From IMG/VR virus record IMGVR_UViG_3300032326_002081, positions 1-33,654 of that record: DNA of 33,654 bases, one strand, 5' to 3'. The notes beneath the pieces were generated by a model, which did not search any database, was not told the origin of the DNA, and saw only the letters and a list, made by a program, of their open reading frames with translations. Of this stretch, positions 1 to 33,654 are shown piece by piece. This DNA is from a virus. The position numbers and the translations under genes are program-made. The number at the start of each line of letters is the position of its first letter. Position 1 is the first letter of the stretch.

Positions 1-1
1 A

Positions 2-1942
2 ACTCCTCAACACCTTTACATGAGAGTTGCTGTTGGAATCTGGCGTGACAATTTAGAGATGGTGCAAAAGACTTACGATATGTTATCTCAAGGTCTATTT
101 ACCCACGCTACTCCAACATTATTTAATGCCGGTACAAATCGTCCTCAGCTTTCATCCTGCTTCTTGCTTGATGTTGATGACGACTCTATTCCTGGTATTT
201 ATAAGACTCTTTCTGATTGTGCAAAAATTTCTCAATCGGCTGGGGGAATTGGTATCAATATTCACAAGATTCGAGCTAAAGGTTCTTATATCAAGGGCAC
301 CAACGGATACTCTAATGGAATTATCCCAATGCTTCGTGTCTTCAATGAAACAGCGAGATATGTCGATCAAGGTGGTGGAAAGCGAAAGGGCTCTATTGCT
401 GTTTACCTTGAGCCTTGGCATGGTGATGTTTATGATTTCTTAGATCTTCGTAAAAATCAAGGTAAGGAAGAAATGAGGGCGAGAGACTTGTTCTTGGCTC
501 TTTGGATTCCTGATTTATTTATGCAAAGAGTTGAAGAGAATGGCACCTGGTCTTTATTCTCTCCTGAGCAAGTTCCAGGCTTGATTGATGCCTACGATTC
601 ACCAGACAATAAGGCTTTCACAGCTTTGTATGAAAAATATGAATCGGAAGGAAAAGCACTCAAGGTTGTTAAGGCTCGTGAATTGTGGGAAAAGATTCTT
701 GACTCACAAATTGAAACTGGTACACCTTACATGCTTTACAAGGATTCATGTAATTACAAGTCCAATCAAAAGAATCTTGGCACTATTAAGTCTTCAAATC
801 TTTGTACTGAAATTATTGAATATACAGACAAGAATGAAACAGCTGTATGTAATCTTGCATCTATTGCTTTACCAAAATATGTTTCAATTCCATCAGGTAA
901 AGTAAGAGAAAAAGATAAGAAATTACGCAAGTTTGATTTTAAGAATTTGTATGAAGTAACATATCAAGCTACAGTAAATCTCAACCAAGTAATTGATATC
1001 AACTATTACCCAACAGAAGAAACTTCTGTGTCTAATTTCAAGCACAGACCAATTGGTTTAGGTGTTCAAGGATTAGCTGATACTTTTGCGATCATGGGTC
1101 TTCCTTTCGATAGTGATGAGGCAAGAAAGCTTAATAAAGATATCTTTGAAACTATTTATTTTGCAGCATTGACGGCATCTAAGGATTTGGCAAAAGCACA
1201 TGGGTCTTATTCGTCTTTTCAAGGATCTCCAGCATCTCAAGGTTTACTACAATATGACTTATGGGGACTTAATGAGAATGATCTTTCCGGCATGTGGGAC
1301 TTTAATGCACTCAAGGAAGAAATCAAAGAATTTGGTTTGAGAAATTCACTTCTTGTTGCTCCAATGCCTACTGCTTCAACTGCACAAATTCTTGGAAACA
1401 ATGAATGTTTTGAACCATTCACAGCAAACATTTACAAGAGAAATACTTTGAGTGGTGAATATGCCATTATTAATAAGCATTTAGTCGAAGATCTTGTAAA
1501 TCTTGGAATTTGGAGTGACAATATCAGAATGAAGCTAATTATTGACAATGGATCAGTACAGGGAATTGATGAAATTCCATCTGATATCAAAGAAGTATAT
1601 AAGACAGTTTGGGAGATCAAGGGTAAATCTATTCTTGAAATGGCAAGAGATCGTAATTATTTTATTGATCAATCTCAGTCATTGAACATGTTTATGGCTG
1701 AACCAACTGTTTCAAAGCTTTCTTCTGCTCACTTCTATGGATGGAAGATTGGTTTGAAGACAGGCATGTACTATCTTCGTACTAAACCTAAGGCGCAAGC
1801 TTTGAAGGGGTTAGGAATTGATGTATCTTCAATTCAACAAGTAGAAAAGAAGCCTGAAATTGAAATCAAGCCTATGGAAGAAGAACCAGATATTCCACAA
1901 TGTAGACTTGATAATCCAGATTGTGAAGCTTGCGGATCATAA
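2..1942 (+). CDS. nrdA: Ribonucleoside-diphosphate reductase large subunit, class Ia, 5'-truncated by window edge
   Basis: Reduces ribonucleoside diphosphates to deoxyribonucleotides together with a small radical subunit that is not in this window. The frame is open from base 2 and the residues before Met(20), TPQHLY, are typical internal RNR sequence, so roughly the first 170 residues (ATP cone, specificity site) lie outside. Counting from Met(20), visible residues are: Cys47 in SSCFLL and Cys277 in AVCNLAS (redox pair), catalytic Asn260, Cys262 and Glu264 in [20 protein letters not shown] (phosphate binding), the Tyr pair in KTGMYYLRT (radical transfer), and the C-terminal Cys635/Cys638 of DCEACGS that re-reduces the active site. 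Sequence and tail closely resemble the eukaryotic RRM1-type branch rather than E. coli NrdA. A bidirectional terminator follows immediately. Function is near certain; only the 5' end is missing. Confidence 0.97.
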
Positions 1943-1969
1943 AAAAGAGGGGAGAAATCCCCTCTTTTT
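1943..1969. terminator. Bidirectional rho-independent terminator
   Basis: Perfect hairpin: AAAAGAGGGG (1943-1952), loop AGAAAT, CCCCTCTTTT, with a T run after it on the plus strand and A's before it, so it works on both strands. It separates the RNR gene from the convergent minus-strand gene, whose stop falls in the terminator's T tract. Confidence 0.9.
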
Positions 1970-2438
1970 AAGTATTTGATAAGCCTCTTCTAATTTCTCT
2001 TAGTTTATTGGCTACAGCATCTTGAGTTGCATTTTCCAAAGTACCATTCATATCAAGTGGATCAACTTCAAAATGAAAATCTCTACCATTGATATGGTTT
2101 CTCGCTATAGCTGTAATTTGTTCAGGTGTAGGAGGAGAATGTATATCAACGCTCCATTCTCCATAGTTAGAAACTCTAATAGCGCCAGTTAAAGACATGA
2201 ATGGAACAACATAATCAGAATATCTACTTCCTTGAGATTCTTCTGGTTCGTCCATAACAGATTCAATATTTCTGTGATCTAATGATCTTTCATATCCACC
2301 CTCAGAATAATCGAGAAATTTACCAGAGCTTAAGACATATCCAGCTTTGATTGGATCATTTGTTTCACCGTAAAACTCTAAAGCTTCTTTTTCTTTGGGA
2401 TGAATACCAAAATATGATTGAGCTAATTTATACCACAT
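1968..2438 (-). CDS. Conserved phage hypothetical protein with MWYKLAQ N-terminus
   Basis: Encodes 156 residues with no signal peptide or membrane segment. The central block AGYVLSSGKFLDYSEGG followed by ERSLDHRNI, and the later GAIRVS ... PPTPEQITAIA, resemble (from memory) a small domain seen in many phage hypothetical proteins with the pattern GY.L..G..LD.S.G....LDHR-I; I cannot assign a function. The N-terminus MWYKLAQ carries the basic-x-Ala-Gln pattern found in several head-module proteins of this window, and two other minus- or plus-strand genes here begin MWNYKQ and MWYRKV. It stands alone on the minus strand, convergent with RNR across a shared terminator and divergent from the gene at 2476, with only 37 nt between the two starts. 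Confidence 0.8.
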   Translation of the reverse strand: MWYKLAQSYFGIHPKEKEALEFYGETNDPIKAGYVLSSGKFLDYSEGGYERSLDHRNIESVMDEPEESQGSRYSDYVVPFMSLTGAIRVSNYGEWSVDIHSPPTPEQITAIARNHINGRDFHFEVDPLDMNGTLENATQDAVANKLREIRRGLSNT

Positions 2439-2440
2439 AC

Positions 2441-2475
2441 TTTACATTTCTAAAAAGATACTATATAATCCTTAC
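2441..2475 (+). promoter_or_regulatory. Sigma-70-like promoter, predicted leaderless
   Basis: TTTACA (2441-2446), 17-nt spacer, perfect TATAAT (2464-2469), then 6 nt to the ATG at 2476. The expected transcription start coincides with the start codon and no Shine-Dalgarno sequence is present, so the transcript should be leaderless. It reads the gene-dUTPase-HAD-small-protein run that ends at 4037. Confidence 0.65.
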
Positions 2476-2796
2476 ATGGGAAAGCCAATTGTTCGTGAAG
2501 TGAAAATTCTTGACGCAGTTCTTAAGGAAGACGAAGGAACTGAAGATGAGCCAAAAGTTGTTCAATATATTTGGCTACAGTTACAAGACGTAAAAACAGA
2601 CAGAGTTTATGCATCTCAGTTATCACTTGATGATATCAAAGATATTACTGGAATGGATCGATATTTAGAAGGAAGAGAGTTGATTAATTTCACTATTGCA
2701 TTGAAAGCAAGAGAAACTCCTTTGTCATTAGTTTTCAATCCAGATGCAGAAGAAATTACAGTTGATATGATAAAGAATGAAGAGGAAATAAATTAA
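2476..2796 (+). CDS. Hypothetical acidic protein upstream of dUTPase
   Basis: A soluble protein of 106 residues, rich in Asp and Glu, with no recognisable motif, signal peptide or membrane segment. The pattern (VREVKILDAVL, VVQYIWLQLQDV, INFTIALKAR) suggests beta strands with an acidic C-terminal tail (DMIKNEEEIN). It is the first gene after a good promoter, and its TAA stop overlaps the ATG of dUTPase by 1 nt, so the two are translationally coupled; a link to nucleotide metabolism is inferred only from this position. Confidence 0.8.
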   Translation: MGKPIVREVKILDAVLKEDEGTEDEPKVVQYIWLQLQDVKTDRVYASQLSLDDIKDITGMDRYLEGRELINFTIALKARETPLSLVFNPDAEEITVDMIKNEEEIN

Positions 2797-3338
2797 TGGC
2801 TACATCAGGTAAAGGTCAAGTTGCAGTGAACGTACAAAATGCGAATTGTAGAGTAGAAATCAAAGCCTTCCGTGAAGGAGCTGTTATGCCTAAGAAGGCA
2901 ACTCAAGGCGCAGCAGGTTACGATTTGTGTGCATGTATTCCAGATTATTCAACTGGAATGATGATTCATCCAGGAAATTCATTAATCGTTCCAACTGGGT
3001 TGAATGTAAATATACCTGAAGGCTATGAAATTCAAATTCGTCCAAGGTCAGGTTTAGCAGCAAAGCATGGTGTTACAGTATTAAACACTCCTGGAACTAT
3101 TGATTGTGATTACACTGGAGATGGTGAAGATTTTGAATTGAAAGTTATTCTTTTCAATCATAATAGAATGCCTTTTTCTATCAATCACGGAGACAGGATT
3201 GCACAAATGGTTGTTGCAAAGTTGGCAGAACATGAATTGGTAGAAGTTGAAGAGTTCAATGCTCAAGCAAATTCTTCACGTAAAGGTGGATTAGGTTCCA
3301 CTGGTATTTCGAATAATGGTGGCTTTGATGGATCATAA
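2796..3338 (+). CDS. dut: dUTP diphosphatase (trimeric dUTPase)
   Basis: Hydrolyses dUTP to dUMP and pyrophosphate, keeping uracil out of phage DNA and supplying dUMP for dTMP synthesis. All five signature motifs of the trimeric family are present in order: AGYDL (40-44), RPRSGLA (82-88), NTPGTIDCDYTGD (97-109, with the catalytic Asp and base-stacking Tyr), GDRIAQMV (132-139) and RKGGLGSTG (162-170, the flexible C-terminal arm). Its 180 residues exceed the usual 140-160 because of an N-terminal extension of about 20 residues, a 3-residue insert after motif 3 (DGEDFEL) and a short tail. It overlaps the upstream gene by 1 nt, and its 3' end overlaps the start of the HAD gene. Very likely active. 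Confidence 0.96.
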   Translation: MATSGKGQVAVNVQNANCRVEIKAFREGAVMPKKATQGAAGYDLCACIPDYSTGMMIHPGNSLIVPTGLNVNIPEGYEIQIRPRSGLAAKHGVTVLNTPGTIDCDYTGDGEDFELKVILFNHNRMPFSINHGDRIAQMVVAKLAEHELVEVEEFNAQANSSRKGGLGSTGISNNGGFDGS

Positions 3339-3705
3339 TATTGACCAAGCCACTAAAAACTATACAATTTTTTGTGATTTAGATGGAACACTCTGGGAGC
3401 AAGGTGATCCAACTGAAATTGCAAAGCCTGGATATCAACCAAAAATTATTCATGGAACTGTTAACAAGATTCGTGAATGGGACAGTAAAGGCTATAAGAT
3501 CATCTTAACCACTGGCAGAAAAGAGAGTTTACGAGATGTTACAATCAAGCAGCTTTCTTATGCTGGTATTGTTTATGACCAATTAGTTATGGGAATTGGT
3601 GGTGGATCAAGAGTTCTCATCAATGACTTGAGAGCCAATGGTGACAAGTCAGCTTTTGTTTATCAACCGAAGCGCAATGAGGGCATTGAAGGTATTGATA
3701 TTTGA
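3328..3705 (+). CDS. HAD-superfamily phosphatase
   Basis: Small 125-residue HAD hydrolase without a large cap domain. The nucleophile motif FCDLDGTLW lies near the N-terminus (Asp17/Asp19 from this start), motif II is ILTTGRKES, and the C-terminal acid motif is VLINDLRANG followed by KRNEGIEG, a combination seen in phage and capsule-locus HAD phosphatases. The substrate is unknown; sugar-phosphate and nucleotide phosphatase are both plausible. I chose ATG(3328) because GGTGG sits 5 nt upstream; an in-frame ATG at 3316 would add MVAL. The start lies inside the dUTPase gene (11-nt overlap) and the TGA stop overlaps the next ATG by 1 nt, so it is part of a tightly coupled operon. Confidence 0.85.
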   Translation: MDHNIDQATKNYTIFCDLDGTLWEQGDPTEIAKPGYQPKIIHGTVNKIREWDSKGYKIILTTGRKESLRDVTIKQLSYAGIVYDQLVMGIGGGSRVLINDLRANGDKSAFVYQPKRNEGIEGIDI

Positions 3706-4037
3706 TGTATCCAGAATTTAAGAAATTTGTAAACTTGATTGGGCACGACATAACAATTTCAGGACACGCAACATTGCCAAGATGTGAAAATCCTTGCCGT
3801 GTAGAAACCGAACAAATGATTATTGGTAAATTAGCTGGTGTTCCAATTGTAAAAACAGAATTTATCAAGCTTGTAAATTTGCCAGATCCAGAAGATGGAA
3901 CTTATTATATTGTAAGTAGGCTTTGTATGGATTATATACCATTTATAAGAGAAGATGTATTTAGTGTTGATACAGGTTCTACAGCAGTACGTGATGAAAA
4001 TGGTCAAGTTGTAGCCGTAACTCAATTAAGCGTATAA
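3705..4037 (+). CDS. Conserved phage/bacterial hypothetical protein (LPDPEDGTYYIVS family)
   Basis: This 110-residue protein has a pattern I recognise from unnamed proteins common in bacteria and phages: an N-terminal NLIGHDITI, a central block ending in VNLPDPEDGTYYIVSRLCM, and a C-terminal VRDENGQVVAVTQL. Its function is unknown. It has no signal peptide, membrane segment or catalytic motif. The start is ATG(3705) in the TGATG overlap with the HAD gene; a TTG codon at 3702 is in frame but unnecessary. It is the last gene of the dUTPase operon, which ends in a strong bidirectional terminator. Confidence 0.8.
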   Translation: MYPEFKKFVNLIGHDITISGHATLPRCENPCRVETEQMIIGKLAGVPIVKTEFIKLVNLPDPEDGTYYIVSRLCMDYIPFIREDVFSVDTGSTAVRDENGQVVAVTQLSV

Positions 4038-4069
4038 AAATAAACCCCTCTTTATGAGGGGTTTATTTT
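4037..4069. terminator. Bidirectional rho-independent terminator
   Basis: AAAATAAACCCCTC (4037-4050), loop TTTAT, GAGGGGTTTATTTT (4056-4069): a 14-bp perfect stem with A and T flanks. It ends both the plus-strand dUTPase operon and the convergent minus-strand glycosyltransferase genes; the stop codon of the latter lies in the loop. Confidence 0.92.
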
Positions 4070-4912
4070 ATTTGCAATTTCATGAAACATCTTAATGAAC
4101 ATTCCATTATTGTAGTTATCAACCATTTCACGATTGTTTCCATAAGAATAGTGAACAACTAAGAAGTTTCCATAAACACAGTTTTTCATTGATCGTTCCC
4201 TTGGCTTATAATTTGAAATCCAAGGCTCTTCATCTATTCCTACATTATCAAATTTTGCAAATTCTGAACCTAACCAAGAAATACAGTTAATACTACATCT
4301 TTCATACTCATGAAAAATCCACTTTTGAAATCTAAAGTCAGATAGTTTATTTTGCTGAAGACTATTATAAAAATCACGAAAACTAACTAAAGTATAATTT
4401 GGTTGGGTCAAAGTTCTATTGTTATAATCATAATCAACCAGTTGTACTTCATTCAACTCCAAATGTTCTCCTACACTAACTGCACCTATCCTTTGATGTA
4501 TATGAGTGCAAAGATTGTTATTAATAATATTTGCATACACAATAAAGTACTGAGGATTTTCAATCCTGAATCTCACAAAGCTTTCTAAATTTGGCAAGTC
4601 AATAAACACAATGTCATCATCAAAACGAATATATACTGTTTTTTCATCAATACAATCTTTGAAAAATTTATGTATGTTGAGATTATTGTATTTACAATTC
4701 GGATGATCAGGTAAAAACTTTAAACTATAAAAGTCTGGGTATTCATTTGTCAATGATTGCAAATATTCAACATCTGACTCATTATTTGTATTTACCCACC
4801 AGACATGATTGTCTATAACGTGTCTTGAATTTATAAGATACTTATGCAATATTTCAAGATATCTTTTTCGTCCTGCAGGTGTAACAGAAATCACTTTATA
4901 TCCATCAACCAT
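4052..4912 (-). CDS. GT-A-type glycosyltransferase, copy 2 of a tandem pair
   Basis: Predicted nucleotide-sugar glycosyltransferase of 286 residues. The N-terminal KVISVTPAGRKRYLEIL and VWWVNTNNESD, followed by the metal-binding acidic motif RFDDDIVF (Asp98-Asp100), are typical of a GT-A fold. The C-terminal half holds WLGSEFAKF and YGNFLVVHYSYG. It is paralogous to its upstream neighbour over the whole length with the DDD motif at the same residue number. The acceptor is unknown: modified phage DNA, a virion protein or host surface glycan are all possible. I start at ATG(4912) in a TGATG 1-nt overlap with the upstream copy; an in-frame TTG three bases earlier is less likely. Confidence 0.85.
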   Translation of the reverse strand: MVDGYKVISVTPAGRKRYLEILHKYLINSRHVIDNHVWWVNTNNESDVEYLQSLTNEYPDFYSLKFLPDHPNCKYNNLNIHKFFKDCIDEKTVYIRFDDDIVFIDLPNLESFVRFRIENPQYFIVYANIINNNLCTHIHQRIGAVSVGEHLELNEVQLVDYDYNNRTLTQPNYTLVSFRDFYNSLQQNKLSDFRFQKWIFHEYERCSINCISWLGSEFAKFDNVGIDEEPWISNYKPRERSMKNCVYGNFLVVHYSYGNNREMVDNYNNGMFIKMFHEIANKINPS

Positions 4913-5742
4913 CAATTTATATCCTTGGTCAAGCTTTTGAATAATTCTAATATTTGAGGCTGCTTATCTAATTCTTTTCTTTGAGTGTAGTAAGCATAGT
5001 GCACAGCAATGAATCCGCCATATATACAATTTGGCATATCTCTTTCAGCTGGTTTCAATTGAGATAGCCATTTTTCATCATCTCTTCCACAATGAATAAA
5101 CTTTGCAAACTCTGATCCCATCCATGAAAAGAAATTAATGCTGTATCTTTCATAATCAGTTAGGACCCATTTATTGAATTTCATTGCATCAAGAGTCCCA
5201 TTTTTATAATGATGATAAAAAGATCTAAAGTGCTTTATTGCATATGAATAATTTTCCCAAACAGGACCAATAGAGCTGTAAGGAACTGGCGGAAAATCAT
5301 CTTTTTCAAGTGCTCCAATTTTTTCATGGATATAATAATTTAATGCATTATTTACGGTGTTGGCAAAAACTAAAAAATATTGTGGGTTATTAATTCTGAA
5401 TCTAATAAAATTTTCAAACTCTTTATGTTCAAACCAAATAATATCATCATCAATTTTGCAATAAACAGTATTTGGATCAATACAATATTCATAAAATCTT
5501 GCGACATTTTTACTTGTAAATTGAAACTCTTCTATATAAGGTAATTTTATAACCTCAAAAAAATCAGGATGTTTTTGCACTAACGAATCTAAGTAAGCTA
5601 AATCTTCTTCATCACCAGTGTTGAGCCAGAAAACATGTTTATCTATGACTGGCCTACTTGCTAAAAGATATTCTACTAAAATTTCAACATATCTCTTTCT
5701 ACCATATGGAGAGTTTGTGACTACCTTGTAATTATCAACCAT
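4912..5742 (-). CDS. GT-A-type glycosyltransferase, copy 1 of a tandem pair
   Basis: Predicted glycosyltransferase of 276 residues. It shows the same landmarks as the downstream copy: KVVTNSPYGRKRYVEIL, VFWLNTGDEED, the metal-binding KIDDDIIWF (Asp98-Asp100), and the C-terminal SWMGSEFAKF and YGGFIAVHYAYY. The loop after DDD and the region around residues 150-190 differ most, which fits divergence in acceptor or donor choice after duplication. An AAGGAT Shine-Dalgarno sequence lies about 10 nt before the ATG. It is the promoter-proximal gene of a two-gene minus-strand operon, divergent from the gene at 5788. With the UDP-galactopyranose mutase at 19375 it suggests a phage-encoded sugar-decoration pathway; that link is inference. 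Confidence 0.85.
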   Translation of the reverse strand: MVDNYKVVTNSPYGRKRYVEILVEYLLASRPVIDKHVFWLNTGDEEDLAYLDSLVQKHPDFFEVIKLPYIEEFQFTSKNVARFYEYCIDPNTVYCKIDDDIIWFEHKEFENFIRFRINNPQYFLVFANTVNNALNYYIHEKIGALEKDDFPPVPYSSIGPVWENYSYAIKHFRSFYHHYKNGTLDAMKFNKWVLTDYERYSINFFSWMGSEFAKFIHCGRDDEKWLSQLKPAERDMPNCIYGGFIAVHYAYYTQRKELDKQPQILELFKSLTKDIN

Positions 5743-5770
5743 TGCAAAATATCCTTATAAGTTCTACAAT
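5742..5770 (+). promoter_or_regulatory. Sigma-70-like promoter for the replication/transcription gene run
   Basis: TTGCAA (5742-5747), 17-nt spacer, TACAAT (5765-5770), giving a start near 5777. AGGG at 5775-5778 is close to the predicted start, so the leader before ATG(5788) would be about 10 nt. The -35 overlaps the first codons of the divergent glycosyltransferase gene. Confidence 0.5.
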
Positions 5771-5787
5771 ACATTAGGGTTATACAA

Positions 5788-6273
5788 ATGAATAATGTTG
5801 ATTTTGAAGACGCTCCGGACATTCTTTTGATTGCACAAAAGTTACAAGAAAAATATTTTGCTTTTATTGGTTTTGTAAACTTAGACTCCATATATTTTAC
5901 AAAAATGATTGGATATAAGTCAAGAAACGCTCCAGTTTATCAAATGAGTGGTCTTACACAAGCTTGGGCCAGATCAGTATTGAATGAACTTCAAAGTAAA
6001 AAGAATTATTGTTTAGGCGTTTGGGCTGATGAATGGGACGAGCTTGAAAAATCAAAAAAAGAGTGGATAATTTTCAGATGCTTATATTCAATCAACCCAG
6101 CTAATGATGGAAAACTTAGACCATTTGATGTCAGCGATTATGGGTTCATTATTGAATATTTTGTAAGAACTGGTATTGGACCATATTGGGAAAGCAAAGA
6201 AAATTTGCCATCTTTACTTGACGGAAATGATATACTTCCTTTGATAATACCTATGGATGACAACGAACAATGA
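5788..6273 (+). CDS. Phage metallopeptidase-like protein lacking the HExxH motif
   Basis: Its 161 residues follow the layout of the putative phage metallopeptidase family (PF18894-like, recalled): an N-terminal LIAQKLQEKYFAFI...LDSIYF, a middle segment, then a helix that normally reads HEL.HI followed by D G.LR.HDV.DF. Here the corresponding segment reads IIFRCLYSINPANDGKLRPFDVSDYGFII, so both zinc-binding His of HExxH and the His of HDV are replaced (RCLYS; PFDV). If the assignment is right, this is an enzymatically dead relative kept for another role. Its stop overlaps the clamp-loader gene by 4 nt (ATGA), so co-translation with DnaX is expected. The assignment rests on layout only. Confidence 0.7.
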   Translation: MNNVDFEDAPDILLIAQKLQEKYFAFIGFVNLDSIYFTKMIGYKSRNAPVYQMSGLTQAWARSVLNELQSKKNYCLGVWADEWDELEKSKKEWIIFRCLYSINPANDGKLRPFDVSDYGFIIEYFVRTGIGPYWESKENLPSLLDGNDILPLIIPMDDNEQ

Positions 6274-7313
6274 GTTTTTACAATACATACAGACCAAGTT
6301 CTTTCAAGGACATTTACGGATACTCTGCATCAATTTTGCAGAAACAAATTGAGTTGGGTAAAACTTCCCATGCATATATTTTATCAGGGCCTCCAGGAAC
6401 AGGTAAAACCACACTTGCCAGAGTTTCTGCAATATCTTTATTGTCTGGCGATAATGACAAAAACACTAAACAATTAATTTTAGATGATTCTCATCCAGAT
6501 GTTTATGAAATAAATTGTGCTGTAAATAATGGAGTAGATCATGTAAGGGATAATATAGTTCAGCTTGCAAGATTAGCTCCTATCTCAGGAAAATATAAAA
6601 TATTCATATTAGATGAATGTCATATGCTTACTAATCAAGCTCAAACTTCTCTAATCAAACTTACTGAAGAGCCACCGGCTTATGTCAAATTTTTCTTTTG
6701 TACTACAGAACCCAGTAAGATTTTGAGAGCAATCAAGACAAGATGTCAAACTTTCAATCTAAAAAAGATTTCAGAGTCGGATTTACTATCTATTCTTGAA
6801 AATGTTTGCGACAATGAAAACTTAGAATACGAAGTTTCAGCTCTTAAGATTATTGCAAAAGAAGCTAATGGAAGTGCCAGAACTGCCTTATCAATATTGG
6901 AACAAGCTTCTATTCAAGACATCACTGAAGATTTTATCAGAACAATACTTGACAGATCTCCAAAACAAGTTGCCATTGATTTATGTTTTAGCATTTTGAA
7001 CAAAGAGAGATCTAACGCCTGTAGAATTATTCAAGCAGCAAATTTAGAGGGAAGAGATATAGGGAATCTATTCCTTGAGGCTTCTTCAATATTTATGGAA
7101 GCTTTCAAGTATGTTGCATTTAAGTACAAAAAGGTAGATAGGGACCCTGATATAGAAGAAATAGCTAAGACTGTACCTACAATTCAAATAGTTGAATTAA
7201 CAGAACAGTTGTATAACATATCAAGTAATATAAGGCAAACTGTATCAGAGGATTTAGTCGCAATGACAGGAGTTCTCAAAACTATTGATTGGTACGCAAA
7301 AAACAAAGCGTAA
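6270..7313 (+). CDS. dnaX: DnaX-like clamp-loader ATPase (DNA polymerase III gamma/tau type)
   Basis: AAA+ ATPase of 347 residues that should load the phage sliding clamp. Visible motifs are: the N-terminal YRPSSFKDIYG, Walker A GPPGTGKTT (40-48), Walker B ILDECH (113-118), SLIKLTEEPP (127-136), sensor 1 CTTEP (144-148), the SRC-type arginine finger in IKTRCQ (155-160), and sensor 2 GSARTALSILEQ (201-212). The Cys4 zinc module that cellular gamma/tau carries between Walker A and B is absent, and so is any tau-like C-terminal extension, so the protein ends in a short collar domain. Together with the delta-like protein (10199) and the sliding clamp (9076) it could form a minimal loader. It overlaps the previous gene by 4 nt. 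Confidence 0.93.
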   Translation: MSFYNTYRPSSFKDIYGYSASILQKQIELGKTSHAYILSGPPGTGKTTLARVSAISLLSGDNDKNTKQLILDDSHPDVYEINCAVNNGVDHVRDNIVQLARLAPISGKYKIFILDECHMLTNQAQTSLIKLTEEPPAYVKFFFCTTEPSKILRAIKTRCQTFNLKKISESDLLSILENVCDNENLEYEVSALKIIAKEANGSARTALSILEQASIQDITEDFIRTILDRSPKQVAIDLCFSILNKERSNACRIIQAANLEGRDIGNLFLEASSIFMEAFKYVAFKYKKVDRDPDIEEIAKTVPTIQIVELTEQLYNISSNIRQTVSEDLVAMTGVLKTIDWYAKNKA

Positions 7314-7351
7314 AATTGTTATAAAAAAGTTTATTGCCTTCGGTAATATAA

Positions 7352-8047
7352 ATGGCGACCGAAGATCCAAAGATAGTAAGAATAGTTCAAAAAGCTAAAA
7401 AAGGTGATGAAAAATCTTTTAAGATGCTACTTAAGATGGTAGATGGTGACTTGCGTAAAATTGCAGGTCATTATTTTATTCTTGGTGGTGATCGTGAAGA
7501 TGTCATGCAAGAATTGAGACTTGGAGTTTACAAAGCGGTAAATTCTTATGATCCAACTAAAGACACCACTTTTAAAAACTTTTGCGTTAATTTAGTTTGC
7601 AAAAGACATTTAGCAACAGCTATTTCTTCTGCAAAAAGAATGAAAAATTCAGTTCTGAATGATTCAATTTCTTTAGATGCTCCTATCATTCTCGGAGATG
7701 ATGGAAATTTACAAACTCTTGCTGATTTTATTCCCGAAAAACAAAATCCATACGATGAATCGCCAGAGGTTAATCTTGTTGAAGATATCATAATCAAAGA
7801 AGAATATGAAATCAACACACAAAAACTGTTGACAAAATTAACTCCATTGGAAGCTGAAATTTTCAATGAATATGGATTAAATTCATCATATAAAGAAATA
7901 TCTATAACCCTAAATGTTCCTGCCAAATGTGTTGATAATGCTTTGACCAGAATTAGAAAAAAAGCTAATGAAGTGTACATTCAATATCGAAAAGACGATG
8001 GCAGGAAGGAAAACACTACGGATATAGATAAAAACCCTAACAAGTAA
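7352..8047 (+). CDS. SigH-like RNA polymerase sigma factor
   Basis: A 231-residue sigma-70-family protein. Region 2 spans about residues 8-100: LVQKAKKGDEKSF-like start, YFILGGDREDVMQELRLGVY (41-60; core binding) and KAVNSYDPTKDTTFKNFC with the ITAIxxAxR-like ATAISSAKR (-10 recognition). A linker with SLDAPI follows, then region 4 near 160-210 with the helix-turn-helix YKEISITLNVPAKCVDNALTRIRKKA. The overall pattern is closest to the SigH group of Firmicutes, which says something about ancestry but does not fix the host. It probably redirects host RNA polymerase to a class of phage promoters; a second, shorter sigma factor lies at 11205. There is no clear Shine-Dalgarno sequence; TAATAT lies just before the ATG. 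Confidence 0.9.
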   Translation: MATEDPKIVRIVQKAKKGDEKSFKMLLKMVDGDLRKIAGHYFILGGDREDVMQELRLGVYKAVNSYDPTKDTTFKNFCVNLVCKRHLATAISSAKRMKNSVLNDSISLDAPIILGDDGNLQTLADFIPEKQNPYDESPEVNLVEDIIIKEEYEINTQKLLTKLTPLEAEIFNEYGLNSSYKEISITLNVPAKCVDNALTRIRKKANEVYIQYRKDDGRKENTTDIDKNPNK

Positions 8048-8056
8048 TATCTACCC

Positions 8057-8092
8057 TTGCCAAATATTCTACGATGAAGTAGAATATTGATT
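8057..8092 (+). promoter_or_regulatory. Promoter with built-in palindromic operator upstream of the PurA/PurZ-like gene
   Basis: TTGCCA (8057-8062), 17-nt spacer, TAGAAT (8080-8085), 7 nt, ATG (8093). The hexamers each differ from the sigma-70 consensus by one base. A perfect inverted repeat AATATTCTAC (8063-8072), N6 GATGAA, GTAGAATATT (8079-8088) begins right after the -35 and covers the spacer and the -10. A dimeric repressor bound there would block the promoter. In RNA that includes it, the same sequence would form a 10-bp hairpin ending 4 nt before the ATG. Confidence 0.65.
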
Positions 8093-9079
8093 ATGGAAAC
8101 TTCAATTGTTGACGTCGTAATCGGCATGCAATATGGCGATGAAGGCAAGGGAAAGATAGCCAATCAAATGGCTTCAAATGGTGAATATGATTATGTAATT
8201 CGCTTCAATGGTGGAGGAAATGCAGGTCATACAATTTACCTCAATGGAGAGAAAATTGTTACACATCTTGTTCCTTGCGGTATTATGCATGGTGTTACTT
8301 CTGTCATCGGTAATGGTTGTGTTATCAATACACAAAAACTATTTGACGAACTTGAGTATCTTAAAGGATTTGGATTCGATACATCGCTTCTGAAGATTGC
8401 AGAAAACGCACATATTATTACCCAAGATCATATTGACGAAGATTCCAAAGACACAACTATTGGAACAACTCGCACTGGAAATGGCCCTTGTTATAGAGAC
8501 AAAGTGGCCCGTACTGGAATTCGTGCCAAAGATGTCCCAGAATTAGAGCCATATCTTGTTGATATGTATAGTCTTATTCATTCATCACCAAAGAAATTTT
8601 TAGCTGAAGGAGCTCAAGGATATTGGCTTGATGTTGACTTTGGCGATTATCCTTACGTCACATCATCAAACACCGGGGTAGGAGCAGTATTAAGCAATGG
8701 TTTCAATTATAAGCAAATACGGAATGTTGTCGGGGTTATCAAATGTTATTCTACCTATGTTGGAGCTAAAGGATACCAAAAATACGACGAGAGATTCGAA
8801 CAATTGCGTGAGATTGGTCAAGAATACGGAGCCACTACAGGACGGCCAAGACAAATAGATTGGTTAGATCTTGATGAAGTTAATGAAGCTTGCAAAATGA
8901 ATGGTGTTGACTTTTTAATTGTCAACAAAATGGATGTTCTTCGACAGGTCAATAGTGCTTGGAATTTATACGAAGATCAAATGATTCTTAGTTGTAAGGA
9001 TGAAAAATCTTTTATGGATCGTATTGCAAATTATTTAGACCCATCTATTGACATTGAATTCCAAGGGCAATTACATTGA
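8093..9079 (+). CDS. Short adenylosuccinate synthetase of the PurA/PurZ0/PurZ superfamily
   Basis: Joins aspartate to a purine nucleotide: IMP if PurA-like, dGMP (towards 2-aminoadenine nucleotides) if PurZ-like. Its 328 residues are about 100 fewer than bacterial PurA, as in archaeal PurA and phage PurZ. Visible motifs are GMQYGDEGKGK (11-21), GGGNAGHT with catalytic His46, TTIGTTRTGNGPCY, FLAEGAQG (Glu172-Gly176), YPYVTSSNTGVG, GATTGRPRQ (246-254, aspartate-binding loop) and NKMD (278-281, base recognition). The catalytic Asp16 is retained; as I recall, canonical PurZ has Ser or Gly there, so this looks like PurA or the Asp-retaining PurZ0 class. No DpoZ, MazZ or DatZ gene is visible here. 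I start at ATG(8093); an in-frame TTG at 8087 lies within the upstream hairpin. The TGA stop overlaps the clamp gene by 4 nt. Confidence 0.9.
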   Translation: METSIVDVVIGMQYGDEGKGKIANQMASNGEYDYVIRFNGGGNAGHTIYLNGEKIVTHLVPCGIMHGVTSVIGNGCVINTQKLFDELEYLKGFGFDTSLLKIAENAHIITQDHIDEDSKDTTIGTTRTGNGPCYRDKVARTGIRAKDVPELEPYLVDMYSLIHSSPKKFLAEGAQGYWLDVDFGDYPYVTSSNTGVGAVLSNGFNYKQIRNVVGVIKCYSTYVGAKGYQKYDERFEQLREIGQEYGATTGRPRQIDWLDLDEVNEACKMNGVDFLIVNKMDVLRQVNSAWNLYEDQMILSCKDEKSFMDRIANYLDPSIDIEFQGQLH

Positions 9080-10197
9080 AATTTAAACTTATAAAGTCAG
9101 AATATCTAAGCAAGTTCTCTTTAATGAGTAAACTTGATAAGATGAAAATTTCTATGAACGAAAATAAAACAACAGGCTCAGATAGCCTGTTGTTTTATAC
9201 TAAAGATAATATGTTGAACATTTATCTGAGTAATGGCCAATCTTCTGTTAATTTTGGAATGGATATCTCTGTTGATGAAGAGAAATGTTTTGCTATAGAT
9301 GCTAATCTCTTTTACAATGCTTTTTCTAACTTTCCAACAGATGAAGTTCAATTTGCTTATCTCGAAGATGATCACTCTCTTGTATTTGGCAATAAGAAAA
9401 CAAGAGTTTCTCTCAGAACTTCTTTAGTTTCAAATATTGAAGATTTATTATTCAATTCATTTGATATTTCTTCAGATGTTGAATTTAATACCTTAAACTA
9501 TTCAAACTTTTCAGATGCTATAAGATTAACTTCTTTTTCATGCGCACCTGACATAGATGAATATCCATATACTTCTATATTGATGTTTATAGACAAGAAT
9601 GAATTCAATTGTTATTCTTCTGACAAACACAGAATTTCAATATATGGTAAAAAATATACAAACCAAAATTCTCACTTGTTACCAAAATCTTCAGCTGATT
9701 TACTTTTGAACTTTGTAAATAAAAATGATGATTTTAAATTTTCTATTTACAAAAACAAACTTTTTTTGAAATGGGATAAAAATATTTTCACCACAGCTCT
9801 TGAAAGTAATTCTTATCAAAGCATATTTGAAAATTATAATAAGTTCTTTTCAGAATCTAATCATGTATTGTCTACAAAAGTTGATAAGCAACAGTTGCTT
9901 CAATCTATAAAGTTCATTGGCAACATTTCATCTTCTCACACTATAACAATGAATTTTGAAGCTGATCAGCTTATTATTACAGGGTCGAGTTCAGACAAAG
10001 GCACTATAGTTGATAAAATTCAACTCGAAGAAGAAGTAGAAAGTTTAGAGGTTGTATACCTTGCAAACCATCTCATGAAAGTTATTGAGATACTTCCACA
10101 AGATCAAGTGACACTTAATGTCAAAGAATATAATGGTTTTTATTTGCTAATGGTTGAAACACTGAGCTATAATCACATTGTTTTTCCAATGGGATAA
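9076..10197 (+). CDS. dnaN: DNA polymerase sliding clamp, DnaN-like
   Basis: Beta-clamp homologue of 373 residues, the usual bacterial beta length, expected to form a dimeric ring of three domains per monomer. The evidence is length, the domain 2 signature CYSSDKHRISIYG (bacterial form: ATDGHRLA), the alternating strand pattern, and the C-terminal NGFYLLMVE...HIVFPMG, which matches the position of the bacterial PMR(L/I) end where clamp-binding peptides dock. Identity to cellular clamps is low. It starts with TTG(9076) in a TTGA overlap with the previous stop: the next in-frame ATG would remove the first strand (KFKLIKSEYL), which the family needs. It sits between the PurA/PurZ-like and delta-like genes, one nucleotide before the latter. 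Confidence 0.85.
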   Translation: MKFKLIKSEYLSKFSLMSKLDKMKISMNENKTTGSDSLLFYTKDNMLNIYLSNGQSSVNFGMDISVDEEKCFAIDANLFYNAFSNFPTDEVQFAYLEDDHSLVFGNKKTRVSLRTSLVSNIEDLLFNSFDISSDVEFNTLNYSNFSDAIRLTSFSCAPDIDEYPYTSILMFIDKNEFNCYSSDKHRISIYGKKYTNQNSHLLPKSSADLLLNFVNKNDDFKFSIYKNKLFLKWDKNIFTTALESNSYQSIFENYNKFFSESNHVLSTKVDKQQLLQSIKFIGNISSSHTITMNFEADQLIITGSSSDKGTIVDKIQLEEEVESLEVVYLANHLMKVIEILPQDQVTLNVKEYNGFYLLMVETLSYNHIVFPMG

Positions 10198-10198
10198 T

Positions 10199-11197
10199 AT
10201 GTCAAGAATTTATATTGGTTCAAAAATAGCAGCAATAGATTCTGTCAAGAAAGAATTTCCTGACAGAATTCTTGTTTTATGTGATAACCCAGAAAATCAG
10301 GCAAAAAATTATTCTATTTTTTTTGATCAAAACAAACTATTTTTACATGACAATCCAAATGTAGAAAAGCTCAAAATCATTCAAACTCAGATTACAGCAA
10401 ACAAAGGTACTCATTTTTTATTTTACGATGATGAGAGCTTTGATGGCAGAAACTCATTAATACAATCAATCAAGAAGTCTAATCTCATATTTGATTATTC
10501 TTATCCTTTATATGGTGATTTTGCAGGTCTCAGAAGATCAATAAACAGCTACATAAATGCATCAAATAAAACAATAGACATAAGTTGCTTTGAATGGCTG
10601 AATAAAAATTGTCCAACAATTAAATACAAATCAAAAGCAACTGGATCTAAAAAAGAATCTATCTGCTACGATATCGACTTATTGAATAAAGAATTTGAAA
10701 AAATACTTTCTGTAAATGACAAAATCACCTTGGAAGATTTGCAGTTATCTTCGTTCGTTACTGACGCTGATATATTTGAATTTATAGAATTTTTGTTGAA
10801 TAATAATATCGAAGAAACTTATAATTTATCTGATAAATTGGTTGATTCTATTGGTGAACAAGCTTTATTACTTATTCTTCTTTCGCAACTTGTCTTTATT
10901 CTTGAAGTAGTATCTTGTAAAGAAAATAAACTATACAACTTAGAAGAAGTAATTAAAATTGTTGAGAAGAAAGATTTACTTGGAAAATACTTGAGTAATG
11001 ATTGGCAGGAATGTAATTTTACTCATAAGACGCAAAACCCTATAAGAATAAAGATTGAAATGTCTAAAAATAGACCATCTTCTGAAAAGATCTCATTCAT
11101 GATAAGTTCAGTTATAGATTCTATATCTCATTTAAGAAATAATGGGCAAGTTCAACCAAGCATGTTTTTACTTTTGAGCAAAATGTTATCTGTATAA
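10199..11197 (+). CDS. Clamp-loader delta subunit-like protein (HolA family)
   Basis: A 332-residue protein assigned to the delta (clamp-opening) subunit on pattern and context. The middle shows a HolA-like run: ISCFEWLNKNCPTIKY, then the short basic segment, LLNKEFEKILSV, ITLEDLQLSSFVTDADIFEFIEF-like ordering, LLNNNIEETYNLSDKLV and GEQALLLILLSQLVFILEVV, the order seen in delta domains II and III (D-[IF]-F-L.. followed by .L..L..G..PL.LL..L...F). There is no Walker A, as expected for delta. It begins 1 nt after the clamp gene and the DnaX-like ATPase lies 3 kb upstream in the same direction. I chose ATG(10199) because a longer frame from TTG(10178) would lie inside the clamp gene. Confidence 0.65.
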   Translation: MSRIYIGSKIAAIDSVKKEFPDRILVLCDNPENQAKNYSIFFDQNKLFLHDNPNVEKLKIIQTQITANKGTHFLFYDDESFDGRNSLIQSIKKSNLIFDYSYPLYGDFAGLRRSINSYINASNKTIDISCFEWLNKNCPTIKYKSKATGSKKESICYDIDLLNKEFEKILSVNDKITLEDLQLSSFVTDADIFEFIEFLLNNNIEETYNLSDKLVDSIGEQALLLILLSQLVFILEVVSCKENKLYNLEEVIKIVEKKDLLGKYLSNDWQECNFTHKTQNPIRIKIEMSKNRPSSEKISFMISSVIDSISHLRNNGQVQPSMFLLLSKMLSV

Positions 11198-11204
11198 TTT
11201 ATGA
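11193..11204 (+). promoter_or_regulatory. -10 element, predicted leaderless start
   Basis: Perfect TATAAT (11193-11198), 6 nt, then the ATG at 11205. The preceding gene's stop lies inside the hexamer (11195-11197). No convincing -35 at 17 nt and no Shine-Dalgarno sequence, so transcription would begin on the start codon. Confidence 0.45.
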
Positions 11205-11768
11205 ATGCAAGATAACTATGAACATATTAATAAGCTTGTAGAGTTATGTAAAAATGATGACTCTGGTGCATTATTTCAACTATTTGATTTTTACAAACCA
11301 TTATTGCTTTCATCAGTAAGTCGTTGTATATATAAAAACCCAAAGCTTTCAAGATATAGAGAAGATATCTTTAGAGAGTCGGTGTTTGTGCTAAAGAAGT
11401 TGATTGATCAATACGATCCAACTCTCACTTATTTTTCTTATTTTTTATCGACCAGAATAGATATAAATCTTTTCAGGTATGTAACTGATAAATACCAAAC
11501 CGATGAGTATTTTATTGAAGACTATTGCCCTGATGAAGATTCTTATGATCCATTTAATAAAATAAATAGCGCAATTTCAATTCATGCAGCACTTACACAA
11601 TTAAATGAAAAGCAACGTGAAGCTATTGAGTTATATTTTTTTGAAGGATTAGATCAAGAACAAGCATCAATTAAATTGAACATCACCCAAAGTTCTTTTT
11701 CAAAAAGATTGCAACGTGGCTTATCTAAAATGAAAGAAATATTGGGTGATGATTTCTTACTTGACTAA
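11205..11768 (+). CDS. Second small sigma-70-family factor
   Basis: The 187-residue product has region 2 at about residues 7-95 (LVELCKNDDSGALFQLFDFY, YREDIFRESVFVLKKLIDQYDP, TYFSYFLSTRIDINLFRYV) and region 4 at about 125-180 (ALTQLNEKQREAIELYFF, then the helix-turn-helix DQEQASIKLNITQSSFSKRLQRGLSKM). There is no region 1.1 or 3, giving the ECF-like two-domain layout. It is shorter than and clearly different from the sigma factor at 7352, so the phage probably switches between at least two promoter classes. It is the last gene of the plus-strand replication run; its 3' end overlaps the convergent metalloprotease gene by 12 nt, with no hairpin terminator between them. Confidence 0.85.
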   Translation: MQDNYEHINKLVELCKNDDSGALFQLFDFYKPLLLSSVSRCIYKNPKLSRYREDIFRESVFVLKKLIDQYDPTLTYFSYFLSTRIDINLFRYVTDKYQTDEYFIEDYCPDEDSYDPFNKINSAISIHAALTQLNEKQREAIELYFFEGLDQEQASIKLNITQSSFSKRLQRGLSKMKEILGDDFLLD

Positions 11769-14573
11769 TCTTCTATGATTATACACTGATGCTTTTTTGT
11801 CAGATGTAAATGGATCTTTGATATCATCAGGCTGTTCTGTTTCCATTTTTATATTAGAACCAGGTTGAGGTTTTGTAGGTTCAAGCCCAGGAAAATGTCC
11901 AGGAGCTCTTTTTCTACTATGAGGATCATTAGGATCTTCGCCTTCTTTCCAAGTCCAAGTGCCTTCTGGAATTTGCTTACCAGTATAAACAGGCATCATT
12001 TCATCAAATTTTCTTCCGCCAGGTATTTTTTCAGTGTAGCCAATTAATGATTTTGTGATATCAGCAATATCTTCAGCTGTTGGTTTTTCCGGCTCAGCAT
12101 CATCATCTTTCTTTTGTTGTTTTGCTCTTGTAGGATCATCTAAGTCAAGAACATCACTTGTCAATAAACCATTAGCTACAGCATCAGCAACCTTACCAAA
12201 GTAATCTTTCAAGTATCCTTCTAAAACTGAATCAGAAACATCACTGACATCAAATATCATCATTGTTCCAGATTTAATTAAATCTTCTTGAACTCTTTTG
12301 AGTTCATTTTCTAATTCAATTTTCTTTGAATAATTAAGATCTCCTAATGTATCCAATTCCTTCTTGATTTGATTTTTTCTTTTGATCAAGCCTCTTCTAA
12401 AATCTCTTTTACCAGAAACAGTAAATATTTCATGGAATATCATTTCCAGTCTGTTTCTTTGTCTTTCAAGAATTTTTAATACAGCTTCTTGTGGATCAGG
12501 AATATCAATAGTAGTTCCATCGGGCTTTCTAATTTTACCAAAATTTTCTTTTTTGAATTCTGCTGAGGCATCTTCCATCATCAATCTTCGAACATTTGTA
12601 CCGCCAGACATAAGGTGGATTTTTTGATTGACAATATCTTGAAGCCATTGTTCTTTTGCTGCTTCGTAAACTGTTTTAGAAACCATTAAATTTGAAAGTC
12701 TATTTCTAAATATTTCAGATAGATAAGGGATGTCACCGTGAACTCTTGCATACATTTCAGAAGGATTAATTAAGTAAGCTTCTTCTTTTGTAACTTCTGG
12801 ATTAAGTTCTTCAGATGGAGCCATTATAAGATCGCCAGATGCAAGATAATGAAGAGCGTGAGCAATTTCATGTCTTCTTGTTGCTTCTGTAAATTTGGTA
12901 TGTGAAATGCCCAAGTTTTCAGCTAATTGCTTGTGATGTTCTAATGAGTCATATGAATCAGTTCTTATGATGATTGCTGGCACATTTTCTCCAGATTGAG
13001 TTGGAAATCTTGGAACAAATAAGCCTCGCCATAGACCATCAACAAAATCAATGTCATTAATTTGCAATTTTGTAATTTTGTTTTTGTTTAAGAATGACTT
13101 GAGAGTATTGCTATCAAATTCGAGTAAAGTTAATTTTTCAGCGTACTTTATAAGATCTTCTTTTGAAATAGTTGTATATTGTCTTTCTTGCTCCATTTTA
13201 TCAAGATAACTTGTTGCAAATTGAGTGAACATTTGCTTGGATGATTTTTGTATTTCAAGTTCTCTTCTTTCAAAATCTGAAGCGTTGGCAGGTATGGGTT
13301 TAGATTCTACTGATGGATCATAATCATTATTCCAAGTCTTTTCAATAGGATCTATTTTCTTAATCACACCCTCTTTAATTGCTTTAGATATGACATCTAA
13401 CCCACTACTCAAGATAGTATTCTTTGCTTGATTGCTTTTTGACGTTAAGGCGGCTAAATTAGGAAGTTGATTTCTCGCACCTGCTTTGAAATTATCTAAT
13501 TTTTCAGGATTTTCTTCAAGATATTTCAACATGGTGTCAACAGTAGCAAATCCTTGGTATAACCACAAATCCCTAATTTTATCTCCTTGTTTTTCACAGT
13601 ATTCCTTAAACTCAGGATCTTGTCTTAATTGCTCAATATGAAAATCTTTAATGTCCCATTCATATGAATATGTGTAAATTAAATCTATAAATGATTCTAA
13701 TAAAAATTGTTGTTCGGGATTTGTCTTCTTGATATAAAAATAAGTTTCAACTTGGCTGTAAGTATCAGAGTAATTAAAAAGTTCCTTAACTGTGTATTCA
13801 TCAAAAATACCAATACAAGCTTCTATCAATGACATAAATTGATCAGGCTTGAGTCCACTTCTTGCATATGACACCATAAATGGTCTCAATCTGTTAGCAA
13901 AATCTGTATTTATATCAGTGTTATTAAGAAAATTTATTACGCCTTGATGGCTTTGGAATCTTTCCAAAAGTGGTTTTTCTGAAATTGCTCTATCAAGGAT
14001 TTCTTTTCTGTCAACATCATTAGGATTTACACCAAATTTCTTAACATCACCATCTCTTATCATATACATCAAGGTGGATTCATTGATTTCTACACCTTTT
14101 GAGGAGAGTAAATTTAATGTCTTAAAACCAATTGAAGCTAAACTCTGGAAGCCATACTCCATTACTGTAGCACTTCCAGCCCCATCGCCTATCTCAATTG
14201 ATCCATTATCTTTTTCTTTTAATAATTGAGTTATTTTGCCTAAGTAATCTAATATAAGAAAAGTTTCTGAATCTGGCGTACCAATCTTTTTCAAGTGATT
14301 ATCTACAAACTTTACAATTGCATTTCCAAAAAACTCTAAATCTGATCGATATTTTGATATATTGCCTTCACACATCTTAAGATAATTGATTTGCGTGACA
14401 TATTTAATAAGCTGCGACATAGAGTAAACAGTAGGCATTTTATTAGGGTCATTAAAATTAGCACCTTTTAGTGTTTCTTTGAATGATCCGCCCCATTCAA
14501 ACTTAGGTGATGACAATACGTCCCATGCATCAGCTGCTTCTACTATTCTTTTAGATTGTTTGTAGTTCCACAT
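11757..14573 (-). CDS. Large protein with a gluzincin-type zinc-metalloprotease motif
   Basis: The 938-residue product has at its centre ATRRHEIAHALHY, an HExxH site (His568, Glu569, His572), followed 34 residues later by NPSEMYARV, whose Glu606 is well placed as the third zinc ligand. About 550 residues before it are mostly helical with no recognised domain; residues 726-770 are a likely coiled coil (KRKNQIKKELDTL ... ELKRVQEDLIK); the C-terminus is Pro-, Asp- and Lys-rich. The N-terminus MWNYKQSKRIVEAADAW recalls the MWY[KR] starts elsewhere here. There is no signal peptide. The substrate is unknown: a virion-associated protease ejected with DNA or a host-targeting protease would fit. It is a single gene on the minus strand, between the second sigma gene and the packaging module. 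Confidence 0.85.
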   Translation of the reverse strand: MWNYKQSKRIVEAADAWDVLSSPKFEWGGSFKETLKGANFNDPNKMPTVYSMSQLIKYVTQINYLKMCEGNISKYRSDLEFFGNAIVKFVDNHLKKIGTPDSETFLILDYLGKITQLLKEKDNGSIEIGDGAGSATVMEYGFQSLASIGFKTLNLLSSKGVEINESTLMYMIRDGDVKKFGVNPNDVDRKEILDRAISEKPLLERFQSHQGVINFLNNTDINTDFANRLRPFMVSYARSGLKPDQFMSLIEACIGIFDEYTVKELFNYSDTYSQVETYFYIKKTNPEQQFLLESFIDLIYTYSYEWDIKDFHIEQLRQDPEFKEYCEKQGDKIRDLWLYQGFATVDTMLKYLEENPEKLDNFKAGARNQLPNLAALTSKSNQAKNTILSSGLDVISKAIKEGVIKKIDPIEKTWNNDYDPSVESKPIPANASDFERRELEIQKSSKQMFTQFATSYLDKMEQERQYTTISKEDLIKYAEKLTLLEFDSNTLKSFLNKNKITKLQINDIDFVDGLWRGLFVPRFPTQSGENVPAIIIRTDSYDSLEHHKQLAENLGISHTKFTEATRRHEIAHALHYLASGDLIMAPSEELNPEVTKEEAYLINPSEMYARVHGDIPYLSEIFRNRLSNLMVSKTVYEAAKEQWLQDIVNQKIHLMSGGTNVRRLMMEDASAEFKKENFGKIRKPDGTTIDIPDPQEAVLKILERQRNRLEMIFHEIFTVSGKRDFRRGLIKRKNQIKKELDTLGDLNYSKKIELENELKRVQEDLIKSGTMMIFDVSDVSDSVLEGYLKDYFGKVADAVANGLLTSDVLDLDDPTRAKQQKKDDDAEPEKPTAEDIADITKSLIGYTEKIPGGRKFDEMMPVYTGKQIPEGTWTWKEGEDPNDPHSRKRAPGHFPGLEPTKPQPGSNIKMETEQPDDIKDPFTSDKKASVYNHRRLVK

Positions 14574-14586
14574 AATACTTATTATG
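14574..14586 (-). promoter_or_regulatory. -10-like element before the metalloprotease gene
   Basis: On the minus strand CATAAT (14586-14581) is followed by 7 nt and the ATG at 14573. It fits the TATAAT-to-ATG spacing seen before several plus-strand genes; no clear -35 is visible. Confidence 0.35.
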
Positions 14587-14660
14587 TTTTGTAAAAGAAC
14601 TAAAAAATCCTATGGAATAAAATTTCTAAATTTATGTAATATGTTTATATGTTCCAAGAA

Positions 14661-14708
14661 ATCCCTTAAGACACGCTATAACTACGTCTAAGGGATATTT
14701 TTCTTTTA
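14661..14708 (+). terminator. Hairpin with T tract in the leader of the packaging module
   Basis: ATCCCTTAAGAC (14661-14672) pairs with GTCTAAGGGAT (14686-14696), 11 bp with one bulged A, followed by ATTTTTCTTTT. It is shaped as a plus-strand terminator but lies downstream of no plus-strand gene: the gene to its left is on the minus strand and starts at 14573. It may be a leader attenuator for the gene at 14723, or protect that gene from upstream read-through. TATAAC in its loop (14677-14682) could be a -10. Confidence 0.5.
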
Positions 14709-14722
14709 AGGGGAGAATCACT

Positions 14723-15436
14723 GTGGTTGAAAAAAATACATCCGATGACATGATTTATAATTGGCGCAATGAATTGCGTTCACATAAAGATGGCGTAGTT
14801 GTTGTAGCCAGTTCCCAAGCAGCTCAGTATAAAGCTCAAGGTTACAATAAATCCGAAGTGGTTGAACTTCTTGCAGCAGACAATTTTGATATTGATGTTG
14901 CAAATAGAGTTGCTTCTAAGTTGTTTGATTCACCAACTGTTGCAACTAAGGAAACAGTTCAAGTTGCAGTAGTGCCTACCAAGTACGATGATTGTGTTCC
15001 AGTGATTGAAAGATCCTTGGAAAAATATAGTGCTAAAGAATTTGTAAAGAGACTTTGTACTGGATCTCATTCTATTGTAAAGACAGATGATAAAGGTATT
15101 CAAACCTGGATCAGAGCTGCAGAGTTAGCAAAAACAAATTCCAATGGTGTAATAAATTTACATGCTGCACTCAAGCCTTGGGTTGAAGAAGCATTATTAA
15201 ATTCTGTTTTAGTTGCACAATCAGAAAAACCTCAAGTGAAGACAGCTTCTAAAAACAAATATGTTGTAAGCAACAGAAAAGGCACTGCTGAGGTAGATCT
15301 CGTAAATGCTACATCAACAAGTGAAAAGTTTACAAAAGGTAATTATGCTGATTTTGGTTTAGCTGATGAATATATGGTAGGTGCAGCAGATTCTGTTTCC
15401 CCTTATCAAAGATTAAGAAGAGCTTTAAAAGACTAA
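14723..15436 (+). CDS. Hypothetical protein opening the packaging/head module
   Basis: A GTG start at 14723 is supported by AGGGGAG (14709-14715), 7 nt upstream, one of the best Shine-Dalgarno sequences in the window. The 237-residue product has no family I recognise. Residues 25-60 (VVVVASSQAAQYKAQGYNKSEVVELLAAD) look like a small helical domain, the middle (IERSLEKYSAKEFVKRLC, IQTWIRAAELAKTN) is helical, and the C-terminus is Ser-, Ala- and Lys-rich and contains QVKTASKNKY, an instance of the basic-x-Ala-Ser motif recurring in the head module. It is isolated: hairpins lie on both sides, so it is probably a separate, strongly expressed transcript. It could be a virion or scaffold protein; this is inferred from position only. 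Confidence 0.8.
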   Translation: MVEKNTSDDMIYNWRNELRSHKDGVVVVASSQAAQYKAQGYNKSEVVELLAADNFDIDVANRVASKLFDSPTVATKETVQVAVVPTKYDDCVPVIERSLEKYSAKEFVKRLCTGSHSIVKTDDKGIQTWIRAAELAKTNSNGVINLHAALKPWVEEALLNSVLVAQSEKPQVKTASKNKYVVSNRKGTAEVDLVNATSTSEKFTKGNYADFGLADEYMVGAADSVSPYQRLRRALKD

Positions 15437-15452
15437 TCATCACAAACTTCAA

Positions 15453-15487
15453 CAAAACAAGCCGCTATATGCGGCTTGTTTTGCTTT
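15453..15487 (+). terminator. Rho-independent terminator
   Basis: CAAAACAAGCCGC (15453-15465), loop TATAT, GCGGCTTGTTTTG (15471-15483), then CTTTT. A 13-bp GC-rich perfect stem, the strongest terminator of the left part of the head module. It ends the transcript of the gene at 14723 only 15 nt before the next start. Confidence 0.92.
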
Positions 15488-15489
15488 TG

Positions 15490-15502
15490 TATAAAATTTA
15501 TT
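15490..15502 (+). promoter_or_regulatory. -10 element, predicted leaderless start of the terminase operon
   Basis: TATAAA (15490-15495), 7 nt, ATG (15503). It directly follows a strong terminator, so a new promoter is needed here. The -35 position falls inside the terminator hairpin and shows no consensus; there is no Shine-Dalgarno sequence. Confidence 0.5.
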
Positions 15503-16189
15503 ATGTCAGATAAAAAAGAAGAAATTGTTGACGCTATTGTTCCTGTAACTGAAAAAACTATTACAGGTCCATCAAAGTTATTTAGAGAGCTCAAGGATAC
15601 AGATAAACCTCTGTATCCTTTGCCTCCTGATAATATGAATGATATTTCTTATCCACAATTTTTAGAGCCAAGATGTTCTATTTGTTCTTCTCCTTTTAGA
15701 GATTTAGCAGAACATGTATTTCTTGAAAGTGGCAAAAAGCCTCAATCTGTAATTCAATTTTTTTCTCATTATTTTGATGCAAGACTTAACTGGATGCAGA
15801 TCAACACTCACATGGAACAGCATTGTGACTTTAAGAAAATCTCAACATCTGGCCTTAAGAATTACGAGCAAAGAGAAGAACTTATTGCGCCTTGGATTTT
15901 CAGAGAGCATCAGTTAGCTCTCACCGCATTACTTGTAGAACTTGATGATGTAAGAGGCATGGATTGCTCTAAAAATAACGACTTAAAATTAAAAAGAGCA
16001 GCAATGGTTGAAAAGTTAATTAGTAAAATTCTTCATGTGAAAGAACAAAGAGACAATCAGGGTATATACAACATAAACATTTTTGAGATATTGGTCAAAC
16101 TTCATGAAAAGATGGAGAGTGAATCTGATAAAAAATTAATTAGAGATGAAATGCAATCTCTAAGACAAAAAATACAAGCTGACAATTAA
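15503..16189 (+). CDS. Putative terminase small subunit
   Basis: A 228-residue protein. Near residue 55 it has RCSICSSPFRDLAEHVF and, about 50 residues on, WMQINTHMEQHCDF: a Cys-x2-Cys plus His-x3-His/Cys arrangement that could bind zinc and frame a helical DNA-binding domain. The C-terminal half is helical and charged (LKRAAMVEKLISKILHVKEQRD, KLIRDEMQSLRQKIQ), fitting an oligomerising small terminase. The main support is position: its TAA overlaps the ATG of the large terminase by 1 nt. It starts at ATG(15503); the frame extends upstream to 15476 only through the terminator, so those codons are not used. A different DNA-packaging adaptor would also fit. Confidence 0.65.
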   Translation: MSDKKEEIVDAIVPVTEKTITGPSKLFRELKDTDKPLYPLPPDNMNDISYPQFLEPRCSICSSPFRDLAEHVFLESGKKPQSVIQFFSHYFDARLNWMQINTHMEQHCDFKKISTSGLKNYEQREELIAPWIFREHQLALTALLVELDDVRGMDCSKNNDLKLKRAAMVEKLISKILHVKEQRDNQGIYNINIFEILVKLHEKMESESDKKLIRDEMQSLRQKIQADN

Positions 16190-18306
16190 TGAGAAAACCT
16201 AATCCACAAAAACAACAAATCAATGATGTAAAATCACAACTTCTTTTGCAAGCCTCAGAAGTTGAAAAATTCTTCAGAGGATCAGAATATGCTGAAGAAT
16301 TCAGTGATGATGTTGTGCCAGCTACAAGAGCAGAAGTAATTCCGCCTCCTGCACCTGATAAATCAAGATTTAATCCAGATCAAATTGTAGATATTGTAAC
16401 TTTCATAGAACATCCTTATTTTTGTAATCTGAAGCCTTACCCTTGGCAAAAACTTATTTTGAAGTGTTTTTATATGGGGCAAGAAGGCAATACAAATTTA
16501 GTAATCAATAATGAAAAAGCTGAAACTGGATGCTCTGGTTGTGTTTGGGAATATATCAAAAATAACGAAATCCAATTTTACAAATCAAGACAAAGCCAAA
16601 AACAAATCAAAACTATTTTTTCTATTGTAAACTCTCCTTGTGTAACATGCGACAGATTGGATAAAGAAGTAAGAGAAGAAAGATATAGGTCAGCAAAAGA
16701 AGAGGCTACAAACCCTGATTCAGAGAGACAAATAGAAGAACTTTCCGAAAGAGCTATACTTGACAATTATGAAACAGAAAATGATTTATTGTATTCTGAT
16801 GAATTTGATCCAAAGCTACGATTGCAAGTAAACGAAAAGTGCACAAAAAGATACAAATTTCAAGAGTTGGTGTTAGTTCTTGGTAGACGTTCAGGAAAAT
16901 CATTTTTAGTGTCTGCTATGGCACTTTATGAGCTGTATAGATTGATATCCATGGGACATCCTCAATCTCGATATGGGTTGATGGAATTTGATGAAATTGT
17001 TCTCTTGAATGTTGCTCGAAATGAAGAACAGGCTAAAAAGGCAATCTTCTCTAAAATTAAGCAAACTGTTTTAGCTTCTCCATTTTTTCAACCATATATC
17101 GGTAAAGATACTGAACTTGAAATGAGATTCTATACTGAAAATGATGTTAAGGAAAATGAAAGAAGATCTGGACAAGGACTCAATCCTTTTGCTGGCAGTT
17201 TAGTTCTAAGATGTGGTTCAAGTAATGCATCTGGACTTGTTGGTTTAACTTGTTGGTGTATCATCATGGACGAAGTTGCAGCTATGGCTGGAGATAACCC
17301 AGATTCAGGCGTTGACTATGCATTATATGATGACTTAAAGCCGTCTCTTGCAACATTTGGCAAAGATGGAAAAATGATGATGCTTTCAAACCCCAAAGGT
17401 CCTATCGGGTTACTGTATGATCTACATGAAAAAAGAGTTGATGATCCTTCTACTCTTGTAATGAGACTTCCAACTTGGTTAACAAATCCTAATATTGACA
17501 AAGCTTGGCTGGAAGATCAAAAGAAGAAAAATCCAGTAGAACATACAATGCAATATGGTGCAGAGTTTGGGGCAGCATCTTCAGATCCAATGTTTGATCA
17601 AGAATCTATAAATCGTATGTTTCAATCTATGAGAATGGCTCCAAGAGCTGAATTTGCTCAACCACATTTTGATTATTATTGTCATTTAGATCCAGCTCGA
17701 ACATCTGACTATTACGCTATTGCTGTTGCACATACTGAAGAAATATATGGATCTATTGGGCCTGATTTCAGACCACTAAAAAGAGTTGTGATTGACCATG
17801 TTCATTTTTGGAATCCTCAGACTAAAAATCAACCAATATCTGAAAGAGATGTCGAAAACTATGTAATTGATCTACATAAAAGATTTAGATTTAAGCAAGT
17901 TAGTATTGATCAATGGAATTCTCAATCTTCAGTAATCACTCTTCAAAGTAGAGGAGTGCCAATTATTGAAAGGCAATTCAATAAAGAATATAAAGAAAAA
18001 ATCTATACAGAACTAACTCAACTAATAAGAGAAGACAGAATAGATATTTATGATTTATCGAGTGGGGCCTATTTAGATGTTCAAGGCAATAAACATGACT
18101 TGAATGAAATACAAGAAGCCAAAATTCAATTTTTATTTTTGCAAAAGAAATGGAAAGGTAAAAGATATTATATTGAAGCTTTGTCAGGATACAAAGATGA
18201 TATCTGTGACGCTGTAGCTGCAGTATCATATGAAGCTTTGACCAATAAAATTATTACAAGATCTCCAAGAAATAGAATGGTAAGTTTGGGCGGCAGGTAT
18301 AGATAG
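16189..18306 (+). CDS. terL: Terminase large subunit with an inserted Cys-rich motif
   Basis: DNA-packaging motor of 705 residues, longer than the usual 450-600. ATPase: adenine motif PYPWQKL (83-89), Walker A LGRRSGKSF (231-239), Walker B CIIMDE (357-362), coupling motif LSNPKG (399-404). RNase H-like nuclease: HLDPAR (Asp501), SIDQW (Asp574) and KDDICDAV (Asp670/671/674). About 140 residues separate the adenine motif from Walker A; this insertion carries CSGC (115-118) and CVTC (151-154), a likely zinc site, plus a charged helical stretch. From memory such an insert is not standard in T4-type terminases. It ends 23 nt before the next gene with a TAG stop. Confidence 0.96.
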   Translation: MRKPNPQKQQINDVKSQLLLQASEVEKFFRGSEYAEEFSDDVVPATRAEVIPPPAPDKSRFNPDQIVDIVTFIEHPYFCNLKPYPWQKLILKCFYMGQEGNTNLVINNEKAETGCSGCVWEYIKNNEIQFYKSRQSQKQIKTIFSIVNSPCVTCDRLDKEVREERYRSAKEEATNPDSERQIEELSERAILDNYETENDLLYSDEFDPKLRLQVNEKCTKRYKFQELVLVLGRRSGKSFLVSAMALYELYRLISMGHPQSRYGLMEFDEIVLLNVARNEEQAKKAIFSKIKQTVLASPFFQPYIGKDTELEMRFYTENDVKENERRSGQGLNPFAGSLVLRCGSSNASGLVGLTCWCIIMDEVAAMAGDNPDSGVDYALYDDLKPSLATFGKDGKMMMLSNPKGPIGLLYDLHEKRVDDPSTLVMRLPTWLTNPNIDKAWLEDQKKKNPVEHTMQYGAEFGAASSDPMFDQESINRMFQSMRMAPRAEFAQPHFDYYCHLDPARTSDYYAIAVAHTEEIYGSIGPDFRPLKRVVIDHVHFWNPQTKNQPISERDVENYVIDLHKRFRFKQVSIDQWNSQSSVITLQSRGVPIIERQFNKEYKEKIYTELTQLIREDRIDIYDLSSGAYLDVQGNKHDLNEIQEAKIQFLFLQKKWKGKRYYIEALSGYKDDICDAVAAVSYEALTNKIITRSPRNRMVSLGGRYR

Positions 18307-18315
18307 AGATACATT

Positions 18316-18329
18316 TATAATATACAAAT
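18316..18329 (+). promoter_or_regulatory. -10 element, predicted leaderless start
   Basis: TATAAT (18316-18321), 8 nt, ATG (18330), in the short gap after the terminase gene. No -35 and no Shine-Dalgarno sequence are visible. Confidence 0.45.
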
Positions 18330-19358
18330 ATGTCTTCAAAGAATATTAGAACAGCTCAATTTGGTGGTGTAGGTGGTGGCGGCAATGGCTCACCTTTTTC
18401 ACCAGGAAAAAGCCCAATTGGATCAGGTGGTAAAAATCCAGGAGGTTATGAAGTTAACTCTGACTGGGACGAAAATAAAACACTTGAAAAAATGCTTTCA
18501 AAAGTTCATGAAGAAATGGATTTGTCTGATAGAAATTTCGAGTCCAGACTAACTCCTCAACATCAGCATTTTGAAGAAAATAAAGTTTATGTTCTTGACC
18601 CAGTTGAAAGACTCAAAGAGAAATTTAGATCTGAACTTCATGCTTACAAAAAATCACTGGAAGAACATGCAGATAGTTTGCATAAAAATTCTGTCAAGTA
18701 TATACAAGAAAATTTTCAACTTACACCTCAAGATTTAGAAACAATGGAACAAAGACTTCATCAAAGAAGACATTTTGATGATTCTAAAAAAAGAGAGTTC
18801 AAGTACGAAGATAAAACTCCTGATCAAATTAAAGCTGAAAGAGCTCATCCTGTTTTATCAGATAGACAGCTTAATCGTATTGCTGTTATTGTCATGAGAG
18901 ACAAACTGACACAAGAAAATGATGAAGACGAAGAGCAAAGAAATCAATTTGATGGAATAAGATTTAAATATCCACCAATTGGAAGAACACCTGTATTGAC
19001 TCATGGTGATGAATTAAATCAATATTTTGAAGATTTATTACATGAATACACTCCAGAATCAAATGGTGCTATGGAAGTTGGAGATCTTATTACAGACGAA
19101 ACCAATCCTGACTATGAGCCAAATGTTCATCCTCGTGACGAGATTGCTGATGAACCTGCTGATGATGAATTATTTGGAATTAATGTATTTCAAACTTTAG
19201 AAGAAAATTTGCACAATAAAAAAGCACCATCAAATCAATTTGACAGAAACAATATGTCATCTGACAAAGAAGAATATGGTCATGAAAATAAGGGCGTAGA
19301 AGAAGTTTACGAAGGATCCGCTTGGTTTGGATCACATACACCAGCATCTTTTGGATAA
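18330..19358 (+). CDS. Hypothetical acidic head-module protein with Gly-rich N-terminus
   Basis: A 342-residue protein with no family I recognise. Residues 6-40 hold IRTAQFGG followed by a flexible Gly/Ser/Pro stretch (GGVGGGGNGSPFSPG). Residues 75-140 are strongly charged and probably coiled coil (VERLKEKFRSELHAYKKSLEEH, LETMEQRLHQRRHF). The C-terminal third is very acidic (TDETNPDYEPNV, DEIADEPADDELFG) and ends in WFGSHTPASFG. Low complexity plus acidity fits a head or scaffold-associated protein. IRTAQ matches the basic-x-Ala-Gln motif seen in other head-module proteins. It sits between the large terminase and the UDP-galactopyranose mutase gene, with its own -10-like element. Confidence 0.8.
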   Translation: MSSKNIRTAQFGGVGGGGNGSPFSPGKSPIGSGGKNPGGYEVNSDWDENKTLEKMLSKVHEEMDLSDRNFESRLTPQHQHFEENKVYVLDPVERLKEKFRSELHAYKKSLEEHADSLHKNSVKYIQENFQLTPQDLETMEQRLHQRRHFDDSKKREFKYEDKTPDQIKAERAHPVLSDRQLNRIAVIVMRDKLTQENDEDEEQRNQFDGIRFKYPPIGRTPVLTHGDELNQYFEDLLHEYTPESNGAMEVGDLITDETNPDYEPNVHPRDEIADEPADDELFGINVFQTLEENLHNKKAPSNQFDRNNMSSDKEEYGHENKGVEEVYEGSAWFGSHTPASFG

Positions 19359-19362
19359 TTTG

Positions 19363-19374
19363 TAAAATAATCAT
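19363..19374 (+). promoter_or_regulatory. -10-like element before the mutase gene
   Basis: TAAAAT (19363-19368), 6 nt, ATG (19375). One mismatch to TATAAT and the same spacing as the other leaderless candidates; no -35 visible. Confidence 0.35.
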
Positions 19375-20496
19375 ATGATTTATGATTATTTAGTAATAGG
19401 AGCTGGTTTATTTGGTTGTATTTTTGCTCATGAAGCTAAAAAATTAGGCAAAAATGTTTTAGTAATAGAGAAAAGAAACCATATTGGCGGAAATTGCTAT
19501 ACAGAAGAATATGAAGATTATCATATTCATACTTATGGTCCACATATTTTTCATACTTCTCAAAAATATATCTGGGATTATATAAACCAATTCACAGAAT
19601 TCAACAATTATTCACACAGAGTTAAGTCGAATTATCAGGGTAAGTTTTATTCTATGCCCATAAATCTTATGACTTTGCATCAAATATGGCCCGATATAAT
19701 TACTCCTGAAGATGCAAAAAAGAAAATACAATCAGAAATTATACCTTGTGAAAACCCAAAAAATTTAGAAGAACATATTTTAAGTATGGTTGGACCTACT
19801 TTGTATCAATATTTCATTCAAGGTTATACTAAAAAACAATGGGGAACAGACCCAAAAAACCTTCCAGCGTCTATCATCAAAAGATTGCCAATAAGATACA
19901 ACTTCAATGACAGATGGTTTCACGATCATGATATTTATGAAGGCATCCCGGTAAATGGATACACTCCTATCTTTCATAAGCTTTTAGAAGGTATTGAAAC
20001 TATAACTAATATTGATTACTTTGAAGACAGATCATACTGGGATTCGAAATCTCATAAAATCGTTTTTTCTGGTCAAATACAACAGTATTTTGATTTCATG
20101 TTCGGTGATTTAGAATATAGGACCTTAGAGTTTCACAATTATAAAATTCCTAATTCAGATTTCCAAGGCTGTTCAATAGTTAATTATCCCGATCCCAATA
20201 CGAAATGGACAAGAATTACTCAACATAAGCATTTTACGAATTCAAAATCTTATAATGATTATATTACTTACGAATATTCTAAAAAATATGACAAAAATAA
20301 TCCAGATCATATTCCATATTATCCTGTAAACACACCCCAAAACAATGAAACATACAATAAATATAAAGACTACTTAGAAAAAAATCATTCAAATATTATT
20401 GTTGGTGGAAGATTAGGCAATTACAGATACTACGATATGGATATGACAATAGGTAATGCATTAGCCACTGCAAAGAAAGAATTTGCAGGAAAATAA
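19375..20496 (+). CDS. glf: UDP-galactopyranose mutase
   Basis: FAD enzyme that interconverts UDP-galactopyranose and UDP-galactofuranose. The 373 residues match the usual 370-390. Visible: N-terminal dinucleotide-binding GAGLFGC (9-15) with the Glu-ending strand VLVIEKRNHIGGNCY, then HTYGPHIFHT (isoalloxazine contact), YTKKQWGTDPKNLP, IPVNGYTPIF, YRTLEF and the C-terminal GGRLGNYRYYDMDMTIGNAL (FAD and diphosphate contacts). All look intact. It lies between two structural-type genes in the head module, an unusual place, and its AT-rich, AAA-, AAT- and ATA-rich codon use resembles the glycosyltransferase genes more than the neighbouring head genes, which hints at a later insertion. Expected role: galactofuranose supply for glycosylation by transferases such as those at 4052-5742. 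Confidence 0.95.
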   Translation: MIYDYLVIGAGLFGCIFAHEAKKLGKNVLVIEKRNHIGGNCYTEEYEDYHIHTYGPHIFHTSQKYIWDYINQFTEFNNYSHRVKSNYQGKFYSMPINLMTLHQIWPDIITPEDAKKKIQSEIIPCENPKNLEEHILSMVGPTLYQYFIQGYTKKQWGTDPKNLPASIIKRLPIRYNFNDRWFHDHDIYEGIPVNGYTPIFHKLLEGIETITNIDYFEDRSYWDSKSHKIVFSGQIQQYFDFMFGDLEYRTLEFHNYKIPNSDFQGCSIVNYPDPNTKWTRITQHKHFTNSKSYNDYITYEYSKKYDKNNPDHIPYYPVNTPQNNETYNKYKDYLEKNHSNIIVGGRLGNYRYYDMDMTIGNALATAKKEFAGK

Positions 20497-20583
20497 TACA
20501 AAAAATACAAAAAACATATTATGTCTGTCTCTATAATGAACCTAAAAATAAAAAGAAGACAAATATTTTAATGGAACAATACA

Positions 20584-21036
20584 ATGCCACAAAAAATATC
20601 TTCAGAAGTTAACAATCTAATTAAAAAAGCAAAAATTTTAGATTCATTAGGTAAGTTCAAAGAGTCAGACAATATTTTTGTTAAGTTATCCCAATATTAC
20701 GTAGAACAATCAGTTACCAAAGTTCCATCTGTTCAATATTTCGAAATGGAAGATATTGCGGATGAGTACGAAGAAAATGAAAAAAACTATCGTACTAAAA
20801 AACCCAATCTTCGTGTTCCTCAATATTTTGATTTAGGTGTTGGTGAAGATGAAGAAAACTTAGAAGGTAAGCTGAACGGGCCTGATAGTGTTCCTGGTCC
20901 TGCTTACATAGATCCAGGTAATCTTGCTTCAAGTCCATCTATGGCTGGAGATGTTGATTGCTTTACTTGGGAAGAAACTTACGAAAAGAATGTTGAAGAA
21001 GGCAATGGATGGAAAAATAGAATTCCATTGAGATAG
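20584..21036 (+). CDS. Hypothetical head-module protein
   Basis: A 150-residue protein. Residues 7-40 (VNNLIKKAKILDSLGKFKESDNIFVKLSQYYVE) look like one TPR-type helix pair. The rest is acidic and poor in predicted structure (MEDIADEYEENEKNY, GVGEDEENLEG), with a Pro/Gly stretch VPGPAYIDPG, and ends in WKNRIPLR. No family recognised. The start was chosen as ATG(20584); an out-of-frame ATG lies 13 nt upstream. A TATAAT at 20532-20537 in the 87-nt gap before it is a possible promoter. It is followed after 9 nt by the next gene, which has a strong Shine-Dalgarno sequence. Confidence 0.75.
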   Translation: MPQKISSEVNNLIKKAKILDSLGKFKESDNIFVKLSQYYVEQSVTKVPSVQYFEMEDIADEYEENEKNYRTKKPNLRVPQYFDLGVGEDEENLEGKLNGPDSVPGPAYIDPGNLASSPSMAGDVDCFTWEETYEKNVEEGNGWKNRIPLR

Positions 21037-21045
21037 GAGAAAATT

Positions 21046-21537
21046 ATGCCAATTCCAATCAAACCAGTTCATTCATTAGATTTGCATGCTGAGATATTTG
21101 ACTCACCCTCAATGGAAGGTTTTGGATTGTCAGACATCCAAATCCAACTTTTAGGGATGAATGCAGCACCTAAAAAAGAAGCATCTGTAAAATTAAGTGA
21201 AAGATATATTTCTATGCTTAAGGATATAGATAAAAACATCAATGAGGTTGTGACTGCTGCTAATGCTGCTGTAAATAATAAAGATGGAAAAGTTTGTACA
21301 GTTCCAGGTGAAATTTCAGATAATGATCTTTTAGCGTTGAAGACTGCGGGATTAATTTCTGGCTATGGTAGATCTGTATCATTGACAGATAAAGCAACAT
21401 TAGCCTTGAGAGATTTTTACCTTAGTACAGATACAACAAACGAATTCAGAAAATCAAGAACAAAAGAAAAATTTGATTTAAATGAAGCAAGAACAGTTAA
21501 GGTATCCAACGCAAAATTTAGACGTGTTGCAACTTGA
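21046..21537 (+). CDS. Hypothetical protein with a winged-helix-like C-terminal domain
   Basis: AGGAGA lies 7 nt before ATG(21046). The 163-residue product has a segment at about 100-135, EISDNDLLALKTAGLISGYG, RSVSLTDKATLALRDFY, with the spacing of a winged-helix domain (helix, Lys-x-x-Gly-Leu, wing, Leu-Thr-x-Lys-x-x-x-Ala-Leu). The N-terminal part includes LSDIQIQLLGMNAAPKKEASVKL. The basic C-terminus ends KFRRVAT. Its TGA stop at 21535-21537 is followed in the same frame, without any further stop, by a complete DUF192 domain, so either a UGA read-through product or a closely coupled second gene is possible. Confidence 0.8.
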   Translation: MPIPIKPVHSLDLHAEIFDSPSMEGFGLSDIQIQLLGMNAAPKKEASVKLSERYISMLKDIDKNINEVVTAANAAVNNKDGKVCTVPGEISDNDLLALKTAGLISGYGRSVSLTDKATLALRDFYLSTDTTNEFRKSRTKEKFDLNEARTVKVSNAKFRRVAT

Positions 21538-21921
21538 CTGAACAAATCTGACGAACTGGATGTTCGTTTTATAGCAAAAGACGATCATACAAGGGCTAAA
21601 GGCTTGATGAATGCAAAACCCTTAGATGATCTTGAAGTGGCTTATTTTATCTTTCCTACAGAAGATTGCCATTCATTTTGGAATAAAAATGTAGATTTCT
21701 CATTAACTTTAGCTTTTTTAGACAAAGATAATGAGATTGTTGATTTCAAAGATTTAGAAAAGCAAAGTCCTAAACTTGTTAGCCCAGATTCAAACAGAGT
21801 TAAATTTGTTGTAGAAGCTAATAAAGGATTATTCGAAAAACTTGGAATAAAAACTGGGGATAAGCTTATCCTCAAAAATAATAAACTTACAGTTGAAAAA
21901 AACCACAAAACAAAACCTTAA
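21538..21921 (+). CDS. DUF192-family protein without a canonical start codon
   Basis: The DUF192 pattern is clear and complete: DELDVRFIAKDDHTRAKGLM, then HSFWNKNVDFSLTLAFLDKD (family form: FWMKNT.iPLDi.FlD), then VKFVVEANKGLFEKLGIKTGDKL (family form: R.vLE.naG...g...Gd.v). Function of the family is unknown. The first in-frame ATG is 21607 (TTG at 21604), which would cut off the first strand and the RAKG of the conserved R..GLM. Upstream the frame is open to 21538, directly behind the TGA of the preceding gene, with only CTG (21538, 21556) and ATA codons as possible starts. I annotate from 21538; the true initiation mode (CTG, read-through fusion, or the shorter TTG/ATG form) is undetermined. 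Confidence 0.7.
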   Translation: MNKSDELDVRFIAKDDHTRAKGLMNAKPLDDLEVAYFIFPTEDCHSFWNKNVDFSLTLAFLDKDNEIVDFKDLEKQSPKLVSPDSNRVKFVVEANKGLFEKLGIKTGDKLILKNNKLTVEKNHKTKP

Positions 21922-21952
21922 AGGAAATTGAGCCTTTTTTTTAGAAGGTTTT
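21912..21952 (+). terminator. Probable terminator after the DUF192 gene
   Basis: Nested pairing: AAAACCTT (21912-21919) with AAGGTTTT (21945-21952), and inside it AAAGG (21920-21924) with CCTTT (21933-21937), with a run of eight T's at 21935-21942. Weaker than the other terminators here. Confidence 0.5.
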
Positions 21953-22010
21953 AATAAACCCGACTATGTATTTAGGGTGCTGTTTGAAATCTTGAGGAGA
22001 AAAAATAATT

Positions 22011-23030
22011 ATGGCTGATAGAATTTTCCCAAACAGATATCAAGAGGAACCTCTTGACTCTGACTTGGTCTACCAAGCAATTAACTGGGATAACTTTAAC
22101 ACCAAACTCGCAGAAGTTCAAAATGGTGTCAATGTACCAGAACTTCCAGCTGAGTTCAAAGAAGTTCTTGCTAAAAAGAAATCTGAAGACATGCCAGAAG
22201 AAGTTGAAAAAATGTTCAAAGAGAAGAACGTAAGAGATGATGAAGATGCAGATGATCTTTCTGATGTTCCTGAGCAACTTCGTGAATTTGTAAAGAAGAA
22301 GCAAGATAAAGCTAAGGGCAAAAAATCTGAAGCAAAATCAGATGATGAAGAACCTGTAAAGCCAGTTAAGACTGATGAAGCTGGTTGGAAAGATGGCAAA
22401 AACATGAAGAAGGCTAATAGTATAGTTTTCAATCATCCTTCACAATTGTCAGCAGAAGCAGTTGAAGCTGCTATAGCTGAAGGCAATCAAGAATTAGCTA
22501 ATGCTATTCTTGCTGCAAGACATGAAAGAAGAGTTAGATTGGCTAACAAGATTGAAACAAGAATTGCTGCTGAGACTGAAAGATCTGTAAAGCTTGCACA
22601 AAGAAAAGCTTACAGAGAAAATTTAGTCAAGATGGCGTCTGAAAATACTAAGACTGTCAAAACTGCAAATACTGCTAAGAAAACTGAAACAGCTACAGAA
22701 GACGGTTTTGTTAAGGTTTCCCAACTCAATGAAGCATCAAAAAAAGCTTTTGCATCAAAAGCACTTGCTCAAGGCTTTCCAAAAGAATATGTTGAAGCAA
22801 TCTTAGGCGAATCTAAGGTTGAAGTTGCTGATAAGACAGTAGAAATCAGAAATGTTATGTCTTCTGAATTATCTGAAAATGTCAAAAAAGCAGCTGTATC
22901 TTCAATGGTCAAAGTTGCAACCCTTTCAGATGCTGATTACTCCAGATTAATTGATTACTGGAAGAATGAGCTTGGTTATGGCGATCAAGAGTGGATCGAC
23001 GCACTCTTTACCAAAAAGTACGATAAGTAA
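22011..23030 (+). CDS. Charged head-module protein, possible scaffold or core protein
   Basis: GAGGAGA precedes ATG(22011) at about 11 nt, one of the strongest Shine-Dalgarno sequences here. The 339-residue product is highly charged and mostly helical: an N-terminal ordered part (FPNRYQEEPLDSDLVYQAINWDNF), an acidic/basic middle (KKKSEDMPEEVEKMFKEK, KKKQDKAKGKKSEAKSDDEE), a long Ala/Glu/Arg helix (LANAILAARHERRVRLANKIE), and a C-terminal domain (DADYSRLIDYWKNELGYGDQEW). Possible processing-type motifs: KMASEN, VKTANT and VKVATL. It uses a higher proportion of GCT, GAA and AAG codons than neighbours, fitting high expression. I do not recognise the family. Confidence 0.8.
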   Translation: MADRIFPNRYQEEPLDSDLVYQAINWDNFNTKLAEVQNGVNVPELPAEFKEVLAKKKSEDMPEEVEKMFKEKNVRDDEDADDLSDVPEQLREFVKKKQDKAKGKKSEAKSDDEEPVKPVKTDEAGWKDGKNMKKANSIVFNHPSQLSAEAVEAAIAEGNQELANAILAARHERRVRLANKIETRIAAETERSVKLAQRKAYRENLVKMASENTKTVKTANTAKKTETATEDGFVKVSQLNEASKKAFASKALAQGFPKEYVEAILGESKVEVADKTVEIRNVMSSELSENVKKAAVSSMVKVATLSDADYSRLIDYWKNELGYGDQEWIDALFTKKYDK

Positions 23031-23045
23031 TTCCTCAAGATTAAA

Positions 23046-23072
23046 ATCCCAGGAGGTTTATCCTCCTGGGAT
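23046..23072. promoter_or_regulatory. Perfect hairpin burying an AGGAGG sequence
   Basis: ATCCCAGGAGG (23046-23056), loop TTTAT, CCTCCTGGGAT (23062-23072): an 11-bp GC-rich stem between the genes at 22011 and 23108. No T run follows on the plus strand, so it is a poor plus-strand terminator; it may be an mRNA end-protecting or processing hairpin. The stem contains AGGAGG (23051-23056), and a similar ATCCAGGGA at 23093-23101 serves as the Shine-Dalgarno sequence of the next gene, so alternative pairing is possible. Confidence 0.6.
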
Positions 23073-23107
23073 AAAATTGTAGGAAATAAATATCCAGGGA
23101 AATAAAA

Positions 23108-23923
23108 ATGAGTAAATTCAGAAGAGTACAAGAAACCGAAAACATACCAAATTTTATCACTAATAAATTTGTTGGTGCTTCTGTTAATATTGAAGATGAT
23201 CCATACGCTGAATTAAAGAAAAATTCAACAGAAAATAGAATCAAGATTTCAAAGCAACAAATTGGTATGACCAAGGAAGCTGCAAGCGTTAATAAACCTT
23301 GGGAAAAGATCTCTGGTGCATCAATGTATGATGATCTTCGCCCACAATCCTTTGAAGAAAGACTTGAAAATCTTGAAGTTGGATCTATCAGAAGATCAGA
23401 TTATGCTTATGATGATGGCGACAATACCAGAACTACAACAAGCGGTCTCAAAGCATTTTCAAGTGAAGATTACATGAATGCAATGCTTTCGAGATCAGCT
23501 TCTATTTTCAATCCAGACATGATTGCAATTTCAGAAGAATTTCTTAGCAGTCAAGAAACATCTTCAAGCCAAGCTGTTTTAGAGCAATCTACAAGAAGAG
23601 AAGCAAAAACCTCTAAACATCAAGCTTGGGAAGAAAAGAATTTAGGAACTCTAAGACAATCAAAGGTTGTCACTTCAAGAGCTAATTCAATCTTAAGAAC
23701 TTCATCAGAATCTGAATTCAATTCTCAATTTGGAATGATCGATACAAATCAATTAGATCAAAGAGAATCCATGAGAGTTGCTAATCAAGAAAAGATTAGA
23801 GAGCAAAGATTAGCTATAAAGAAAAACTTTGATGAGGATATTTTAAGAAACTCTCAACAAAGACCAAAGACATTATCAGAAATTTACGGCAATATCAATT
23901 TGGATTTTGAAGATTTAGACTAA
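23108..23923 (+). CDS. Hypothetical head-module protein
   Basis: ATG(23108) is preceded by CCAGGGAA at about 7 nt. The 271-residue product is hydrophilic and rich in Ser, Arg, Gln and Glu, with no recognised domain, signal peptide or membrane segment. It contains TKEAASVNKPWEKISGASMYDDL, split here as TKEAASVNK and PWEKISGASM, plus several charged helices towards the C-terminus (QEKIREQRLAIKKNFDEDIL) and ends in INLDFEDLD. The Ser/Thr-rich low-complexity centre (SSQETSSSQAVLEQSTRRE) suggests an elongated or disordered virion or scaffold component. It is separated from the next gene by 1 nt, and that gene in turn from the following by 1 nt, so these are co-transcribed. Confidence 0.78.
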   Translation: MSKFRRVQETENIPNFITNKFVGASVNIEDDPYAELKKNSTENRIKISKQQIGMTKEAASVNKPWEKISGASMYDDLRPQSFEERLENLEVGSIRRSDYAYDDGDNTRTTTSGLKAFSSEDYMNAMLSRSASIFNPDMIAISEEFLSSQETSSSQAVLEQSTRREAKTSKHQAWEEKNLGTLRQSKVVTSRANSILRTSSESEFNSQFGMIDTNQLDQRESMRVANQEKIREQRLAIKKNFDEDILRNSQQRPKTLSEIYGNINLDFEDLD

Positions 23924-23924
23924 T

Positions 23925-24833
23925 ATGGAAAAGTTATCAAATATGCCAATTGGGTCTAATCCAGCTACAGCACCTGAGGGAGCAATTAATAATCAATTAA
24001 ATGCACCTGCTGCTGGTTTGACTCCAAAAGAACTAAAAGATTTTTTGAATAAGCTTATAAGATATGGTAATAGGCCACCAAAAGAACTTTTAGAAGAATT
24101 AGGCAATTTGTCAACTTCAGATAAAATTAAAAGCGACAAAATCAAAGACGAGCTAAGAAAAATTGGCAATGCTTATACTCATGGTGGTGTTGAAACCAAA
24201 GATCCACTGAGTGGAAAAAAAGATCCAACTGGGCATGCATTAGCTCAAAGATTATTAGAAAAATTGCCAGGTTTAAGTAAAACCAATCAACATCAAAGAT
24301 CTACAGAGGGAACAAACGTGTACAACAACAGAATTGCACAAACTGTCAAAAAGAAGAAAAAGACAAGAGGAAATCCTTTCAGAGTTTTAATGGGCAAAGT
24401 TGGAAAATTACTTGACCATGGTGTTGAAAAAAATGACATAGTTCGTTATCTTGCTAAATTAAAATATTGGAACAACGAAACTATTGAAAGAGCAGTTGAC
24501 ATTGTAAGAGATTACAATAAAAAGAAGAAAAAAGATACTGATAAATACAAAGAGCCAACTGAAAAAGAAGCATCATCAAACTCAAAAGTTGTCGTAGCAG
24601 CCCTGGACTATGACAGACAGCCTGATTTTCATAAAAAATCTACTGGTGAGCTTATTTACAGAGCTTGTTTTTTATTAGATGTTTTAGAAACTGAAAAAGA
24701 AACTGTTCAACCATTAGATAAACCTACTGTCGGAAAAAAAGAAGCTAAAGCAGAGTTAGCACTTGTAAAAAAAGCACTTGTAGATAGAGGTTTAGATCAA
24801 GAAGAACTTTTACTTTTGGGTATAGGAAAATAA
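23925..24833 (+). CDS. Hypothetical basic, Lys-rich head-module protein
   Basis: A 302-residue protein starting 1 nt after the previous stop. The N-terminal ~30 residues are Ala/Pro/Asn-rich. Two helical blocks follow: LTPKELKDFLNKLIRYGNRPPKELLEEL and, after a Lys-rich stretch (RIAQTVKKKKKTRGNPF), VGKLLDHGVEKNDIVRYL with KYWNNETIERAVDIVRDY. A second Lys-rich linker (NKKKKKDTDKYKEPTEKEA) precedes a C-terminal block (TGELIYRACFLLDVLE ... LALVKKALVDRGLDQEELLLLG). The Lys-rich linkers could contact DNA or a scaffold. Contains RIAQ and EKEASS, similar to the motif found in neighbours. I recognise no family. Confidence 0.78.
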   Translation: MEKLSNMPIGSNPATAPEGAINNQLNAPAAGLTPKELKDFLNKLIRYGNRPPKELLEELGNLSTSDKIKSDKIKDELRKIGNAYTHGGVETKDPLSGKKDPTGHALAQRLLEKLPGLSKTNQHQRSTEGTNVYNNRIAQTVKKKKKTRGNPFRVLMGKVGKLLDHGVEKNDIVRYLAKLKYWNNETIERAVDIVRDYNKKKKKDTDKYKEPTEKEASSNSKVVVAALDYDRQPDFHKKSTGELIYRACFLLDVLETEKETVQPLDKPTVGKKEAKAELALVKKALVDRGLDQEELLLLGIGK

Positions 24834-24834
24834 G

Positions 24835-26475
24835 ATGAGCGATAAATATAAAATAAAAATACATTCTCATAATCCAGAAGTTGCAGAAAAATTAATAAAT
24901 GGAACAGGCTTATTTCACATGCTCCATGACACAATTCACGGTCTTGGAAAACAAATGCATGAAAATAGATTTATGCCAGCAGATTCCCCATTTTTTGCAC
25001 TTACTAAATCAGATTTTGATGTAAATGACCCAATAGTTTCAAAGTTTTTTGACAATGGTGGTTTAGATAATGCAATGCATATAATTAGACTTAAACCAGA
25101 AGAATCTCATTCGAAAATGGTTGAGTGTTACAACAATTTGTATATGCATAGAACTGCTTTAGTCGCTAACAACTTAAGAAAAGCATACAATGCTTTACAA
25201 AATGCTATTGATTCTTCAAATGACGCTGTGCGAATTGAAAGAATTGCAAACAAAGTAGAACAAAAATCTTCAGGTTTTTGGCAAATTGAATCATTGAATA
25301 ACATTGATATCAGTTTAAAAATAGCTAATGTAAATGAATCAAAGTCCTTAAAATATGCAAGAGATTTAGTATTATCTGGTGATAAAGATTTTTATAATAC
25401 TGCTGCTACTATTATTAAAAGTATTTTTTCAGAAATCTACCCAAAATCTAATACAAGAGTTGCATATACTACTTTGCGTACTCAAGACAATGAGCCATTT
25501 TTGATGTGTCCCAAGGGCTTATATCAAGGCAAGCATACTGTGCCAATGGAAGTCAGCAAGTGTAGAGAAAATTGTATCGACTCAAGAGTTTCTAAAGATG
25601 GAGTTGTTTCTTGTGCATATCAAGATTGGCTGAATGCTGCTTTTGAACCACATGATAAAGTTATGGCACGTCTTTATGTTCATAGACATCCTGATAATGA
25701 TGAAAATCCAATGGAAATTGCTGAGGGTGAGAGAGGACATAAACTCAAGGATACAGATTTTGGATATGAAGCAAGATTTGACCACTCTGACCGTGGTGCT
25801 AATAAATTAAGAGGCAAACAAAATCTTACAGATTCTATCGAAAAACAATTTGATAATTTGAAATCTACTTCATATGGTCATACTCGTGAAGATGAACCAA
25901 GAAAAAGACCTAAGCAAGCTCAAACCAATTCTTCAAAGGTCATTGAAGACCAATTGCCAAGAAAACAACAAAAGGGTGACTTGTTTTTAGAAGCTTTATT
26001 GAACAAACTCAATAAAAAAGAATCTGTCACTGATGAAGTTATAGAAAATCAATTGGATGAAAAGGGTCTTTACAATCACAAAGGTGAAATGGAAGAATCT
26101 TACCCAGTTCAATTAGAGAATAGAAAACAAGAAAATGTTGACTATAAAGCTGAATTAAATAAAAACAATTATGAGCCTACAGATTATATCGCTCATATGT
26201 TAAATAAAACTGCAAATAAAAAAGATACCACTCTTAATGGTGAACTCGAAGAGTCAAGAAGAAATATCAAGACTGATGATACAAAAGAAATGCAGTTGAA
26301 AGAAAAAAGAACTATAAAGAAAGATGCAGACATCGATAAGAATATTGAAGCTCTTTTAGACGAAGAAGATGATTATCATCAATTTTCTGACGATGACTTG
26401 AAGCATTTTGCACATGAATTAGGGTTGGACAGCTATCTTGAAGATTCAAGAACTGACAACGATTTAGAGTCCTAA
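24835..26475 (+). CDS. Hypothetical head-module protein with a four-Cys motif
   Basis: A 546-residue protein. The first ~220 residues are helical and Asn/Lys-rich. In the middle lies a compact Cys cluster: FLMCPKGLYQ, then MEVSKCRENCIDSR and GVVSCAYQDWL, i.e. Cys-x(n)-Cys-x3-Cys-x(n)-Cys in about 40 residues, suitable for a zinc or iron-sulfur site; I recall similar CR.NCID.R patterns in unnamed phage proteins but cannot name the family. After it comes ARLYVHRHPDNDENPMEI. The last ~200 residues are charged and low complexity with many Glu/Lys pairs, ending acidic (DEEDDYHQFSDDDLKHF). Contains RIANK, LKIAN, PKQAQT and NKTANK, similar to the recurrent motif. It lies 1 nt after the previous gene and 1 nt before the next. 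Confidence 0.8.
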   Translation: MSDKYKIKIHSHNPEVAEKLINGTGLFHMLHDTIHGLGKQMHENRFMPADSPFFALTKSDFDVNDPIVSKFFDNGGLDNAMHIIRLKPEESHSKMVECYNNLYMHRTALVANNLRKAYNALQNAIDSSNDAVRIERIANKVEQKSSGFWQIESLNNIDISLKIANVNESKSLKYARDLVLSGDKDFYNTAATIIKSIFSEIYPKSNTRVAYTTLRTQDNEPFLMCPKGLYQGKHTVPMEVSKCRENCIDSRVSKDGVVSCAYQDWLNAAFEPHDKVMARLYVHRHPDNDENPMEIAEGERGHKLKDTDFGYEARFDHSDRGANKLRGKQNLTDSIEKQFDNLKSTSYGHTREDEPRKRPKQAQTNSSKVIEDQLPRKQQKGDLFLEALLNKLNKKESVTDEVIENQLDEKGLYNHKGEMEESYPVQLENRKQENVDYKAELNKNNYEPTDYIAHMLNKTANKKDTTLNGELEESRRNIKTDDTKEMQLKEKRTIKKDADIDKNIEALLDEEDDYHQFSDDDLKHFAHELGLDSYLEDSRTDNDLES

Positions 26476-26476
26476 A

Positions 26477-26992
26477 ATGTGGTACAGAAAAGTTGTAGCT
26501 GGACTACCTGGAATTTCTAACTCTAATGTTCAAAAAGAATCTATTTTAGATCAAGAAGTCAAAGGCTTAAATGTAACTGCTGAAGATTTGTATCCTGAGC
26601 TTGAAAAAATGCTTAAGGAAATGAACTTCACCCCTGATGAATATGACAAACTTCCAGATCATGCCAGAAGAAACATTTGGGATATCATAGTTCATAAATA
26701 TGATACTAATCTATACAATACCTTTGAGGATTCTGACACTCCAGGATTTGATGCTACTGAAGCAAGAAGACATTCACCATATCACAGCAATCCTTCTGAA
26801 ACAACATTAGAAGAGCAATTAGAAGCTACAAGGCATGAAACCGTAGATCGTGAACCAAATAATAGTTTACAAGCTGAAAAAGGTAGAGGGGGCATGACTC
26901 TTCTCAATGGAAATGGTGCACCTCAGTATGCTTCAGGTAAAGGGGCAAGAATGTTCTATGACAACTTACCCTCTAATCAGACATTGGTATAA
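26477..26992 (+). CDS. Hypothetical protein with MWYRKV N-terminus, upstream of portal
   Basis: This 171-residue protein starts MWYRKVVAGLPG, resembling the MWYKLAQ start of the gene at 2438 and MWNYKQ at 14573. Residues 30-75 form a helical, acidic domain (VTAEDLYPELEKMLKEMNFTPDEYDKLPDHARRN, given here as VTAEDLYPELEKML and FTPDEYDKLPDHARRN). The C-terminal half is polar and probably disordered (EATRHETVDREPNN, GRGGMTLLNGNGAPQY). No recognised family. Position just before the portal gene fits a head-assembly role. Confidence 0.75.
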   Translation: MWYRKVVAGLPGISNSNVQKESILDQEVKGLNVTAEDLYPELEKMLKEMNFTPDEYDKLPDHARRNIWDIIVHKYDTNLYNTFEDSDTPGFDATEARRHSPYHSNPSETTLEEQLEATRHETVDREPNNSLQAEKGRGGMTLLNGNGAPQYASGKGARMFYDNLPSNQTLV

Positions 26993-27000
26993 TATATGTT
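26988..27000 (+). promoter_or_regulatory. Extended -10 element, predicted leaderless start of the portal gene
   Basis: TGG followed by TATAAT (26988-26993), 7 nt, then ATG (27001). The TGn extension directly before the hexamer is a feature that lets sigma-70-type factors work without a -35. The hexamer overlaps the stop codon of the upstream gene; no Shine-Dalgarno sequence is present. Confidence 0.55.
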
Positions 27001-29346
27001 ATGGCAACAAGAAACTCATTGGCATCTGCAATCAGAACATCAGCATATTCTGTTACTGGTGAATCTGTAAAAGGATCTGCTTTCAATCAAGATCGAAACT
27101 ATGCAAGCAGTAGGATAAATCCTGGTTTAGGACCAAGTGTTAGGCAAGCTCAGTCGATCAACACTGTCACAACCTCACCAAACTTTTATTCTCCATTTCT
27201 TACACCCTCATCTTTTCAAATCCCAAACGCTCGAAGAGAAGTTTATCTTTGGGCAAACTGGTGGGTAAATAATGAGCCTAAAGTTGCTGCAGCCATTAAC
27301 TTTTACACAAACTTTCCTTTTTCAGGTTGGGAATTAGAATGTTCCTCCACTTATGTAAAAGATTATTTTGAGAAACTTGTTGAGAAATTAAACTTTCAAA
27401 AGTGGCTTCCTCAAATTGCTCACACTTATTATCTTTTAGGTGATTCTTTTGTTCTACTATCAATCGATTGCGAACATTGTAATGGCAGTGGTTGGAATGA
27501 AAAGAAAAATGAAGATTGTACTCATGACGGTGCATCATGGAAATCTATTTCTATCTTAAATCCTGACAGTGTATTAAAAACCCCAGGAATGCTTGATCAA
27601 GAAGGCACTTATGTTTACAGACCAAGTGCAGAAGAAATTAGAGTTGTTAATGAAAGACAACCTAAAGAAATTTATGACTCAATTCCTGATAGTGTAAAAA
27701 GGATGATTTTAAAAGGTGATCCAATCAAGCTCAACCCTTTATCAATTCACCACTTCAAACATGGATCAAATCCTTGGGAAGACTATGGAACATCATTAAT
27801 TAGACCATTATTCCCTATCCTCACATACAAAGATAAACTAAGACAAGCGCAGTTTATGATTGCTGATAGATTAATTCTCCCAATCAAAGTTGTCAAGATT
27901 GGTTCTGATACACGTCCAGCATCCCAAGAAGATATTGACGGCGTACAAGATGAACTTGCTGCACTTGCTTCTGATCCCAACCTAACTCTTGTAACTCACC
28001 ATAATTTTGATTTGGAATGGTATGGGGCTTCTGGAAAGATTCATGCAATAACTCCTGAATTTGAAGAAATCAACTCTGAACTTTTAGATGGTCTAATGCT
28101 TTCAAAAGCTTTATTGAATGGAGAAGGTCCAACGTACGGAAATGCACAGGTAGGTCTTATGGCTATGGCTCAAAGACTGGAGACATTCAGAAGAGAAGTA
28201 GCTCACTGGATTGAACTTAAAATATTTAGACCTGTTGCTGAATGGAATGGTTTTGTTGTTGAGGGCGAAAGAGGCCAAGAAGAAATCATTTACCCAACAA
28301 TAAAATTCAACGATTTACAACTCAGAGACGATTCTCAAAAACTTCAAATTATGGCTACCGCTAATCAACAAGGTGTGATTTCAAACACTTCTTTGATAGA
28401 GGCTTTTGGGCTTGATGTTGATCAAGAAATTGAAAGATTAAGATTTGAACAAGGCGCAAGTTTCATGAAAGAAGGAAACTTTGGAGTGCCAAGTTTTTCT
28501 ATGAACTTGCAATCAGGTCCTGTTACGGGACAAGGTTTCGCTGGTCAACAAGCAGCTCCAGGAGCCGCTCCTCCTGGTGGTGGAATGATGGGAGGAATGC
28601 CAGGCATGGAAGCTGGTGGAATGACACCTCCTCTTGCATCATCAAAAGAAGAAAACTATCGTTTAGCATCTACTGTTATTAATCAACTTTATGATGATGC
28701 CTTAGAAACAAAAAAAGAACTTTACGGCAAAAGATACGCATCAAAAATGATTAAGTCTGCAGCTCATGAAGGATTTATTCAATCTATCATGCCTGTGACA
28801 GGTAGAGGTATTCATGGACCATTGCCTGAGAAATATGATGGATTCAACAAAACTTTAACTCCTGAAATTCTTGGTGGTTCAATATGTTCGCCGATAAATA
28901 TTGAGGCAAAATTTGAATACAGAATCGCAATGCATTCAAACGATGAAAATATAAGAACTGCATTTAAGCAAAAACAAGAAATGAACCAGCCAAGCTTATA
29001 TACATCTATTGAGAAGAAACTTTATGGACTATTGTTATCATTAAACATGCCATACTCTTTATTTGCGCAGTATTCAGCTGGTCCTACAGGTGATTATACT
29101 TTAGATGCTGCTATTCCTCAGTTAGGTATTGGTATAGAAGCTGATGGAGAAATTTGGCATAATAATTTTGATAAAATTGCTAAAGACAAAAAGAGAGATT
29201 CTGAGTTAGCAAATAATGGATGGGTCATATTAAGATTCACTGACAAGGAATTAAACGACCATCCAAATGATGTCCTAAATGTCATCATGCAAGGAATTAG
29301 AAAGAGAACAGGTCAATCTAATAACCCAGAAGAACAAACATTATAA
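27001..29346 (+). CDS. Portal protein fused to a DUF559/Vsr-like PD-(D/E)XK nuclease domain
   Basis: Portal subunits form the dodecameric ring for DNA entry and tail attachment. The 781 residues show the portal layout: REVYLWANWWVNNEPKVAAAI (80-100 region), PNSVLKTPG-type antibody-like strands (INPDS, ISILNPDSV), HHFKHGSNPWEDYG, a long clip/stem helix region (YKDKLRQAQFMIADRLILP), and LLNGEGPTYGNAQ. A CEHCNGSG ... DCTH stretch may bind zinc. After a Gly/Met/Pro linker (GGGMMGGMPGMEAGGM) and a region with LASSKEEN, the last ~115 residues match DUF559-type endonucleases: SIEKKLYGLL (Glu671), GDYTLDAAIP (Asp702), GIGIEADGEIWHNN (Glu713), KDKKRDSELANNGWVILRF (Arg745). Portal role is supported by pattern and position; the fusion is read directly, as one open frame ending at a strong terminator. 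Confidence 0.85.
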   Translation: MATRNSLASAIRTSAYSVTGESVKGSAFNQDRNYASSRINPGLGPSVRQAQSINTVTTSPNFYSPFLTPSSFQIPNARREVYLWANWWVNNEPKVAAAINFYTNFPFSGWELECSSTYVKDYFEKLVEKLNFQKWLPQIAHTYYLLGDSFVLLSIDCEHCNGSGWNEKKNEDCTHDGASWKSISILNPDSVLKTPGMLDQEGTYVYRPSAEEIRVVNERQPKEIYDSIPDSVKRMILKGDPIKLNPLSIHHFKHGSNPWEDYGTSLIRPLFPILTYKDKLRQAQFMIADRLILPIKVVKIGSDTRPASQEDIDGVQDELAALASDPNLTLVTHHNFDLEWYGASGKIHAITPEFEEINSELLDGLMLSKALLNGEGPTYGNAQVGLMAMAQRLETFRREVAHWIELKIFRPVAEWNGFVVEGERGQEEIIYPTIKFNDLQLRDDSQKLQIMATANQQGVISNTSLIEAFGLDVDQEIERLRFEQGASFMKEGNFGVPSFSMNLQSGPVTGQGFAGQQAAPGAAPPGGGMMGGMPGMEAGGMTPPLASSKEENYRLASTVINQLYDDALETKKELYGKRYASKMIKSAAHEGFIQSIMPVTGRGIHGPLPEKYDGFNKTLTPEILGGSICSPINIEAKFEYRIAMHSNDENIRTAFKQKQEMNQPSLYTSIEKKLYGLLLSLNMPYSLFAQYSAGPTGDYTLDAAIPQLGIGIEADGEIWHNNFDKIAKDKKRDSELANNGWVILRFTDKELNDHPNDVLNVIMQGIRKRTGQSNNPEEQTL

Positions 29347-29378
29347 GTAGAAATACTTTATAAATTTAGTACATTCGA

Positions 29379-29404
29379 AAAACCCGTCGAATCCGACGGG
29401 TTTT
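29379..29404 (+). terminator. Rho-independent terminator after the portal gene
   Basis: AAAACCCGTCG (29379-29389), loop AATC, CGACGGGTTTT (29394-29404), followed by GTTTTG. Perfect 11-bp stem. It ends the portal transcript and separates it from the protease-scaffold gene. Confidence 0.92.
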
Positions 29405-29500
29405 GTTTTGTAGGTTTTTAAGGCTTTAACGCAGAACTATTTTTATTAGCCTCCATCCATTAAATAGGTGGATGTTGATTGAAAAGTAAGGAAAAGTGTA
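29405..29500 (+). promoter_or_regulatory. Leader region of the protease-scaffold gene
   Basis: A 96-nt gap between a terminator and the next gene, so it should hold a promoter. CATCCA and TGGATG near 29455-29475 can pair around TTAAATAGG. AAGGAAA (29489-29495) is the Shine-Dalgarno sequence before ATG(29501). No clear -35/-10 pair is visible. Confidence 0.4.
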
Positions 29501-32500
29501 ATGAAAAAGGTTGCAAAAGGTGGAGCAATTACTATCAATAGTTTCTTAAATGAAGGTGATAGAAATGTAGCCAGAAATCACATGCTAAAGACAGCCTCTT
29601 CTAATATGAGAGAAGCTGCAAAAATTGGTTTGCAATCATTATATGCTGATCCAAAAGAAGTTTTAGAAAAATATAAAGACTTTGATATTGTCAAAGAAAT
29701 GCAAGCTCGAAAAGGAGCTAAATTGCTTTGGGTTAGAGCCAGAGCTATAGATGCAGATACTGTAAATGCAAATGGTGACTATTTTTCAAAAGAAGAACTT
29801 CTTAAGGAACATGAAATCAAGGGTGAAAAAATCCCTTCATATAAAACTTTTGAAGGCGTTCCAATTTACACTAACCACAAAAATGATGACATTGAACAAG
29901 CCAAAGGAATGGTTGTCTATGCAGAATGGGATGACACAGAAAATTGTGTCTATTGTACATTCTTTGTAGATGAAGAAGCATATCCAGATATTGCAAGAAA
30001 TATCAGAACTGGAGTCATTCATGATGTTTCTATGGGATGTTCAGTTGATTATGGGATTTGTTCTAAGTGTAAAAACAAAGCTTACACTGAAAAAGATTAT
30101 TGTGAATGTTTGAAAAAGTACAAGGGTAAAAATGATCCTCAAACTGGCAAAAAAGTATATGAAGAAAACTATAAGTTGAAATTCATTGAACTTTCTTGTG
30201 TAGGAGATGGTGCTTTTGAAACTTGTGAAATTCAAGAAATTTATGATGTAGATGATGTCTTGAGTGCTGCTGAAGATTTGGAAAAGAAAGCTAATGAAAT
30301 TTGTTCAAATATTGTTTTAGCTTTTGATGGTGCACCTTCAAATCCATTAGAAAGAGTTGCATATGAAAACTGCCTAAGGACAGCGCAAAATGCCTCACAA
30401 ACAGCAATAAAATTAGCTCAAAATGCAGGTACTTTAGTTGGTGGCCCACTATTAGCAGGACCTGGAGTAAATCAAAATTCTACAGTAGCAGCTGTATTGC
30501 AAGGTTTAGGAATCGATCCAAGATCTGGATTGAATGTTTTAGATTTAATCAATCTATCGTTAAACTTCCTTGAAGTAGCTGTTATGAATTTGTTTGCAAG
30601 AAAAGACAATGTTGATCTTACACACGTAGGCAAGATCACAAAAGCAATGGCTGATTTGCAAGGCACCATGCAAGATATGATAGATGACGGTGTTGATGTA
30701 GGATCTGGTCAAAGACCACAACCTATAAATGCAGGGCAACAGACTCAACAAGCTGTATCTCCTGCTCCTAATCCAGCAAATGCAAATGTTGGGTTGGCTA
30801 ACTATACTCAAGCAGGTAATGTTGGCAAAATTATGGATTTTTCAAATCCTGTTGCAACTAATCCTGTTGGTGGTGGTGTAGCTTTAGCAAGTTCAAACTT
30901 AAACTTAGTTTGGGCATCAAAAGATGGTAAAAGAGAAGTATTTGCCAGTACAAATAATAATGTTAGAGAGCCATCGAGCAAAGTTTTAAGACTTACAGAG
31001 AATTTATTATCTTTGAAGAATTCACTTAATGATAGTGAAATCCAAAAGAGAGTAGAAACAGTCATTAGAGTTTCTAATGAAAGAAATAAAAACATAAAAA
31101 CTAATGCGCCTATTTTGGCGGAGGGCAGAAATCAAATGGATCATTTTGCAAAAATCGCATCAGAGCAAAGAAAAAAACTTGCTGCTGCTGTCACTATCGA
31201 CTTTAAAGTTGAAGATGCTACTGGCAATAGAGTTGTTTTATCCACTGATGGATCTATAACTGGATTCACTAATGGTAAACGTACAGCATGGGAACCTATT
31301 TTGACCGAAAACCAAATCAATATGATGGAAAACGGACAAGGTACAAGAGTTGCTGCTGAACTTTTAAATGAGTATGGCAAGTTTGTAAGAACTGCTTTGC
31401 TTGATGTCAAAGAAAGATTAGATGACAGAGAAAAGCAACTTGAAGAAGTAAGAACTGGTGAAGGTTACGATGGAAAGTCCAAATATGATGCTTTGTCTGA
31501 GCAACACAAGCCTGAATTAAATGTTACAAGAGAAGAATCCTTGAAAGACAAGCAAACTGGCAAAGGCGCAGAAGGCGTAAAAGAAAAGCTGCTTGCTGAT
31601 GCTGGTCTTTACGGCAGAAAAGTCAAGGACGAAGATGTAATGAAGTCTTTATTTACTTTGATTGACGAAGTTAATAAGGGTGTTCCTACCGAAGTTCTTG
31701 AAAAGCAATTACAAGATTGTAGAACAGATGGTAAAGCTTCTGCTCATGAAATTATGGCTGCGACCATCAACGCTTTAGGTAAAGCAGTAGTTTCTGCAAT
31801 GGAAACACCAAATACCATTATGAGAGTTGCTCAAACTCTTGCTAATGAAGAAGCTCTTCCTGAAATGGTTGGCACTGCTGCTGCTGCTGCACCAATGGAT
31901 GAAGCTAATGCAGAAAAAGCTGAATTCTTTGGAACTGAAGAAGCGCCTATGGATTCTGTCACTGCTGTCTTGAAGCAACTTGGCGCTGCTGTAAGTGGTG
32001 AAATCACAGCTAAAGATCTTTCTGATGCATTATCAGTTGCAGTTGAAGAAGGCGAAATTACAAAAGAAGGCGTTACAAGAATTGCAGAACTTTTAATGGC
32101 TGATGCAAATATTCCTGAAGAAGGACTTGATGTTGAAGCAACTCCGTCTAAAAATGAAGAACTTAAGCAAGCTTTAACAAGCGCTGTCGATTCTGACAAG
32201 AATTTGATTTCCAAAGAAGATTTAAAATCAGCCATCTCTGCTATGGCTATGTCAGCATCAGATTCTGGAGTTACACCTGATGAAGTAGTTGATACTGTAG
32301 ACAGCATGCCTGAAAATCAACTTGTTGCTGCTATTAATAGAGCAAAGACAGCTTCTGCTACTGAAGCAAGATTAAGAGCGAGAGCAAGAAGAGAATTCTG
32401 GGGTGTAAAGACAGCTTCAACAAAAGATATAAATAATAATGTTATTGGTTGGCTTGCTGATTATTCTACAAACTTTGATATTTCAACCAAGAAAATTGCT

Positions 32501-33654
32501 TTAGCTGCTAAGAGACTTTGTGAAGATTATGAAGTAGCTGAAAGATTGGTTGCTAAAGCTATTGAAACAAAAAATTCAATGGAAAAAACTGCTGGAATGA
32601 AGGTCACTCAAAATAAATCTGAATGTCTTACTTTTGTATGTACTGCAGAAGATTTAGATGGTGTTTCTCCATCAGATGAAGGATTCGAAGAATCATTCAA
32701 GCAAAAGGCAATTTCTGTACTTCAAGGACATGGTTTTACTGTTGACCCTGGTACATTTTCTTTCACTGATTTACATGTAAGCAGCAATGGAGATATTACA
32801 GCAAGAGTATCAACTACTGTTACCAAATCATTTGATGTTGAAGAAAATCCAGAAGGTGAGATTGTTGACTCCGAAAATCCAATGGAAGGCCCTGTTGATA
32901 ATGGCGAAATTGTCATGACAGATTCAGCCAGAGTAGCAAGAAGAGATAGAAGAGCTCAACTTTTAGCAAGATATGCTCAGGTACCGGGTATGGGTACAGC
33001 GCCTCAAGGTCCAGCAGCTGGACCAGTTGACCCTAATCTTGGAATCGGAGCAGCACCTGCTGCAACAGATCCTGGCATTTTAGGTATGACAGGAAGCACT
33101 GCAGAGGGTGTTTCAGACGAAGATCCTATGGCTTCTGGAGACACAGAAGCAGGTGAGAAAAAACCTTGGGGAAGTATTTGTCCAGTTTGTGGCTCAGATG
33201 ATGTTAATATTTCAGAATCTAACGCAGATTGTCAATCTTGCGGAACCACATACAAGATTCTCCAATCTATTGAGCTCATCTCACTTGGTGAAAAGGGCAA
33301 AGATGGAGACTTGACTGAAGAAGGCGGAGAAGATCTCATGGGTGGATTAGGAGAGATGACTGCTCCTGCAGAAACTCCTGCCGTAGGAGCTGAAGCTGGC
33401 GGAATGGGAGCTGCTCCTGCAGCACCTCCAGTTCCAGGCATGGCTCCTGTAGCAAATTCTAAATCCATGTTTAGATTGGCAGCTACAGTTGATTCAGATG
33501 TTTACTTAAGAACTGCAATGCCAGACTTTGATAAATCGTCTGAAAAAAGATTGCCGATTGGTATGATTTGCCCTGGTTGTGGATCAAGAGAAGCTCACAA
33601 GGTAAATAACAATACATTCTGTTATGATTGTGGAAATTATGCCAAAACTACAGT
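29501..33654 (+). CDS. Prohead maturation protease fused to a giant scaffold-like protein, 3'-truncated by window edge
   Basis: The frame from ATG(29501; AAGGAAA upstream) is open to the last base, at least 1384 residues. Residues ~65-250 match phage prohead proteases: KLLWVRARAIDADTVNANGDYF, IYTNHKND (candidate catalytic His126), then HDVSMGCSVDY (candidate Ser177), CSKCKNKAYTEKDYCEC (Cys187 onward, zinc-like) and LKFIELSCVGDGAFETCEI. A Pro/Ala/Gln-rich linker, Ala/Lys/Glu-rich helical blocks (scaffold-like) and two related segments at 31997-32100 and 32198-32310 follow. Near the C-terminal part seen lie two zinc-ribbon motifs: CPVCG...CQSCG (from Cys1227) and CPGCG...CYDCG (from Cys1357). 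Cellular or T4-type prohead proteases are about 200-250 residues, so this is a large fusion. The true C-terminus lies outside; the major capsid gene may follow. Confidence 0.9.
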   Translation, partial: MKKVAKGGAITINSFLNEGDRNVARNHMLKTASSNMREAAKIGLQSLYADPKEVLEKYKDFDIVKEMQARKGAKLLWVRARAIDADTVNANGDYFSKEELLKEHEIKGEKIPSYKTFEGVPIYTNHKNDDIEQAKGMVVYAEWDDTENCVYCTFFVDEEAYPDIARNIRTGVIHDVSMGCSVDYGICSKCKNKAYTEKDYCECLKKYKGKNDPQTGKKVYEENYKLKFIELSCVGDGAFETCEIQEIYDVDDVLSAAEDLEKKANEICSNIVLAFDGAPSNPLERVAYENCLRTAQNASQTAIKLAQNAGTLVGGPLLAGPGVNQNSTVAAVLQGLGIDPRSGLNVLDLINLSLNFLEVAVMNLFARKDNVDLTHVGKITKAMADLQGTMQDMIDDGVDVGSGQRPQPINAGQQTQQAVSPAPNPANANVGLANYTQAGNVGKIMDFSNPVATNPVGGGVALASSNLNLVWASKDGKREVFASTNNNVREPSSKVLRLTENLLSLKNSLNDSEIQKRVETVIRVSNERNKNIKTNAPILAEGRNQMDHFAKIASEQRKKLAAAVTIDFKVEDATGNRVVLSTDGSITGFTNGKRTAWEPILTENQINMMENGQGTRVAAELLNEYGKFVRTALLDVKERLDDREKQLEEVRTGEGYDGKSKYDALSEQHKPELNVTREESLKDKQTGKGAEGVKEKLLADAGLYGRKVKDEDVMKSLFTLIDEVNKGVPTEVLEKQLQDCRTDGKASAHEIMAATINALGKAVVSAMETPNTIMRVAQTLANEEALPEMVGTAAAAAPMDEANAEKAEFFGTEEAPMDSVTAVLKQLGAAVSGEITAKDLSDALSVAVEEGEITKEGVTRIAELLMADANIPEEGLDVEATPSKNEELKQALTSAVDSDKNLISKEDLKSAISAMAMSASDSGVTPDEVVDTVDSMPENQLVAAINRAKTASATEARLRARARREFWGVKTASTKDINNNVIGWLADYSTNFDISTKKIALAAKRLCEDYEVAERLVAKAIETKNSMEKTAGMKVTQNKSECLTFVCTAEDLDGVSPSDEGFEESFKQKAISVLQGHGFTVDPGTFSFTDLHVSSNGDITARVSTTVTKSFDVEENPEGEIVDSENPMEGPVDNGEIVMTDSARVARRDRRAQLLARYAQVPGMGTAPQGPAAGPVDPNLGIGAAPAATDPGILGMTGSTAEGVSDEDPMASGDTEAGEKKPWGSICPVCGSDDVNISESNADCQSCGTTYKILQSIELISLGEKGKDGDLTEEGGEDLMGGLGEMTAPAETPAVGAEAGGMGAAPAAPPVPGMAPVANSKSMFRLAATVDSDVYLRTAMPDFDKSSEKRLPIGMICPGCGSREAHKVNNNTFCYDCGNYAKTT

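Follow-up and report, generated by a model that had tools for sequence, protein, structure and literature searches.

In a clade of giant phages, the portal protein carries a DUF559/Vsr-like nuclease domain at its C-terminus, and both parts are encoded in one uninterrupted reading frame. The observation is confirmed as real, and is not an artefact of assembly or of a frameshift. Portals are viewed as channels, passive or mechanical, with the nuclease work of packaging assigned to the terminase large subunit (TerL) or to separate proteins. In this large uncultured group, DNA cutting seems to be built into the packaging gate itself. What seems to be new is the joined architecture; the portal and DUF559/Vsr families are each already known.

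The stretch of DNA analysed here (‘the window’) comprises the 33,654 bases of an IMG/VR virus record classed as linear. Its relevant features are, in order of position:

16189..18306, + strand: terminase large subunit (TerL); phrog_2, 6e-26, with ATPase and nuclease acidic motifs
27001..29346, + strand: fused portal-nuclease gene, 781 aa, ATG start; a 97% identical homologue lies on a 315,852-base contig (L238)
27166..28470, + strand: portal core, residues 56-490; Portal_Mu, phrog_16240 and SPbeta YonE profile match
28471..28635, + strand: Gly/Met/Pro/Ala-rich linker, about residues 491-545; from the alignment, with this composition in all clade members
28636..28992, + strand: variable region, about residues 546-664, ~110 aa, with a helical start and two [R/K]xAS sites
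28660..28671, + strand: RLAS, residues 554-557, candidate prohead-protease site; from motif statistics and the T4 control
28732..28743, + strand: RYAS, residues 578-581, second candidate prohead-protease site; from motif statistics
28993..29316, + strand: DUF559/Vsr-like EDxHD nuclease domain, residues 665-772; from Pfam, fold and catalytic conservation
29011..29187, + strand: span of the catalytic codons E671 (29011), D702 (29104), E713 (29137), H720 (29158) and D729 (29185)
about 29381..29410, + strand: terminator-like hairpin and T run, 3′ of the fused gene; from sequence
29501..33654, + strand: head maturation protease with a long C-terminal extension, running off the window; phrog_18299, 6.4e-17, and 1405 aa long in L238

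The reading frame at 27001-29346 runs from its ATG through 781 codons with no internal stop, so that the initial annotation was right to see neither stop nor frameshift between the portal and nuclease parts. HMM matches, the fold comparison, the conserved catalytic residues and ~93 homologues give strong support to the architecture which it proposed, in which a DUF559/Vsr nuclease forms the C-terminus of a portal. The Gly/Met/Pro linker that it described is present, at about residues 500-545, but a separate variable region between linker and nuclease (about residues 546-660) had been overlooked; this region, taken here as residues 546-664, is confined to the window's half of the clade.

The identity of the N-terminal part is given by portal-family profiles over the core and by its setting in a head module. 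Portal_Mu covers residues 220-471 (E 2.1e-9), the PHROG portal family phrog_16240 matches at 3.4e-36, and the profile of the clade weakly matches the solved SPbeta YonE portal (9pha, 2.6e-7); the core is thus of the Portal_Mu or phage G-like portal type. The full-length AlphaFold model is poor (pLDDT 41.9) and was left out of the reasoning on the portal fold. The maturation protease adjoins the gene, TerL lies in the same window, and the 97% identical relative adds a major head protein (phrog_2522, 5.4e-67) and a gene resembling a scaffold. A search of genome contigs gave a single match to the portal, weak and uninformative, in an actinobacterial MAG.

The C-terminal part matches DUF559 (PF04480) over residues 670-766, with an E-value of 4.4e-8 and 33.4 bits against a gathering cut-off of 20.6, and the same match is found in 18 of 18 aligned clade members. 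An AlphaFold model of residues 540-781, built with 14 sequences, is moderately confident in the nuclease part, where the pLDDT of most blocks of ten residues is 70-87. When this model is compared with solved structures by VIA-align, the leading matches are the DUF559 protein NGO0050 (3hrl; Z 14.0, rmsd 1.6 over 92), the homing endonuclease I-Bth0305I (3r3p; Z 13.7) and Vsr (1cw0; Z 11.5). Foldseek agrees on the fold, and a profile of the domain made from sequence only has 3r3p and 3hrl as its first matches. Across 84 of 84 distinct domains, E671, D702, E713, H720, D729, D733, G740, W741 and R745 are invariant. The residues named beforehand (E671, D702, E713 in GIEADGE and R745 in WVILRF) are therefore all correct, and the expected match to DUF559/Vsr structures is there; H720 and D729 were not on the earlier list, and with them the EDxHD set, named for the catalytic residues E, D, E, H and D, is complete. 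By modelled fold and by its conserved E, D, H and D residues, the domain can be assigned to the Vsr-like EDxHD nucleases.

Relatives gathered by protein and profile searches of IMG/VR sit on contigs of up to 494 kb, and include 93 distinct fused portals once identical rows are removed, with portal identities to the window as low as ~42%. The nuclease occupies the same position in every complete portal of the clade (one not cut by a contig end), except in L115, where an in-frame TGA at 8507-8509 in the linker splits the portal from the nuclease, and the domain continues in frame beyond it. The search for homologues of the same fusion was thus amply answered, and neither of the outcomes named beforehand as speaking against it arose: the fold matches, and a stop between the parts is confined to L115, where it may be a mutation, an assembly error or a true split. 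In a maximum-likelihood tree of 67 portal cores, with L115 scored as fused, one branch (support 100/98) separates the fused portals from all others; the presence of the domain changes once, and all 58 lineages of the clade carry the fusion. The tree alone cannot separate gain from loss, but since the domain is lacking in every outgroup portal, one gain explains the pattern more simply. It is absent from ten phage G-like loci, from Rctr197k and from LR745208. None of 50,697 phage records covers 80% of the fused protein, and when the nuclease domain alone was compared with phages, none of the matches listed lay in a portal-annotated gene. The fusion was found in no cultured phage searched, and neither a portal-DUF559 nor a portal-Vsr fusion in the open-licence papers searched; in both, the suggestion that no portal of this kind had been described holds.

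The two parts of the protein have evolved together. In pairwise comparisons the nuclease has a dN/dS of 0.01-0.04, matching the portal core (dS is near saturation in several pairs), and the linker and hinge are faster than the nuclease in most pairs, the linker reaching a dN/dS of 0.26. Portal and nuclease distances are correlated (Mantel r 0.81, 0 of 2000 permutations), indicating that the two are inherited together, and the active-site residues stay constant over ~60% portal divergence. These comparisons show the predicted active site to be intact and under strong purifying selection. Inteins point the same way, as these elements tend to settle where a needed protein is conserved: the intein of L180 (first residues CLHPEQ, last residues VVTHN, then Cys) lies between E713 and residue 714, in the EADG motif, and its place right after the catalytic glutamate supports a functional site there. 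It matches the intein N-terminal region at 4e-4, and it also matches intein-containing proteins. The same gene (L180 6764-11239) has inteins both in the nuclease active-site motif and in the portal core; portal inteins also occur at several sites in L132-L140, L161-L186 and L232-L236, some portals having at least two.

By eye, the TerL of the window has a Walker A motif (GRRSGKS), a Walker B motif (IIMDE) and the three acidic positions of the nuclease (LDPARTSD, SIDQ and KDDICD); a comparison of TerL with solved structures gave no match. Because these motifs look intact, the fusion is not explained by the loss of a headful nuclease, and the portal domain as a substitute headful cutter was rejected. 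DUF559 is found in the portal frame of 15 of 15 long clade records; few have another copy, and in most the portal fusion is the only strong one. In the same records, which may be incomplete, RuvC is found in none, endonuclease VII is above cut-off in one, and six have RusA-like matches; three of these are above cut-off, and the one in the nearest relative of the window is weak. The idea that the domain replaces a missing resolvase is weakened by these RusA-like matches. A T4 gp4 query, run without a positive control, had no match in the 15 records.

The surroundings contain several other genes. Between TerL and the head genes lies a UDP-galactopyranose mutase-like gene (window 19375-20496, Pfam GLF 1.9e-64), and upstream of TerL, on the opposite strand, a 938-aa frame with no family match (11757-14573, - strand). 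Two glycosyltransferase-like genes (4052-5742) and an adenylosuccinate synthetase gene (8087-9079, 1.1e-85) are found further upstream, the latter beside a sigma-factor-like gene and genes like those for the DNA polymerase III clamp and clamp loader. In L238, a 391-aa protein with a RuBisCO large-chain catalytic domain (9398-10570, Pfam 6e-33) is encoded among sugar- and nucleotidyl-transferase genes, not far from where this jumbo phage encodes its major head protein.

What the nuclease may do at the portal can be approached by analogy. The tentatively favoured proposal, at somewhat less than even confidence, is that a portal-tethered nuclease clears or processes DNA during packaging. In an ancestral jumbo phage, the portal would have gained a phage EDxHD endonuclease of DUF559/Vsr type at its C-terminus in a single event, and the vertex would since have kept it as a fixed working part. 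The ring would then have twelve copies of the nuclease, each on a flexible linker, at the gate through which phage DNA is packaged. By nicking or cutting concatemer DNA that is branched, flapped or aberrant in another way, they would let packaging continue, as portal-associated T4 endonuclease VII does, and would supplement the headful nuclease of TerL. In its favour stand the single change on the tree, the invariant active site, the low dN/dS, the inheritance together with the portal, the L180 intein, the retention predicted for the sister clade (below), the T4 precedent, and the long records, in which RuvC and endonuclease VII are scarce and the portal fusion is mostly the only strong DUF559 copy. 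Against this, RusA-like resolvases occur in some of those records, the hinge of the window's clade is rich in candidate protease sites, and a DUF559/Vsr fold alone says nothing on a role in packaging. The C-termini of P22/SPP1-type portals, moreover, face the lumen; from this, and from the interior position of the crown, wing and stem of the T4 portal, the domain may not reach DNA stalled outside.

The second proposal, possible but on the unlikely side, is that the nuclease is cargo: the C-terminus of the portal would be an address into the head, from which the prohead protease frees the nuclease, to be ejected with the genome against host or competitor DNA. The T4 portal has its crown, wing and stem inside the capsid (PMC9958956), crown and wing facing the interior, which favours this model. 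In giant phages, head proteins are thought to be ejected, and the SPN3US portal is cut by its own prohead protease (PMC10052503). Release also depends on cleavage sites, and for these there is a candidate. Among 400 residue pairs at a gap of two, RxA is the most enriched in the head proteins of the window (22011-33654), with 34 occurrences against 13.7 expected; the enrichment is not found in the other proteins. The motif was noticed before it was tested, and replication consists of a scaffold gene, eleven relatives and a T4 control. The scaffold of the nearest relative (L238 4422-6023) is also RxA-rich (8 against 1.4 expected). RxA leads in the head proteins of L119, L125, L117, L121 and L105, and KxA in those of L157, L128, L129, L142 and L172, with L171 as the exception (the regions were the head modules for L119, L125, L157, L128 and L142). 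KxA leads in the head module of phage G as well, and [R/K]xA is often followed by S. The identical test applied to T4 head proteins puts IxE and LxE first, the known specificity of T4 gp21. The prohead protease of these phages thus likely cuts at [R/K]xA, a candidate new specificity predicted from sequence statistics. Of the two cleavage motifs suggested in the initial annotation, YRLAS fits the enriched pattern, which lends indirect support to release in the window's own clade, and LASSKEEN does not.

The distribution of these motifs along the fused protein divides the clade. Members of the window's clade have an excess of RxA in the stretch that joins portal and nuclease (45 against 14.5 expected) and few such pairs inside the nuclease (1 against 8.4). 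The sister clade has fewer KxA pairs than expected in its linker (7 against 22.4) and more in the tail that follows the nuclease (31 against 7.6), all of these counts coming from related rows and so not being independent. Release of the nuclease is accordingly predicted for the window's clade, the hinge of which is rich in candidate sites, and retention on the portal for the sister clade. Protease release as a general rule was rejected, as the linker of the sister clade is depleted of sites. Some restraint, of which none was seen, would also be needed to keep a freed nuclease from the genome next to it. That the sister clade is predicted to retain the nuclease speaks for an attached role, as in the packaging proposal; in the window's clade, the prohead protease may later free the domain at the [R/K]xA sites of the hinge. 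The whole scenario, in which a jumbo-phage clade has a portal ring with twelve tethered, active Vsr-type endonucleases working on packaging DNA and its two halves differ in [R/K]xA release, is rather less likely than not.

It is improbable that the domain is a domesticated, non-cleaving module which binds DNA and aids its capture or the organisation of the genome at the portal. Vsr-fold proteins without nuclease activity do exist, such as FASTKD4, but this protein has Asn at the position of Vsr His 69 (PMC11879112), whereas H720 is invariant here, and it is the whole active site, beyond the fold, that is kept over the divergence of the portals. A selfish homing endonuclease riding on the portal gene is very unlikely: I-Bth0305I is the nearest solved relative by sequence and inteins have invaded these genes, yet the domain is universal rather than sporadic, changes once on the tree, keeps one position, is inherited with the portal, and no fusion-free member of the clade was found. 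An artefact of assembly, or of a frameshift joining neighbouring genes, for which only the TGA of L115 could be cited, is negligible in view of ~93 distinct intact fusions in independent assemblies.

The nearest cultured portal is gp14 of Bacillus phage G, with 30% identity over residues 20-488, a similar Gly/Pro-rich C-terminal tail and a head module that is also KxA-rich; it differs in being 648 aa long, and none of the ten G-like loci has the nuclease. The domain resembles Vsr, DUF559 proteins and I-Bth0305I in fold (Z 11.5-14.0) and in its catalytic E, D, E, H and D, but in the phages found those nucleases are intron-borne, free-standing, or on helicase or other genes, not on portals. For the fused clade the architecture serves as a sequence marker of an uncultured group.

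The closest functional parallel is in T4, where the resolvase gp49 (endonuclease VII) associates with the portal protein gp20 and frees branched DNA that has stalled at the motor (PMC9958956); PMC10893049, citing Golz and Kemper 1999, also reports the association. The shared feature would be a nuclease at the portal during packaging, but gp49 is a separate, unrelated and unfused protein with an endonuclease VII fold. T4 gp4, a virion-associated head-completion DNase of the REase fold reported to be needed for packaging (Iyer 2021, PMC7824862), is likewise different, being a separate TnsA-like protein. A nuclease fixed to the portal makes it testable how jumbo phages clear branched DNA while packaging genomes of 300-500 kb or, alternatively, whether the portal is a carrier for ejected enzymes. 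In SPN3US/phiKZ the portal is, as predicted here, a substrate of the prohead protease, but SPN3US uses an AXE motif and an N-terminal propeptide (PMC10052503), whereas the fused portals lead to the prediction of a new prohead-protease specificity, [R/K]xA.
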